Assembly: GCA_018820855.1 (NCBI GenBank)
Contig: JAHJNL010000044.1
Coordinates: forward strand, 78,808 to 136,136
Direction of reading: 5' to 3'
Source: Pseudomonadota bacterium
GTDB lineage: Bacteria; Desulfobacterota; Desulfobulbia; Desulfobulbales; Desulfocapsaceae
DNA: 57,329 nucleotides
The notes beneath the pieces are model-generated. The model saw nothing but the letters and a program-made list of their open reading frames with translations, made no database searches and was not told the DNA's origin. Positions 1-57,329 of this stretch are shown piece by piece; position 1 is the first letter of the stretch, and each line of letters starts with the position of its first letter. The translations under genes were made by a program, and so were the position numbers.

Positions 1-577
1 GGAGTGAGAGGTCTGTCTTGGTGCGCTGGGCTCGCGCGAATTCCTGCTGCAGTACTTCGGTCAGGTGTTTACGGTTGTAGAGACCGGTAAGTCCGTCATG
101 TTCGGCCAGGATGTCAAGGTAATATTGGTGCGAGCGGAGTGATTGTTCCGCTTCGGTGATTCTTTCTGTCAGGCTGGTAATCTGATTTTGACACTCCTCA
201 AGTTCATTGCTGACCCTGTGCAGTTTGAGAAACAGTTGAATTTTTCGTTGTAGCTCCGCACTGCTTGCAGAGGGAGTGATGACATCGTGGATCCAGGGCA
301 GGGCCGCGAGTTGTTGCAGGTATTGTTCGGTATGTTCGGGTAATGCGAGCAAGAGGAGGCTGGCCTCCTCGGGCAAGAGGAGATCAGGTAAGTTCTCAAG
401 GCAGAGGCTGCTATCAATGAGCACCATTGAGCAGTTATATTCTTTAGAGAGCCTGGATACGCGTTCGCAGGTATCGGCATGGAGGATGATCAGCTCTTTC
501 GAAGCGGCTGTCACTCGTGCTGCGATGGATTGTGCCTCCTCGAAGCGAGGGTGAGCTATTATTATGGTTTCACGCAT
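1..577 (-). CDS. GGDEF-domain diguanylate cyclase, N-terminal part only (runs off left edge)
   Basis: Reading the minus strand from the ATG at 577-575 gives 192 codons without a stop before the window edge. Residues about 1-115 look like a divergent response-regulator-like domain (beta strands such as ETIIIAHP and CSMVLIDSS). A coiled-coil stretch of about 45 residues follows (LEECQNQITSLTERITEAEQ). The end is the canonical start of a GGDEF domain, with the signature HDGLTGLYNRKHL and then EFARAQRTKTDLSL. GGDEF proteins make cyclic di-GMP, but the GG(D/E)EF active site lies outside the window, so activity cannot be judged. The gene is separated from htpX by a terminator hairpin, so it is probably a transcript of its own. 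Confidence 0.85.
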   Translation of the reverse strand, partial: MRETIIIAHPRFEEAQSIAARVTAASKELIILHADTCERVSRLSKEYNCSMVLIDSSLCLENLPDLLLPEEASLLLLALPEHTEQYLQQLAALPWIHDVITPSASSAELQRKIQLFLKLHRVSNELEECQNQITSLTERITEAEQSLRSHQYYLDILAEHDGLTGLYNRKHLTEVLQQEFARAQRTKTDLSL

Positions 578-687
578 AGAGCTTGCTTATGGTAAAAACG
601 ACATCGAGGACAAATATTATATAGGGCATTATATTGCGTGGAGATAAAAAAAAGCAACTGTTATGTGAGCAGGAGGGCAGGAGATAG

Positions 688-731
688 AAAACAATACGGC
701 AGCTGTAGCATTTCTGCGGCGGCCGTATTGT
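688..731 (-). terminator. Intrinsic terminator after htpX
   Basis: Perfect 10-bp inverted repeat, ACAATACGGC at 691-700 and GCCGTATTGT at 722-731. On the minus strand the stem is followed by a T-rich run (TTTTCT), and it lies 12 bases beyond the htpX stop codon. Confidence 0.7.
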
Positions 732-743
732 CTGCTGGATGTC

Positions 744-1580
744 TTAGAGAACGCTCAGACGCCTGATTCGTTCCTGGATGGGTGGGTGTGTGGAAAAGAG
801 ATTAGCCAGCTGGCCTCCGGCAAGGGGGTTGACGATATACATCTGTGCCGTTGCCGGATTAACCTGCATGGGTCGGCGTCGATTAAAACTCTCCAGTTGC
901 TGGAGGGCAGAAGCCAGTGAACGTGGGTGACCGCAAATGGCGGCACCAGTGGCGTCGGCTTGAAATTCTCTGCTTCTTGAAATAGCCATCTGGATAATTG
1001 TAGCGCCAATGGGTGCCAGAACCATCATCAGCAGGCTGCTGATCAGACCACCGCCGTTGTCTTCATCGGAACGACCACCAAAAATCATTGCCCACTGAGC
1101 CATGCTGGCCATGTAACTGATGGCACCGGCCATGGTCGCCGCAATGGAACTGATGAGGATGTCACGATTTTTGATGTGTCCCAGTTCATGAGCCAGAACC
1201 CCTTCCAGTTCGTCGGGCTTGAGGATTTGCATCAAGCCGGTAGTCACAGCAACGGCTGCATGCTCAGGATTCCTGCCTGTGGCAAAGGCATTGGGAGTAT
1301 CTTGCTGGATAATATAAACTCGCGGTTTGGGCAGACCTGCTCGAGACGAGAGGCTTGTTACCATCTGGTGCAGATTCGTTGCCTCGGAGAAAGATACTTC
1401 CCGGGCGCCGCTCATTTTCAGGGCCATTTTGTCGCTGTACCAATAAGCGAAAAAGTTCATTGCCAAGGCCATGACCAGAGCAAAGATCATTCCGTTGCTG
1501 CCGCCTAAGAGCTGACCGGCTACCATGAAAACAGCAGTAAGGGCTGCCATAAGCAGGCCTGTTTTGAGCATACTTGTCAT
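744..1580 (-). CDS. htpX: HtpX-family membrane zinc metalloprotease
   Basis: M48-family inner-membrane protease that degrades damaged or misfolded membrane proteins, complementing FtsH. With the start at 1580 the product is 278 aa, the normal HtpX length, beginning MTSMLKTGLLMAA. Two N-terminal membrane segments (about 5-22 and 31-48) precede the catalytic zinc motif HELGH at 131-135. Two further hydrophobic stretches follow, and SREFQADATGA supplies the downstream Glu zinc ligand. A start 30 bases upstream is possible, but the ATG at 1580 has a strong GGAGGA Shine-Dalgarno (1584-1589) and matches family N-termini. It is transcribed alone and ends in a hairpin terminator. Confidence 0.95.
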   Translation of the reverse strand: MTSMLKTGLLMAALTAVFMVAGQLLGGSNGMIFALVMALAMNFFAYWYSDKMALKMSGAREVSFSEATNLHQMVTSLSSRAGLPKPRVYIIQQDTPNAFATGRNPEHAAVAVTTGLMQILKPDELEGVLAHELGHIKNRDILISSIAATMAGAISYMASMAQWAMIFGGRSDEDNGGGLISSLLMMVLAPIGATIIQMAISRSREFQADATGAAICGHPRSLASALQQLESFNRRRPMQVNPATAQMYIVNPLAGGQLANLFSTHPPIQERIRRLSVL

Positions 1581-1916
1581 ATGTCCTCCATGATTGGTTT
1601 GATTGCTCAAGGATCTGTGCAGTAGAAAGACTGAATAGACAATAACGATGGGCCAAATTCTGTCAAGATGTAAAGAAGAGCAGTTGCTTAGAGTTGCTGG
1701 CCTGGTTTTTAAATAAAATCTGTTTTTAGAACGGCGAAACAGCTAAGCACGTTAAATGACAGAGCACTCTGTTGCGTTCTTCTTGGGGGATGAACTAGAC
1801 TGCTGAAAACTTGCTGTGCAAGTCGTACAGATTTGGAAGACTGGGATTATGGACACTGCCCGTAGGTCCTGAGAAAGTTGCAGCAACGGTGCGGGTGAAG
1901 ATGTGTTGCACCGGTA
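1581..1916. other. Intergenic region between htpX and an unknown gene
   Basis: About 336 bases without a supportable gene. It must hold the htpX promoter (minus strand). A short inverted repeat, CGGTGC at 1887-1892 with GCACCG at 1908-1913, lies just past the stop codon of the upstream gene and may be a weak terminator, although no T-run follows. Nothing else recognised. Confidence 0.5.
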
Positions 1917-2636
1917 TCAGAGTTTTTTCAGGTCAAGAGCAGGTTGGGCTGCATAGGCCTCATTGATGAGCTTGTTGAGTTCTGATTTGATACTGCGGAA
2001 ATCGGGGATGGGGGGAAGGGTGGGAAGAAATTTTTCCACTGATTGCGGCGGCTGTATGCGCATTTTCTCTTCTATGGCGATTGCCCCTTCAGTGTCGATG
2101 GTCCCGGACATGGAACCGGAGGTGCCGGAACCGCCTCCGTCGAGGTTACGCAGGAAGAGCATGATTCCGCTGATATCGTTTTTTTGATAAAAAAGTTTTA
2201 TTTCCTCTTCGATGATCTCGTGTTCTTCGATCAGGGCGGCAAATTTTTTTCGATAGCTGTCGACGTGTTCGCCAAGCGTCGTGTAAACATCAAAAAACAT
2301 GTTGCGAAAACGACTTTTTCTGAAAAATCCACGGATGCGCTGGTCGGCAAAGAGTCGTTTGCGGATGGTTGGAGACTGGCTGATGTAGGAATCAAAGAAG
2401 AGGACATCACCCAGCTTGGTAAGCTCAAAAAAGCGGGTGATAAGGTGATCTTTCTGGAGCAGGGCATAGATGCGCAGGAGGTCAAAGCCGATTCGTTTTT
2501 CCAGAAGGAGGGTCGAGGCGATGATTTCCTGTTGGTAATTGTTCGAGTCTTCTTCAATGATCTTGCGAAAACCAAAGTAGCGGTCGGCAATCTCTTTTTT
2601 GACCTCAAAGGCCAGTGTCTTGCTGAAATCTTCCAT
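1917..2636 (-). CDS. Conserved hypothetical protein, helical, 239 aa
   Basis: I do not recognise this family. The product is hydrophilic and mostly helical, with many charged residues and no membrane segment or signal peptide. Residues 1-150 are rich in Phe, Arg and Lys (for example FFRKSRFRNMFFDVY). A short glycine/serine linker near 167-178 (GGGSGTSGSMSG) separates it from a proline-containing tail (QPPQSVEKFLPTLPPIPDF) and a final helix. The ATG at 2636 is preceded by AGGTG. It is divergent from dnaG with a 139-bp shared promoter region, so it is probably a cytosolic or scaffold-like protein. No function is assigned. Confidence 0.75.
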   Translation of the reverse strand: MEDFSKTLAFEVKKEIADRYFGFRKIIEEDSNNYQQEIIASTLLLEKRIGFDLLRIYALLQKDHLITRFFELTKLGDVLFFDSYISQSPTIRKRLFADQRIRGFFRKSRFRNMFFDVYTTLGEHVDSYRKKFAALIEEHEIIEEEIKLFYQKNDISGIMLFLRNLDGGGSGTSGSMSGTIDTEGAIAIEEKMRIQPPQSVEKFLPTLPPIPDFRSIKSELNKLINEAYAAQPALDLKKL

Positions 2637-2775
2637 AGGACACCTCGTGGCAGCCAGGCTGGAGAGTGTATCTTCTTGACAGGATGGTCATCCTGTCTTT
2701 CTATAGGGTTTAAAATGTGTTTTCAGTATAGCGTGTTCAAGGTGGACTTGCACCTTTCTTTTTTAAGGAAATGAT

Positions 2776-4611
2776 ATGGGATATTCGGAAGCTGGTGATG
2801 ATCTGGCGGCCCAGGTTAAAGAGCAGGCTGACATTGTGCAGGTTATAGGGGAATGTGTGGACTTGAAGCGAGCCGGTGTCCGTTATCTTGGTCTCTGTCC
2901 CTTCCATGGGGAAAAAACGCCATCGTTTTCTGTACATCCAGGACAGCAGTTTTTTTATTGTTTTGGCTGTGGAGCATCAGGGGATGTCTATAGTTTTCTC
3001 ATGAAATATCATAACCTGGATTTTCCTGCAGCTTTAAAGGATCTGGCCAGGCGCTATCAGATTGAAATACCGGAAAGAGTGCAGTCGGCACAAGAACAGG
3101 AAAGAAGCCGTCAGCGTAAGGCCATGTATGCGGTCAACGAGAAGGCGGCCACCATTTTTCAGGACTATCTTATTCATGCCGGGAAGGCGGAGGGGGCCAG
3201 GCGTTATCTTGAAGAGAGGCGGATTCCTGTCGAGATCCAGAAACGCTTTAGGATTGGTTATGCTCCGTCTCCGGATGCTGCGGGCTGGAATTTTCTTGGC
3301 GCACAATTAGACGGAGAAGAACGTCGGGTTGCAGAAGATGTCGGGTTGCTGGTGAAAAAGGAACAGGGGGGGACCTATGACCGTTTTCGGGACAGGATCC
3401 TTTTTCCGATCTTTGATAGGCAGGGACGAATCATCGGTTTTGGCGGTCGTATTGTCGGTGATGGTCAACCGAAGTATATGAATTCTCCGGAAAGCCTTGT
3501 GTTTAGCAAGAGCAACTCCTTGCTGGGGCTGTATCAGCAAGGAGAGGAGATTCGCCGCAGGCAGCAGGCGATTCTGGTGGAGGGGAATTTTGATTTGGTG
3601 TCCCTGGTGGTGCATGGCTGTCCTAATGTGGTGGCGCCATTGGGCACGGCCCTCACCGCACAGCAGTTGAAGATGTTAAAGGGCTATGCCGAGGAGTATG
3701 TGCTGCTTTTTGATGGGGATGCAGCAGGAATCAAGGCTGCCATGCGTGCGGTTCCGCTATTTTTGAGTGAACAGGTAGCTGGCAAGGTGGCACTGCTGCC
3801 TCCAGGCCATGATCCGGATACTTTTGTTCAGGAGAAGGGGCTGTCTGCCCTCGAAGCCCTTCTGGATAGGGCCAGGCCCCTGCCTGAATTCACTCTGGAG
3901 CAATTGGTCAAAGAACATGGACTGACGTTGGACGGTAAAAGCAGGATTATCAGTGAGCTCCGCCCGTTGATTAAGGCGGCCGTCTCTCCTCTCCAGCGTT
4001 CTTTGATGCTCTCTCATTTCAGTGAAACCATCGGTGTTCCTGCAGAAGAGTTGGGGGCGGCACTGGGGCCAGCTTCGGGGGCTGTACCGGCTGTTGCTCC
4101 TCCGGTAAAGCAAAGAAATAAGCCTCCGCGTCGTGAAGTTCTTGCCCCCCTGACTTTTTTGCAGAAACAGATGGTCACTCACATGGTGCTTTACCCTCAC
4201 TCGCTAAGAGAACTGGAAAAGGCAGGGATTCGCTCATGTTTGGTCGGCAGTATTGGTGAGATCCTCTATTTGCAGTTGAAGGCCTTGATTGAAAAATCCG
4301 GCGAGATCGAGCCAGAGGAGTTGTTGGCAGGCTTACCAGAGGGAGGAGAGCGTGTTCTCGTAGCAGATATATTGCTCAACTCTTCTTCTGACAGCAGATC
4401 ATGTAGCGACGAGGAGACTAAAAAAGAGCTGGCAGAGCTTCTATCCTGGTTGGAACGGGAAAAATTGGAGCGAATGTCTGAGCAGTTGAAGAAGAAAATG
4501 GTTGATTGTGCACAGGGGGGCGGTTCCCGTGAACTGCTGCAGCAAATTGTATCTGAAAAAAATGAGGTGGATAACAAGCTGCATTCCCTTCGTCCTAAAA
4601 TGGTGGGTTAA
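2776..4611 (+). CDS. dnaG: DNA primase
   Basis: Makes RNA primers for DNA replication together with DnaB helicase. The 611-aa product has the three usual parts. First is an N-terminal CHC2 zinc finger (C41, H44, C62, C65, in CPFHGEKTPSF and FYCFGCGASGD). Next is the catalytic core with the Toprim fold: the glutamate motif ILVEGNFD near 273-280 and the metal-binding LLFDGDAAG near 314-322. Last is a C-terminal helicase-interaction region. AAGGA stands upstream of the ATG. Together with rpoD it forms the dnaG-rpoD part of the classical macromolecular-synthesis arrangement, although 328 bp and a promoter separate the two here. Confidence 0.97.
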   Translation: MGYSEAGDDLAAQVKEQADIVQVIGECVDLKRAGVRYLGLCPFHGEKTPSFSVHPGQQFFYCFGCGASGDVYSFLMKYHNLDFPAALKDLARRYQIEIPERVQSAQEQERSRQRKAMYAVNEKAATIFQDYLIHAGKAEGARRYLEERRIPVEIQKRFRIGYAPSPDAAGWNFLGAQLDGEERRVAEDVGLLVKKEQGGTYDRFRDRILFPIFDRQGRIIGFGGRIVGDGQPKYMNSPESLVFSKSNSLLGLYQQGEEIRRRQQAILVEGNFDLVSLVVHGCPNVVAPLGTALTAQQLKMLKGYAEEYVLLFDGDAAGIKAAMRAVPLFLSEQVAGKVALLPPGHDPDTFVQEKGLSALEALLDRARPLPEFTLEQLVKEHGLTLDGKSRIISELRPLIKAAVSPLQRSLMLSHFSETIGVPAEELGAALGPASGAVPAVAPPVKQRNKPPRREVLAPLTFLQKQMVTHMVLYPHSLRELEKAGIRSCLVGSIGEILYLQLKALIEKSGEIEPEELLAGLPEGGERVLVADILLNSSSDSRSCSDEETKKELAELLSWLEREKLERMSEQLKKKMVDCAQGGGSRELLQQIVSEKNEVDNKLHSLRPKMVG

Positions 4612-4939
4612 AAAAACTTCTCCCTGATAAAATATTTGCAGGATGCAAGGCAATCATGGCTCATTAACGTCAATGAGGAAGTTTTATTCTATGTTAACTG
4701 TATTGTTTTAGTTAACGTACTGAAATTAATTATTTATGTGCTGTGGCAAGCAGTTTTGATCGTGGTCCTATCCAAGGCATGACTTGAAACTTATTCTTTT
4801 TATTTAATTATTTAACTTGAAAATGTTGCTTAACGTTACGATTTTGTTATAGTGTGCAATTGGATTAACAGGGGAGTGGGATATAGTTGTAGATTGGCTG
4901 TTTTTTTGTTTTAAAGACGTGCTGCTGCGTGGGAGGAAT
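4612..4939. other. dnaG-rpoD intergenic region
   Basis: A small hairpin (CTCATT at 4660-4665, AATGAG at 4672-4677) follows dnaG. An AT-rich stretch follows with several TTAACG/GTTAAC words, then a sigma-70 type promoter (separate entry) about 90 bases before rpoD. No coding sequence supported. Confidence 0.6.
4826..4853 (+). promoter_or_regulatory. Sigma-70-type promoter for rpoD
   Basis: TTGCTT at 4826-4831 and TATAGT at 4848-4853 with a 16-bp spacer, placed upstream of rpoD in an AT-rich region. The -10 hexamer matches consensus at five of six positions. Read by eye only. Confidence 0.5.
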
Positions 4940-6544
4940 ATGATGGCTGATGACGATCAGGCAGGTGATGATGTACTGGATTTAACCGGAATTTTTGATT
5001 CTGGAGACAACTTGTATTCTGTGGATCTTCCAAAAGGTGTGGAAGAGGACAGGCGGGGTACTAGTGCGAGTGATCGCCGGGCAGGTCCCTTTACCGACAG
5101 GAGGCAGGGACAGCGCAGACGCCTTGCCAGGACTTCTACCAGGCGGGCCGATCATGCTGTGGACCCTATGAGCATCTATCTGCGTGAGATGGGGACCTTG
5201 ACTCTTCTCAGTCATGAGGAAGAGCTTGAGTTGGCTCGCATGATGGAAGAGGGTCTCTTGAAGATTCAGAATGCGGTCCTGTCTACTCCTCTGGCCATCC
5301 CGGCCCTGCAACAGGTTGCGGAGGAGTTGCGGGCGGATAATATGAAGATATTTCAGATTCTGCGCGGAATTCAGGATAATGAGCCTGCAGTTGTTGAAAA
5401 GGAGAAGCGAGCCTTTCTTAAGAAGGTGGATAAGGCCTTGGCGCTTGAGCAAAAAAGGCTGGCACTTCAGGAGAAGATGATTGCCTGCTCCGATGATTTA
5501 GAAGAGGCTGATAAGATTGCTCAACAGATGTTTGCCATTGGAATGGAGGTTTCGGCTCTGTTTCAGGATCGAATCATCTGCACTCGTTGTATTAACGGGG
5601 TTGCCTCCAATCTTAAAGATCTGGTCAGACGTTTTCGAAAAGTTCGGGTCGAGTTGCTGAAAGAAAATAAATTGGCTGCAGCAGAAAATGGTCAGGATGA
5701 GATCAGTCCAAGTGAGTTGGAAAATCGTATTGCTTTGGAGCTGAAAGAGGGGCTGGGCTTTGGATACCGGGTTCTCAATGCTGTCCTCCATGAAGTTGAA
5801 ACCGGTCGCGATATTAACAAGCATGGCAAGGAAGCACTGGTTCGCGCTAATCTGCGCCTGGTGATTTCTGTGTCCAAAAAATTTGTAAATAGAGGTCTTC
5901 AATTCCCTGATTTGATTCAGGAGGGAAATATTGGCTTGATGAAGGCTGTGGAAAAGTTTGATTATCATCGGGGCTATAAATTCAGTACCTATGCCACCTG
6001 GTGGATTCGTCAATCCATTACTCGAGGCATAGCCGATCAGGGACGTACCATCCGTTTGCCGGTACACATGATTGAGACCATTAATAGATTGTTACGGGTT
6101 TCAAAAGACTTTGTTCGCGAAGAGAACCGGGAACCCAGTCCTGAAGAGATGGCGGAACAGCTCGGAACCGACGTGGAAAAAGTCAAGGCAGCCCTGAAAA
6201 CTGCCAAGGATGCCATTTCTCTTGATACCCCCGTGGGAGATGATGAGGAGACGTTCCTCGGTGATTTCATAGAAGATTGTTCCGGTTTGAGCCCTCATGA
6301 AGCTTCCATGGTAGAGAGTTTGAAGGAGTGTCTCTGCAAGGTGATGTCTTCTCTTTCTCCTCGCGAGGCTAAGGTGGTGCGGATGCGATATGGTATCGAT
6401 ATGGGTTACGATCATACCTTAGAAGAGGTGGGAAAATGTTTCGCTGTGACCAGGGAACGTATTCGTCAGATCGAGGCCCAGGCCATCAAGAAACTGAAGC
6501 ACCCGTCGCGTATCGAAGAGTTGCGCGTGTTTATGACCGATTAA
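4940..6544 (+). CDS. rpoD: RNA polymerase primary sigma factor RpoD
   Basis: Sigma-70 family housekeeping factor that directs RNA polymerase to -35/-10 promoters. The start at 4940 has GGGAGGA directly upstream, whereas an in-frame GTG at 4919 has no such site; this gives 534 aa. Residues 1-75 are unusually Asp/Arg-rich and do not look like a full region 1.1. Region 1.2 follows ([14 protein letters not shown]), then a non-conserved helical insert. Region 2 includes [35 protein letters not shown] and [10 protein letters not shown]. Region 3 and region 4 ([20 protein letters not shown]) complete the protein. A terminator hairpin follows the gene. Confidence 0.95.
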
Positions 6545-6579
6545 GTCTGAATTTTTCTTTTTCTAACAATACGATTTAC

Positions 6580-6613
6580 AAAAATCCCGGGCTTCTGCCC
6601 GGGATTTTTGTTT
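6580..6613 (+). terminator. Strong intrinsic terminator after rpoD
   Basis: Perfect 13-bp stem: AAAAATCCCGGGC at 6580-6592 and GCCCGGGATTTTT at 6597-6609, with a four-base loop and a T-rich tail. It ends the rpoD transcript and lies just before dprA. Confidence 0.9.
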
Positions 6614-6638
6614 GAGGTCCTGTCTCTATGGTGCAGCC

Positions 6639-7748
6639 ATGTCAAATTTACCTGTAATCGATTGGATGGCATTGACCTTGGTCCCTGGCCTGGGGAGCAA
6701 GACCATCTGGCAGCTGGTGAATCGCTTTGGCGGGGTGCAATCTGTATTTTCTGCTTGTGCAGGCGGGCAGAAAAAAGCTGTAAATATCCGTGAAAGTGTA
6801 TTCGCATCCCTGGCCAATCCTGGGCCCTTGCGTGAGAACGCGGCATTCTATCTGCAAAATCTTCATGCTCATGGAGGGAGGGCCGTCTGTCCCGATGATT
6901 CGAGCTATCCGGAACTGTTGCAAGAAACGGTAAATCCTCCTCCTGTACTTTATGTCCAGGGGCGTATTGAACTCCTGAACTCAGAATGCGTGGCCATGGT
7001 TGGCTCACGCGCCGCCACAGGCTATGGAAGGAGAAGTGCTTTTGCCCTGGCCAGAGATCTGGCAGCGTCCGGGGTGACAGTGGTTTCAGGCCTTGCTCTG
7101 GGAGTTGACAGCGAAGCTCACAGTGGGGCACTGGCCGCAAATGGCGCAACCATCGGTGTTTTGGGCTGCGGTCTGGATGTGGTCTATCCCAGGCAGAATC
7201 ATGATTTGTATACACAGATCAGGAAGCATGGTCTCCTTGTCTCGGAGTATCTTCCGGGCACTCGTCCTGAAGGATTTCGTTTTCCGGCACGAAACCGGAT
7301 TATTGCAGGGTTGAGCCGGGGGGTTGTGGTGGTGGAAGCGGCCAGGAAATCCGGCTCTCTCATCACAGCTGAACTGGCCCTGGAAGAGGGACGGGAGATT
7401 TTTGCCGTGCCCGGGCAGATCGATTCATTTAAGAGCTGCGGTACGCATTGGCTCTTGCAGCAGGGCGCTAAACTGGTACAATCTGCCGACGATATCCTGG
7501 TTGAATTGAACAACGGTTGGAAAGGGCGGGAAAACAGTGAAGAAGGACAACCACATCTGTCGAGTGTGAATATTGATCCTGAGGCACTTGCATTTCTTCA
7601 GGTAATTGATGTTTATCCCTGTCCTCGTAATGAACTGATAGCGTCGTCCGGTCTTGGCCCCGCAAAAGTGACGGAACTGTTACTTCTTCTGGAAATGGAA
7701 GGAACAGTAGAGATCCTTCCGGGAGATCAGGTAAGGCGCATTTTGTGA
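6639..7748 (+). CDS. dprA: DNA-processing protein DprA (Smf)
   Basis: Single-stranded DNA-binding protein that loads RecA during natural transformation and is also widespread in non-competent bacteria. The product is about 369 aa. An N-terminal helix-hairpin-helix-like segment (VPGLGSKTIWQLVNRFGG) precedes the Rossmann-like DprA core, with VAMVGSRAATGYGRRSAF, VVSGLALGVDSEAH, GCGLDVVYPRQN and FPARNRIIAGLS. A C-terminal winged-helix-like tail (about 310-369) follows. The ATG at 6639 is preferred over the upstream in-frame TTG at 6612 because the TTG lies in the tail of the rpoD terminator. The ribosome-binding site is weak. No other competence genes are in the window. Confidence 0.93.
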   Translation: MSNLPVIDWMALTLVPGLGSKTIWQLVNRFGGVQSVFSACAGGQKKAVNIRESVFASLANPGPLRENAAFYLQNLHAHGGRAVCPDDSSYPELLQETVNPPPVLYVQGRIELLNSECVAMVGSRAATGYGRRSAFALARDLAASGVTVVSGLALGVDSEAHSGALAANGATIGVLGCGLDVVYPRQNHDLYTQIRKHGLLVSEYLPGTRPEGFRFPARNRIIAGLSRGVVVVEAARKSGSLITAELALEEGREIFAVPGQIDSFKSCGTHWLLQQGAKLVQSADDILVELNNGWKGRENSEEGQPHLSSVNIDPEALAFLQVIDVYPCPRNELIASSGLGPAKVTELLLLLEMEGTVEILPGDQVRRIL

Positions 7749-7871
7749 AAATAAAAACTATTTTTTAGAATGGTCTTTCGTTCAGCAGGGGTAGGTCGGA
7801 GTCTGTCTTACCTGATCTTCAATGAAAAACATGAGTTGCAAAACACCCTTAACTAATAATGAGAGGAGAAT

Positions 7872-8552
7872 ATGCAGGAAATCCAATTTGCCCCATCGAT
7901 CTTATCTGCTGATTTTTCACGTCTGGGAGAGGAAATTGTCGCTGTGGACAAGGCTGGAGCCGAGGTCATTCATATCGATGTCATGGATGGTCATTTTGTG
8001 CCAAATATCACCATCGGTCCTCTGGTGGTGAAGGCGGCAAGACCAGTCACAGAAAAGGTACTGGATGTTCATCTTATGATACAGAATGCAGATCAGTACC
8101 TTGAATCTTTTGCTGCAGCAGGGGCTGATTGGATCACGGTTCATGTTGAAGCATGTACTCACCTGCATCGCACCGTTTCCAGGATTAAAGAACTTGGGAA
8201 AAAAGCTGGTGTTGTACTGAATCCTGCTACTCCTCTTTCCAGTCTCGAGTATATTTTGGAAGAGGTGGATCTGGTGATGCTCATGAGTGTTAATCCGGGT
8301 TTTGGTGGGCAATCATTTATCGAGTCCACATTGAGAAAAACAGATAGTTTGAAAAAACGGATAGATGCTCTGGGCTTAAAGGTGGGAATTGAGATTGATG
8401 GTGGAGTAAGTCCTGATACCATTGGCCGGGTGGCAGAGGCGGGAGCCAATATCTTTGTCGCCGGTTCGGCTATTTATGGTTGTGATGACTATGGAGCAGT
8501 TATTCAGCAGATGCGGATGTTAGCTCAGGAGGGAAGGGCTAGGCGAAGATAA
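7872..8552 (+). CDS. rpe: Ribulose-phosphate 3-epimerase
   Basis: Interconverts ribulose 5-phosphate and xylulose 5-phosphate in the pentose phosphate pathway. It is 226 aa, the normal length. Family signatures are visible: PSILSADFSRLGEE near 6-19, the metal ligands in VIHIDVMDGHFVPN, LDVHLMI, VMLMSVNPGFGGQ and IEIDGGVSPD, and the phosphate-binding end ANIFVAGSAIYG. GAGAGGAG stands upstream of the ATG. pgi follows after 22 bp, so the two sugar-phosphate genes are probably cotranscribed. Confidence 0.97.
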   Translation: MQEIQFAPSILSADFSRLGEEIVAVDKAGAEVIHIDVMDGHFVPNITIGPLVVKAARPVTEKVLDVHLMIQNADQYLESFAAAGADWITVHVEACTHLHRTVSRIKELGKKAGVVLNPATPLSSLEYILEEVDLVMLMSVNPGFGGQSFIESTLRKTDSLKKRIDALGLKVGIEIDGGVSPDTIGRVAEAGANIFVAGSAIYGCDDYGAVIQQMRMLAQEGRARRR

Positions 8553-8574
8553 TTGTGACAGCGGGAGAAGAAAT

Positions 8575-10167
8575 ATGGAACAGTGGAAGTCGATAACTGA
8601 TTGTGGGGCCTTTGCAGCGCTCGAAAGCTGTGCTCAAAATCCCTTTGATTTAACAAGGCCAGGTGCGCTGACGCCCGAACGGTTGCTTCAATTTCGCTGT
8701 TCAGGACCTGAGTTTGATCTTCTCTATGGTTGCCAGAGAGTAACCTCGGAAGTCCTTGATCTGCTGCAGTCTCTGGCTGATGAATGTCAACTTGTGGAAC
8801 AGTTCAGGCAGATGCGTCGCGGCACAGTGATGAATCGCATCCACGGCTGGCCCTCTGAAGAACGACAGGTGCTGCATACGTCCAGTCGTGATCTTTTCTC
8901 AGCAGCTCCAGCCTGTCTGCCGGCTACAAAGGCGGCGCAAAAGGAACTGGCTAAGCTGAAAATATTTCTCAATGAAGTGGAAAACGGAGGCATTTGTAAC
9001 AGTCGAGGGGAGCCCTTTGTCAACCTGATTCACATTGGAATTGGTGGATCCGACCTGGGACCAAGGTCGATTTATGAGGCACTGCGATCATACAAAAAAA
9101 AGGGCAGAAAGGTTTCGTTTATCTCCAATGTGGATCCAGATGATGCTGCTGCGGTCCTTGATGGCCTCGACCTTTCCAGGACCCTGGTCTCAGTTGTTTC
9201 AAAAAGTGGAACAACACTTGAGACGCTGAGCAATGAGATCCTTGTCCGGACAGCTCTAAGAGAAGCAGGTCTGGATCCAGCAAAACATTGTCTGGCTGTC
9301 ACCGGTGAAGCGAGTCCTATGGATAATCCGGAACGCTATCTCAGGTCTTTTTATATGTATGACTATATCGGCGGGCGGTTCAGCTCCACGTCGGTTGTGG
9401 GAACAGTCATGCTTGGTTTCGCCCTGGGATATGAGAAAGTGATGGAATTTCTTGAGGGGGCGGCCATGGTGGATGAGGCTGCAGAGGAGGGGGATATCCG
9501 CTCGAATCTTCCTCTGCTCCTGGCCCTGCTCGGGATCTGGAATCATAATTTTCTTGATATGCCCACAGTGGCGGTTCTTCCATACAGTCAGGCCTTGCAT
9601 CGTTTTCCAGCCCATCTGCAGCAGTGTGATATGGAGAGCAATGGGAAATCAATACAACGGAACGGTAAAGAGCTGGCCATAAAGAGCGGACCTGTGGTCT
9701 GGGGGGAGCCGGGGACTAACGGACAACATGCCTTTTACCAGCTGCTGCATCAGGGAACGGAAAAGGTTGCTATTGAATTCATCGGGTTCAGAAAGAGTCA
9801 GCGTGGAAAGGACATGGGAATTCAAGGAACATGTTCACAGCAAAAACTGGTGGCGAATCTTCTGGCCCAATCTTTGGCTTTGGCCATAGGGAAAGGCGAT
9901 GAAAACCCAAACAAAGAATTCGCAGGAAATCACGCAAATTCTCTTCTCATGGGAGAGCGCTTAACGGCCAGAAATATGGGGGCACTGTTGGCCATTTACG
10001 AGGCCAAAATCGTGTTTCAGGGTTTTTGTTGGAATGTTAACTCCTTTGATCAGGAAGGCGTGCAACTTGGTAAAGTTCTTGCCGGCAGGATTCTTTCGGC
10101 AATGAGAGGAGAGGGTGAGCAAGGGGCCTTGGACAACGAACTTCTCAGGGCAGCAGGTATGGAGTAG
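8575..10167 (+). CDS. pgi: Glucose-6-phosphate isomerase
   Basis: Interconverts glucose 6-phosphate and fructose 6-phosphate. It is 530 aa, of the long E. coli type. Landmarks are IHIGIGGSDLGPRSIYEAL in the first SIS domain, VVSKSGTTLETLSNE for phosphate binding, DYIGGRFSSTSVVG, and QQCDMESNGKS with the catalytic region, followed by GTNGQHAFYQLLHQGT. Active-site Lys/Glu/His residues fall within these conserved blocks. It sits close behind rpe, a coherent pair linking glycolysis and the pentose phosphate pathway. Confidence 0.97.
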   Translation: MEQWKSITDCGAFAALESCAQNPFDLTRPGALTPERLLQFRCSGPEFDLLYGCQRVTSEVLDLLQSLADECQLVEQFRQMRRGTVMNRIHGWPSEERQVLHTSSRDLFSAAPACLPATKAAQKELAKLKIFLNEVENGGICNSRGEPFVNLIHIGIGGSDLGPRSIYEALRSYKKKGRKVSFISNVDPDDAAAVLDGLDLSRTLVSVVSKSGTTLETLSNEILVRTALREAGLDPAKHCLAVTGEASPMDNPERYLRSFYMYDYIGGRFSSTSVVGTVMLGFALGYEKVMEFLEGAAMVDEAAEEGDIRSNLPLLLALLGIWNHNFLDMPTVAVLPYSQALHRFPAHLQQCDMESNGKSIQRNGKELAIKSGPVVWGEPGTNGQHAFYQLLHQGTEKVAIEFIGFRKSQRGKDMGIQGTCSQQKLVANLLAQSLALAIGKGDENPNKEFAGNHANSLLMGERLTARNMGALLAIYEAKIVFQGFCWNVNSFDQEGVQLGKVLAGRILSAMRGEGEQGALDNELLRAAGME

Positions 10168-10602
10168 GGTTTGATGGTGTTATAGGTATTATTCTCTTTT
10201 TTTTCATTTTTTTGTTATTACGATGTGCCTGAGTACGCAGTAATGACAAAAAAAAAGGTGTGCCTGGCAGAGGAAACCTTTTGCTAATCCATAAAAAAAA
10301 TCTTTTTAAAATGTTGTAACGCTTGGGGAGAGAGAAAAAGCTGAATCTTCATTCAGTTTTCCGGGCGAATTGTTTCGTTTTTTGTTGACAAAGGCCAGCT
10401 TCGGAGATATTCTCACACGCTGAATGACTATTCAATAGTGTTGGTTTCATTTCTGCCGTTTAAGTCATTGGCAAATGCAAAAAAGCCGAATGGCAAGGGG
10501 TGGTAACAGAACCTCTTTTATTCGGTTTTGAAGCAATCGCTTTTGATGTGTAAATTCTGGTAATGGTTGAAGTTTAAATAGTAATTTAAAGGAGGAAAAT
10601 TC
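10168..10602. other. Upstream regulatory region of the dsr locus
   Basis: 435 bases between pgi and dsrA with no supportable gene. A good sigma-70 promoter lies at 10385-10413 (separate entry). Just before dsrA, TTTAAAT (10573-10579) and ATTTAAA (10584-10590) form a perfect 7-bp inverted repeat that abuts the AAGGAGG ribosome-binding site and could hide or expose it. Long homopolymer A and T runs occur near 10195-10300. Confidence 0.6.
10385..10413 (+). promoter_or_regulatory. Sigma-70-type promoter for dsrABD
   Basis: TTGACA (10385-10390, perfect -35) and TATTCT (10408-10413) with the ideal 17-bp spacer. It gives a 5' leader of about 180 bases before dsrA. Read by eye. Confidence 0.6.
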
Positions 10603-11883
10603 ATGGCAAAGCATGATACACCCTTGTTGGATGAGCTTGAGAGTGGCCCATGGCCAAGCTTCGTTTCCGACATTAAGCGCCAGGCTGAGAAAAACCCGGA
10701 TTGTTGGGATATTCTCGGTCAACTTGAGCTGTCTTACAGAGACAAGATCACCCACTGGAAGCATGGCGGTATCGTAGGTGTATTCGGGTATGGTGGTGGT
10801 ATTGTTGGTCGTTACTCTGACGTACCCAAGCAGTTCCCCGGCGTTGAGCACTTTCATACCGTTCGTGTGAACCAGCCATCTTCGAAATACTACTCCACCG
10901 AGAATCTTCGTGGCCTTTGTGGCCTCTGGGAAAAACATGGTTCTGGTATGACCAATATGCACGGTTCTACCGGTGACATCATTCTCCTTGGCTGTCGTAC
11001 CGAGGCCCTGGAGCCTTTCTTCTGGGACCTGACCCATGAACTTGGACAGGATCTTGGTGGCTCCGGCTCCAACCTGCGTACTCCTGCCAACTGTCTCGGC
11101 AAGTCCCGTTGTGAGTGGGCCTGCTATGATACAGAGGAAGCATGCTATCACCTGACCATGCATTATCAGGATGAGATCCATCGTCCTGCTTTCCCGTACA
11201 AATTTAAATTTAAATTTTCCGGTTGTGCCAACGACTGTGTTGCCGCTATCGCTCGTTCCGATGTGGCGGTTATCGGTACCTGGAGAGATGATATTCGTAT
11301 CGACCAGGCTGCCGTGAAAGAGTACGTTGCAGGAAATATCCCTTCCAATGGCGGTGCCCATGCCGATGGAAACTGGGGTGCCTTTGATATTCAGAAAGAA
11401 GTTATAGCCCTTTGCCCCACCGAGTGTATGTGGATGGAAGGCGGAGAACTGAAGATTGACAACAGTGAGTGTACCCGTTGTATGCATTGCATCAACGTTA
11501 TGCCCCGTGCACTGCGTCCCGGCGCACAGCAGGGTGCTTCCGTCTGTGTCGGTGCCAAGGCCCCGATTCTTGATGGTGCCCAGTTTGCCACTTTGATTGT
11601 TCCCTTCATGGAAGTCTCTGCTGATAATGAGTTTGAGAGCCTGATTGAATTTATCGAGAACATCTGGGATTGGTGGATGGAAGTTGGTAAAAATCGTGAG
11701 CGTGTTGGTGAGACTATGCAGCGTGTTGGTCTGCCTACTTTTATCAAGGTCATGGGTCTTGATCCGATTCCACAGCACATCAAAGAGCCTCGTTCAAACC
11801 CCTATGTTTTCTGGAATGAAGAGGAAGTACCTGGTGGGTTCGAGCGCGATGTAGATGAGTTTCGTGCACGTCACGCTGCATAA
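10603..11883 (+). CDS. dsrA: Dissimilatory sulfite reductase subunit alpha
   Basis: Alpha subunit of the siroheme enzyme that reduces sulfite in dissimilatory sulfate respiration; acts in the cytoplasm as DsrA2B2 with DsrC as sulfur acceptor. The product is 426 aa, close to family length. Cysteines that hold the siroheme-coupled [4Fe-4S] cluster are in the region NCLGKSRCEWACYD and FSGCANDCVAAIARSD. A ferredoxin-type insert carries CPTECMW and CTRCMHC. An excellent AAGGAGG site lies upstream. The order dsrA-dsrB-dsrD is the usual one in sulfate reducers. The gene has strong codon bias, which also creates a long antisense open frame that I reject. Confidence 0.98.
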   Translation: MAKHDTPLLDELESGPWPSFVSDIKRQAEKNPDCWDILGQLELSYRDKITHWKHGGIVGVFGYGGGIVGRYSDVPKQFPGVEHFHTVRVNQPSSKYYSTENLRGLCGLWEKHGSGMTNMHGSTGDIILLGCRTEALEPFFWDLTHELGQDLGGSGSNLRTPANCLGKSRCEWACYDTEEACYHLTMHYQDEIHRPAFPYKFKFKFSGCANDCVAAIARSDVAVIGTWRDDIRIDQAAVKEYVAGNIPSNGGAHADGNWGAFDIQKEVIALCPTECMWMEGGELKIDNSECTRCMHCINVMPRALRPGAQQGASVCVGAKAPILDGAQFATLIVPFMEVSADNEFESLIEFIENIWDWWMEVGKNRERVGETMQRVGLPTFIKVMGLDPIPQHIKEPRSNPYVFWNEEEVPGGFERDVDEFRARHAA

Positions 11884-11943
11884 GAACATTAATCGAGTAG
11901 GAAGCAAATCACGCTCGAATACATATTCAAGGAGGTTATAATT

Positions 11944-13071
11944 ATGGGTTACGATCCCGCAAATCCGATGGCGGACAGGATTACAGACATTGGTCCCCCA
12001 CATTACGCTAAATTTCATCCCCCGGTGATTGCCAAAAATAAAGGCAAATGGCTCTATCATGAGATCACCCAGGCTGGTGTTTTGATGCATAAATCAGAAA
12101 CTGGCGACGAGTGCTGGACTGTACGCGTTGGTGCTGCCCGTTTGATTTCCATAGAACTCATCCGTGAGATCTGTGATATCGCTGATGCGCATTGTGACGG
12201 TTTCCTGCGTTTCACCACCAGGAATAATATTGAGTTCATGGTTGATTCTAAAGCTAAGGTTCAGCCCCTGCTTGACGATCTGGCCTCACGCGGCAATAAG
12301 TTCCCTGTAGGTGGAACCGGAGCCGGTGTGACCAACATTGTTCATACCCAGGGTTGGGTACATTGTCATACCCCTGCTACCGATGCTTCCGGTGTTGTTA
12401 AAGCAGTAATGGATGAGTTGTTTGATTATTTCACATCCATGAAGCTTCCTGCACAGGTTCGTATCGCTCTTGCCTGTTGTTTGAACATGTGTGGTGCTGT
12501 ACATGCTTCTGATATCGCCATCCTTGGTGTTCATCGGAAGCCCCCCATGATCGATCACACCCGTATTACCGGTGTTTGTGAGCTGCCTCTCGCCATCTCT
12601 GCCTGTCCCCTTGGTGCTGTTAAACCTGCCAAGGCCGAAGTAGACGGAAAAGAGATCAAGACTGTTAAGGTCAACAATGATCGTTGTATGTTCTGTGGTA
12701 ACTGTTATACCATGTGTCCTGCAATGCCTCTGGCGGATCCTGATGGTGATGGTATTGCCATCCTCGTTGGTGGTAAGGTTTCCAATGCCAGATCTGCCCC
12801 TAAATTCTCCAAACTGGTTATTCCTTTCCTGCCCAACACTCCGCCACGTTGGCCTGAGACTGTTGACGCTATAAAGAATATCCTGGAGACCTATGCCAAA
12901 GACGCCAAAAAGTATGAGCGTGTTGGTGAATGGGCCGAGCGCATTGGTTGGGAGAAGTTCTTTGAAAAATGTAACATCCCCTTCACCATCAAGTCCATTG
13001 ACGATTACCGTCTGGCCTATGATACCTGGCGTACAACTACTCAGTTTAAGTACACCAATCACATCAAGTAA
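11944..13071 (+). CDS. dsrB: Dissimilatory sulfite reductase subunit beta
   Basis: Beta subunit of DsrAB, carrying the catalytically competent siroheme. It is 375 aa. The cluster cysteines are in [16 protein letters not shown] and [14 protein letters not shown], and the ferredoxin domain is [27 protein letters not shown] precedes the ATG. It begins 60 bases after dsrA, clearly the same transcript. DsrA and DsrB are ancient paralogues, consistent with the shared tail segments (both end in a similar helical region with [15 protein letters not shown] or equivalent). Confidence 0.98.
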
Positions 13072-13082
13072 TTGATCTGATA

Positions 13083-13117
13083 GACGCAGTCGGGGAGACT
13101 ATTTCTTCGACTGCGTT
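13083..13117 (+). other. Stem-loop between dsrB and dsrD
   Basis: ACGCAGTCG (13084-13092) pairs with CGACTGCGT (13108-13116) over a 15-base loop, with an extra G-U pair outside. Only a short T-rich tail (TTCT) follows. I infer an mRNA stability or partial termination element that sets the dsrAB:dsrD ratio. Confidence 0.55.
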
Positions 13118-13161
13118 TCTCGGTCATTGCCTGATAACACTTTGCCTTAGGAGTTCCTGTT

Positions 13162-13407
13162 ATGGCACTTAGCGAAGACGAAATCAAAGCTGCAATGATT
13201 GAAAAGGCTACAAAAGCCCCAAAACCACAGCTTTATATCAAAGATTTTTACGCCTGTGATCCTGATACCAAACCTCGCGTGATCAAGAATATTGCGAACG
13301 CATTGGTTAAGGAAGGAAAACTCATGTTCTGGTCCTCTGGTTCCACTACCATGTATGCCCGACCTGATCGTATCAAGAATGAAGAGGGAGCTGAAGGTAT
13401 TAATTAA
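13162..13407 (+). CDS. dsrD: DsrD, activator of dissimilatory sulfite reductase
   Basis: Small winged-helix protein of 81 aa found next to dsrAB in sulfate-reducing bacteria and reported to be an allosteric activator of DsrAB. The sequence matches the family in length and character: an N-terminal helix, then DFYACDPDTKPRVIKN and the conserved GKLMFWSSGSTTMYA. A TTAGGAG ribosome-binding site lies upstream. Its presence argues for the reductive, not the oxidative, type of dsr locus. It is followed by a terminator. Confidence 0.95.
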   Translation: MALSEDEIKAAMIEKATKAPKPQLYIKDFYACDPDTKPRVIKNIANALVKEGKLMFWSSGSTTMYARPDRIKNEEGAEGIN

Positions 13408-13437
13408 CCTTTATCTTTTTTTTTCACATTGGTTTTT

Positions 13438-13474
13438 AAAAGGTGCAGAGTTTTTTCTCTGTACCTTTTTTTTT
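13438..13474 (+). terminator. Intrinsic terminator of the dsrABD operon
   Basis: AAAAGGTGCAGAG (13438-13450) pairs with CTCTGTACCTTTT (13457-13469) with one G-U pair, loop of six T, and a run of T after the stem. Confidence 0.9.
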
Positions 13475-13492
13475 GCCTTAACATCTATCGTT

Positions 13493-14251
13493 ATGGATAA
13501 CATAATTCATCTGCATTCGACGAAATCCACAAACGAGGATGCTTATGCCTTGGCGATCAACGGCGCTGGCCATGGGGTTGGTGTAGTCGCAGAACAACAG
13601 AGCCAGGGAAGGGGGAGATTGGGAAGAGAATGGATTTCCCCGCCTGGGACCGGTCTTTATTGCTCTATTATCATCAGACCTTCCCTGTCGCTTATAGACT
13701 TCCCACGAATCACCCTCACAGCGGGCCTTGCTCTCTGTTCCGCCGTTGAATCACTAACTTCCCATCCATTTGGCTTGAAATGGCCCAACGATCTGTATTG
13801 CCGGGGGAAAAAGTGTGGCGGCATTCTGGTAGAATCTTCACCCCTTTATCATGGCAAAGAAAGTCTGTTTGTCATCGTCGGTATCGGTGTGAACGTCAAT
13901 ACCCCTTCTGACCTCTTTCCAGCCTCTCTAGAAGGGAAGGCAAGTTCCCTTTTTATGGAGACTGGAGTATTGTGGGACATTAGTGATCTGTACGAGAAAA
14001 TCCACGATTCACTTCTCTTGCATATTGCTATTCATGAACAGCAGGGCTTTGCTGAAATTCTGAAAAAATGGAGAACACATGACGTTCTCTATGAAAAAGA
14101 GATGCAGTGGCTGACCCGTGAGGGGAAGGTTATACGCGGATGGGGAATGGGACCGGATGCAGATGGTAAGTTGATAGCCAGGGACAGCAAGGGTGTGCTA
14201 CATGAGATCCTTTCCGGAGATGTACAGCTCTACAGAAAAAATCGGGCATGA
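13493..14251 (+). CDS. birA: Biotin--[acetyl-CoA-carboxylase] ligase
   Basis: Attaches biotin to biotin-carboxyl-carrier proteins through biotinyl-AMP. With the ATG at 13493 the product is 252 aa and begins MDNIIHLHSTKSTNEDAYA. This lacks the N-terminal helix-turn-helix of bifunctional BirA, so it is the enzyme-only (class I) type. The biotin/ATP-binding loop GRGRLGREWISPPGTGLY and the catalytic segment LKWPNDLYCRGKKCGGILVE are intact. A longer in-frame ORF reaches back into dsrD but crosses the dsr terminator, so I reject it. No clear ribosome-binding site is seen. Confidence 0.9.
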   Translation: MDNIIHLHSTKSTNEDAYALAINGAGHGVGVVAEQQSQGRGRLGREWISPPGTGLYCSIIIRPSLSLIDFPRITLTAGLALCSAVESLTSHPFGLKWPNDLYCRGKKCGGILVESSPLYHGKESLFVIVGIGVNVNTPSDLFPASLEGKASSLFMETGVLWDISDLYEKIHDSLLLHIAIHEQQGFAEILKKWRTHDVLYEKEMQWLTREGKVIRGWGMGPDADGKLIARDSKGVLHEILSGDVQLYRKNRA

Positions 14252-14282
14252 GAACCGAGTAGACAGTACCCGGTTCTCATGC
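14236..14282 (-). terminator. Terminator between convergent birA and ahcY
   Basis: Perfect 12-bp stem: GCATGAGAACCG (14246-14257) and CGGTTCTCATGC (14271-14282). On the minus strand it is followed by CCCGATTTTTTC, so it mainly serves ahcY. It overlaps the birA stop codon. Confidence 0.75.
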
Positions 14283-14295
14283 AGAAGTGAACGGA

Positions 14296-15594
14296 TTAGT
14301 ATCTGTAATATTCCGGTTTGTATGGTCCTTCAACAGGCACACCAATATAATCGGCCTGTTTCTTGCTCATGGTTGTGAGATGGGCGTCAATCTTTTGCAG
14401 ATGCAGTCTTGCCACCTTTTCATCAAGGCTTTTCGGAAGGAAGTATACTTTGTTCTCGTATTTTTCAGAGTTATTCCACAGCTCAATCTGGGCAAGTACC
14501 TGGTTGGTAAAGGAGTTACTCATGACAAAGCTTGGGTGGCCCGTGGCACATCCGAGATTAACCAGGCGACCTTCGGCGAGGACAATGATTTTCTTACCAT
14601 CAGGGAAGACGACGTGATCCACTTGGGGCTTGATATTCTCCCAGGGAAGGTCTCTGATGCCGGCAATGTCAATTTCAGAATCAAAGTGACCGATATTACA
14701 AACAATAGCCTCGGCTGGCATCTGTTCCATATGGGCCCTGGTAATGACATTGAGGTTACCGGTACATGTGACATAGATGTTACCCTTTGAGGCAATTTCA
14801 TCCATGGTCACCACTCTGTAGCCTTCCATGGCTGCCTGCAAGGCACAGATGGGATCAACTTCAGTTACATAGACAGTGGCTCCCATACCACGCAGGGCTT
14901 GAGCGCATCCTTTGCCCACATCACCATAGCCGACAACCACCGCTTTTTTTCCGGCAATCATTACATCAGTGGCACGCTTGATGCCATCAATAAGGGATTC
15001 ACGGCAACCGTAGAGGTTGTCAAATTTGGATTTGGTGACAGAATCGTTAACATTAAAGGACGGGCACATCAGTTTGCCAGCCCGCGCCATCTCATTGAGA
15101 CGGTGAACGCCGGTGGTGGTCTCCTCACTGATTCCTTTGACGGCTTGCATTTCTTCTGTATACTTGTCATGCATGATAAGAGTGAGATCGCCACCATCAT
15201 CAAGGATCATGTTGGGTCGCCATCCGTCGGGACCGAAAATGGTCTGGTCGATACACCACCAGAATTCTTCTTCGTTCTCACCTTTCCAGGCAAAGGTAGG
15301 GATTCCTGCTGCAGCCATGGCTGCGGCGGCATGATCTTGGGTGGAAAAAATATTGCACGATGACCAGCGGAGTTGCGCTCCGAGTTCAACTAGGGTTTCC
15401 ATAAGTACGGCGGTCTGGATAGTCATATGCAGACAACCAGCTATGCGGGCACCTTTCAAGGGCTGGGCTTCGCCATATTCCTTGCGCAGGGCCATGAGGC
15501 CGGGCATTTCAGTCTCAGCGATTTTGATTTCTTCACGCCCCCAGGGAGCAAGGGACAGGTCGGCAACTTTATAATCATTAACAGAATCAGACAT
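14296..15594 (-). CDS. ahcY: Adenosylhomocysteinase (S-adenosylhomocysteine hydrolase)
   Basis: NAD-dependent enzyme that splits S-adenosylhomocysteine into adenosine and homocysteine, relieving product inhibition of methyltransferases. The start at 15594 ([20 protein letters not shown]) has GAGGA at good distance and gives 432 aa; a 16-codon longer frame begins in the upstream hairpin region and is unlikely. Signatures visible are the substrate-binding [15 protein letters not shown], the NAD-binding [18 protein letters not shown] and the C-terminal KPEYYRY. It lies just downstream of metK on the same strand; with an SAM-dependent SET protein also in the window, it completes the activated-methyl cycle. 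Confidence 0.96.
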
Positions 15595-15616
15595 TATAGT
15601 ATCCTCATTAAGGTCT

Positions 15617-15663
15617 ATGAAAAACAAAGACCCATCTGCCACGACGCGCAGCAGATGGGGTCT
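15617..15663 (-). terminator. Terminator-like hairpin between metK and ahcY
   Basis: AGACCCATCTGC (15628-15639) pairs with GCAGATGGGGTCT (15651-15663) with one bulged G. On the minus strand the stem is followed by TTTGTTTTTC, a T-rich tail. It can end the metK transcript or attenuate read-through into ahcY. It does not resemble the conserved core of the SAH riboswitch. Confidence 0.65.
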
Positions 15664-15685
15664 GGTTAGGAGTTAGAAAAAGATG

Positions 15686-16849
15686 TTATAAGCCGGCATC
15701 ACTCTTGAGAATTTCAGCTTTGTCTGTTCTTTCCCAAGTGAAATTGTCAAGTTCACGGCCGAAATGACCGTAGGCTGCTGTTGACTGATAGATGGGACGA
15801 AGCAGGTTCAGGTGTTGGACAATCGCTTTAGGCCGCAAATCAAAATTTCGAATGATCAAGGCCTTAATGTCGTCATCCTCGAGTTTTCCGGTGCCAAAGC
15901 TTTGAACGTTGATAGAAACAGGTTGAGAGATACCTATAGCGTAGGCGATCTGAACTTCAATCTCTGAGGCGATACCTGCAGCCACAATGTTTTTTGCCAC
16001 ATATCGACCCATGTATGCAGATGAACGGTCAACCTTGGAGGGATCCTTGCCGGAAAAAGCACCGCCGCCATGGGATCCTTTACCACCATAAGTATCAACG
16101 ATGATCTTTCTCCCGGTTACTCCGCAATCACCGACGGGACCACCTATAACGAATCGACCGGTGGGGTTGATAAAGTACTTCGTTTTTTCATCAACCATAT
16201 CAGCAGGTATGGTAGGCTTGATGATCAGTTCCATAACCGCTTCCTGAAGATCGGCATAGGAGATAGACTCGTCATGCTGGGTGGAGAGAACGATAGCTTC
16301 AACCCGTTTGGCTTTGTTGCCCTCATATTCGATGGTGACTTGACTTTTTGCATCTGGTCGAAGCCAGGGGAGCTTTCCGGATTTGCGCACATCTGCCTGG
16401 CACTTGGTGAGTCTATGGGCATAGGTGATGGGCATGGGCATAAGGACTCGTGTTTCATCGCAGGCATAACCGAACATCAGTCCCTGGTCTCCAGCACCCT
16501 GGTCCAAATCCATCCCACTGCCTTCGTCGACTCCCAAGGCAATATCAGCGGATTGCTTGTCAATAGATGTAAGAACGGCACAGGATTGCCAGTCAAAACC
16601 CATCTCTGAAGAATTGTATCCGATGGAGCGTATGGTCTGACGTACTACATCAGGCATATCGACCCAAGCACTGGTGGTTATTTCACCGGCGATAATGGCC
16701 ATGCCCGTGGTAACCATAGTCTCGCAGGCAACGCGACCGCCCGGATCCTGTCTGAGGATAGCATCGAGAATGGCATCTGAGATCTGATCAGCTACTTTAT
16801 CAGGATGGCCTTCTGAAACGGATTCAGAGGTAAAAAAGTGATTTGACAT
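15686..16849 (-). CDS. metK: S-adenosylmethionine synthetase
   Basis: Makes S-adenosylmethionine from methionine and ATP. It is 387 aa, normal length. Signatures: [20 protein letters not shown] at the N-terminus with the ATP-binding His, [11 protein letters not shown], the hexapeptide-containing [10 protein letters not shown], and the P-loop-like [27 protein letters not shown] site precedes the ATG. It is upstream of ahcY with a hairpin between them. The region upstream has nested inverted repeats likely to be an operator. Confidence 0.97.
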
Positions 16850-16864
16850 GGAAGGTCTCCGTTG

Positions 16865-16932
16865 GAATTATACTGTCATTTTCACACCTGTGAAAATATG
16901 TTGGGAATATGATAGTATCCAGAATTATACTG
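16865..16932. promoter_or_regulatory. Nested inverted repeats upstream of metK (putative operator)
   Basis: The core ATTTTCACA (16878-16886), CC, TGTGAAAAT (16889-16897) is a perfect 9-bp-arm palindrome. It is framed by ATACTGTCAT (16870-16879) and ATGATAGTAT (16909-16918), an inverted repeat with one mismatch. The word GAATTATACTG also occurs as a direct repeat at 16865-16875 and 16922-16932. The position, 16-83 bases upstream of metK, suits a repressor or activator site. The regulator is not known. Confidence 0.6.
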
Positions 16933-17065
16933 GAGGTTTTTAAAAAACAATTTTAAACTATGACGCTGTATGGCCTGTATTGTCAAGGAAAAATGGCAAT
17001 TTGATGGGATTTTTCATGTCTGATTCAGCTCTTTTGAGCATAACATACATATAGGGCAGTGGCTT

Positions 17066-18067
17066 ATGGCAAATGAGTTGAAAACATATAGGGCCCTGGT
17101 TGTCTGTGAGAAAGATAAAGGAACATATTCTCGTGAAGTCAAAGCACTCGATTTTGCCCAGTTGCCTGTTAATGAAGTACTGGTTAAGGTGCATTATTCA
17201 TCCTTGAATTATAAAGATGCATTGTCTGCTTCCGGCAACCGGGGGGTGACCAGAAGATATCCGCATGTCCCTGGAATTGATGCGGTCGGGGTGGTTGTAA
17301 AGTCTCCAAGTCCCGCATTTAGTGCAGGTGATAGAGTTATCGCTTCAGGTTTTGATCTCGGAATGAATCATGCCGGTGGATTTGCTCAATACCTGACAGC
17401 TCCCGCAGATTGGCTGGTTCCTCTTCCAGAGGCAATGAGCTTTAAGGAGAGTATGATATGGGGAACAGCAGGTTTTACAGCTGCTCAGTGCGTTGCCAGA
17501 CTCCTTGAAAATGGTGCGTCGCCAGGAAGAGGGAAGATACTGGTAACAGGCGCTTCCGGAGGGGTGGGCTCGGTTTCTGTAGCTATTCTCGCAAAACTTG
17601 GTTTTGAGGTTGTAGCTGTCACCGGCAAAGATGCAGGCCAGTTTCTGCAGGGGCTAGGCGCCGCTGATATCCTGACTAGAGATGGATTCGTCGAGGATAA
17701 TGTTAAGCTGCTTCTCAAGGAAAAATGGGCTGGTGTCGTCGATACAGTCGGAGGAAGGTATCTGGAGACGGCGATCAGACAAAGTTGTTATGGTACGACG
17801 GTGACCTGTTGCGGCAATGTCGCTTCAGCTGATCTTCATTTTTCAGTGTATCCTTTTATTTTGAGAGGGGTTACTCTTGTTGGTATAGACTCAGCACAGT
17901 GCCCCGTTTACCGAAGGATTGAGCTCTGGCAAAAGATGGCAGGAGAGTGGGCTCTGGATCAACTTGCCGATCTCGCAACAGTGATTACGTTAGATGAACT
18001 TGAGGAAAAAATAGACGAAATGCTGGCAGGAAAAGTCAGGGGTCGAATTGTTGTCAAAATAATGTAA
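17066..18067 (+). CDS. Zinc-free medium-chain reductase of the YhdH/AcuI type (NADPH-dependent acrylyl-CoA/quinone reductase family)
   Basis: Medium-chain dehydrogenase/reductase of 333 aa. YhdH/AcuI members reduce acrylyl-CoA or related enoyl compounds with NADPH. The N-terminal GroES-like half has the family mark SSLNYKDALSASGNRG and HVPGIDAVG. The Rossmann half has VTGASGGVGSVSVAILAKLG for nucleotide binding. The C-terminal end KVRGRIVVKIM is typical. No structural-zinc cysteine set is present, as expected for this subgroup. It is divergent from metK with 216 bp between them. The true substrate cannot be told from sequence, so no symbol is given. Confidence 0.85.
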   Translation: MANELKTYRALVVCEKDKGTYSREVKALDFAQLPVNEVLVKVHYSSLNYKDALSASGNRGVTRRYPHVPGIDAVGVVVKSPSPAFSAGDRVIASGFDLGMNHAGGFAQYLTAPADWLVPLPEAMSFKESMIWGTAGFTAAQCVARLLENGASPGRGKILVTGASGGVGSVSVAILAKLGFEVVAVTGKDAGQFLQGLGAADILTRDGFVEDNVKLLLKEKWAGVVDTVGGRYLETAIRQSCYGTTVTCCGNVASADLHFSVYPFILRGVTLVGIDSAQCPVYRRIELWQKMAGEWALDQLADLATVITLDELEEKIDEMLAGKVRGRIVVKIM

Positions 18068-18313
18068 GGGCTTATCACTGCAACCGCACCTTCGTTCGCC
18101 AACTGAAGTTTGTTTGGAGGATGATCATCCGACTCACATGGAAACCTGTAGCTTTGTGAAAATGGCACTATCTTTGATATGTTTTGCTTCTGCATGAATC
18201 TGGCGCTGGTAACCTTTTACCGTATCGCAACGTACTAAAAAGACACTTTTCCCCGATGAGTCTATTGTAAAATAGTTTAGAACCACCGCAACCATCTGTA
18301 AGGAGCAATGGTA

Positions 18314-19285
18314 ATGTCCATAGAAGAGGCGCAAGAAGTTTTGTTAATTGAAGAACAAGGGCTGGCCGCAGTCCGGGAACGTATAGGAGAGGAATTTAAT
18401 CAGGCAGTGGAGGCAATTCTTTCTTGTCCCAGCAGGCTGGTAATAACCGGTATCGGAAAATCAGGCCTTGTCGGGCAAAAAATTTCCGCTACTTTAAATT
18501 CCACAGGAACTCCATCTTTTTTTCTGCATCCGGTGGAGGCTATGCATGGCGATCTGGGGATGGTTGCTCCTTCCGATGTTGTTATTGCTATTTCCTATTC
18601 TGGCGAGACCGCGGAACTCAATGGGCTCCTGGTCAGTCTGAAAAGGAGAGGGACAACCATCATAGCTATGACCGGTGGCTGTGAATCTTCTCTTGCCAGG
18701 TCCAGTGATATTGTTCTTGATATCAGAGTTCCGATGGAGGCGTGTCCCCTTGGGCTTGCTCCAACAGCAAGTACCACTGCAACGCTTGCCATGGGTGACG
18801 CACTGGCAGTGGTGCTTCTGAAGCGAAAGCAGTTCCGGGCGGCCGATTTTCGTGAGAATCATCCGGGAGGCAGTCTTGGTGAAAGGTTGAAAGTTAATGT
18901 CAGCGAGGTCATGCTGAAGGGTGAGGCCATTCCCTCTGTAAAGATGGGGACGTCAGCTCTCTCGGCAATGGCAGTCCTTAATAGGGAAAATCTGGGGGCG
19001 GTGCTGATTATTGACGAGGAGTCCAGGGTCAGAGGCATTATCACTGACGGAGATGTCAGGCGTGCCATGGTGGAAGGGCGGGATCTCTCAACGGCAAAGG
19101 TGGATGAGATGATGACCGTTGATCCTGTCACTATTCGGGGTGGTGTACAGGCTGTTGATGCTCTTAGCATCATGCAGCAGCATGAGATCACGATCTTACC
19201 TATTGTTGGTGAGAGTGCAGGACTGATCGGGATTCTTCATCTCCATGATTTGCTGGGCAAAGGCGAATTTCGTTTTTTAGTCTGA
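18314..19285 (+). CDS. kdsD: D-arabinose 5-phosphate isomerase (SIS + two CBS domains)
   Basis: Converts ribulose 5-phosphate to arabinose 5-phosphate, the first step to Kdo for lipopolysaccharide. The SIS domain spans about 35-180, with VITGIGKSGLVGQKISATLNS, STGTPSFFLHPVEAMHGDLG and ISYSGETAEL. Then HPGGSLGERL leads into two CBS repeats (about 205-320). The ATG at 18314 is preferred because AAGGAG (18300-18305) is eight bases upstream; the in-frame ATG at 18308 is too close to it. Length about 323 aa matches the family. The adjacent small gene cooT follows after nine bases. Confidence 0.93.
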   Translation: MSIEEAQEVLLIEEQGLAAVRERIGEEFNQAVEAILSCPSRLVITGIGKSGLVGQKISATLNSTGTPSFFLHPVEAMHGDLGMVAPSDVVIAISYSGETAELNGLLVSLKRRGTTIIAMTGGCESSLARSSDIVLDIRVPMEACPLGLAPTASTTATLAMGDALAVVLLKRKQFRAADFRENHPGGSLGERLKVNVSEVMLKGEAIPSVKMGTSALSAMAVLNRENLGAVLIIDEESRVRGIITDGDVRRAMVEGRDLSTAKVDEMMTVDPVTIRGGVQAVDALSIMQQHEITILPIVGESAGLIGILHLHDLLGKGEFRFLV

Positions 19286-19294
19286 GGAAAAAAT

Positions 19295-19501
19295 ATGTGT
19301 CAGATGAGCGTTTTTTTGGTTAAAGATGAAAAAGAAGAGCTGGTGATGGAATCTGTGACCAGATTGGATGTCAAAGGGGGTGGGGTTGAGGTCTGTACCT
19401 TTTTTGAAGAACCGAAATTTGTGCCGGGAGTTCAGGTGCAATCTATCGATTTTCTGGGCGGAAAGGTTTTTATAGGGTCTCTGCCCGAGACCTCAAAGTA
19501 A
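19295..19501 (+). CDS. CooT-family small nickel-binding protein
   Basis: 68 aa. The N-terminus MCQMSVFLVKDEKEELVMES and the following FEEPKFVPGVQVQSIDFLGGKVFIG match the CooT family. In that family Cys2 is a nickel ligand and members support nickel delivery to CO dehydrogenase and perhaps other enzymes. GAGGA is upstream of the ATG. No carbon monoxide dehydrogenase gene is in the window. The next gene ends in seven histidines, which strengthens the metal-handling reading. Confidence 0.8.
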   Translation: MCQMSVFLVKDEKEELVMESVTRLDVKGGGVEVCTFFEEPKFVPGVQVQSIDFLGGKVFIGSLPETSK

Positions 19502-19573
19502 AAAAACACCTTGCTTTCCCCTCTGATAAAAAGAAAACATCCTTACACGAGAAGAAGAGTTGGAGAAGAATAC

Positions 19574-19825
19574 ATGAATCAACTAGAGAAATTACAAGTA
19601 TTGCTACCCCACTGGATTGAGCATAATCACGGTCATGCTGAAGAGTGTCGAAAATGGGCGGCCCTGGTAGTGCAGAATGAATCGGCAGAAGAGGTCAGTT
19701 TGCATCTTGCTGCCGCTTTTGCTGCCATGGAGACCGTTGGCGATTGTCTGGAAAAGGCTCTGGTAGCAGCGGGCGGCGCAAAGAAAGGTGATGAAAGTGG
19801 TCATCACCACCATCATCATCACTAG
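19574..19825 (+). CDS. Small helical protein with a natural C-terminal seven-histidine tail
   Basis: With the ATG at 19574 (GGAGAAG upstream) the product is 83 aa. It begins MNQLEKLQVLLPHWIEHNHG and forms a helical core with conserved-looking HWIEHN and HAEECRKWA, then ends GDESG followed by seven consecutive His codons. The core is seen in small proteins of anaerobes that sit next to CooT-like genes (from memory, not searched). I infer a nickel storage or delivery role. The longer upstream in-frame start has no ribosome-binding site. Confidence 0.75.
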   Translation: MNQLEKLQVLLPHWIEHNHGHAEECRKWAALVVQNESAEEVSLHLAAAFAAMETVGDCLEKALVAAGGAKKGDESGHHHHHHH

Positions 19826-19866
19826 TTAATGGCATCCTTTCAGATCAGAGGTTCCGCCCAGATCCT

Positions 19867-22332
19867 TTATTGATCTTCGCTGTAGAACTCCCACTGTTCG
19901 CTGGCAGGAGAGTAGAGATAATTCATCTGCAGACGTATCGGCCTTCCTCCGCTCTCCTCGGTACACTGCATTCTGAAAAGCAATTTATTTCCTATTTTTT
20001 TCAAATATTCGACTTTGGGTGAGCTGAGTACGGAGTGAGCAGCTGCCGGATAGTGTTTGATGAACAGGCTGTTAAAGTTATCGAGGAGGTATGTGGTTTT
20101 TTCGATAATAAGCAGTTGTTTTTCTGCAGCATTTATTTGACTGGAAATGTCCTGAAGAACGGTTTGAAATTCTGGCAGTGCTACAAAGGGACTGGCCGTA
20201 ATGGATTCTTTAATGTTCTGCAGCTTTGCCAGCGCAGGACCATATTTTTCCGATTTAAGATACTTTGCCGCATCTTGTTTGTCGCGGATGATAGAGGCGT
20301 GGAGCATAATCCGTGAGAGTTTATCACGACTGTCTTTGGTGTTTATCTGGCTGAGTAGCTTGCTGTTTTCTTCAAGGAGGACAATGGCCTGCTCATACTG
20401 GATAATGGCATCATCCCAATTCGACGCGGCAAAGGCTTCTTGTCCTTTTTCCACCGTCATGTAGATTTTAGTTCGGGCAATGTTTTCATGCAGATTGGAT
20501 ATGGTAGCCGAATCAGGGAGCTCCAGCTTCACAACCAGTTCCAGGGCACGCTGGTAACTATCCAGAGCAGATAACCAGTCATTGTTATTGAAGAAAATGT
20601 GGCCTTGATCCCGCAGGGTGTTGAACTTCGTCTGATTGGAGAGAAGTTCCAGCTGAACGATATCTTCCAACGGGACATTAGGATCTGTCTTGGCCAGCTG
20701 TAATGCCTTGCTGAAGTGTTCTGAGGCGCCGTCCCAGTCGGAGACGGACAAACATTTTTCTCCGGCAAGCATAGCTGCGTTTAAACGGGCACGTGGCAGT
20801 TGCTTGTGTACTTCGGCAATCAGGGCCTTTTCGATGGCTGGGGTCTTTGTCGCTGTTTCAAGGGCTTTTTCGTAATAGAGGGCAGCTTCCTGCCAGATTT
20901 TCTGTTGAAAGAGTGTATCTCCGTTTTTTTTCGCCTCGTTGAAGGTCATGATTAATTTTTTTGTTGCTTCAGAGACAAATTGTCCGTCAAGCAATGTTTT
21001 GCCTGCCAGTCCCTGGCGAAGTTTTTCTGATGCTAACAGCGTTCTGATTTCTTGAGTCAGGAGTTTTTTTTCATTCTGCTTGACGAGTCGAACACCTGAA
21101 AGAAGGTCGAGTGCTTCTTCGCATTTTCGTTCTGCACCACTGAAATTGTTTGCATCCAATAAGGTCCGACACTCGGTGGCACTCTGTTGTGCATCTTTAA
21201 GGCCGGAACTGAGAGAAAAGTAGGAGATGGCAATAGTTGCAAGAAGGGCAATACTCCCGCCTCCTATGGCGTAAAGTGCCCAACGGCTGCCGCCTGGTTT
21301 TCTTTCCTCGTAAAAGGTCCTTTCTCCCTTGGGGGAAGCAAGGGAGGGAGGAACTCCTTCGACAAATGGAGCATCGGAGTCTGTGGAGGGCTCTTTTTTC
21401 TCCGCCTCTCTATCTTGCTTGCCTCCTGTTACCCAGTCCCCTAAAAGGTCAAGGGATTGCTGAATTCTCTCTTTTGCTTCCTGAAGAAGGGGATAATCGG
21501 AGACAAGTTCGCCAACGGCCGCATACTTTTCCCAGGCCTTTTTATGCTCTCCCCGATGTTCAAAGTCATCTGCCTCACGGTAAAGAGCCATGGCTTTATC
21601 CATGGCCTTCTGAACCTGTACTTCCAGATCCTCGCGTCCATTGAAATGGGATTCGATAGATTGGAGCTCCTGAGAGAGGGCATGAAAACGTTTTTGTCTG
21701 GCTATGACTCGCAGGCGGTCAATATCGATGCTTACGGTAAGATGGGGGGGGGTGTCTTCGTAGGGGGATTCATCGTCTTTTTCAAGAGAAAAGTGCTGGC
21801 TGAAATCGTCATCACTCAGGATGTCGATTTCGTCAATTTCAATAGCTTCATCATCTCTCTCCTGTGTTGATGAGGAAGTAGCAAATACCGGCTGTTCAAA
21901 AGGGAGGCGGTCGCCGTGTTCTTGGTACCATTCGGATGCTTCTTCATTGAAAGAATTGGTGAGAGAATAGATTTCTCCAGATATCATATGGCCGATATGG
22001 AGGATGAGCTTGGCAATGGACTGATCTGCTTGCCAGGCATCGCCGATACATATTGCTGAAGAATCAAAATCAGGATGAAAGATGGGAGTTTCCGGGCGAC
22101 AATTAGGGGGGAAATGGGGAAAGCCAAAGGGAAGTGATATGGAAATAACGTGCTTGGCACAGGACTGGACCTCGCCCCCTTCTTCTTTGCAGACCCCCTT
22201 GATCTTATAAGTGACTCTGTATTGTTCAGGAGGGTTCCCTTCTTCAGGAGTTACCGTGATTTGGGGGATGTTGGCAAAGTAATCTGTTACTTCCTGAAAT
22301 ACTATTTCGAGTTGCTTGCTAGTATTGCTCAT
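19867..22332 (-). CDS. Membrane protein with ubiquitin-conjugating-enzyme (E2)-like N-terminal domain and TPR-like repeats
   Basis: 821 aa. Residues about 1-145 resemble the E2/UBC fold: LPFGFPHFPPNCRPETPIFH, then HPD at 86-88 (E2 HPN position), Cys95 in AICIGD at the place of the E2 active-site cysteine, then W100 and a helical end (KLILHIGHMISGEIY). An acidic linker (about 155-195) and helical repeats (about 200-300) follow. A single membrane segment at 351-373 (after a basic patch) puts the N-terminal half in the cytoplasm. Residues 375-750 are repeated helical pairs of TPR character on the outer side, with a final 70-residue domain. No ubiquitin-like protein, E1 or JAB protease lies nearby. 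It is divergent from a cNMP/DUF4388 gene. Confidence 0.75.
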   Translation of the reverse strand: MSNTSKQLEIVFQEVTDYFANIPQITVTPEEGNPPEQYRVTYKIKGVCKEEGGEVQSCAKHVISISLPFGFPHFPPNCRPETPIFHPDFDSSAICIGDAWQADQSIAKLILHIGHMISGEIYSLTNSFNEEASEWYQEHGDRLPFEQPVFATSSSTQERDDEAIEIDEIDILSDDDFSQHFSLEKDDESPYEDTPPHLTVSIDIDRLRVIARQKRFHALSQELQSIESHFNGREDLEVQVQKAMDKAMALYREADDFEHRGEHKKAWEKYAAVGELVSDYPLLQEAKERIQQSLDLLGDWVTGGKQDREAEKKEPSTDSDAPFVEGVPPSLASPKGERTFYEERKPGGSRWALYAIGGGSIALLATIAISYFSLSSGLKDAQQSATECRTLLDANNFSGAERKCEEALDLLSGVRLVKQNEKKLLTQEIRTLLASEKLRQGLAGKTLLDGQFVSEATKKLIMTFNEAKKNGDTLFQQKIWQEAALYYEKALETATKTPAIEKALIAEVHKQLPRARLNAAMLAGEKCLSVSDWDGASEHFSKALQLAKTDPNVPLEDIVQLELLSNQTKFNTLRDQGHIFFNNNDWLSALDSYQRALELVVKLELPDSATISNLHENIARTKIYMTVEKGQEAFAASNWDDAIIQYEQAIVLLEENSKLLSQINTKDSRDKLSRIMLHASIIRDKQDAAKYLKSEKYGPALAKLQNIKESITASPFVALPEFQTVLQDISSQINAAEKQLLIIEKTTYLLDNFNSLFIKHYPAAAHSVLSSPKVEYLKKIGNKLLFRMQCTEESGGRPIRLQMNYLYSPASEQWEFYSEDQ

Positions 22333-22612
22333 GCTGATTATTTGGTCGTGTAAGGAGAAGGCGAAATTGAAGATGCACGGCTTCTCAGGTTGAATGAATT
22401 CGGACCTTAATTCCTTCGCATTTTTTTGACTGAGCCTATAAAGGTGAGTGCAATTCGCAATTTCAGGCAGTTATCACATTTTTATGGCCATCATGATAAA
22501 TATTAATGACTATACCAAGTACTTCAAGCAAAATACAAAAAAAATGCTGTATTTATAAAAAATATATCTTTTTAACCTTCTCATACGAAAGAGTGTGGTA
22601 AAAGTATAAATA

Positions 22613-23668
22613 ATGAAAGCGCTCAAACTCTATTTTAAGATTATTACTGATAATAACTGTCCTCTCTATGAACGGGGAGAATTGCTGTCCCTCTCTGAAA
22701 GAACCCTTTGCTGTCCAGAGAATAAGGCAACCTGTCTGATTCTTGTCAGAGAGATGACCGGACTTCTTTTTCATCTCCTTGATGAGACCAGAGTCCCGGT
22801 CAGGAAAGGGAATGTTTTTAGTTGCAGCGGGTGCACAGGTCTTATCAAATTCGAGCTTATTTCCGAAAAAGATGCCCATGAGGCAGGCCTGATTTCAGCA
22901 CTTCCTGTGCTCGATTCGGAAGCCGTGTCCTTGCTGGCCAGCATCCGCGATTTTCCCATGATTAAGGCTATACCGGAGCCCGATCTTGTGCGGGTTGTCC
23001 ACCGGTTACGCAAAGAACGGGTGGCTTCCGGTGCCACTCTTATCCGTAAGGGACAGAGTTCTCTCTATCTTTATGTTATTCTTTCCGGAAACATGGTGGT
23101 CAGTGATGGCTCACTGGTCATAGCCACCCTGAGCCCAGGAGAGATTTGCGGTGAAATGAGTTATCTCGTGGGCGACGTAGCTGGGGCTGATGTCAAGGCT
23201 ATAACAGATGCTGAGGTCCTTTCCATTGCCGGAGACGATGTCAGTAAACTTCTTGACCGAATTCCCGGTCTGCAGTTGTTCATGGCCAAAGTGCTTGCGC
23301 AACGATTGAGCCGAGCCAACGCTACCCGCTTCAATACCTTTGATGCCTGTATGAGTGGGAGTATCCCCGAGATGCCTCCTGCCGAGCTTTTTCAGATTTT
23401 TCACATGAATAAAAAGACAGGTGTTCTCACCCTCGATTTTCCCCAGGGTATGGCCAAGGTTTCTTTTCGGGAAGGTTGTGTCATTAATGCCCACTACGGG
23501 GAACAAAATAATCAGGAAGCTATCTTTGCCATGTTGGGAGAAAAGGAAGGGCGCTATACCTTTACCACAGGTCTTTCCCCGGAAGAGATGCGCTCTGCCG
23601 AGATCGGGGATTTTATGATGCTTCTCATGGAAGGAATCAAGCGGATCGATGAAACAGCAGAGAGGTAA
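22613..23668 (+). CDS. Cyclic-nucleotide-binding-domain protein with C-terminal DUF4388 (PATAN-like) domain
   Basis: 351 aa, soluble. Residues 1-90 form a Cys-rich segment (NCPLYERGELL, TLCCPENKATC, and CSGC at 71-74) that may bind metal. A cNMP-binding jelly roll spans about 115-240 (SGATLIRKGQSSLYLYVILS, SPGEICGEMSYLVGD). A DUF4388 domain at about 250-335 (PPAELFQIFHMNKKTGVLTL, REGCVINAHYG) closes it. There is no DNA-binding domain, so it is likely a signalling adaptor and not a CRP-type regulator. It is divergent from the E2-like gene and convergent with the HAD phosphatase (five bases between stops). Confidence 0.85.
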   Translation: MKALKLYFKIITDNNCPLYERGELLSLSERTLCCPENKATCLILVREMTGLLFHLLDETRVPVRKGNVFSCSGCTGLIKFELISEKDAHEAGLISALPVLDSEAVSLLASIRDFPMIKAIPEPDLVRVVHRLRKERVASGATLIRKGQSSLYLYVILSGNMVVSDGSLVIATLSPGEICGEMSYLVGDVAGADVKAITDAEVLSIAGDDVSKLLDRIPGLQLFMAKVLAQRLSRANATRFNTFDACMSGSIPEMPPAELFQIFHMNKKTGVLTLDFPQGMAKVSFREGCVINAHYGEQNNQEAIFAMLGEKEGRYTFTTGLSPEEMRSAEIGDFMMLLMEGIKRIDETAER

Positions 23669-23673
23669 TGAGG

Positions 23674-24318
23674 TCAGTGGCTGAAATCAAGAAAGGGAGG
23701 CAGGCTCAGAATTTCCATGAAGCTGGAGACGTGGTACTCTGCTGAAAGATTTGAGTTCTTAAAGGCGATGAGTCGCATATTGCACGCTTCAGAGTGTTGC
23801 CGGTCAATGATGGAATCGCCGATGTAGATGGCCTCTTCCGCCTGACAGTTACAGTGGTCGAGGATCTCAAGTAAGGCGTCAGGCGCAGGTTTGGGTCGCT
23901 TTGCATTCTCTGCTGTCATCACCTTGGTGAAGTAGTCGCGGAGGTGGAAAATATCCAGGATCGATGTCATGGTGTTGGTCCGGTTGGTGGAGATTGCAAG
24001 CTGATAGCGTGAACTGCAGGCGTCAAGAAATTCAATGAGGTCTTCTTCCATCCGCATGTACTTGAGAAAGGGGGCATATCCTATTTCTTCTCGGTAGCGG
24101 TTGACTGCCTGCAGATCTTGGTCGGGGTAGTGGCGAAAGATATGCGGAACTGACTCCATCACATTGTGGATATGCACAAATTCCAGCTCGTCCATATCCA
24201 TGGGCGGGTAGTTAAAGTGTTGCAGCAGGTGGTTGTAGTATGATTGATTGGCTGCGATGGAGTCAAACATTACTCCATCGCAGTCAAAGATGACGACCTT
24301 GAGTTTCATTGCATCCAT
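23674..24318 (-). CDS. HAD-superfamily phosphatase
   Basis: About 214 aa from the ATG at 24318 (MDAMKLKVVIFDCDG). Motif I is VVIFDCDGVMFDS with the nucleophile Asp, motif II is AISTNRTN, the motif III lysine is in KRPKPAPDALLE, and motif IV is AIYIGDSIIDRQ, so the catalytic set is complete. It resembles phosphoglycolate-phosphatase-type HADs, but the substrate is not known. The ribosome-binding site is poor for every candidate start (24375 GTG, 24318 and 24309 ATG), so the N-terminus is uncertain. Confidence 0.85.
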   Translation of the reverse strand: MDAMKLKVVIFDCDGVMFDSIAANQSYYNHLLQHFNYPPMDMDELEFVHIHNVMESVPHIFRHYPDQDLQAVNRYREEIGYAPFLKYMRMEEDLIEFLDACSSRYQLAISTNRTNTMTSILDIFHLRDYFTKVMTAENAKRPKPAPDALLEILDHCNCQAEEAIYIGDSIIDRQHSEACNMRLIAFKNSNLSAEYHVSSFMEILSLPPFLDFSH

Positions 24319-24404
24319 TTTGGTGTATATGGGAGGGGAACTATATTTGACATTCGGAATGTGATTGTTTGTCACTGCTGCACGTGCTTAATGATCGTTT
24401 TGTT

Positions 24405-25136
24405 TCATTTCTGAAAAAGTACTCTGGATAACCAGGTTACTGCAAAGAGAAGCAGTTGCTCATCATCCGTGCAGGCCTCTCTCTGTGGAAGGTATTGTTC
24501 CTGGTTCGGGAGTCCGCCTGCTTCAAGTTGTTCACGAAAGCTGTCGATGTTGTAGAGTGCCAGGACAAAGAAAGCTGTCTCTTCGCTTGTCAGTCGCATT
24601 CCTCTGCGTATTTTCTCATGCTGCAGCACTGAGGTCACCCGATCGTTCATTTCGTTATATCGTTTTAATCCTTGGTCCATGCTGTATTTTTTGGCTGTCT
24701 GGGACTCTTTTTCCAGAAATCCGTGGCAGTGTGTCTCTTTGAGGAGGACAAAGAATTCCTGTATGGACTGATCGCCTTGCCGCTTGGCAGCTCTACCCAT
24801 GGGGTAAGTTCGGCAGGCACCCGGTCTTCCCGCATAAACAGTACAGCCTTTGTTCGAAACAAAGACACAAGAGGCCTGACCGTCATCGACCATGGTGAGG
24901 TAGAAGCGGGGAAAAGCCTCGTCTGCCTCTTGCTCCATGATGACATAACGATCGAGAAAGGTCTCGGAGTGGAGACCTGTTTCCTGTTTCAGGCGTAGAA
25001 TGTCATAGGGCGTCAAGGACAGTTCAAGCTCCCGGCAGCAGTCGGTGAAACAGTCAACACCCGGGTGACAGGAAAATGAGAAGTATTCATCGTCCTGTAT
25101 CCGGGTGACATGTTTTGGGAGCTGCATCCGGTCCAT
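24405..25136 (-). CDS. YkgJ-type cysteine-cluster protein (zinc/iron-chelate family)
   Basis: 243 aa from the ATG at 25136, where AAGGA upstream overlaps the end of secDF. The cluster motif is visible: FSCHPGVDCFTDCCRELELSLTP at the N-terminus (written in parts: CHPGVDC, then DCC) and a second group CVFVSNKGCTVYAGRPGACR, typical of the YkgJ/UPF0153 family with 8-9 conserved cysteines that bind Zn or an Fe-S cluster. The function of the family is unknown. A longer upstream frame overlapping secDF has no support. Confidence 0.85.
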   Translation of the reverse strand: MDRMQLPKHVTRIQDDEYFSFSCHPGVDCFTDCCRELELSLTPYDILRLKQETGLHSETFLDRYVIMEQEADEAFPRFYLTMVDDGQASCVFVSNKGCTVYAGRPGACRTYPMGRAAKRQGDQSIQEFFVLLKETHCHGFLEKESQTAKKYSMDQGLKRYNEMNDRVTSVLQHEKIRRGMRLTSEETAFFVLALYNIDSFREQLEAGGLPNQEQYLPQREACTDDEQLLLFAVTWLSRVLFQK

Positions 25137-25140
25137 GGTT

Positions 25141-27717
25141 TTAATCCTTGTTGCCAGGCAAGAGAGTGAGAATCGGACTGGCAATAAAGATGGAAGAGTA
25201 GGTTCCCACCAAGACGCCCAAGAGCAGGACCAGTGAGAAATCATGAATGACCGATCCGCCGAAGAAGAACAGACAGATGAGTACGATAGCCGTAGTCAGG
25301 GAGGTGACAAGTGTTCGGCTCATGACCTCGTTGATGCTTCTGTTAATCTCTTTGAGCAGAGAGTGGGCTTCTGCTTTCTGCATATTCTCCCGGATCCTGT
25401 CAAAGACGACCACTGAGTCGTTGAGCGAATAACCGGCCAGGGTGAGCAGGGCGGTGACGAGGAGGAGAGTGACTTCCACGTTGAAGAGCCAGCAGATCCC
25501 CAGCACCACGATTACGTCATGGAAGGTGGCCATGGCAGCGGCAAGTCCGAAACGGATGTCAAAGCGTAGAGCCAGATAGATAATAACGCCCAAGAAAGAG
25601 ATAAAGATGGCCTGAATGGCCTTATTCCTCAGGACGGCACTGACTGATGAGCCGATTTCCGACTGACTTTCCAGGCTGAATTGCTTATCCTGAAGTTCCA
25701 TATTCAGGAGAGTGGTGATCTGTTCACTGATGTTGCCAATGACCTGTTCCGACCGTTTGATCTTGACGATCAGCCGGTGTTCCCCCTCCACTTCCTGGAG
25801 GTTGATATCCTTCATGTCGTTTCTGGCAAAGGCCTGACGAACCTCATCCATGGTGAAATCATTGCTCGCCTGGTACTGGAGCAGTGAACCGCCGGAAAAA
25901 TCAACGCCCATGTTGGCCTTGCCCCGGGCAATCTGGATAAAAGCGATGAGGCCCACAGCTACCAGGACTGCGGAGATGGCGAAGGTAATATTTTTTATCC
26001 GCATAAAGTCCAGGTTCGGCTTCTTGGTAAACTGCATGAAGGTCAGCTTTTTCAAGGAACGGAAGGAGTAAAAGGTGTCGAACATGAGCCGTGAGCAGAA
26101 GAGGGCGGTGAAGAGGTTGAAGATAATACCTAAAGAGAGGGTAACGGCAAAGCCTTTGATGGGTCCGGTACCGAACATAAAAAGGGCCATGGCCGTGATA
26201 AGGGTGGTCACCTGGGAGTCAACAATGGTCGAGAAGGCCTTGCTGTAGCCACCGTCTACACTTGATTTCACAGATTTACCCAGGCTGTATTCTTCGCGCA
26301 TCCTTTCAAAAATAAGGACGTTTGCATCCACTGCCATACCAATAGAGAGGATGATACCGGCAATACCCGGCAGGGTCAGGGTGGCATTGAGGATGGCAAG
26401 CCCGGTGAAGAGAAAGAGGATGTTGAGGACGAGGGCACTGTTGGCAATGACACCGGAGAGGCGATAGTAGATGGCCATGAAGCCCAGTACCAGAATGGCA
26501 CCAAACACTCCGGCGGTCATTCCTTTGTTAATGGAATCCTGGCCGAGACTGGCGCCGACGGTCATGTTCTGGATGATATCCACAGGTGCCGGAAGGGCTC
26601 CCACGCGCAGGACAATGGCGAGGTCGGCAGCATCTTCATGGGTGAAACTGCCCGATATCTGGGCAGAACCGCCCATTATCTTTTCTCGGATTACCGGGGC
26701 TGAGCGGACCACATTGTCCAGGACTATGGCCATCCGTTTACCCACATTTGCTTCGGTGAGTTTGGCAAAAACATTGCCACCCTTGGCCGTGAAGTCGATG
26801 GAGACATAGGGCTCATTGAACTGATTGGATATCCTTACCTGGGCATTTTTGACCATTTCTCCGGTCATCAGAATTTTTTCTTCCAGGAGAATAGGGCGAA
26901 TAATTTCTTTGTTGGTCTGACTGTCGGTGTCTTTTTCGATATAAATTTTGGTGTCTTTGGGTAATCGATTCTGCAGGGCACGGTTCAGTTTTTCCACTTC
27001 TTCAGTGTTGGTCCATGTGCCATTCCATTGCCCGGCTGTTCGAATTTCTTCGGCAAGCAGGCCGAGGTTAAGACCGGCAGCATCAGCTACACGTTTAAAT
27101 TCGAGCTGAGCGGTTTTTCCAATGAGATCGATTGCACGTTTGGGATCTCTGATGCCCGGCAGCTGGATTACTATTTCCGCCTCTCCCTGGCGGATGATCA
27201 CCGGTTCCGCTACTCCGAACTGGTCGATACGGTTACGAATAATCTCCAGAGACTGTTCCACGGCATGGGTGCGGATATAATCGATTTCCGAGTCTTTGAG
27301 CGTAATGGAAATTTTGGGAAACGACCCTTCCTTGGCGTCCACCTTTACATTGATATTGGGGAAGCTGTCTGCAACCACACTGTTGACTGTATCCACGGCA
27401 CTGGAGTTAGGGAGGGTGAAGAGGACGGTTCCCGGGGCCGATTTTGTTCGTACCGCACTGATGGATTGCTCCTTGAGGCTGTCCTTTAATTCCGTGGCAG
27501 CGAGTTCAAGGGAATCTTCCTGGGCCTTGTCCAGGTTAACCTGGAGGACCAGATGCATGCCACCCTGCAGGTCAAGGCCCAGGCGTAGGCCCTCCGGTGC
27601 CATATACTTTTTCCACCAGTCAGGGGTCGAGGCGTAAAAAGAAGGAATTATGGTGATAATTGAGAGAATAACTAGAAATATGAGTGCGCTGATTTTCAAT
27701 TTGAGTGAAGTGTTCAT
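25141..27717 (-). CDS. secDF: Fused protein translocase subunits SecD-SecF
   Basis: 858 aa. The SecD half (about 1-555) has an N-terminal membrane segment, LRLGLDLQGGMHLVLQV, a large periplasmic part (VIVRQGEAEIVIQLPGI region) and five more membrane segments, including LPGIAGIILSIGMAVDANVL. The SecF half (about 570-858) starts FTKKPNLDFMRIKN, then NMGVDFSGGSLLQYQ and a second six-helix set with YSLNDSVVVFDRIRENM. SecDF uses the proton gradient to pull secreted proteins through SecYEG. The two proteins are separate in E. coli and fused in Bacillus; here they are fused. No yajC is next to it. Confidence 0.96.
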   Translation of the reverse strand: MNTSLKLKISALIFLVILSIITIIPSFYASTPDWWKKYMAPEGLRLGLDLQGGMHLVLQVNLDKAQEDSLELAATELKDSLKEQSISAVRTKSAPGTVLFTLPNSSAVDTVNSVVADSFPNINVKVDAKEGSFPKISITLKDSEIDYIRTHAVEQSLEIIRNRIDQFGVAEPVIIRQGEAEIVIQLPGIRDPKRAIDLIGKTAQLEFKRVADAAGLNLGLLAEEIRTAGQWNGTWTNTEEVEKLNRALQNRLPKDTKIYIEKDTDSQTNKEIIRPILLEEKILMTGEMVKNAQVRISNQFNEPYVSIDFTAKGGNVFAKLTEANVGKRMAIVLDNVVRSAPVIREKIMGGSAQISGSFTHEDAADLAIVLRVGALPAPVDIIQNMTVGASLGQDSINKGMTAGVFGAILVLGFMAIYYRLSGVIANSALVLNILFLFTGLAILNATLTLPGIAGIILSIGMAVDANVLIFERMREEYSLGKSVKSSVDGGYSKAFSTIVDSQVTTLITAMALFMFGTGPIKGFAVTLSLGIIFNLFTALFCSRLMFDTFYSFRSLKKLTFMQFTKKPNLDFMRIKNITFAISAVLVAVGLIAFIQIARGKANMGVDFSGGSLLQYQASNDFTMDEVRQAFARNDMKDINLQEVEGEHRLIVKIKRSEQVIGNISEQITTLLNMELQDKQFSLESQSEIGSSVSAVLRNKAIQAIFISFLGVIIYLALRFDIRFGLAAAMATFHDVIVVLGICWLFNVEVTLLLVTALLTLAGYSLNDSVVVFDRIRENMQKAEAHSLLKEINRSINEVMSRTLVTSLTTAIVLICLFFFGGSVIHDFSLVLLLGVLVGTYSSIFIASPILTLLPGNKD

Positions 27718-27929
27718 TCGAATTCCTGGATTCGTGGTGACGAGAATTGGGAGTGGTTGATTTTCAAAGACAACTGGGTTTGTTGATCCTGAAGGACACT
27801 TTTCAGTTTCCCCACTTATGGGGCATGTATTTTAACAGGAAGAAGTAACATCCTGAATTATAAGTGTCTTGCTTTTTTTTTAGTAAAGAACAGGAGCAAG
27901 ATACTAATAAGGTACTGAATGGAAGGCGA

Positions 27930-28727
27930 TTATACAGTACTGCCTGAATCTTGCAAGACTTCCTCACTATTTTCTCTTTTCCTGTTGATGGAAGAGGCGA
28001 GACAGGCTGCTCCAAAACCGTTGTCGATGTTGACGACGCCTAGTCCCGGAGCACAGCTGTTGAGCATACCAAGCAGCGCTGCAATTCCACCAAAACTGGT
28101 TCCATATCCCACTGATGTCGGCACAGCTATTACCGGACAACTGCACAGCCCGCTGACCACACTGGGCAGGGCTCCTTCCATACCGGCCACTACGATGATG
28201 ACAGAGGCAGAGGTGAAGAGTTCCTGTTTGTTGAACAAGCGGTGGAGACCGGCAACACCGACATCGTAGTGAGTGGCCACCGGATTGCCGAGGCTCTCCG
28301 CTGTTATCCTGGCCTCTTCGGCCACAGGAATATCCGAAGTTCCAGCGCAGAGGATTGCGATGGTGCCTCGGGTACGTCCTGGTATCGGCTGTTGCCGGTT
28401 GCAGGTGAGCATCCTTGCTTGCTGGTGATGCGTGAGTTCCGGGAGAGCGGCCATGACCTGATGGGCTTTTTCTGCATCGATACGGGTGGCCAGGAACAGA
28501 GATTGCTGTTGAAGAAAGGTCCTGGCAATATCAATGATCTGTTCGCTGCTTTTTCCGGCACCATAAATAACTTCAGGGGTTCCGGTGCGGAGGCTTCGGT
28601 GGTGATCGATACAGGCGTCCTTGATAAGCTGACCAGGCAGGTGGCGCAGTTGGTGCAGGGCCTGTTGAACAGAATAGGTTCCTTGCTGCACACCGGAGAG
28701 AAGTTCCTGTATCGTATCTTGATTCAT
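27930..28727 (-). CDS. larB: LarB, pyridinium-3,5-biscarboxylic acid mononucleotide synthase (nickel-pincer cofactor pathway)
   Basis: 265 aa from the ATG at 28727. LarB carboxylates nicotinic acid adenine dinucleotide, the first step of the nickel-pincer nucleotide used by lactate racemase and related enzymes. The C-terminal half is AIR-carboxylase-like: GTIAILCAGTSDIPVAEEA, THYDVGVAGLHRLF, VVAGMEGALPSVVSGL and VPTSVGYGTSFGG. The N-terminal helical region is usual for LarB. LarC and LarE are not in the window. An upstream in-frame TTG at 28733 is a less likely start. Confidence 0.9.
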   Translation of the reverse strand: MNQDTIQELLSGVQQGTYSVQQALHQLRHLPGQLIKDACIDHHRSLRTGTPEVIYGAGKSSEQIIDIARTFLQQQSLFLATRIDAEKAHQVMAALPELTHHQQARMLTCNRQQPIPGRTRGTIAILCAGTSDIPVAEEARITAESLGNPVATHYDVGVAGLHRLFNKQELFTSASVIIVVAGMEGALPSVVSGLCSCPVIAVPTSVGYGTSFGGIAALLGMLNSCAPGLGVVNIDNGFGAACLASSINRKRENSEEVLQDSGSTV

Positions 28728-28871
28728 GGTCAAGCAGATGAAGAGTTAGGTTGATACGTCTTATTCCCGGACAGGCATGAGTCGGCTATCTCGGATAGTT
28801 AATTTTTTAATGATGCTGTCAAAGGTGAAAAGTATCACGATAACAAAATAAGGTAAAGCTTTTGTCCAGAG

Positions 28872-28900
28872 TTTACTCTCAGGGGTGATTCTGGTACTAT
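28872..28900 (+). promoter_or_regulatory. Sigma-70-type promoter candidate for the APH-like/P-loop kinase pair
   Basis: TTTACT (28872-28877) and TACTAT (28895-28900) with a 17-bp spacer, 66 bases before the start codon. Each hexamer matches consensus at four of six positions. Confidence 0.4.
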
Positions 28901-28965
28901 ACTTCCTTTTTTATGATTCTGCCTAGTCGGCAATATTTTTATCAGTTTAATATAAGGAGTTGTTG

Positions 28966-29982
28966 ATGAGTGAAACAAATCTTCCCGCCTATATCCGTTA
29001 CCTGCAGCAGGAAAGCAGCTATCCTCATCCCGCAGTGGATATTAGCCTGGTGCAGACCCATATTTCCTTTGTGCTCCTGGCAGGCGAGTATGTCTACAAA
29101 TGGAAGAAACCCGTTGATTTTGGTTTCCTCAATTTTTCCACCCTTGAGAAGAGAAAATTTTTCTGTGAGCAGGAGTTGCTGCTCAATCGCAGGCTCTGTC
29201 CCGACATTTACGAGGAGCTGGTCACCGTTACTGAAGAGGGTTCCGGGTTTTGTCTCAATGGTTCCGGAAAGGTCGTGGAGTATGGCATCAGGATGACAAG
29301 AATGCCGGAAGAAAAAATGATGGGCAGAATCATGGCGGCAGGTGAATTGACTCACGCCCATATCGATGGCATCATTGATACTCTGGTCCCTTTTTATCAG
29401 GCGGCTGCGGGTGACGAATCCATACAGGAGTTTGGCCAGGCCAGCGCTGTTGCTGTCAATGTTTTGGAAAATTTTGAACAGACAGCCGCAGTTATTGATC
29501 AGGGTGCCCTCAGTCGAGGCCAGTTTGACACCATCAGCAGCTATGCCAGAGAATTTCTTGATCATAAGGGCAGGTTCCAGGTGCGTATTGATGCTGGTAA
29601 GATCAGGGATTGTCACGGTGATATGCATTCAGCAAACATTTGTCTGGCAGATCGTGTTTATATCTTTGACTGTATCGAATTTAACGAGCGCTTTCGCTAT
29701 ACGGATGTGGCTGCCGATGTCGCCTTTTTGGCCATGGATCTTGATTTTCACGGTCTCGATGAGCTTTCTCGCTATTTCGTCGAGCAGTTTGCTGCAAAAT
29801 CCGAGGACCCGGGGCTCTTTGTGATGCTCGATTTTTATAAGTGTTATCGGGCGTATGTACGAGGGAAAATAGGGCTGTTTACGGCCGCTGATCCGTTAGT
29901 GGATGCACAAATCGCCACCCAGTGTCTTGAACAGGCAAGAAAACATTTTCTCCTGGCCGAAAAGTATGCAGCAGCAAAGTAA
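28966..29982 (+). CDS. Aminoglycoside-phosphotransferase-like kinase (COG2187 type)
   Basis: 338 aa from the ATG at 28966 with AAGGAG upstream. The protein has an APH/protein-kinase-like fold: an N-lobe with YVYKWKKPVDFGFLNFST, a catalytic loop IRDCHGDMHSANICLADRV with the Asp and Asn, and IFDCIEFNERFRYTDVAADV as the DFG-equivalent. In many bacteria this domain is fused to a P-loop kinase (COG0645 type) in one chain; here the next gene is that partner, overlapping by 17 bases. The substrate is unknown. Despite the name it is not evidence for antibiotic resistance. Confidence 0.8.
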   Translation: MSETNLPAYIRYLQQESSYPHPAVDISLVQTHISFVLLAGEYVYKWKKPVDFGFLNFSTLEKRKFFCEQELLLNRRLCPDIYEELVTVTEEGSGFCLNGSGKVVEYGIRMTRMPEEKMMGRIMAAGELTHAHIDGIIDTLVPFYQAAAGDESIQEFGQASAVAVNVLENFEQTAAVIDQGALSRGQFDTISSYAREFLDHKGRFQVRIDAGKIRDCHGDMHSANICLADRVYIFDCIEFNERFRYTDVAADVAFLAMDLDFHGLDELSRYFVEQFAAKSEDPGLFVMLDFYKCYRAYVRGKIGLFTAADPLVDAQIATQCLEQARKHFLLAEKYAAAK

Positions 29983-30562
29983 AAAAGTGTGGTCTTCCGG
30001 GCTCCTGCTTGTTTTTTTTGGAATGATCGCCACTGGGAAGAGCTATCTGGCCTCCGCCTGGGCACAGCAATACGGGCTGCCGTATTATAATTCAGACAGG
30101 GTTCGCAAAGAGCTGGCCGGGATAACGCCTCAGACCAGTCAGCAGGCAGGGGTGGACCAGGGGATTTATACCCCTGCCTTTAGCAGGCGTACCTATGATG
30201 CTTTGCTTGATCGTGCTGATACGCATTTTCGGGAAGATGCTCAGGCCTGTGTGGTCCTGGATGGATCGTATCAGTCTGCAAGAGAGAGAGAGCTCTTGCG
30301 AGACCGTTTTTCCGGTCGCGTAGATGTCCTTTTTGTCCACTGCACCTGCAGTGAAGATGTGGTAAAAGAGCGATTGAAGCAGCGGGCCATGGATTCCCAT
30401 GCTGTTTCTGATGGGCGCTGGGAGATATATCTTGCGCAGAGAAAACGTTTTCAACCTGTAACTGATCTGGAACAGGAACAGGTGATAGAACTTGATACCA
30501 ATGCTCCTCTGCAGCAGTTGTTGATGCAGGTGGGTCAGCATATTCAAGAGCGAGGGCTATAG
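29966..30562 (+). CDS. P-loop kinase (COG0645 type), partner of the APH-like kinase
   Basis: 198 aa from the ATG at 29966, which overlaps the end of the previous gene by 17 bases, so translation is probably coupled. Walker A is FFGMIATGKSYLASAWA. Other P-loop-kinase parts are NSDRVRKELAG, VVLDGSYQSARER and the Arg-rich lid VKERLKQRAMDS. It resembles zeta-toxin/adenylylsulfate-kinase-like small-molecule kinases. The substrate is unknown. Confidence 0.8.
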   Translation: MQQQSKKVWSSGLLLVFFGMIATGKSYLASAWAQQYGLPYYNSDRVRKELAGITPQTSQQAGVDQGIYTPAFSRRTYDALLDRADTHFREDAQACVVLDGSYQSARERELLRDRFSGRVDVLFVHCTCSEDVVKERLKQRAMDSHAVSDGRWEIYLAQRKRFQPVTDLEQEQVIELDTNAPLQQLLMQVGQHIQERGL

Positions 30563-30733
30563 CCTGTTCCTAACGCAACTGCAAGAAGTGACAGCAGAAA
30601 GGCTTAAAGATATGTTGGGTTTTGTAACCTCAAACCTATCTGCACATCATTTCGTTTCCAACGTAGAATGTCGTTGCCATTGAGCCGGAGTGGTGTCTCT
30701 GACCTTGAGATAAACCTATACAAGAGGTGTGTG

Positions 30734-31183
30734 ATGTCTACACGAATTTATATATTGCGCTTTCCAAAAGAGACCAGCAATGAGCCCATTATCTACCAAC
30801 TTGTCAAACAGTACGACGTTGAATTCAATATCCTGAAGGCCGATATCCTGCCTCAGCGGGAAGGACTAATGATTCTGGAATTAAAAGGAATCAAGGATAA
30901 AGTCAACTCAGGGTTGGAATTTCTGAAGTCCTTTGGGGTCAAAGTGGAGCGTCTGGCGGCTTCCATTCGCAGGGACGATGAAAAATGTTTTCAGTGCGGG
31001 GCCTGTACCGGCATCTGTCCTGTGGGGGCGCTGGCAATACAGCGCCCCGAAATGACGGTGGTTTTTGATCCGGAAAAATGTACTGGATGTTCCCTTTGTG
31101 TTCCGGTCTGTCCAGTCCGGGCCATGGAAGTGTCCTTGGGCGCCGGCACTTTGGCGGAAGTAGAAGAAAAGACTATTGTTTAA
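30734..31183 (+). CDS. NIL-domain ferredoxin with two [4Fe-4S] clusters
   Basis: 149 aa from the ATG at 30734 (AGAGGTG upstream). Residues 1-80 match the NIL ligand-binding domain (IYILRFPKETSNEPIIYQL). The C-terminal half is a bacterial-type ferredoxin with CFQCGACTGICP and CTGCSLCVPVCP, enough for two cubane clusters. Such proteins are common in anaerobes and have been linked to methionine or sulfur-amino-acid metabolism. It seems to be monocistronic. Confidence 0.88.
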   Translation: MSTRIYILRFPKETSNEPIIYQLVKQYDVEFNILKADILPQREGLMILELKGIKDKVNSGLEFLKSFGVKVERLAASIRRDDEKCFQCGACTGICPVGALAIQRPEMTVVFDPEKCTGCSLCVPVCPVRAMEVSLGAGTLAEVEEKTIV

Positions 31184-31888
31184 TGAAAAAGGGGATGCTT
31201 TTTTATTGTATACCCTGTTTCGGATGCCTGCTGCCGGAAGAGCGAGTGTCACGGCTCAGTTTATTCTCGAGGGCGCTTCAGTCAGGCGATTCGGGGGTGT
31301 CGGAGGTGAAAAGGCATTTTTGAATCTGGAGGAATGGAGCGGTTCAGACCAGATCTGACGGCCACTGCTTCTTTAGGTGGTTGCTGTCATGTCAAATGTA
31401 AGTTGTTTCTTGTCCCTTCCATAGCTTTTTTCATCTTTAAAGGTGTCCATAACATGCTGTTTTTGTGATTCGGCCCCGGCGATTTTCCAGCCACGGCATT
31501 TCCTGCAATATTCCTGGTAAGACAAATGACTGTCTAGATGCCATCGTCTTTGCAAAGGCGCTCTGCATCTTGGTGGTTTTGTGCTGTCTCGGCAGAGATA
31601 AAAGCTTAGTATTTGTGGAACCGGTTTTTAAGGTGTAAAACCCAGACATTTTTGAGCTGTTGTGGAGTTTAGCGCAGTCTTTCGTATGTGTTCATCTTGC
31701 TTTGGTCTATGAGAAAGCTCATATCATCACAGCTTACTTCTCTTGCCGACATGGAAGAGTTGCATTGACACGTTGAATTCAAGGCTGTATCACAAAAAAA
31801 GGATGTTGGTAATCAATTGTCTTAATCTGATTGGTGGCTGGTTTAGCGTTATGCTTAATTTTGAATACATTTTGGAGCAACACCTGCA
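31184..31888. other. Long intergenic region before the glucan synthase
   Basis: 705 bases in which I see no convincing gene. Two overlapping minus-strand frames between about 31373 and 31649 share words across a frame change (for example HLSYQEYCRKCRGWK in one) and might be the remnant of a decayed gene, but no family is recognised. The region marks a change to lower GC in the following gene. Confidence 0.4.
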
Positions 31889-34480
31889 ATGATGCGAATT
31901 AATATTTTTATTGCTGTACTCGTTGCTACCGTCACTTATAGCTTGTGGGCCTTTATGAATAGGCCGGAAGTTGAACCAATGTGGCCAGAGACGATTCAAG
32001 GATTTTCTTTTTCGCCGATGCGTTTAGATCATAATCCGTCAACAGGAATACAGCCGACGGTTGAAGAAATTGAGCAGGATGTGGCTCTGCTCTCGGGTAA
32101 AACTCATTCCATACGCACGTACACTGTAGAAGGGACTCTTGCTCAGGTTCCTGTCCTGGCACGGAAGCATGGTCTTAACGTTGCGTTAGGGGCCTGGCTA
32201 GATAGTAGATTAGAGAAAAATCTTATAGAAATTGAAAATCTGATTTCTATAGCTGATAAAAACCGGAAAAATGTCGTTCGCGTTGTGGTGGGTAACGAGG
32301 TTCTACTCAGAAAAGAGATTTCCATTGAGCGGTTGTGCAAGTATCTTGATCATGTTCGTAGTCAAGTTGGTATGCCTGTCAGCACAGCAGAACCATGGCA
32401 TGTGTGGGTTAAACACCCTGAACTGGCGCAGCATGTTGACTATCTTGCCGTTCATATGTTGCCTTACTGGGAAGGAGTAGGTAATGAAGTTGCGGTTGAT
32501 TACATCGTAGAACGTATGAATCAATTGAAACAACTTTTCCCGGGTAAACCGATAGTAATAGCTGAAGTAGGTTGGCCCAGTAATGGCAGAACCATTAAGT
32601 CAGCAACTGCCAATGAGGCATGGCAGGCAATTTTTTTGCGACGCTTTTTACACCGGGCCGAGCAAGAAAAGTACACCTACTATTTAATGGAGGCTTTTGA
32701 TCAACCATGGAAACGGGTGAGTGAGGGTTCTGTTGGTGCTTATTGGGGCGTCTATGATGCTGAACGTAATGCCAAATTTGAATTTATAAAACCTATTGTA
32801 GGCTTGCCGCAATGGCAGATGTTAGCCATAATTTCAGTTATTATTGCGGCCATTGTTTTTGCCCTGCTCTTGATTGATGCAAATACATTAAATCGCCGTG
32901 GCCGTAGTTTTCTTGCCATGGTTGCCTATGTGTTGACTACAGTTGTCGTCTGGATTGCATATGACTATTCACGGCAATATATGACTGCTGGAGCTCTTGT
33001 CGTCGGCATTTTGATGATGCTGGGTATGATTGGGGTCATTATAGTGTTGCTGATTGAAGCGCATGAATGGGCTGAAGCGTTATGGGTGAAAAGCCGTCGC
33101 CGTGAATTAAAAGCAGTAGACGTTAGTGATGCGGATCTTCCCATGGTGTCAATTCATGTCCCGGCCTATAACGAGCCACCTGATATGTTGATTAAAACAT
33201 TGGATGCCTTGGCGGCACTGGATTATCCGCGTTATGAAGTAATCGTTATTGATAACAACACAAAGGATGCTGAGATTTGGCAACCCTTGGAAAAACACTG
33301 CTCCATACTGGGAGAGAAATTCCGGTTTTTTCATAAGTCGCCGCTAGCCGGTTTTAAAGCAGGGGCATTAAACTTTGCCTTGAAAGAGACAGCGCCTGAT
33401 GCAACAATTATTGCTGTTATCGATAGTGATTATTGTGTTGTGCCGACATGGTTGCGAGAACTGGTGCCACAATTTACACAAGCTGATGTCGCAATTGTTC
33501 AAGCACCCCAAGACTACCGAGATTCGAACGAAACACTCTTTAAGACCATCTGCTTTGCTGAATATCGAGGGTTTTTTCATATTGGTATGATTACACGCAA
33601 TGAGCGTAATGCAATCATCCAACACGGGACCATGACCATGGTACGACGTTCGTGCCTGGAAGAAGTTGGCGGTTGGAGTGAACGCACTATCACCGAAGAT
33701 GCAGAATTGGGTCTGATGATTTTTTCAGCAGGTTATCAAGCTGTTTATACATCCAGGAGTTATGGCAAGGGATTGATGCCAGATAGTTTTCTTGATTATA
33801 AAAATCAGCGTTTTCGCTGGGCTTATGGTGCCATGCAGATTTTACGGCACCATGCAGGAGAATTAATGGGGAGGGCAAGTCATAACTTAACTGTTGGACA
33901 ACGATATCACTTTATAGCCGGCTGGCTGCCCTGGATTGCTGACGGTATCAATCTGATTTTCAATTTTGCGGCATTAGGCTGGTCTTTGGCGATGATTGTC
34001 CTACCCCAACAAGTCGATCCACCCTTGGTGATCTTTTCAATATTACCGCTAAGTTTATTTGTTTTTAAAATTGCCAAGGTGATTTATCTGTACCGTGGTG
34101 TGCACATCGTCACCTCAGTAGGAGAAACTGTTGCTGCAGCATTTTCCGGTCTCGCATTATCACATACAATCGCCAAGGCTATGTGGCTGGGGCTCTTCAC
34201 TGATGGCCGGCCTTTTTTGCGGACACCTAAAATGGAAAAATCAATGGCCTTTGTGAAAGCAATTGGCACTGTATCTGAAGAGACATTGTTTATGTTGGCG
34301 TTATGGCTTGCTGCTGGCGCACTCTATTACACAATATCAATAGATACCTGGGATATTATTCTTTGGATAATGATGTTGCTGGTCCAATCTTTGCCGTATT
34401 TTTCGGCACTATGTCTTTCTATTATCAGTGCATTGCCAAAGTCAAAGGCCAAGTTAGCCACGAGTCATTCATTACAGTAA
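31889..34480 (+). CDS. Membrane-bound beta-glucan synthase: GH17-like domain fused to GT2 glycosyltransferase
   Basis: 863 aa. A signal-anchor (about 4-22) leads to a GH17-like (endo-1,3-beta-glucanase fold) domain at about 35-295, with VVGNEVLLR and IVIAEVGWPSNGRT carrying the two Glu that are catalytic in GH17. Then come three membrane segments (about 305-395). A GT2 domain (about 410-680) has AVIDSDYCVVP, the ITEDAELGL base motif and KNQRFRWAYG (QxxRW). C-terminal membrane helices follow. Similar fusions make or remodel beta-1,3-type glucans in proteobacteria. The start could be 31889 or 31892. Base composition is AT-richer than its neighbours and it stands alone between large gaps, so transfer is plausible. 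Confidence 0.88.
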   Translation: MMRINIFIAVLVATVTYSLWAFMNRPEVEPMWPETIQGFSFSPMRLDHNPSTGIQPTVEEIEQDVALLSGKTHSIRTYTVEGTLAQVPVLARKHGLNVALGAWLDSRLEKNLIEIENLISIADKNRKNVVRVVVGNEVLLRKEISIERLCKYLDHVRSQVGMPVSTAEPWHVWVKHPELAQHVDYLAVHMLPYWEGVGNEVAVDYIVERMNQLKQLFPGKPIVIAEVGWPSNGRTIKSATANEAWQAIFLRRFLHRAEQEKYTYYLMEAFDQPWKRVSEGSVGAYWGVYDAERNAKFEFIKPIVGLPQWQMLAIISVIIAAIVFALLLIDANTLNRRGRSFLAMVAYVLTTVVVWIAYDYSRQYMTAGALVVGILMMLGMIGVIIVLLIEAHEWAEALWVKSRRRELKAVDVSDADLPMVSIHVPAYNEPPDMLIKTLDALAALDYPRYEVIVIDNNTKDAEIWQPLEKHCSILGEKFRFFHKSPLAGFKAGALNFALKETAPDATIIAVIDSDYCVVPTWLRELVPQFTQADVAIVQAPQDYRDSNETLFKTICFAEYRGFFHIGMITRNERNAIIQHGTMTMVRRSCLEEVGGWSERTITEDAELGLMIFSAGYQAVYTSRSYGKGLMPDSFLDYKNQRFRWAYGAMQILRHHAGELMGRASHNLTVGQRYHFIAGWLPWIADGINLIFNFAALGWSLAMIVLPQQVDPPLVIFSILPLSLFVFKIAKVIYLYRGVHIVTSVGETVAAAFSGLALSHTIAKAMWLGLFTDGRPFLRTPKMEKSMAFVKAIGTVSEETLFMLALWLAAGALYYTISIDTWDIILWIMMLLVQSLPYFSALCLSIISALPKSKAKLATSHSLQ

Positions 34481-34784
34481 GAAGGGTCCTTGCTAGTTGT
34501 CAGGAAATTTAATCAAAATTAATTTGACTGCTGAATAGCAACTTTTACCCATTCAAAAGGGCGATAGATCCAAAGAAATATCCTTACACAAAGTCTGCCG
34601 AAAAACGCATGAACCACCATCCGTGCCTTGGTCCCTGACTGGCATGGCCCAGCCATAGAGCTAAAGGAACAGGCCCAGTCTTTTCGTCGTCACTGTTTCA
34701 CCCATCCGCAGCACTCCGAGACAAAAGGAGCCCGGTATCTGAGAAGGAACCGTAGCTTTGTTATTTTCCTGATAGAATTCATAC

Positions 34785-34813
34785 TTGACTTTATGCAACC
34801 CTCCTCCTACTAT
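34785..34813 (+). promoter_or_regulatory. Sigma-70-type promoter of the arsR operon
   Basis: TTGACT (34785-34790) and TACTAT (34808-34813), 17-bp spacer, 50 bases before the arsR start codon. Confidence 0.65.
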
Positions 34814-34825
34814 GTCACGTATCGC

Positions 34826-34839
34826 CATATGGTAATATG
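34826..34839. promoter_or_regulatory. Putative ArsR operator
   Basis: CATAT-GGTA-ATATG inverted repeat immediately downstream of the -10 element and before the AAAGGAGG site of arsR. The AT-rich dyad and position suit autoregulation by the ArsR protein encoded next. Confidence 0.5.
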
Positions 34840-34862
34840 AGCATGAAAGGAGGAAGGCTGCT

Positions 34863-35207
34863 ATGAAACAATTTGTTCGTGTTATGAAGGCCCTGTCCGA
34901 TCCCAATCGAGTCAGGATCATTAAGATGCTTGGTGTTAAAGAACTCTGCGTTTGTGAGTTGCAGGATTTAATCGGGCTGGCTCAATCGACAGTCTCCAAG
35001 CACCTGAAAGTGTTGGAAGAGGCTGGTCTGGTTGACTACCGCAAGGAAGGTTCCTGGTTTATTTATCGGCTGACCAAAGGTGAAGAGTCGGACTATGCGA
35101 GAGTGATGCTCAAAAACCTCAAAAGCTGGCTTGTTGATGAGCCGCAGTTGCAGGAAATGATGGCCAGGCTGCCTCAGATCGACAGGGAGCGAAGCTGTGC
35201 AGCATGA
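34863..35207 (+). CDS. ArsR-family metal(loid)-responsive repressor
   Basis: 114 aa winged-helix repressor. The ELCVCEL motif in helix 3 is the classical ArsR metalloid-binding cysteine pair, and QSTVSKHLKVLEEAGLV is the DNA-reading helix, followed by the beta wing (RKEGSWFIYRL). Binding of As(III), Sb(III) or another thiophilic metal would release it from the operator just upstream. It leads a same-strand run: permease, two thioredoxin-like proteins, CcdA-like protein. The CxC motif argues for a soft-metal or metalloid inducer. Confidence 0.93.
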   Translation: MKQFVRVMKALSDPNRVRIIKMLGVKELCVCELQDLIGLAQSTVSKHLKVLEEAGLVDYRKEGSWFIYRLTKGEESDYARVMLKNLKSWLVDEPQLQEMMARLPQIDRERSCAA

Positions 35208-35240
35208 TTTGAATGGAAGGGCGTTTAAGGAATACTACTT

Positions 35241-36338
35241 ATGGAACCAATAAAATCAATAAAGAACTGTGCTGATGGTGGTGATTGTTGTGACGTCAGT
35301 ACCGGTGCAAACAAAAGAAAAATGACAGCGCAACAGTTGGGCCTTGGCCTGCTTGGCCTTACCACCTGGTATATAGTCTATACACAGCTGCTTCCTTTCT
35401 CCCATTATTTTTCCTATGGCCTGTTTGGTTTCGAAAAGGGCAGCCATCTGGGTGAGGCAATACAGTTCTTTGCCTATGATACTCCCAAGGTTATGATGCT
35501 TCTCACCCTTATTGTCTTTGTGGTTGGGATGTTGCGCTCTTTTTTTACTCAGGAGCGAACCCGGAAAGTTCTGGCAGGTAAACGGGAGACTGCAGGTAAT
35601 GTAATGGCCGCTTTGCTTGGTATCGTCACACCGTTCTGTTCCTGTTCTGCCGTGCCGCTTTTCCTCGGATTTGTCCAGGCGGGAGTGCCATTGGGCGTGA
35701 CTTTTTCATTTCTCATTGCAGCACCCATGGTCAATGAGATTGCCCTGGTTCTGTTGTACGGTCTTTTAGGATGGAAGGTTGCCGCGATTTATCTGGGGAC
35801 AGGACTCGCCATTGCCATGGGGGCAGGTTGGGTTATTGGTCGATTGAAACTTGAACACCTTATTGAAGACTGGGTTCAGGAACTGCGGGCAGGTGCAGCT
35901 GTGGTGATTGAAGAAAAACTCAGTTGGGCCGATCGGATTGATCGTGGCTGGGAGGCCGTGCGTGATATCGTCGGCAAGGTATGGGTTTACGTGGTTGCAG
36001 GAATCGCTGTCGGAGCCATGATCCACGGTTATGTGCCGGAAACTTTTATGGCATCCGTCATGGGTAAAGATGCCTGGTGGTCAGTGCCTGTCGCTGTTGT
36101 GGTTGGTATCCCAATGTATTCCAATGCTGCTGGTATCGTGCCGGTGGTTGAGGCACTCCTTGGCAAAGGGGCAGCACTGGGCACAGTGCTGGCGTTTATG
36201 ATGAGTGTTATTGCTTTGTCTTTGCCGGAAATGGTTATTCTTCGGAAGGTCCTTAAGCCAAAATTGATAGCTGTCTTCATCGGAGTGGTCGGAGGCGGGA
36301 TCTTGTTTACCGGCTTTCTGTTTAACCTGATTATTTGA
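35241..36338 (+). CDS. COG0701/DUF318-family permease (ArsP-like)
   Basis: 365 aa with about eight to ten membrane segments. The family signature GIVTPFCSCSAVPLFLGFVQ and its repeat-like counterpart (GIPMYSNAAGIVPVVEALL) are present, as in ArsP-type and two-TM-repeat permeases. Some members export trivalent organoarsenicals or other metalloid compounds. The N-terminal soluble tail has CADGGDCCD, a possible metal-binding patch. Directly behind arsR (33 bp), so it is probably its regulatory target. The substrate is inferred, not shown. Confidence 0.85.
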   Translation: MEPIKSIKNCADGGDCCDVSTGANKRKMTAQQLGLGLLGLTTWYIVYTQLLPFSHYFSYGLFGFEKGSHLGEAIQFFAYDTPKVMMLLTLIVFVVGMLRSFFTQERTRKVLAGKRETAGNVMAALLGIVTPFCSCSAVPLFLGFVQAGVPLGVTFSFLIAAPMVNEIALVLLYGLLGWKVAAIYLGTGLAIAMGAGWVIGRLKLEHLIEDWVQELRAGAAVVIEEKLSWADRIDRGWEAVRDIVGKVWVYVVAGIAVGAMIHGYVPETFMASVMGKDAWWSVPVAVVVGIPMYSNAAGIVPVVEALLGKGAALGTVLAFMMSVIALSLPEMVILRKVLKPKLIAVFIGVVGGGILFTGFLFNLII

Positions 36339-36396
36339 ATCTGTTTCCTTACAGGTTAGTTTTATTTTATACATAATAAAAAAAGAGGAAGAAAAC

Positions 36397-36630
36397 ATGG
36401 AGATTAAAGTATGCGGACCGGGATGTGCCTCTTGTGAAAAAACACAAAAAATTGTTGAGGCTGCTGTTGCTGCAAAAGGTGTTGACGTGACAATCAGCAA
36501 AATTACAGATTTTCAGGAAATTGCCAGATTGGGTATTTTTTCAACCCCGGCTGTAATCATTGACGGTGAGGTGAAATGCATAGGAAATATCCCAAAGCAG
36601 TCAGAGGTCGAAAGCTGGTTGAAATCATAA
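36397..36630 (+). CDS. Small thioredoxin-like protein (TM0996/MTH895 type)
   Basis: 77 aa single-domain thioredoxin fold starting MEIKVCGPGCASCEK, with the redox pair C12/C15 in a CASC motif, and STPAVIIDGEV supplying the cis-proline. These small redox proteins are found next to COG0701 permeases in many anaerobes and archaea. GAGGAAG precedes the ATG. Confidence 0.9.
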   Translation: MEIKVCGPGCASCEKTQKIVEAAVAAKGVDVTISKITDFQEIARLGIFSTPAVIIDGEVKCIGNIPKQSEVESWLKS

Positions 36631-36763
36631 GAACAACAGGATGCTGTTTGAATTGCCAATAGTGGTAGACTTGTTTCTACTTGTCCGTGTTGCTCTCCAG
36701 TTTGTGCCAAAATATTAATGTTTGAAATTGGTGACTAACTCCACATTTAAAGGAAGTGATACT

Positions 36764-37150
36764 ATGTTGTATCGTTATCTCTATAAAAGTATTTTTTCGG
36801 TTTTGTTGCTTGTCATTCTGCTTTTGATGTCCTTTACGGCCCAGGCCGCAGAAGAGAATGAAATCCCAAGAAAAAACATGGTAACCATGGTGGACCTCGG
36901 GGCCGACAAATGTGTTCCCTGTAAATTAATGGCTCCGATTCTTAAGAAGTTGGAATCCGAGTATAATGGGAAAGCCGCCATTGTTTTTCTCGATGTATGG
37001 AAAAATCCTGATCAGGCCAAAGAATATGGGATAAGGGTTATTCCCACCCAGATTTTCTTTGATAAAGCTGGCAAAGAGATATCTCGCCATGTCGGTTTTA
37101 TGGACGAACAAGCAATCAGAAAACAGCTCGATATGTTACTTGCAATCTAA
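36764..37150 (+). CDS. Periplasmic thioredoxin
   Basis: 128 aa from the ATG at 36764 (AAAGGAAG upstream). A signal peptide spans about 1-27, with hydrophobic core VLLLVILLLMSFTAQA and cleavage after AQA. The mature thioredoxin domain has active site DKCVPCKLMAP and cis-proline VIPTQIFF. It is probably kept reduced by the CcdA-like protein encoded next. Confidence 0.9.
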   Translation: MLYRYLYKSIFSVLLLVILLLMSFTAQAAEENEIPRKNMVTMVDLGADKCVPCKLMAPILKKLESEYNGKAAIVFLDVWKNPDQAKEYGIRVIPTQIFFDKAGKEISRHVGFMDEQAIRKQLDMLLAI

Positions 37151-37278
37151 GGGTTGCGAGTTGGCAATGCAGTTTTCCGTGAGTTGTGTCCGCATCTTAT
37201 TTTTCTGCGGATTTTTCAGGCGCTACTGCTTTCTGGTAATACTGTATGAGAACCGTTGATCTTTGATGGAGGGACTCT

Positions 37279-37986
37279 ATGCTTGATACTCTTTTTCTCG
37301 CCATTAACTCGTGGATGACAGGCGGACTTTTAGCTGCAGCCGTTGGCTGTTTCAGCTGGGGAATGGTCAGTGTCTTGTTCAGTCCCTGTCACATGGCATC
37401 CATCCCGCTTATTATAGGCTATGTGGGTGGACAGAACACAATCCTCAAGGGGCGGGATGCCATTCCCTATGCCCTGATTTTCACCAGTGGCCTTTTTATT
37501 ACCATCGCCATAATTGGTTTCGTCTGTGTCTTGCTGGGTCGGATGATGGGAGATGTAGGCCCGTATTGGACACTCCTGTTGGGAGCTCTTCTTTTATGGG
37601 TTGCCATGGATATGCTTGGAATTGCCAGCTGCAAGCTGCCTGGTAGCTCTTTACATAGGCTTCAAGTCAGGGGGCTTTCCGGAGCCTTTATTTTAGGACT
37701 TGCCTATGGTGTCCTCTCCGGCTCCTGTACCTTTGGCTTTATTGCGCCTATTCTTGCTATTATTACTGTCCAGAAACAAATCGTTTCCGGACTTTTTCTT
37801 CTTACCCTCTTTGCCCTCGGCCACTGTCTGCCTATTGCAGTGGCGGGTAGTTCGGCGACTACTGTCAAAAGACTGATCAATAATTCTACATTTCAGCACA
37901 GTGGCATCTGGTTCAGGAAAGGCGCGGGTATTTTGATAGGCAGCCTAGGAATATACTTTATTGCTCGTCCCTGGATAATCTTATAA
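37279..37986 (+). CDS. CcdA/DsbD-type transmembrane thiol-electron carrier
   Basis: 235 aa with six predicted membrane segments. The two redox cysteines typical of the family are present, one near SPCHMASIPL in the first helix and one in GVLSGSCTFGFIAP in the fourth. CcdA-like proteins carry reducing equivalents from cytoplasmic thioredoxin to periplasmic thioredoxins. The gene ends the arsR operon, so the operon encodes a thiol-reducing chain across the membrane, plausibly coupled to metalloid handling. GGAGGG precedes the ATG. Confidence 0.9.
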   Translation: MLDTLFLAINSWMTGGLLAAAVGCFSWGMVSVLFSPCHMASIPLIIGYVGGQNTILKGRDAIPYALIFTSGLFITIAIIGFVCVLLGRMMGDVGPYWTLLLGALLLWVAMDMLGIASCKLPGSSLHRLQVRGLSGAFILGLAYGVLSGSCTFGFIAPILAIITVQKQIVSGLFLLTLFALGHCLPIAVAGSSATTVKRLINNSTFQHSGIWFRKGAGILIGSLGIYFIARPWIIL

Positions 37987-38730
37987 TTCAGGTGAGCGGC
38001 GGTCGATGGCATAGCCACAAATTCTAGCCTTTCCTGTCTGTTTCCCAATCCTGCACGATATTTTGCCATCCCAGTCATTCTTGTACCATTTTGTCTTAAA
38101 CTTGCTATTGCACCTGTAAAAGGAGATGTATCCGCAGGTGCAATGAAGAGATGATGGGTATAGAGGAATGTGACGAGATATTGCTGTGAATATGCCCTCT
38201 CGCTCTCAACTTCTCGGTTATCCCCTAGTCACTTTTTGAACTTGCTGTAGCGGCTAACAGCGTGTTGCGTGTACTAAACCCGATCGTACAGATTTTCATG
38301 AAAATGAGTTAGGGTATGGGGTACTGGTGGTTCAGGACCTGTGTCGCAAAAAAGCGAGTTGAAGCATACTTGGCTGACTGTTTTAATAATCAAAACATTC
38401 TTGCATATTGTTTCCAGAACGAGGAGGAATTGTAAGTGAAAGCAAAGAAAAGAACTGCAGGTTCCTGTTTCCGTGAAAAGCAGATTTGTCGGTTCTTGTA
38501 TTTATAAGCTGGTTTTTAGGTAAGATGAGTTGTGAAAATATTTCTACAGTGTACTGCGTATTTTTCTTAAAAAAAGGAACTGTAAATTCTGTTTTTCTTT
38601 TTTGCATCCAATTGCCAATGGTGAATGCATTTTAAAGCGGTGGCTTATCGGTTCAGTTGTAAGAAAGATGAAATTGGAGAAAGTATATTTTGAGTATGTC
38701 ACATACAGGAGGACAAGTGCTCTCAAGTTG

Positions 38731-38753
38731 AGACAAGATAACTTGTCTTTTTT
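38731..38753 (+). terminator. Short terminator-like hairpin upstream of a sigma-54 promoter
   Basis: AGACAAG (38731-38737), loop ATAA, CTTGTCT (38742-38748) followed by T5. It stands 16 bases before the -24 element and would shield the sigma-54 unit from read-through. Confidence 0.5.
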
Positions 38754-38768
38754 AAAAAAACCACATTT

Positions 38769-38784
38769 TGGCACTTCTTTTGCT
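38769..38784 (+). promoter_or_regulatory. Sigma-54 (-24/-12) promoter upstream of LysW-like copy 1
   Basis: TGGCACTTCTTTTGCT: GG at 38770-38771 and GC at 38782-38783, exactly ten bases apart, near-perfect to the TGGCAC-N5-TTGCW consensus. Expected transcription start is near 38795, which leaves a leader of about 415 bases before the LysW-like gene at 39211. A 5-3-5 dyad (GTATG-TCA-CATAC, 38694-38706) sits about 95 bases upstream, where an activator could bind. Confidence 0.75.
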
Positions 38785-38987
38785 AAAAAAATTATTGGAT
38801 TCCAAGATTGCCTTGGATGTTATTTATGATGCCGCTTCCGGGCGACACCATAGGGTGTGCTGAAGGTTTGTTTTGGGCATGCTATAGCAGTTTGTTGTTT
38901 GCTCATATAACAAAAGGGCTGTGTGAAAAAGATAGTCAATATAATGTGTTGGGCTGTTGTTCTCTTGTTTGTAAGCTCAACCGGTTA

Positions 38988-39143
38988 ATGCCACTGGATG
39001 ATAAAAATAGTTCAATTGCAACAGAGCAGCAAGACTTGCAGGAAGAAAGGCAAGAGGCAAAAGAGAACGACGAAACAAGCACTCCGAAGCCTTACACGAC
39101 ATGGGAAAGTGAACGGCGAAATCATTTTCCAAGGGGGAGTTAA
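38988..39143 (+). CDS. Doubtful small hydrophilic ORF, 51 aa
   Basis: ATG at 38988, product MPLDDKNSSIATEQQ followed by a Glu/Gln/Lys-rich stretch, ending FPRGS. It lies in the leader of the sigma-54 transcript before LysW-like copy 1. No good ribosome-binding site and no recognised family, so it may be non-coding. A longer frame (from about 38826) continues upstream into this one. Confidence 0.25.
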   Translation: MPLDDKNSSIATEQQDLQEERQEAKENDETSTPKPYTTWESERRNHFPRGS

Positions 39144-39210
39144 CAGGAAAAATGATTGAGCAGGTCACCAGGGAAAAACAGTAACGGATAAGGATAAGGA
39201 TAAGAATACT

Positions 39211-39402
39211 ATGAAAATAAGAAAGTGCCCTGTCTGTATGGGGGAAATCATGGTTTCCTATGAAAATGAACCTGGCGATATAATTTTCTGTAGGGGCTGT
39301 GAACAAGGTTATGAACTTCGTTCTATCAAGCCAATACGTCTGACGCCATTAGATTTCAACGATGATTATGAGTTTGATGAAAATGCTTCTTCATATTTCT
39401 GA
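39211..39402 (+). CDS. LysW-like zinc-ribbon protein, copy 1
   Basis: 63 aa. Two CxxC knuckles, KCPVCMGE near 5-10 and IFCRGCEQG near 28-35, bracket a short strand region containing PGD. Then comes IKPIRLTPL, the position of the conserved P(L/V)RL of LysW-type amino-group carrier proteins, and an acidic tail DFNDDYEFDENASSYF. LysW proteins carry a growing amino acid on their C-terminal Glu (EDWGE motif); that motif is absent here and the tail ends Ser-Ser-Tyr-Phe. The family assignment is by motif only. A sigma-54 promoter lies 415 bases upstream. Confidence 0.7.
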   Translation: MKIRKCPVCMGEIMVSYENEPGDIIFCRGCEQGYELRSIKPIRLTPLDFNDDYEFDENASSYF

Positions 39403-39443
39403 TCTGCCGGTGAAGCTTATGATTTCGGCAAGCTGCGGAAGAA

Positions 39444-39599
39444 TTGTTGGCGCATGGTGGAATGCAGGGTGGCCTGAAGCTTTTCTGTAGTTCTGTCAAT
39501 ATCCATGGAATAGGTGTATATGCCGTAGAAGATATCCCGCTGTGGACTCTGGTGTGGCATTTTTACTCGTTTGTTATAGTGTCAAGGATAGGTGCAATA
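39444..39599 (+). pseudogene. Fragment of a SET-domain gene fused in frame ahead of LysW-like copy 2
   Basis: The open frame upstream of the LysW-like start reads KLFCSSVNIHGIGVYAVEDI and then WTLVWHF. This is the characteristic first strand-turn of SET methyltransferase domains (IHGxGVFA...DI...G..VW.F). Everything downstream of it in a SET domain (NHS and DYG motifs) is missing. A complete SET gene lies at 50320-50934. I read it as the remnant of a second SET gene whose 3' part was lost. Confidence 0.55.
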
Positions 39600-39857
39600 A
39601 TGATTGAGAAAGAAAGAAAGGAAATGTGCAGTAGAAAAAGGAGCGGACGATTCGAGCATCATCTCCGGAGCTGCACAATTTGCGGAAGCGCTAACGGGCT
39701 TGAAATTTTCAGCCATCATCAGAAAAACGATATTATTTTCTGTGAGGTTTGCGGGGTGAAATACTCGTTGCAGAGTATAGAACCGGTCAGGCTACGTTGC
39801 CTCGAGCCTCAAGCAGCGCATGATGCTGCCTGGGTGGAGAAGTATTCATCATACTGA
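39600..39857 (+). CDS. LysW-like zinc-ribbon protein, copy 2
   Basis: 85 aa from the ATG at 39600, with AGGATAGG about ten bases upstream. A basic N-terminal extension of about 30 residues (ERKEMCSRKRSGRFEHHL) precedes two CxxC knuckles (SCTICGS and FCEVCGVKY), then the shared QSIEPVRLRCLE. The tail is HDAAWVEKYSSY, again with a terminal Tyr. The second knuckle is the best match to a LysW zinc ribbon. The frame continues upstream into a SET-like fragment without a stop, so a longer fused product from about 39444 cannot be excluded. Confidence 0.65.
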   Translation: MIEKERKEMCSRKRSGRFEHHLRSCTICGSANGLEIFSHHQKNDIIFCEVCGVKYSLQSIEPVRLRCLEPQAAHDAAWVEKYSSY

Positions 39858-39942
39858 AGATAATAGTGCTCAGCCGAGAGACAGTGTTGGTGATTGTCTT
39901 AATTCCCTTTCCCTTCAGGTGCTGGTATTCCATGCGTAACGG

Positions 39943-40209
39943 CTAACAACAAATTGAATCCGTTTCTTGAGGAGAAACCGGCCGAAAACATGTGACCAGT
40001 ATTGTCTTTTCTTGGGCTTCGCTCTTCAGTAGGCCGCTGATCTCGATTTTCCGGCGAAGCATGGACATAAGCTCTTCTTCTTGGTTGGTGTAGGTGAGTA
40101 CATATTTCTTTTCGTCATTTGTGAAAAGAGCGAGGCCTGATATTTCTCCATTCCCTTTCCATTGATCTGGAACAAGAACTCCTACAATAGTGATTTCTCC
40201 CTGATCCAT
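39943..40209 (-). CDS. Small conserved protein, beta-rich (OB-fold-like), 88 aa
   Basis: Start at the ATG at 40209, with AAAGGTG upstream; an in-frame GTG at 40221 is the alternative. The pattern (TIVGVLVPDQWKGNGEISGL, LFTNDEKKYVLTY, then RRKIEISGLLKSEAQEKTIL) alternates short strands and looks like a small OB-fold or beta-barrel protein. No family name can be given. It is on the opposite strand to LysW-like copies 1 and 2, between copies 2 and 3. Confidence 0.65.
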   Translation of the reverse strand: MDQGEITIVGVLVPDQWKGNGEISGLALFTNDEKKYVLTYTNQEEELMSMLRRKIEISGLLKSEAQEKTILVTCFRPVSPQETDSICC

Positions 40210-40289
40210 CACTGCTTTCACCTTTTTTTATCACAAATTGAATGGCACAGGATGGAGGGAGGGTGAATGAATGCTAGCAGGAAGGGCGG

Positions 40290-40325
40290 CACCGGCAGGC
40301 TGGCCCGAAGACCCGCCTGCCGGTG
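40290..40325. repeat. Perfect inverted repeat downstream of LysW-like copy 3
   Basis: CACCGGCAGGC (40290-40300) and GCCTGCCGGTG (40315-40325), an 11-bp GC-rich stem. No T-run on either side, so it is more likely an mRNA 3' stabiliser than an intrinsic terminator. Confidence 0.6.
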
Positions 40326-40368
40326 TATGCCTTGCATCTGATGAGGTTTTAATTAACATCAGCACCTT

Positions 40369-40551
40369 CTAATATTCATCCTCTTCAAAATAATAATCAT
40401 CACATACTTCCAGGGCTTCCAGGCGGACAGGGTTCAGGGAAAGTAGTCGGAATTCCCGTTCGCATTCATCACAGAAAACATCATCACCCACTTCATGGTC
40501 ATGATAAATTCTTATTCCCCCTCCGCATACAGCACATCTTTGTGTTTTCAT
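40369..40551 (-). CDS. LysW-like zinc-ribbon protein, copy 3
   Basis: 60 aa. Knuckles RCAVCGGG and FCDECEREF, then LSLNPVRLEALEV and a strongly acidic tail CDDYYFEEDEY. This is the copy closest in length and layout to LysW (about 55 aa), but the last residues are Asp-Glu-Tyr instead of the carrier Glu of EDWGE. TTGAGGA precedes the ATG at 40551. A sigma-54 promoter lies about 50 bases upstream, so the leader is about 40 bases. Divergent from the first sigma-54 activator (40839). Confidence 0.75.
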   Translation of the reverse strand: MKTQRCAVCGGGIRIYHDHEVGDDVFCDECEREFRLLSLNPVRLEALEVCDDYYFEEDEY

Positions 40552-40599
40552 ATTGATTCCTCAAAAAAATAGTAAGTTGTAAAACCTCACATTTTCCAT

Positions 40600-40615
40600 A
40601 GCATATTTTGTGCCA
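40600..40615 (-). promoter_or_regulatory. Sigma-54 promoter of LysW-like copy 3
   Basis: Minus-strand TGGCACAAAATATGCT (40615 to 40600): GG and GC are ten bases apart, the -24 element TGGCAC is perfect. Expected start of transcription near 40590. Confidence 0.7.
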
Positions 40616-40669
40616 TATGCAGAAGATCCCGTTTTGTCTAGGTCTACGTTTGTTGGTTGATGCATAATA

Positions 40670-40684
40670 GGAACTTGTAGTTCC
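40670..40684. promoter_or_regulatory. Dyad, possible activator-binding site
   Basis: GGAACT-TGT-AGTTCC, a perfect palindrome with a 3-base centre, located about 80-95 bases upstream of the inferred start of LysW-like copy 3. That is where enhancer-binding proteins bind. It is also upstream of the activator gene at 40839. Confidence 0.45.
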
Positions 40685-40838
40685 ATTTTTTTGTTGTTCG
40701 CTGGGGTGTCAAGGTGTATAGGGGAAATAAGTTATGGTTGGATAGCTTGAGAAGAAAAGGAAATAGCTATTCAGAACTTCTGGTTCCTCAATTTTAAAAA
40801 GCGGAATCAGTAATTCTCTTATTTGTGAAAGAGGGATT

Positions 40839-42239
40839 GTGAGAAATATCCTGGTAATAAGTCGTGTTCGTGCCGTGTTGGCAACTTTCCAGGAAAGTTG
40901 CTCTACGGATGATAAAATATCGGTGGTTTCTTCTTTGGCGGAGGCACTTGATACTTTGAAAAACTATCGGAGTGATTTGGTCTTCATCGATATGAATATC
41001 CTCCAGTTGTCGGCGGGTTCAAGTGCTTATAAAGTTGTCTTGCAACCTTTTTGGTTGCTTTATCCGACTCTTAAAGTTGTGGTAATGACAAGCCAGGCAA
41101 TGCTTCGAGAAGCTGTGGCGGCTGTAAAGCAGGGGGCTAGTGATTACATTATGTACCCCGTTATTGCAGATGAAATACGGCTGATTACCAGCAACCTGAT
41201 TGAGGCGCAAAAGGTTCAGTCCGAGTTGGACTATTTACGTGACCAGTTTTGGGATAAGGATTCGGTCCCCTTTCTGCGGACAAAATCTTCGGCTATGCAG
41301 CAGGTTTTTGCAAATGTCCGCTCTGTTGCACCGACCAAAAGTACAGTCCTTCTCACCGGTGAGACAGGAACGGGTAAAGGTGTGCTGGCTAAGATTATCC
41401 ACAAGCACAGCAGTCGAAAAGATGAACAGTTTATCAGTGTGCACTGCGGGGCCATTCCGGATACATTGTTGGAAAGTGAACTCTTCGGTCACGAGAAAGG
41501 TGCCTTTACCGGGGCCGTGAAACGAAAACTGGGCAAGTTTGAAATTGCCAATGGCGGCACCATATTCCTGGATGAGATTGGGACCATAACTCCTGCGGCG
41601 CAAATCAAATTATTACAGGTGTTGCAGGAAGGCGTGTTTCAGCGTATTGGCGGTGATGATGATACCAAGATAGATGTACGCATTATTGCCGCTACCAATG
41701 AGGATCTCAAGCAACTCTGTGAAGAGAAACAATTTCGCAACGATCTCTATTACCGGTTGAATGTCTTTCCCATTGAATTGCCGCCACTCAGGAATCGTAA
41801 AGAAGATATCCCCGGACTTGTTGAGGTGTTTATCCAGCAGCTTAATCGTTTCCATAGTAAGGATATTTCTGACATTCATCCTCAGGTTATCGATGCCTTT
41901 TTGCATTATTCCTGGCCTGGTAATATTCGCGAGTTGGAAAATATCATGGAAAGGGCCTATATCCTTGAAAGAGCAGCTGTCCTTGTTCCTGAAAGTTTTC
42001 CTGCTGAGTTGTTTGTCACTGAAGACATTCTGACCCGAGTGCAGATGGACACCTTGCTACCGCTTGCAGAGGTGCGCAGAAGAGGTGTTGAAGAGATAGA
42101 ACGCTGTTATCTCAAAGAGGTCTTGGATAAGTATTGCGGGAAGATCAAGACAAGCGCTGAAGCCGCTGGCATTACCACTAGGCAGCTTCATAAGTTGATG
42201 AAGAAGTATGGCCTGAAAAAGGAAGAATTCAAGACATGA
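40839..42239 (+). CDS. Sigma-54-dependent activator with degenerate receiver domain (1)
   Basis: 466 aa, GTG start with AGAGGG upstream. Receiver-like domain 1-120: the phosphoacceptor-like Asp51 (LVFIDMNI) is kept, but the usual Asp pair after strand 1 is replaced by SRV and the conserved Lys before Pro107 is Tyr106, so normal phosphorylation is doubtful. AAA+ domain about 145-380 with Walker A GETGTGKG (174-181), GAFTGA (221-226, the sigma-54 contact) and Walker [11 protein letters not shown]. Fis-type helix-turn-helix at the end (TSAEAAGITTRQLHKLMKKY). No histidine kinase is linked. It is divergent from LysW-like copy 3, whose promoter is of the sigma-54 type. Confidence 0.92.
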   Translation: MRNILVISRVRAVLATFQESCSTDDKISVVSSLAEALDTLKNYRSDLVFIDMNILQLSAGSSAYKVVLQPFWLLYPTLKVVVMTSQAMLREAVAAVKQGASDYIMYPVIADEIRLITSNLIEAQKVQSELDYLRDQFWDKDSVPFLRTKSSAMQQVFANVRSVAPTKSTVLLTGETGTGKGVLAKIIHKHSSRKDEQFISVHCGAIPDTLLESELFGHEKGAFTGAVKRKLGKFEIANGGTIFLDEIGTITPAAQIKLLQVLQEGVFQRIGGDDDTKIDVRIIAATNEDLKQLCEEKQFRNDLYYRLNVFPIELPPLRNRKEDIPGLVEVFIQQLNRFHSKDISDIHPQVIDAFLHYSWPGNIRELENIMERAYILERAAVLVPESFPAELFVTEDILTRVQMDTLLPLAEVRRRGVEEIERCYLKEVLDKYCGKIKTSAEAAGITTRQLHKLMKKYGLKKEEFKT

Positions 42240-42318
42240 CGTCTTCTTTTTTATGAAAACCCATGCATGGTTGTGAGGCAGGTTGGCGAGCTGTATGGTT
42301 TTATTATCAGGACCAGTT

Positions 42319-42353
42319 TGTTGAAGACATGTGGCCGCTCCATGTCTTCAACA
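42319..42353. repeat. Perfect inverted repeat between convergent genes
   Basis: TGTTGAAGACATG (42319-42331) and CATGTCTTCAACA (42341-42353), 13-bp stem, 9-base loop. It lies between the converging activator and speB. No T-run on either side, but probably a shared transcription or mRNA end. Confidence 0.6.
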
Positions 42354-42376
42354 GGAGGATCAAACTGTGATGGCGC

Positions 42377-43231
42377 TTACAGTGCATTACGCAGTATCAT
42401 GCTCAATGACCGATAGATAAGCTTTGCTGCAAGGAAGTCGGGAGCTCGGTTGTGTTGCTGAGGCAACAGCTCCACAACATCAATGCCGATAACCCTTTTC
42501 TCCGTAGCCACCTGCCGGATAATCGAATTGAGCATGTACCAGTCAATGCCGCCGGGTTCTGGCGTACCGGTGGATGACATATAGGAAGGATCAAGGACAT
42601 CCAGGTCAATTGTGATATAGACAGTATCGCTCAATAAATCCAGTGCATCAACTGCTGCATTCATACCGTGCAAATGCAAATCACGGGCCAGAACCAAGCG
42701 GTCAGGGTTCACATTCTTCAGCTCTGTCTTGTCCATACTGCGGATACCTACCTGGACAGATTTGCACATTTCGTTGATTCTGGCCATGACGCAGGCGTGA
42801 TTATAGGGGCTGCCCTGGTAAGTGTCGCGCAGATCGGTATGGGCATCCAACTGCAGGACGCTCAAGTCGGGGTATTGTTCCAGGGCGGCCTGAACCAGAC
42901 CAACGGTAACCGAGTGTTCACCACCCAGGCCGACGACTAGTTTTTTGTCACGGAAAAGAGGGATGGCCTGCCGTCGCACCTCGGCAACCATCTCTTCCGG
43001 AGCCTCGGGGCATTCTACGGGATTAAGGGTGCAAATGCCGTGGCGGTATACCTCTGTCCCGGTTTCTATATCGTACCACTCAAGATTTATGGAGGCCTCC
43101 AGCAATGCCTGGGGTCCACGGTCAGCTCCCTTCATCCAGGTTGAGGTGGCGTCGTAAGGTATGGGAAGTACAACAACCTTTGATTTTTCGTACCCTGTGT
43201 ATTTCTCAGGAATGTCGGTGAATTTAATCAA
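42377..43231 (-). CDS. speB: Agmatinase (agmatine ureohydrolase)
   Basis: 284 aa. Hydrolyses agmatine to putrescine and urea with a two-manganese centre. Metal ligands are in VGLGGEHSVTVG, LQLDAHTDLRD and YITIDLDVLDPSYMSST. TTG is the only start that fits and it has GAGG eight bases upstream. Together with SpeA it makes putrescine from arginine. LysW-like copy 4 lies just upstream on the same strand (64 bp), so the two may be cotranscribed. Confidence 0.92.
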   Translation of the reverse strand: MIKFTDIPEKYTGYEKSKVVVLPIPYDATSTWMKGADRGPQALLEASINLEWYDIETGTEVYRHGICTLNPVECPEAPEEMVAEVRRQAIPLFRDKKLVVGLGGEHSVTVGLVQAALEQYPDLSVLQLDAHTDLRDTYQGSPYNHACVMARINEMCKSVQVGIRSMDKTELKNVNPDRLVLARDLHLHGMNAAVDALDLLSDTVYITIDLDVLDPSYMSSTGTPEPGGIDWYMLNSIIRQVATEKRVIGIDVVELLPQQHNRAPDFLAAKLIYRSLSMILRNAL

Positions 43232-43295
43232 ATTTAATGCCTCTGTAACACCATGTTTTAATGCTCAACGTAAAAGTTTATCTTTTGGATTGCGC

Positions 43296-43556
43296 TCAAT
43301 CGTAGTCCTGGGCGTCGTCGTCGTCCTCGTAAAATAGATTGTCTGTATCCACGTATTCATCATCGTCCTCATACTCTTCTTCAAGGATAACCAAGCGAAC
43401 GGGATTGCGTGATTTGACAATATACTCAGCTCCACACTCGTCACAGCAGAGCATATCACCCCGGTCCACATAAAACGCCAGAGGAATATCACCCTCGCAG
43501 GCCTCACATGGAACAACCCTTTCTTCTTCTTCATATTGTTTGCTTCTCTTGCCCAT
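43296..43556 (-). CDS. LysW-like zinc-ribbon protein, copy 4 (long acidic tail)
   Basis: 86 aa. Knuckles VPCEACEGD and LCCDECGAEY, then SRNPVRLVILEEE. The tail is about 30 residues, almost all Asp, Glu and Tyr, ending DDDDAQDYD. This is the highest acidity of the group. GGAGGAA lies upstream of the ATG. It is the first gene of a putative unit with speB. The tail may mimic nucleic acid or carry a conjugated group; this is speculation. No sigma-54 promoter was found before this copy. Confidence 0.75.
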   Translation of the reverse strand: MGKRSKQYEEEERVVPCEACEGDIPLAFYVDRGDMLCCDECGAEYIVKSRNPVRLVILEEEYEDDDEYVDTDNLFYEDDDDAQDYD

Positions 43557-43718
43557 CTGGTGTTCCTCCGATTGATTCTAACATGCGGTTAATTTCAGCA
43601 GCTCTATTCATTTGTGCTGAAGGAATAATATCGATATCTTCTATGACTGTGTCGTTGATTTAGCAGATGACATTCTCTTCACTGTCAGTGTTTCCAGCCT
43701 GATATCTATAAAAAAGGA

Positions 43719-43859
43719 TTAATAATAGTGGATAACGCCTTGTACAGGACATACTGCAATATACCCCTCGTCACAGCAGGCGACATCACCCTGATTCAGA
43801 TAAAATTCCATGGTAATGTCAGCGCCACAGAAATAACACATCTTGCAGGATCCCCTCAT
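43719..43859 (-). CDS. LysW-like protein, copy 5, decayed (one zinc-knuckle Cys pair lost)
   Basis: 46 aa from the ATG at 43859 (GGAGACAAG upstream); the in-frame ATG at 43904 is too close to the inferred transcription start. First knuckle CYFCGAD is intact, as is FYLNQGDVACCDE. Nucleotide alignment with copy 4 shows a 9-base in-frame deletion right after that (TGT-GGA-GCT missing), which removes one zinc-ligand Cys, then GYIAVCPVQGVIHYY where copy 4 has the PVRLV segment. A sigma-54 promoter is intact. It is either a decaying paralogue or a variant with a different metal site. Confidence 0.5.
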   Translation of the reverse strand: MRGSCKMCYFCGADITMEFYLNQGDVACCDEGYIAVCPVQGVIHYY

Positions 43860-43921
43860 CTTGTCTCCGATAAACAGCTGGTCGGCTAATAGGGCATGCT
43901 GCAATGCGTTGTCTGCCTCAT

Positions 43922-43937
43922 AGCATTTGTCGTGCCA
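43922..43937 (-). promoter_or_regulatory. Sigma-54 promoter of LysW-like copy 5
   Basis: Minus-strand TGGCACGACAAATGCT (43937 to 43922). The -24 element TGGCACG is perfect and GG-N10-GC spacing is exact. Expected start near 43911, about 52 bases before the ATG at 43859. Confidence 0.75.
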
Positions 43938-44069
43938 GGATTTCGATATGATTTATGTTGTTTAGTTTCAGTTTGTTATGTGGATAATGTGAGGCTCTGG
44001 ATTAGGGACGTTGTGGAATATGGATTGCTGAAAAAGAAAGAGTGAGACTGTAAAAGGGCCTGGAGAAGA

Positions 44070-45518
44070 CTATTGCAGCGGTATTTCAGTTTTAGTTCCG
44101 ATCGGAACTTGTCTTTCCGAATGACGGTAATCTTCCTTGCGTAACCCGTAGATGCGCATTTTGTTATACAGGGCACGGGCACTGAGTCCGGCAAAGCGCG
44201 CCGATTCACCAATGCGGCCGCGGGTGTACTTCAGCAGTTGGATAAGGTATTGCCGTTCGGCAGACTGAATTTGCATCGATTTGTAAGCTTTCAGGGTAAT
44301 GCCTGGTTGAAAGGCCCACTCACCAGATCTTTCCTGCATTACAAGTTGAGGGAGTGGCAGATGGGGGACATGGATAAGCTCTGGGCCGATTTCCTCACTG
44401 TCTGCCATCAGGAGAGCCCGTTCAATAACATTCTGCAGTTCTCTGACATTTCCGGGCCAAGGTGCCTCAGAGAGAAGTCGCATGGCAGCATGACTGATGG
44501 TCTTGACATAATCACGATGCTGCGGTTTTTTCCTGTTGAGAAAATGTGTTGCCAAAAGAGGAAGATCTTCCCGGCGTCTTCTCAGGGGTGGTATGTGCAC
44601 CGGAAAAACAGCCAATCGATAATAGAGATCCGAGCGCAGACGACCGGATTCAAGAAGCTCGGTCGGGTCGGTATTAGTGGCGGCAATCAGGCGGAAATCC
44701 GTGTGTATCTCTTTGTTGCCCCCAAGACGTTGCAATGATTTCTCCTGTAACACACGGAGCAGGCGTACCTGCATGGCCTCGGACATGGATTCCAGTTCGT
44801 CAAGGAAGAGGGTTCCGCCTGAGGCATGCTCGATTTTTCCGATACGCTGAAAAAGTGCCCCGGAAAATGCGCCCTTTTCGTGGCCGAAAAGCTCACTCTC
44901 GAGAAGTGAATCAGGGAGGGCACCGCAATTAAAGGCCATGAACGGACCTTTGCTGCGTTTTGAAATGTTATGGATGATGCCTGCCACTACTTCTTTGCCG
45001 GTACCTGTCTCGCCATTGAGAAGAACCGTGGAATCGGTGGGACCAATATCTTTGATCTGATCCACCACCTGTCCCATGAGTCCGTTACCGGTGACCAGTA
45101 CTTCGAGGCCGGGCGGATGCCGCATGTAACCCTGGAGAAAACGTGCCTTATCAGCTGCCTGCCGGGAACGGTAGGCTGAGACAAGATGTTTGAAAAGCTT
45201 TTCCTCATTCAGCTGTCTGTCAATCACTGTCACATGAGGATGGATTGCTGCCAATGATTTGTATCGTTTGGCAGTTGTTGCAGATACCATGAAAAATATC
45301 AGAGAGCCATCTCCTTCGTCACACAGTCTTGCAGGTTTTATCCCGGAATTATCCATGGCCTCTGTGTCGATGAGCAGGATGTCATGAAATCTTGACAGGG
45401 CTGTCGGGGCAAGAGGGGCCGGTGGCACAGCCTGAAATATCCGGCCACCGATACGGAAGATATTGACTCGAAACTGCTCACTGAGTTCAATTAAACTGTA
45501 GAAAAAAATATTGAGCAT
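44070..45518 (-). CDS. Sigma-54-dependent activator with highly divergent N-terminal domain (2)
   Basis: 482 aa from the ATG at 45518; the longer frame upstream has no ribosome-binding site. The N-terminal 130 residues are only faintly receiver-like (HDILLIDTEAM) with no acidic pair or conserved Lys. The AAA+ core has Walker A GETGTGKE (169-176). The sigma-54 contact loop reads GAFSGA (216-221) instead of GAFTGA. The arginine fingers and a Fis-type helix-turn-helix (GRIGESARFAGLSARALYNK) are present. The T-to-S change in the loop is rare and may alter activity. No kinase is linked. Confidence 0.9.
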   Translation of the reverse strand: MLNIFFYSLIELSEQFRVNIFRIGGRIFQAVPPAPLAPTALSRFHDILLIDTEAMDNSGIKPARLCDEGDGSLIFFMVSATTAKRYKSLAAIHPHVTVIDRQLNEEKLFKHLVSAYRSRQAADKARFLQGYMRHPPGLEVLVTGNGLMGQVVDQIKDIGPTDSTVLLNGETGTGKEVVAGIIHNISKRSKGPFMAFNCGALPDSLLESELFGHEKGAFSGALFQRIGKIEHASGGTLFLDELESMSEAMQVRLLRVLQEKSLQRLGGNKEIHTDFRLIAATNTDPTELLESGRLRSDLYYRLAVFPVHIPPLRRRREDLPLLATHFLNRKKPQHRDYVKTISHAAMRLLSEAPWPGNVRELQNVIERALLMADSEEIGPELIHVPHLPLPQLVMQERSGEWAFQPGITLKAYKSMQIQSAERQYLIQLLKYTRGRIGESARFAGLSARALYNKMRIYGLRKEDYRHSERQVPIGTKTEIPLQ

Positions 45519-45742
45519 TTGTGTTCTGGTCTCCAAAAACAGTACTATCTTTTTCCATGAAAACCGACATTGAAACAGACCAATATGATAAAAAGCCTGA
45601 TACCACACTCCCGGTTGCTATGCACGATTATTTTGTCATTGTTGGTCACCATAAAAAACAGGGGGGAGCGTCTTGTGTCTAGACCGGTCTTGGCTGTTCT
45701 TATCTGGTTGTCAGATTGCTTGACAGACGTAGGGGGCCTCAG

Positions 45743-46879
45743 TTAGGAAAGCCTGGATTTGAAATCTTCATAGCCGAATGTTCTGATAATTTTTAGTTCA
45801 TCATGCCTGTACAGGGCAATGGACGGGAGACGAACACCATTGAAGGTGGTTGTTTTTACCATGGTGTAGTGCGCCATATCGGTAAACACCAACTTGTCGC
45901 CGATTGTCAGCGGTATGTCAAAGGAGTAATCTCCGATAACATCTCCTGCCAGGCAGCTTATGCCGCCAAGGCGGCAGGTATACGGTTTTTCTCCCGGTTC
46001 CCCTGCGCCAAGAATCACCGGTCGGTATGGCATCTCCAGGACATCGGGCAGATGGGTTGCCGCTGATGCATCCAGGATGGCGATATCCATACCGTTGTTG
46101 ACGACATCAAGGACTGTGGTAACGAATATTCCGGCATTAAGGGCAACTGCTTCACCTGGTTCAAGGTAGACGGTGACTCCGTACTTCTGCGCAAAGGCAT
46201 TGATCAGTCGACAGAGATGATCGACGTCATAGTCCGCGCGGGTAATGTGATGGCCACCACCGAAATTCACCCACTGCATGGCGTGGAGATATTCTCCGAA
46301 ATTTTTTTCAACTGCCTGCAGTGTGCGTTCCAGGGCAAAGGAGTCCTGTTCGCAGAGGGTGTGAAAATGGAGGCCTGAGATACCGGTCAGATCGACTCCG
46401 ACCAGATCTTTTTTGCAGATACCCAGGCGTGATCCGGGAGTGCATGGATCGTAAAGGGCTGTCTTGGTTTCTGAGTGTTCCGGATTGATGCGCAGGCCGT
46501 AGCGAATGGTAGCACTGTATTCGGCACAGAGGGACCTGAATCGTTGCCACTGGTTAATGGAGTTGAAAACCACGTGGTTGCTGAGCGGGAGTATCTGAGT
46601 GATGCTTTCCAGGCTGTATGCAGGTGAAAAGGTGTGGACTTCGCCGCCGAACTCTTCCCGGCCCAACAAGGCCTCGTCAATCGAGCTGGCACAGGTTCCG
46701 GCAAGCACCTTTTTCAGAAGAGGAAAAACACTGAACATGGCAAAACCCTTGAGGGCCAGCAGGATCTTTGCTCCGGTGCGCTGCTGTACCACATCAAGAA
46801 TTGCCAGATTCCGTTCAAGGGCATGCCAGTCAACAATAAAACAGGGTGACGGTACCTTGGTCAAATCAAGAGTGCTCAT
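45743..46879 (-). CDS. nspC: Carboxynorspermidine/carboxyspermidine decarboxylase
   Basis: 378 aa, PLP enzyme of the alanine-racemase fold that decarboxylates carboxyspermidine to spermidine in the pathway that uses aspartate semialdehyde instead of decarboxylated SAM. PLP-binding Lys lies in ILLALKGFAMFSV, the phosphate-binding part in WVNFGGGHHIT, and the C-terminal LGGISCLAGDVIGDY supplies the Cys/Asp of the second domain. The ATG at 46879 has AGGGCGAG; an upstream GTG at 46897 would overlap the previous stop codon by four bases (GTGA), so it is a second option. Transcribed with the next gene. Confidence 0.92.
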   Translation of the reverse strand: MSTLDLTKVPSPCFIVDWHALERNLAILDVVQQRTGAKILLALKGFAMFSVFPLLKKVLAGTCASSIDEALLGREEFGGEVHTFSPAYSLESITQILPLSNHVVFNSINQWQRFRSLCAEYSATIRYGLRINPEHSETKTALYDPCTPGSRLGICKKDLVGVDLTGISGLHFHTLCEQDSFALERTLQAVEKNFGEYLHAMQWVNFGGGHHITRADYDVDHLCRLINAFAQKYGVTVYLEPGEAVALNAGIFVTTVLDVVNNGMDIAILDASAATHLPDVLEMPYRPVILGAGEPGEKPYTCRLGGISCLAGDVIGDYSFDIPLTIGDKLVFTDMAHYTMVKTTTFNGVRLPSIALYRHDELKIIRTFGYEDFKSRLS

Positions 46880-46893
46880 CTCGCCCTGAACAA

Positions 46894-48093
46894 TCACAGC
46901 TTCATGTCCTCCAGGTCTCCGGCAAATTCCACCCAGGGCAGACCATGAAGGTTTAACTGCTCCATGAAAGGCTCCGGATCAAACTGCTCCATGTTAAAGA
47001 CCCCCTGACCCTGCCATTTGCCGGTCAGTATCATCATGGCCCCGATCATGGCCGGAACCCCGGTGGTATATGACACAGCCTGGGACCCCACTTCTTGGTA
47101 ACACTGTTCGTGGTCACAGATATTGTAAATGTAGCAGCTCTTCTCTTTGCCGTCCTTGATGCCGCTGATCAGGCAGCCGATGCAGGTGCGCCCTTTGGTC
47201 AGTGGGCCGAGAGACCCCGGATCAGGCAGGAGTGCCTTGAGAAACTGCAGGGGGACAATCTCCTGTCCCTGAAAGTTGATCGGTTCGATACTTGTCATAC
47301 CGATTCCCTCAAGCACTTTGAGATGGTTAAGGTAGTTGTCTGAAAAGGTCATCCAGAAGCGGCCCCGTTGAATCTCGGGGATGTGCTTTACCAGCGATTC
47401 CATCTCTTCATGATGGAGAAGGTATATTTTGCGTGGCCCGATGCCTTCAGGAAAGTCAAAGATTCTTGACTGGCTCAGCGGATCGGTCTCCTGCCACTGG
47501 CCATTCTCATAAAATTTGCCGCGCTGAGTTACTTCCCTGATATTGATTTCAGGATTGAAATTGGTAGCAAACGGCTGACCATGCTCACCGGCGTTGCAGT
47601 CGATTATATCCAGGGTTCGGATTTCGTCGAAACGGTTTTTCCTGGCCCATGCAGTAAAGACATTAGTTACCCCCGGGTCAAACCCAGACCCGAGCAGGGC
47701 CATAATCCCTTTCTCCTTGAAGCGGTCATGGTAGTCCCATTGCCATTTGTAACAGAATTTTGCCTCGTCCGGTGGCTCGTAGTTTGCAGTGTCGAGATAA
47801 TTCGTCCCTGTTTCCAGGCACGCATCCATGATGTGCAGATCCTGGTAAGGCAGCGCCACATTGATAACCAGATCCGCCTGAAAGTCATTGATGAGACTGA
47901 CCAGTTCCGGCACATTGTCGGCATCGACCTGCTCTGTCCTGATGGGCCGTTTGATCTGGGCGGCAATCTGTTCACACTTGGCAACGGTGCGGCTGGCCAG
48001 GCAGATATCGGTAAACACTTCAGGAACCTGAGCGCATTTGTGGGCAACAACCGAGCCGACTCCGCCGGCACCTATGATTAAAACACGTGACAT
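46894..48093 (-). CDS. Carboxynorspermidine/carboxyspermidine synthase (saccharopine-dehydrogenase-like)
   Basis: 399 aa NADPH-dependent enzyme that condenses putrescine (or diaminopropane) with aspartate semialdehyde to give carboxyspermidine. The Rossmann start VLIIGAGGVGSVVAHKCAQ is clear, followed by the fold shared with saccharopine dehydrogenase (LGSGFDPGVTNVFTAWA, TTGVPAMIGAMM). Its neighbours identify it as the polyamine enzyme and not lysine biosynthetic saccharopine dehydrogenase: decarboxylase downstream, speA upstream. Overlaps or abuts the decarboxylase start, so the pair is translationally coupled. Confidence 0.92.
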   Translation of the reverse strand: MSRVLIIGAGGVGSVVAHKCAQVPEVFTDICLASRTVAKCEQIAAQIKRPIRTEQVDADNVPELVSLINDFQADLVINVALPYQDLHIMDACLETGTNYLDTANYEPPDEAKFCYKWQWDYHDRFKEKGIMALLGSGFDPGVTNVFTAWARKNRFDEIRTLDIIDCNAGEHGQPFATNFNPEINIREVTQRGKFYENGQWQETDPLSQSRIFDFPEGIGPRKIYLLHHEEMESLVKHIPEIQRGRFWMTFSDNYLNHLKVLEGIGMTSIEPINFQGQEIVPLQFLKALLPDPGSLGPLTKGRTCIGCLISGIKDGKEKSCYIYNICDHEQCYQEVGSQAVSYTTGVPAMIGAMMILTGKWQGQGVFNMEQFDPEPFMEQLNLHGLPWVEFAGDLEDMKL

Positions 48094-48114
48094 TTTGTTC
48101 TCCCGGATTTTCGT

Positions 48115-50037
48115 CTATTCTTTTTCAAAGTAGGTATAGCCTTGCAATCCCTCGTTAAAATGACGAAGGATCTGTCTGCGTTCTTGCACGGTAATGAAGC
48201 CCTTACGGATGGAGTCTTCCGCAAAATCCTTCATCCGTTTTTTGATCGCCTTTATGTCGTACTCCACATAGTCGAGCACATCTGCCACTGAATCGCCTTC
48301 GAGTTCACGGACGAAATCATAGGAGCCGTCTTCGTGCACATGAATAGAGACCACATTGGTGTCACCAAAGAGGTTGTGCAGGTCACCTAGAGTTTCCTGG
48401 TATGCACCAACCAGAAAAACTCCCAGGTAGTAGTCTTCTCCCGCTTTCAGGTTGTGCAGATGGATTGTCTCCCTGGTATGAGGGTAAGCTGGAAATGTAT
48501 CAATTCTTCCATCACAGTCGCAGGTAATGTCGGCAATTATTGCGGTTCTGGGCGGATCTTCATTCAGACGATGTATGGGCATGACCGGAAAAAGCTGATC
48601 TATTGCCCATACATCAGGCATGGATTGGAACAGACTGAAATTCCCATAGTAGACATCTGCTATCAGCTTTTCGATTTCCGCTAATTCGCTGGGAGGATGC
48701 TCAAGTTCAGCCATTACCGCGGCAATCTTGAGAAGAATGTGCTTGAGCAGATCATCGGCTAGTGCTCGTTCCCGAAGTGTTATGTGGCCGTGTTTAAAAA
48801 GCTGCTGAGCTTGGCTCTTGTAGAAAAGGGTGTCATTGTAGCACTCCTGGAAGTCCTTGGCAGAGATCCTTGTATAGGTCTCCATGAGGTTGTCGAGCAG
48901 GTCATAGGTCGTCTTCGGCAACTCCTTGGGAATTGGGTTTGGAGTTGCCGTGGTAACATCCAGGATGTTGAAGAGAAGGACCGAATAATAGGCCACTGTG
49001 GCACGGCCGGATTCGGTTATGATTGTCGGATGATCAATATTAGCTTTGTCCAGCACAGATGCGATGGTCTCAACGATATCATAGCAATACTCCTCAACAG
49101 AATAATTGCGACTGGATGGATGATTTGTTTTGGAACCGTCGTAATCGACGGCAAGTCCGCCGCCTAGATCGAGGTGGCCCATTGCTGCGCCTTCTTTCAC
49201 CAGCTCCTCGTATATTCGGCACGCCTCCAGTACACCTGCACGAATATCCTGGATATTAGGAATCTGGGAGCCGATATGGTAATGCAGCAGTTGCAGGCAG
49301 TCGAGCTTGTCATCCTTTTTTAAGCGATCAATGACATCGATAACCTGACTCATGTTCAGACCGAAGACACTGGTTTCGCCTCCTGATTCCGCCCAGAGTC
49401 CGTCGGCTCGGGTGGACAGCTTTATGCGCAAGCCAAGGAGTGGGCGCACGCCAATCTTCTTGGCCCGCTTAAGGATCAGGTCAAGTTCGTCAGGCATTTC
49501 CAGAACAAAGAAACAGCGCAAACCCATTTTTGTTGCGTACAAGCCAAGATCAATGAACTCTTCATCCTTATAGCCATTGCAGACCAGGCAGGCTTCACGG
49601 TTCTTCAGCATGGAAATGGCAGCGATCAGTTCTGGCTTGCTGCCGGCTTCAAGACCATGGTTGTACTTTTCACCAAACTGGGTGATAGCCTCTATTACCT
49701 GCTCCTGCTGGTTGACCTTGATCGGAAAGACCCCCTTGAACACACCTTTATAGCCAATCTCTTCCATGACCTTGGCAAAGGTGGTATGCAGCCTTTTGAT
49801 CTGTGAACCGAGGATGTTCTCGATACGCAACAGAACAGGCATGGCCAGGCCGCGATCTTCAATGCCCCTGGCAACCTCATGAAGACTAACTCTTGGCCCG
49901 TTGTCCCCGCCTGAGGGAGTGATAACGACATCTCCGTTGGGATCTACTCCAAAATAGCCGGCACCCCATTTTTTGATACCGTACAGGTTTGCGGCATCAT
50001 CCACAGTCCAGTTTTTATTTTTACCGGTAATGCTCAT
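48115..50037 (-). CDS. speA: Biosynthetic arginine decarboxylase
   Basis: 640 aa, PLP-dependent enzyme that converts arginine to agmatine. The SpeA fold of the alanine-racemase type is seen: the PLP Lys is in VFPIKVNQQEQVIEA, substrate-loop and phosphate sites in LHYHIGSQIPNIQDI and HLDLGGGLAVDYDGSK, and the C-terminal ADITCDCDGRID gives the second-domain Cys. It is followed by the carboxynorspermidine synthase gene after 21 bp. The window thus has a complete arginine to agmatine to putrescine to spermidine route (speA, speB, then the carboxyspermidine pair). Confidence 0.96.
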   Translation of the reverse strand: MSITGKNKNWTVDDAANLYGIKKWGAGYFGVDPNGDVVITPSGGDNGPRVSLHEVARGIEDRGLAMPVLLRIENILGSQIKRLHTTFAKVMEEIGYKGVFKGVFPIKVNQQEQVIEAITQFGEKYNHGLEAGSKPELIAAISMLKNREACLVCNGYKDEEFIDLGLYATKMGLRCFFVLEMPDELDLILKRAKKIGVRPLLGLRIKLSTRADGLWAESGGETSVFGLNMSQVIDVIDRLKKDDKLDCLQLLHYHIGSQIPNIQDIRAGVLEACRIYEELVKEGAAMGHLDLGGGLAVDYDGSKTNHPSSRNYSVEEYCYDIVETIASVLDKANIDHPTIITESGRATVAYYSVLLFNILDVTTATPNPIPKELPKTTYDLLDNLMETYTRISAKDFQECYNDTLFYKSQAQQLFKHGHITLRERALADDLLKHILLKIAAVMAELEHPPSELAEIEKLIADVYYGNFSLFQSMPDVWAIDQLFPVMPIHRLNEDPPRTAIIADITCDCDGRIDTFPAYPHTRETIHLHNLKAGEDYYLGVFLVGAYQETLGDLHNLFGDTNVVSIHVHEDGSYDFVRELEGDSVADVLDYVEYDIKAIKKRMKDFAEDSIRKGFITVQERRQILRHFNEGLQGYTYFEKE

Positions 50038-50319
50038 TGTAAGGCCTTAGGTTGGTGTCATAGCTAATTGTTATATCTTCTCGTATGGTTTGGGCAGGGC
50101 TTCATACAATAAATAAATATTTGTTGCACCTGAAAACGATATTCGGCAACATATATCTCTGATATCTTGTCTGTAACGATTGTTTAATCATCTGTTTTCA
50201 GACATTTAATACAGCGTGTCAAGATTTTTCCCTTAAGAGGGAAAAAAAGATATGACCTTGTTGACCGGTGGGGATTACACTGGAGGTGCGCAGAGTTGTA
50301 CCGGTGAGTTCTCTCAGAG

Positions 50320-50934
50320 TTAAGGCTTGGACTTTATTCGCTCCGGCGAACCGCTATCATAATAACAGCTCCTGATAGACAGCATCTCGCGTTTTCCCTG
50401 AAGAACCGCCTGGATGGTATCCAGGGTTTCGTGTGAAAGAAACTTCAAAAGGGGTTGGTCCAACTGCAACAGTCTGGGAAAAGCGGCTGCAATCCTTGCG
50501 TCCCAGAGTTGCGCATAATGCAGGAGGTCGTCGGGGTAGACGACTGTTCGATTGCCATTCTCAGCTCGGGCTTCGAATGGCTCAATGATATTGAGATACC
50601 CATAATCGTCTGTTATCTCTTCACCTGTCATGATATCTCTGACGGCAATCTCGAAATTATAGGGGGTAAGGCAGCAGTTTGAATTGAAACTGTGGTTGAT
50701 GTAACGGCCGTTATCCCAGCAAAAGATATAGTTCCCTTTATTGTTACGGAATGAGTATTTTAACAGTATCTCCTGGTACTTCTGATCGTAGCGTGCCATT
50801 TCGGAAGGATCGATTTCTCTGTCAAGCTCGTCGAGAATCCAGGTGATTGTACCACTGGCAATAGGGCTGGTGGCAAACAGGCCATAACCTTTCTCTTCAT
50901 CTATATAGCGCACTTCTGTCTTGGGGTGGATCAT
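50320..50934 (-). CDS. SET-domain protein (putative protein lysine methyltransferase)
   Basis: 204 aa from the ATG at 50934, which overlaps the GNAT stop codon as ATGA, so translation is coupled. SET motifs: the first strand pair EKGYGLFATSPIASGTITW (15-33), INHSFNSN with NHS at 80-82 (SAM and catalytic pocket), and ITDDYGY (107-113) with the active-site Tyr. The SAM product is handled by ahcY elsewhere in the window. The C-terminal 90 residues are a helical tail without known function. It is the last gene of the ATP-grasp/GNAT/SET unit. The target is unknown. Confidence 0.88.
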   Translation of the reverse strand: MIHPKTEVRYIDEEKGYGLFATSPIASGTITWILDELDREIDPSEMARYDQKYQEILLKYSFRNNKGNYIFCWDNGRYINHSFNSNCCLTPYNFEIAVRDIMTGEEITDDYGYLNIIEPFEARAENGNRTVVYPDDLLHYAQLWDARIAAAFPRLLQLDQPLLKFLSHETLDTIQAVLQGKREMLSIRSCYYDSGSPERIKSKP

Positions 50935-51395
50935 AGGATTGTGTCCTTTGGCACAAGATTTTTTTGCAGGAGCAGTGCTGTGCAACCGTCCTCATAATAG
51001 TTTTTTTTCAGACCGTATTGATGAAAGCCTGTATTCTTGTAGAGTTGCACTGCTGCACTATTGTGTTCACACACCTCCAGGGTCAGCTTGCAGCAGTTGT
51101 TTTTTGTCGCCATTTCTTCGGCATAGGTGATCATTGTCCTGGCTATTCCCTGGTTTCTGGCTGATGGTGTGACACCTATGGAGTATATGCGCAGTTTCCT
51201 GCTTGTCTTTCGTCTTAGTAGCACCATATAACCCGTCAGCATCCCGTTATGTTCTGCTTTGACGACGATACTGTTCGCCTTGGTCATCAGGTATCTGAAT
51301 TGCCGGCGAGAGATCCGGTCACAGGAAAAAGACTGCTCTTCGAGGGCAGTGAGCTGTGGGATGTCCCCAAGGTCGGCAGGGGCTATGTGAGTCAT
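50931..51395 (-). CDS. GNAT-family acetyltransferase (RimI-like)
   Basis: 154 aa. GNAT fold with strand IYSIGVTPSARNQGIARTMI holding the acetyl-CoA motif A (NQGIA), followed by CKLTLEVCEHNSAAVQLYKN and a YGLKKNYYEDG end typical of RimI-type N-alpha-acetyltransferases. It follows the ATP-grasp gene after six bases and its stop overlaps the SET start. This tight packing means the three act together. The acceptor is not known. Confidence 0.92.
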   Translation of the reverse strand: MTHIAPADLGDIPQLTALEEQSFSCDRISRRQFRYLMTKANSIVVKAEHNGMLTGYMVLLRRKTSRKLRIYSIGVTPSARNQGIARTMITYAEEMATKNNCCKLTLEVCEHNSAAVQLYKNTGFHQYGLKKNYYEDGCTALLLQKNLVPKDTIL

Positions 51396-51401
51396 CTGCT
51401 C

Positions 51402-52904
51402 TCAGGATCTTCGTTTTTTGTTCAATCGGGTAATGAACTCACGCAGGATGGTTCGGTAGAGTTCATTGCCCAGCACTGTATCCTCGATGCCGTGGTCAAT
51501 AGAGGGGTTGTCGTTGACCTCAATGACCAGTACTTGACTGTCAACACTTTTGATATCTACCCCGTACAGACCTTTTCCGATTACGGTCGACACCTTCTTG
51601 GCAATACGGGTAACCTGGCGCGGCACCATATGGACGGGGATAGTCTCGACCCTGCCTGACTTGGTGTAGCCACTTGATTTGTGCTGGTAGATCTGCCAGT
51701 GTCCACGGGCCATAAAATATTTACAGGCATAGATACATTCGCCGTTCAAGATGCCAATTCGCCAATCAAATTCGGTGGGTAAAAACTCCTGGACGAGCAA
51801 GATTGAAGAGCGTTGAAAAAGTGTTTCCTGGATGGCGAAGTACTCCTGCTCTGAGGTGACCAGGGAGACGCCGATGGAGAATGAGCCATCCGGAATTTTC
51901 ATGACCATGGTCTTGCCAAGATATTCCGAAATTTCCTGATATGATGGAACCATTGCCCTGAACAGTAATCTGGATTTCGGGGCCGGGATATCGTACCTGT
52001 CCATCAACTCTTTAAGGTATACTTTGTTGGTGCAGCAAACAATCGATGCCGGATCGTCAATTACGACCATGTCAGCCTGCTGCGCCGCCTGGGACAGTTG
52101 ATACGTAATATGGTTCACCGCTGTCGTCTGCCGGATGAAGAGTGCATCGAATTCCATCAGGCGGTTCGCGTCCTTTTCGGTGATCAACTCAGCATTGATG
52201 TTCATTTTTCTGGCCTCGCTGACAAAGCGATTCAGTGCACTTTTGTTGCTGGGAGGAAAGGTCTCTGCCGGATCATAAAAAATTGCCAGATCATATCGTG
52301 CCGGTTTTTTACTGCGTGGTTGCCGCCATACCTTTTTATTAAAAAGGTCCAGTCCATTTGCAAAAAGATCCTGCTGGTGGTTGTCAAGTTCAGCCAGTGA
52401 CATGGGCCGGACACCAGTAATCTGTTTTGGATGCTGTCCGCTGAAACTGATACGCAACAAAGGGCAAGGATACTGATCGAAAACAAAACGGGCAATTCGT
52501 TCGTATTTAGGGTCTTCGCATTTGCCAAAAAAAAGATCCAGGTGGAATTCGTCACACTCTTCTTGCTTTTTTAGGGGTTCATGACAGCTGCAGAGCCTGC
52601 TCAGTGAGTTGTCGAGTTTGACAGGTGTACGGTTGTCGAATTTGTTCAGAGTTTCAACACTTGGGATGATCTTGTGTCGGCGTGCCTGAGCCAGGAGAGA
52701 GCAGTAGTAGCCTTCCGAGTGATACGAGAGATCAGAACAGAGATTGATGACCGTATGGGAGTTTTGACTCAACTCCTCATGTTGCAGATACTGGATTGCT
52801 GTGATTACGCTGTCGGTGTAGCAGTAGGGCGCCCAGAGCTTCATCGAATCAATTATTATGAGTACGGAGTTCATGGGTAAGTCAGGTGGAGCCGTTGTTT
52901 TCAT
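51402..52904 (-). CDS. RimK-like ATP-grasp carboxylate-amine ligase with RLAN-type N-terminal domain
   Basis: 500 aa. N-terminal half (about 1-255) resembles the RimK-like ATP-grasp N-terminal (RLAN) region. The C-terminal half has the ATP-grasp fold: VYLKELMDRYDIPAPKSRLL, VMKIPDGSFSIGV (glycine-rich loop and Lys), LLVQEFLPTEFDWRIGIL and the metal-binding VLVIEVNDNPSIDHGIED. RimK/LysX-type ligases join glutamate or similar amino acids to a C-terminal carboxyl or protein tail. The start could be 52904 or 52874; neither has a clear ribosome-binding site. A strong hairpin lies 16 bases upstream. The window's LysW-like proteins are candidate acceptors by analogy to LysX/LysW. Confidence 0.88.
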   Translation of the reverse strand: MKTTAPPDLPMNSVLIIIDSMKLWAPYCYTDSVITAIQYLQHEELSQNSHTVINLCSDLSYHSEGYYCSLLAQARRHKIIPSVETLNKFDNRTPVKLDNSLSRLCSCHEPLKKQEECDEFHLDLFFGKCEDPKYERIARFVFDQYPCPLLRISFSGQHPKQITGVRPMSLAELDNHQQDLFANGLDLFNKKVWRQPRSKKPARYDLAIFYDPAETFPPSNKSALNRFVSEARKMNINAELITEKDANRLMEFDALFIRQTTAVNHITYQLSQAAQQADMVVIDDPASIVCCTNKVYLKELMDRYDIPAPKSRLLFRAMVPSYQEISEYLGKTMVMKIPDGSFSIGVSLVTSEQEYFAIQETLFQRSSILLVQEFLPTEFDWRIGILNGECIYACKYFMARGHWQIYQHKSSGYTKSGRVETIPVHMVPRQVTRIAKKVSTVIGKGLYGVDIKSVDSQVLVIEVNDNPSIDHGIEDTVLGNELYRTILREFITRLNKKRRS

Positions 52905-52919
52905 GATTGTATATTATAA

Positions 52920-52947
52920 ATGCATGCGGAGGTGTCTCCGCATGCAT
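52920..52947. repeat. Perfect hairpin between citrate synthase and the ATP-grasp operon
   Basis: ATGCATGCGGAG (52920-52931), loop GTGT, CTCCGCATGCAT (52936-52947): a perfect 12-bp stem. On the minus strand it is followed by TTTATAATAT, a weak T-rich tail. It lies just before the ATP-grasp start codon. It may be a leaky terminator of gltA or a translational control element. Confidence 0.75.
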
Positions 52948-52976
52948 GGTTCTATGGGTGGTCCGATCCGATACTG

Positions 52977-54131
52977 CTATCTGGATCGTTTTTCGATGTT
53001 GGTGTAATGGAGATCGGTGGGTCCGATATATTCCGCTCGCGGACGGATGAGACGATTATTGGCCCATTGTTCCATGATATGTGAAGTCCAGCCTACTGTC
53101 CGGCTGATGGCGAAAATAGGGGTGAACAACTCCCGCGGCAGGTTCATTGCACTGTAGAGCGAGGCACTATAGAGGTCGACATTGGGAAATACCTTGGTCT
53201 GCTCAAGCACCACCCGCTCGATTTCCTTGGTGATCTCAAAAATTTTGCTATTCCCGGTGTAGCTGGTGATGATGTCGGCATGTTTTTTGAGAATACTGAC
53301 CCTGGGGTCTTCGCAACGATAAACACGATGGCCGAATCCCGGTATTTTGACCTTGTTGGCCAGTTTGTCCAAAATGATTTTCTCCGCCTGCTCCGGACTG
53401 CCTATTTCTTCAATGAGCTGCATGACCTCCATGTTGGCACCTCCATGCAGTGGTCCTTTGAGGGCACCGATTGCCGAGGTTACAGAAGAATAGATATCGG
53501 ATAGCGTTGCTGCTGTTACCCGCGCGGCAAATGTTGACGCATTCAATTCATGGTCGGCATGAAGAATAAGGGCGACATCAAAGGCACGTTCTATTAATGG
53601 ATCAGGTGCTTTCCCTTGCAGGGTGTAAAGGAAGTTGTAGGCTATGCCGTGTCCAGGTATCGGCTGGATTGGTTCCAGTCCCTCCCGCAGTCGCTGGTGG
53701 GCGGCAATAAGTAATGGGATGCGCAGGGTGAGGCGCTGTGCCTTGCGGAGACAGGCGTCGAGTCCTGTGCTGCCACTGTCCGGGTCCCAGTGACCCAGGG
53801 AAGAAACAGCAGTGCGAATGACTTCCATAGGGGTCGCTGCCTTAGGGAACATTCGCAGAATCATGATAGTTTCCATAGGCAGTGCCATGGAGCCTGTGAA
53901 GCCATCCAGAAACGCCTTGAATTCTGTCACACGTGGGAGGCAGCCATACCAGAGAAGGTATGCCACCTCTTCAAAGGTGCTTTTTTCTGCGAGTTCGAGG
54001 GCATCATATCCCCGATATACAAGGCGGCCTTCTTTCCCGTCAATAAAGCAGATTTCTGAATCACAGGCGACTACATCGGCAAGTCCTGCTTCTGCCTGTT
54101 TTGGTGCGCCGCTTGAGCTTGTTTTTTTCAT
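52977..54131 (-). CDS. Citrate synthase
   Basis: 384 aa, the short-chain type II-like length. Condenses acetyl-CoA with oxaloacetate (2-methylcitrate synthase activity cannot be excluded). Active-site sequences: GALKGPLHGGANMEVM with the catalytic His, KIPGFGHRVYR with the second His and Arg, and TPIFAISRTVGWTSHIMEQW with the Arg/Asp region; VALILHADHELNASTFAAR is typical. TAGGAG upstream of the ATG. It is preceded by a sigma-54 promoter with a dyad, and the ATP-grasp/GNAT/SET genes follow on the same strand. Sigma-54 control of citrate synthase is unusual. Confidence 0.93.
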   Translation of the reverse strand: MKKTSSSGAPKQAEAGLADVVACDSEICFIDGKEGRLVYRGYDALELAEKSTFEEVAYLLWYGCLPRVTEFKAFLDGFTGSMALPMETIMILRMFPKAATPMEVIRTAVSSLGHWDPDSGSTGLDACLRKAQRLTLRIPLLIAAHQRLREGLEPIQPIPGHGIAYNFLYTLQGKAPDPLIERAFDVALILHADHELNASTFAARVTAATLSDIYSSVTSAIGALKGPLHGGANMEVMQLIEEIGSPEQAEKIILDKLANKVKIPGFGHRVYRCEDPRVSILKKHADIITSYTGNSKIFEITKEIERVVLEQTKVFPNVDLYSASLYSAMNLPRELFTPIFAISRTVGWTSHIMEQWANNRLIRPRAEYIGPTDLHYTNIEKRSR

Positions 54132-54546
54132 TGTTGTTTTCTCCTAAAAAAATAATGGTGCCGTTGTTCAAATGGAATATGAAAGCAAATAAAATGCCAC
54201 TTGTCTATTAATTAATTATCTCATTGTAAATATGTTACAATTTGGTGTTGGGAGAAGGGCGAGGTCCGGCTCTTGGAGAAAAAAAGAAAATCATTTCCTT
54301 ATTGTAATAAATGACAATATTCTAGAATGTTAGGTGCGTTTTGTCGCTTGCTGCTCAAGTGGTCGTGTTAGGCTTAATGAAGTGTAACAACTTTATTGTA
54401 TTGATTAATTTGTGTGTTCATGTTTGTTACAAAAACTGATTGGAATGTTTTTGCCAGCGTGAAAAAAAGAAAAGGTTTTCTTAAAAAATACCTTCAGGGG
54501 TAGTTTTTTAGGATAATAGGAAATAGTTTTCCGAAATGGTGCGACT
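54132..54546. promoter_or_regulatory. Divergent regulatory region between citrate synthase and activator 3, with repeated TGTTACA-type words
   Basis: AT-rich, 415 bases. Contains TTGTAA-ATATG-TTACAA (54224-54240, perfect 6-bp arms), TGTAACAA (54383-54390) and the 11-base palindrome TTTGTTACAAA (54423-54433). The shared word TGTTACA/TGTAACA suggests repeated sites for one regulator, the obvious candidate being the activator encoded at 54547. Confidence 0.5.
54184..54199 (-). promoter_or_regulatory. Sigma-54 promoter of citrate synthase
   Basis: Minus-strand TGGCATTTTATTTGCT (54199 to 54184): GG and GC ten bases apart, TTTGCT matches the -12 consensus; one mismatch in -24 (TGGCAT for TGGCAC). 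Expected start near 54174, a 43-base leader. Confidence 0.7.
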
Positions 54547-55992
54547 ATGCTGACCAGAATGATATTGGCAGTGAAAGATCTGCAATTGCAGCGGCAGCTT
54601 GAAAAGCAAATTATGCTCGCCGACATGCAGATTGAATGTGTTGATCAGGCGAATGATGTCTGGCAGCAGGTGGTGCAGAGTTGTGCCGATATCATTGTCA
54701 TCAGCGACGATCTGATACCGAAACCGATAGAATCAGGCATTGCCATGCTTAATGAATTGCCTGAGCTTCCAACCTCGGTAATCTTGCATGAGACGAATTC
54801 AGCGGAGATCCAGGCAAGCTATATCGCAGCAGGAGCCGATTCAGTTCTCTTGTCAGGTATTGCGCTGCAAAGTCTGATAAATGCCATCGAGGCCACTGTC
54901 GAATCGCGGCGTCAGGTCGTACAGCACGAGCGTTTCGACCATAGGGGAAAGGTAAAGCCAAAAGTAACCGATTTTGCATCAAACAGCGAGGTGATGCAGA
55001 TTTTTATGAACGAGGTGCAGATGGTGGCTCCAAGTGACTCGTTGCTCCTGATCACAGGGGAAACCGGAGTAGGCAAAGAACATCTGGCAAAGGTCATTCA
55101 TGCTGAAAGTTCGCGGGTCGCTGGCCCCTATGTTGCTGTCAACACTGCGGCTCTGCCGGAACAATTGCTTGAAAGTGAGCTTTTCGGCCATAAACAGGGG
55201 GCGTTTACCGGTGCCACCAGATCACATCGGGGCGCTTTCGAGCAGGCCCATGGTGGTACTATCTTTCTTGATGAAATAGGTGAGATGCCGCTTCACTTGC
55301 AGGCCAAACTGTTACGAGTGCTGCAGGAGTATGAGATTCAGCCGATCGGGGCAGAGAAGCCAACCTGGGTTGATGTCCGGGTTATTGCGGCCACCAACCG
55401 GGATCTTGAAGAAGAGGTGGCCAAGGGGAATTTTCGAAAAGATCTCTATTATCGTCTCAGTGTTGTTCGGCTGCAAATTCCAAGTCTTCGTTATCGACGT
55501 GAGGATATTCCTAATCTTGCCCGTAGATTTGTCATGCAGTTTAAACATAAAATCGGCAGGGATGTCCGCCAGATATCCGAATCGGCGATGTCCGCCCTCT
55601 GTCGCTATGACTGGCCGGGAAATATCAGAGAATTGATGAATGTCATAGAGCGTTCGATGCTGCTGTGCCGAACCAGTGAAATTGCGGTGGAAGATCTCCC
55701 CAATGTCTTTCATTATGAAAAAAGCGTCCTTGCAGAACAGAATGGGGTGCGACATGCCCCGGAAAGTTGGCAGGGGAAAAGTCTTAGCGAAGTTAAGGAG
55801 GATATCCTGGAAGATGTGGAGAAACTCTATTTGCAGATGGTACTGAAATCGACCAGAGGACGGATAAAAGATGCATCGCAGATAGCCGGTATTACCTCCA
55901 GAAGTTTTTACAGTAAGATGAAAAAATGTGGGTTGCACAAAGAAACATTTAAGAAAGATGGAAAAAAATATGATCAGCAGGTGCCAGGGTAA
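54547..55992 (+). CDS. Sigma-54-dependent activator with degenerate receiver domain (3)
   Basis: 481 aa. Receiver-like N-terminus (1-125) lacks the acidic pair (ILAVKD) and the conserved Lys; DIIVISDDL keeps an Asp at the usual place. AAA+ core has Walker A GETGVGKE (171-178), GAFTGA (218-223), Walker [13 protein letters not shown] and the usual R-finger region. Fis-type helix-turn-helix at the end ([20 protein letters not shown]). Same architecture as the activators at 40839 and 44070, but sequences differ. It is divergent from citrate synthase, which has a sigma-54 promoter, and is the prime candidate for its regulator. Confidence 0.92.
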
Positions 55993-56253
55993 CGCACGAA
56001 TATCTCAAAAAGCCGATTGACAGATATTGCCTGATTCCAGGCAGTGGCGCGCAAATCTTCCCTGCCGGATCCCGCCCGCTGATGCTCAATTGTAAGAAGA
56101 GCTTGTTTGCTGTAACTGAAAAAAACAGGGTATAGCTGTTAAGGAAATTGTCATTTTGTTCAACAGAAGTGGCCCCGGAAATTTGAACAAGCCGTTAAGT
56201 GGAAAATCTGCTACAAACAATGTCCTTTGATGGGCTAAATTATGGAGCAGAAA

Positions 56254-56556
56254 ATGGCAAAAAGCACGAGACGGAAACATTCATCAGCATTCAAGGCGAA
56301 AGTGGCGCTGGCAGCGATGGCCGGAGACAAGACACTGGCCGAATTGTCACAGCAGTTTGAGGTGCATCCCAACCAAATTACGAATTGGAAGCGGCAACTG
56401 AGTGAGCGTGCTGCCGCGGTGTTTGACGGGGGTATAGCTACAGAACCGCCGATTGATGTGAAGGGCATGCATGCCAAAATCGGTCAACTAACGTTGGAAA
56501 ATGATTTTTTAGAAAGTGCGCTCACCAAGGTGGGATTGCTGAGCGCAAAGCGATAA
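56254..56556 (+). CDS. IS3-family transposase OrfA
   Basis: 100 aa from the ATG at 56254 (GGAG six bases upstream); an in-frame ATG at 56242 is possible. Helix-turn-helix DNA-binding protein of the IS3 OrfA type: RRKHSSAFKAKVALAAMAG, then LAELSQQFEVHPNQITNWKR, then a leucine-zipper-like end (IGQLTLENDFLESALTKVG). Binds the element ends and, by a -1 frameshift, makes the OrfAB transposase. Confidence 0.95.
   Translation: MAKSTRRKHSSAFKAKVALAAMAGDKTLAELSQQFEVHPNQITNWKRQLSERAAAVFDGGIATEPPIDVKGMHAKIGQLTLENDFLESALTKVGLLSAKR
56505..56511 (+). other. Programmed -1 frameshift heptamer T-TTT-TTA
   Basis: In the orfA frame the codons are GAT TTT TTA, so T(56505)-TTT-TTA forms the X-XXY-YYZ slippery heptamer. 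A -1 slip here reads directly into the open orfB frame. Confidence 0.65.
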
Positions 56557-57329
56557 TCGATCGTACCCATGCACTTCCAATAAAACAGCAGGCCCAGCTG
56601 GTTGGCATAAGCCGAGGTAGCGTCTACTATCGGCCCAAGTTAGTCAGCGCCCCTGAACTGGCGCTCATGCGTCGGATTGATGAATTGCACTTGGAGCACC
56701 CGTTCATGGGGGCTCGCATGTTGCGCGATCAGCTCAATCGATCAGGATTCGATGTGGGCCGCAAGCATGTTGGCACATTGATGAAACGCATGGGTATAGA
56801 AGCACTGTATCGAAAGCCTGGGACCAGCAAGAAGCATCCCGGCCACAAAATATACCCATATCTGTTGCGGGGCCTGGACATCAACCAGGCCAACCAAGTT
56901 TGGGCACTGGATACGACCTATATTCCTATGGCCAAAAGGTTTGTCTATCTTACAGCGGTAATTGATTGGGCCAGCAGGAAAGTTCTGGCTGCAAAGATCG
57001 CGATCACCTTGGAAGCCTGTCATGCGGTCGATGTCCTGCTTGAGGCGTTCAATCGTCATGGCACACCGGAGATAGTCAATACTGATCAGGGCAGCCAGTT
57101 TACCGCAGAAAAATTCGTGAAAGCAGTCAAAGATAGGGACTGCAAATTCAGTATGGACGGAAAAGGAGCTTGGCGGGACAATGTTTTTGTTGAACGGTTA
57201 TGGAAATCGGTAAAATACGAGCGAGTCTATTTGCATGCCTATGACTCGGTCAACGAAGCTCGTAAATCGATCATGCAATATCTGGACTGGTACAATCGAT
57301 CCAGGCCACATTCAAAATTAGGTAAAAAA
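56511..57329 (+). CDS. IS3-family transposase OrfB (DDE catalytic part), partial
   Basis: Open for 273 codons from the slippery site to the edge. Follows the IS3 plan: GIAERKAIIDRTHALP, then a HTH_21-like part (HPFMGARMLRDQLNRSGF), then the rve catalytic core with the three acidic residues: Asp in QVWALDTTYIPMA, Asp in EIVNTDQGSQFTA, and Glu in NVFVERLWKSVKYERV. The end RPHSKLGKK is the usual last block (RPHSxLGxxTP), so only a few residues are missing. No ATG start is needed because of the frameshift. Confidence 0.92.

Follow-up and report, generated by a model that had tools for sequence, protein, structure and literature searches.

LysW-like zinc-ribbon genes near sigma-54 promoter-like sites and polyamine genes in a Desulfocapsaceae genome

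Proteins with the LysW fold are covalent carriers, chiefly for lysine and arginine synthesis. LysW-like AmCPs have also been described outside primary lysine and arginine synthesis, in natural-product clusters which, in the accessible part of that report (PMC8346489), contain encapsulins, sulfotransferases and NRPS/PKS; none of these was recognised among the identified neighbours of the ribbon genes described here. Two other systems act on protein tails. The RimK-RimB cycle is a ligase-protease pair working on the acidic C-terminal tail of ribosomal protein S6, and the accessible portion of its description (PMC11957791) gives S6 as the substrate and does not mention a LysW-fold protein. MATCAP/TMCP enzymes are tubulin carboxypeptidases, tubulin being the substrate of the eukaryotic enzyme in the available text of PMC10499314. 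No report linking LysW-like proteins to polyamine or sigma-54 genes was found in the open-licence literature.

A preliminary description of the window, i.e. the whole stretch of DNA analysed (57,329 nt), had placed five small LysW-like ribbon genes on its two strands, and all five are present where it located them. R1 (39211-39402, plus strand, group B) encodes 63 aa ending in ASSYF, R2 (39600-39857, plus strand, group C) 85 aa ending in KYSSY, R3 (40369-40551, minus strand, group A) 60 aa ending in FEEDEY, and R4 (43296-43556, minus strand, group D) 86 aa with a long acidic tail; R5 (43719-43859, minus strand) is a decayed ribbon of 46 aa counted from ATG. The frame that had been attributed to all copies holds for R1-R4, which have the two CxxC pairs, with a D ahead of the second, and S-xx-P-x-R-L-xx-L, and fails for R5; R1, R3 and R4 have a clearly acidic tail, that of R2 is only mildly so, and R5 has none. 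Besides the second CxxC, the absence of which had been observed correctly, R5 has lost the PxRL and the tail and has retained the first CxxC. In an alignment with R4 judged by eye, R5 shows an apparent short in-frame deletion, and an intact ribbon stands at its place in the relative L056 (8190-8453), matched by position and not by tree. The terminal residue of 44 family members, R5 included, is D in 21, Y in 11, F, E, N, G and I in 2 each, and A and K in 1 each, and the last 15 residues of 43 members, R5 left out, are about 41% acidic and 4% basic; both statistics exclude the LysW rows L046, L080 and L081, the fragment L048, the weak matches L039 and L047, and the short ribbons L078, L079 and L082. 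By computation, an aromatic residue is under positional constraint at the extreme C-terminus of the mostly acidic tail.

R1, R3 and R4 matched PF21344 with 30.4, 27.5 and 28.1 bits, respectively (cut-off 27), and R2 scored 15.8 bits, under that cut-off. The NCBIfam model lysW gave 19.8-30.8 bits for R1-R4, not reaching its cut-off of 53.2, and carrier_LysW_Arch gave 17.2-26.2 bits, not reaching 75; R5 matched neither of these two models. When the predicted model of R3 was compared by VIA-align with 286 Foldseek-ranked chains, the top five structural matches were all LysW. A generic zinc ribbon was ruled out, because the LysW structural matches clearly exceed the next folds. The LysW-like double-CxxC layout that had been proposed is thus upheld at the level of the fold, and the presence of a LysW-type zinc-ribbon globular domain is supported by the predicted model. 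The preliminary description had also stated that no copy ends in EDWGE, which proved true of the whole family (0 of 44 members, two of which have a terminal Glu). Since the terminal residue is variable, the family as a whole cannot rely on a Glu acceptor of the LysW kind. No cognate LysX/ArgX was found in the window's genome, where the best TIGR02144 match, the RimK gene, scored 133.5 bits against a cut-off of 275.6. The ribbons share with LysW/ArgW (PF21344; TIGR01206; PDB 3wwl, 3vpb, 5k2m, 5eio) the double-CxxC zinc ribbon, the hinge P-x-x-L and an aromatic residue near the tail end; as with LysW/ArgW, some of their relatives lie near ATP-grasp ligases. Of the two outcomes that the preliminary description had named as counting against its reading, generic ribbons only and homologues never near ligases, neither was obtained. 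Unlike LysW/ArgW, they lack EDWGE and a fixed terminal Glu, occur as multiple paralogues, and are accompanied by sigma-54 promoter-like sites, activators and polyamine genes in a genome without LysX above the cut-off.

In the tree, the window copies sort into groups A-D, which recur in sister genomes. R1 falls in a fork (support 82/90, unstarred) with copies of L051, L054 and L056, inside which group C also lies; R2 clusters with L051_8322, L054_9324 and L056_12406 (97/97), R3 belongs to a five-row clade (98/93), and R4 pairs with L056_8474 (88/94, unstarred). A search of the whole 4.82-Mb genome with the A2 profile at E up to 0.001 returned the four intact ribbons and one stop-bearing fragment (contig C13) and nothing else; therefore the clustering of the ribbons is not due to chance. 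A usable dS was obtained for 9 of 16 orthologue pairs (R1-R3 only) and not for the other 7; omega in those 9 was 0.08-0.23. Judged from the sequences, the R1-R3 orthologues are under purifying selection, and the ribbons are a conserved family sharing the LysW fold, of which one of the five window genes has decayed. The A2 profile matched in 28 of 115 genomes, 25 of which were kept as ribbon genomes after removal of G094 (true LysW) and of G102 and G027 (weak, unrelated matches); many of the relatives carry a single ribbon per genome. In the phylum sample, 44 of 395 genomes matched, strong ribbons being mixed with weak matches, some of them true LysW. A scan of genome contigs yielded one relative, and among plasmids no clear relative came up (4 records, E 0.09).

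The exact sigma-54 (-24/-12) motif has three matches in 57 kb against 0.30 expected. Sigma-54 promoter-like sites are located upstream of R1-R2 with a 426-nt leader (TGGCACTTCTTTTGCT, 38769..38784, plus strand), 48 bp upstream of R3 (TGGCACAAAATATGCT, 40600..40615, minus strand), 62 nt upstream of R5 and 365 nt upstream of R4 (TGGCACGACAAATGCT, 43922..43937, minus strand), and 52 nt upstream of a citrate synthase-RLAN-GNAT-SET run (TGGCATTTTATTTGCT, 54184..54199, minus strand). The limits of the interval in the preliminary description, 38769 and 43937, fall on two of these sites. Equivalently placed sites precede the R1-like copies of L051 (7602) and L054 (8564), that of L056 (11861) being closer, and the R3-like copies of L052, L053, L055 and L056 have sites 46-62 bp upstream. 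Against plain 350-bp base shuffles, p values of 0.05 or lower were obtained for 13 of 41 upstream regions, one belonging to the true LysW of L046; R1, R2 and R4 gave p 0.56, 0.95 and 0.24, respectively, because their exact sites are located at a greater distance upstream. Read off by hand, the best TGGCAY-type site lies 42-81 bp from the predicted start in 15 of the 41 regions.

Two sigma-54 activators are encoded near the ribbons. EBP-1 (40839..42239, plus strand), divergent from R3, has GAFTGA and a degenerate receiver domain with Tyr at the position where receivers normally have a conserved Lys; its orthologues (69.7-82% identity) occur in six fetched ribbon loci, five of which also have polyamine genes. 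In seven fetched loci an orthologue of EBP-2 (44070..45608, minus strand), 49-55% identical to it, adjoins a group D ribbon. No neighbour of the ribbons is commoner than a sigma-54 activator in the fetched loci, nearly all of which were picked for their ribbons, so that the comparison covers activators in the presence of ribbons. Where group D is represented by a single copy, the ribbon in many cases has an adjacent activator and no recognised ligase within the fetched stretch. From the promoter-like sites and the nearby activators, the ribbon genes appear to be sigma-54-dependent.

The polyamine-gene neighbourhood, also pointed out earlier, is a real association which recurs in several families. 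In the window, all on the minus strand, it comprises an agmatinase (42377..43231; TIGR01230, 229.7 bits, cut-off 174.3) that is predicted to start 64 nt after the end of R4, the carboxynorspermidine decarboxylase NspC (45743..46897; TIGR01047, 508.1 bits, cut-off 409.05), a carboxynorspermidine synthase-like protein (CANSDH, 46894..48093; 433.8 bits, under the equivalog cut-off of 800), and the biosynthetic arginine decarboxylase SpeA (48115..50037). The ribbons of L057 and L066 lie inside polyamine gene runs, a run meaning adjacent same-strand frames in gene maps built from open frames and BLAST families and not from curated genes.

An RLAN-RimK-like ATP-grasp ligase (51402..52904, minus strand) is encoded in the citrate synthase-RLAN-GNAT-SET run. 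Sigma-54 co-regulation of this run everywhere was rejected: besides the window, a strict site was present in 1 of 12 close-orthologue loci (G006, L084 6847) and absent upstream of the run in the other 11, and G008 (L055) has none directly upstream. RimK and RimB are both near ribbons in L051, L054, L066 and L069; L056 has RimK, and RimB was not found in G008. RimK lies within 10 kb of a ribbon in three genera only, and in the window's own genome RimK/RimB are on another contig than R1-R5. The ribbons resemble the RimK-RimB/S6 system, as the available text describes it, in the acidic C-terminal tail and in having both genes near some of them. RimK needs no ribbon, because its known substrate S6 already offers an acidic tail; by eye, most of 20 genomes encode an S6 with a Glu/Asp-rich tail, whether RimK is present or absent, and RimK acting only on ribbons was thus rejected. 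A full-length Ddl-M20 fusion occurs in five genomes, two of which have no ribbon match.

An FGase-MATCAP gene stands beside ribbons in G006, G018 and G008, and four of the five adjoining ribbons end in Tyr or Phe. In genus g1, MATCAP is present in exactly the 4 of 20 genomes with ribbons and adjoins ribbons in three of them (a broken fragment in the case of G000). The p-values take no account of kinship, four ribbon genomes belonging to one genus. G029 has MATCAP and a ribbon on different contigs, G021 has MATCAP without a ribbon match, and the phylum sample of 297 has MATCAP in the window's own genome only. Ribbons were found in none of four plasmid MATCAP loci (Vibrio, two of Photobacterium, Shinella), the best weak match having E 0.019 and one CxxC. 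MATCAP as a general ribbon partner was therefore rejected, the link being confined to one lineage.

The LysW-type double-CxxC ribbon, the constrained aromatic residue ending a mostly acidic tail, the sigma-54 promoter-like sites with activators nearby, the agmatine-to-spermidine genes near ribbons and, in some lineages, ATP-grasp amide ligases and peptidases form the computed basis on which we tentatively favour a sigma-54-induced LysW-fold carrier or acceptor family serving polyamine metabolism. A nitrogen or polyamine signal would free EBP-1 or EBP-2, and the freed activator would have the ribbons co-produced with SpeA, agmatinase, CANSDH and NspC. Each ribbon might then dock, in the manner of LysW, on an ATP-grasp enzyme that would differ between lineages (RimK, RLAN, Ddl-like or GSH-synthetase-like). 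The flexible tail of the ribbon would receive an amino acid or amine through an amide link, and a partner peptidase (RimB, M20 domain or MATCAP) would later strip this cargo; separate paralogues could be acceptors for separate partners. The ribbons may thus be carrier proteins put to a new use, apparently switched on by a different system than LysW. A multi-copy branch keeping the fold without the EDWGE acceptor in a sigma-54/polyamine setting would widen the roles of the fold, and the nearby ligases (RLAN-RimK, Ddl-M20) would, if this is true, gain a candidate substrate. Against a carrier count the variable terminal residue, the scarcely acidic tail of R2, the many single-copy group D ribbons without a recognised ligase in the fetched stretch, the sufficiency of S6 as RimK substrate, the rarity of RimK near ribbons, the plasmid MATCAP loci and Ddl-M20 genomes that lack ribbons, and the known polyamine steps, which require no carrier.

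Second in plausibility, and a serious possibility, is that the ribbons are non-covalent regulators, small sigma-54-made effectors binding a polyamine enzyme in an antizyme-like way or the neighbouring activator with its degenerate receiver; either binding might close a feedback loop, and the acidic tail might mimic or bind polycations. The direct adjacency of EBP-2 orthologues to group D ribbons, the EBP-1 orthologues, the Tyr in the EBP-1 receiver and the ribbons within the polyamine runs of L057 and L066 are consistent with it, although the activators were compared among ribbon-chosen loci only, and on its own it leaves the LysW fold, the C-terminal positional constraint and the ATP-grasp neighbours unaccounted for. 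We consider it improbable that the ribbons are zinc or polyamine buffers, i.e. acidic-tailed small zinc proteins storing Zn or binding spermidine with no specific partner: the two CxxC pairs and the acidic-rich last 15 residues would suit such a role, whereas purifying selection on R1-R3 orthologues, the single ribbon in many relatives and the LysW-specific fold matches favour a specific partner. Similarly unlikely is a bacterial counterpart of the tubulin tail code with the ribbons as dedicated substrates, in which ATP-grasp ligases would lengthen the acidic-aromatic ribbon tails and a MATCAP-type carboxypeptidase would, together with RimB, shorten them again; that such tails would form a reversible C-terminal signal tuning polyamine synthesis under sigma-54 control seems to us just as doubtful. 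Ordinary LysW/ArgW amino-group carriers of the lysine or arginine pathway, as which the fold and the PF21344 matches could be read, are highly improbable and were rejected on the tail, the NCBIfam lysW cut-off and the lack of a LysX above cut-off in the genome, and genuine EDWGE LysW occurs separately in the relatives L046, L080 and L081, in L081 beside LysX.

The preliminary description of this DNA had listed five LysW-like copies, of which four proved to be intact small ribbon genes, namely R1 (39211-39402, + strand, group B), R2 (39600-39857, +, group C), R3 (40369-40551, -, group A) and R4 (43296-43556, -, group D); the fifth, R5 (43719-43859, -), is a ribbon remnant. The residue frame proposed for the copies was found in all of R1-R4 (C6, C9, D23, C27, C30, S38, P41, R43, L44, L47 and D52 in R3 numbering), and the alignment revealed a C-terminal Tyr column common to the four. 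R3 and R4 are each preceded by a purine-rich ribosome-binding-like stretch. Since omega was 0.08-0.23 for R1-R3 orthologues in 9/16 pairs with computable dS, we considered these three to be constrained proteins.

Exactly three matches to the pattern TGGCACN6TGCW, a sigma-54 promoter-like site, occur in the 57 kb, against 0.30 expected. They all belong to the ribbon cluster (38769, 40600 and 43922), and each is directed toward ribbons; a looser pattern gave two extra matches (54184 and 12492). When 350 bp upstream of ribbons were scanned, 13 of 41 regions had p up to 0.05 relative to base-shuffled sequence, among them those of every group A ribbon; R1, R2 and R4 were not significant because their sites lie outside the 350 bp. 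Upstream sites are found again at the R1-like copies of the related loci L051, L054 and L056; in L057, L066 and L058 a site precedes the polyamine run at its speA or carboxynorspermidine synthase-like (CANSDH) end.

Two sigma-54 activators adjoin the ribbons, EBP-1 (40839-42239, +) and EBP-2 (44070-45608, -), and were compared across the fetched loci. EBP-1 has orthologues of 82% identity in L052, L053 and L056 and of about 70% in L057, L058 and L066, and polyamine genes are also present in five of these six loci. The EBP-2 orthologues (49-55%) adjoin group D ribbons (L037, L040, L042, L059, L060, L061 and L068). EBP-1 retains GAFTGA, and its receiver carries an invariant Tyr-Pro where Lys-Pro is the usual motif; judged from this replacement, EBP-1 may differ from ordinary regulators controlled by phosphorylation.

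As had been noted, polyamine genes lie beside the ribbons: agmatinase, carboxynorspermidine decarboxylase (NspC), CANSDH and arginine decarboxylase (SpeA) are all encoded in the window. Most of them form one run with a ribbon in L052, L053, L055, L057 and L066, and some lie near a ribbon in L041, L045, L050, L058 and L063. The following co-occurrence tests overstate independence, because kinship is ignored and four ribbon genomes are of one genus. The nspC gene is present in 20/25 ribbon genomes versus 39/90 others (p 0.001), and within 10 kb of a ribbon in 8 of the 20 (0.13 expected; five genera, three families). RimK above 190 bits occurs in 11/25 versus 7/90 (p 8e-5), within 10 kb in 5 of the 11 (0.07 expected; genera g1, g11 and g23), RimB in 10/25 versus 14/90 (p 0.011), and close orthologues of the RLAN-RimK-like ATP-grasp ligase (RLAN, 51402-52904) in 11/25 versus 3/90. 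A Ddl-like/M20-peptidase fusion lies 0.77 kb (L042) and 1.85 kb (L069) from a group D ribbon; the full-length fusion occurs in five genomes, of which G035 and G043 gave no ribbon match, and in G031 fusion and ribbon are far apart.

The ribbon tree, from which R5 was left out, has few columns and many open forks. In it R3 forms a cluster (98/93) together with four copies belonging to three sister genomes, and R2 is joined by three sister-genome copies (97/97). The fork that contains R1 (82/90, unstarred) also includes the L051, L054 and L056 copies and group C, and R4 and an L056 copy form a pair (88/94, unstarred). In L056 (genome G008) five ribbons and EBP-1 occupy one 4.5-kb stretch: the first ribbon is followed by an R4-like one, EBP-1, and R3-like, R1-like and R2-like ribbons, after which come MscS and RimK. 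The first ribbon, whose own place in the tree is unsure, is the R5 counterpart by position. We infer that the five-ribbon set is common to two species and that R5 decayed in the window's genome, in which a whole-genome search revealed no further intact ribbon. One fragment with stops lies on contig C13, between RimB and FGase-MATCAP, where G006 and G018 have R1/R2-like genes; this broken copy (L048, 7836-8033) is R2-like.

An aromatic residue stands within the last four positions in 40/43 members, against a mean of 26.5 and a maximum of 35 when the last 15 residues were shuffled (2000 trials); the extreme C-terminus is thus positionally constrained. It resembles in this that of LysW, with W at -3, but the last residue varies between groups; group A ends in FEED[ED]Y in 5/5. 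Our best reading, offered tentatively, is a LysW-fold acceptor or carrier, favoured by the neighbouring ligase and hydrolase genes, the ribbon fold and the tail: the ribbons would be induced together with the polyamine genes, and an ATP-grasp ligase and a peptidase would work on the ribbon tail. Arguments against it are the variability of the ends, the Glu/Asp-rich tails of S6 and the occurrence of single-copy ribbons with no recognised ligase close by. The main rival, almost as likely, is a non-covalent effector of polyamine enzymes or of the activators, which the frequency of an activator as ribbon neighbour favours. One measurable difference separates acceptor or carrier from effector, a covalent load on the tail. 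The ribbons are not LysW itself: their scores lie far under the NCBIfam cut-offs, and the best LysX match in the window's genome, its RimK gene, is below cut-off. The EDWGE ending, already described as lacking in the five copies, is present in 0/44 members, in which the last residue is D in 21, Y in 11 and others in 12. The same searches recovered genuine EDWGE LysW genes in relatives (L046, L080 and L081, the last adjoining a LysX above cut-off), which serves as a positive control; these genuine genes group as one clade (98/90), and L076 is its neighbour (81/78).

Within the open-licence literature searched, no report linking LysW-like proteins to sigma-54 and polyamines was found. According to PMC11957791, glutamates added to S6 by RimK are removed by RimB, and its authors describe C-terminal poly-alpha-L-glutamylation as so far limited to S6. 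Other papers describe a related protease and ATP-grasp pair, RloA/RloC, in osmotic stress (PMC12239564), LysW-like AmCPs in encapsulin natural-product clusters (PMC8346489) and a highly diverse genetic context of RimK (PMC10092738).

Several side observations were made as well. MscS-type channel genes recur near ribbons in L048, L051, L054, L056, L069 and L075. CorA and DUF5698 genes both accompany them in L048, L051 and L069, and L054 and L056 each carry one of these. Together these neighbours hint at an osmotic or ion-balance setting. The 92-aa protein encoded at 39943-40221 (-) has no significant match in Pfam or NCBIfam; it is found again in L052, L053, L057, L058 and L066, close to ribbons and polyamine genes. 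Where the window has the long R1-R2 leader (38785-39210), L051 and L054 carry an open frame whose product, judged by eye, resembles a small, secreted, acidic protein; by the same inspection the window version looks decayed. The stretch 50320-55992 holds a citrate synthase-RLAN-GNAT-SET run, from which a third sigma-54 activator (54547-55992) diverges. Of 12 close-orthologue loci, nine contain all four of the run's genes, four have the divergent activator, and G006 alone has a strict sigma-54 site. The window's genome also has a second, divergent NspC-like gene below the family cut-off (L083, G000:C20:5930-7042). Finally, an ArsR-type regulator, a SaoE/ArsP-like permease, a thioredoxin and a DsbD-like protein are encoded consecutively at 34863-37986, perhaps as a metal or arsenic efflux cassette.
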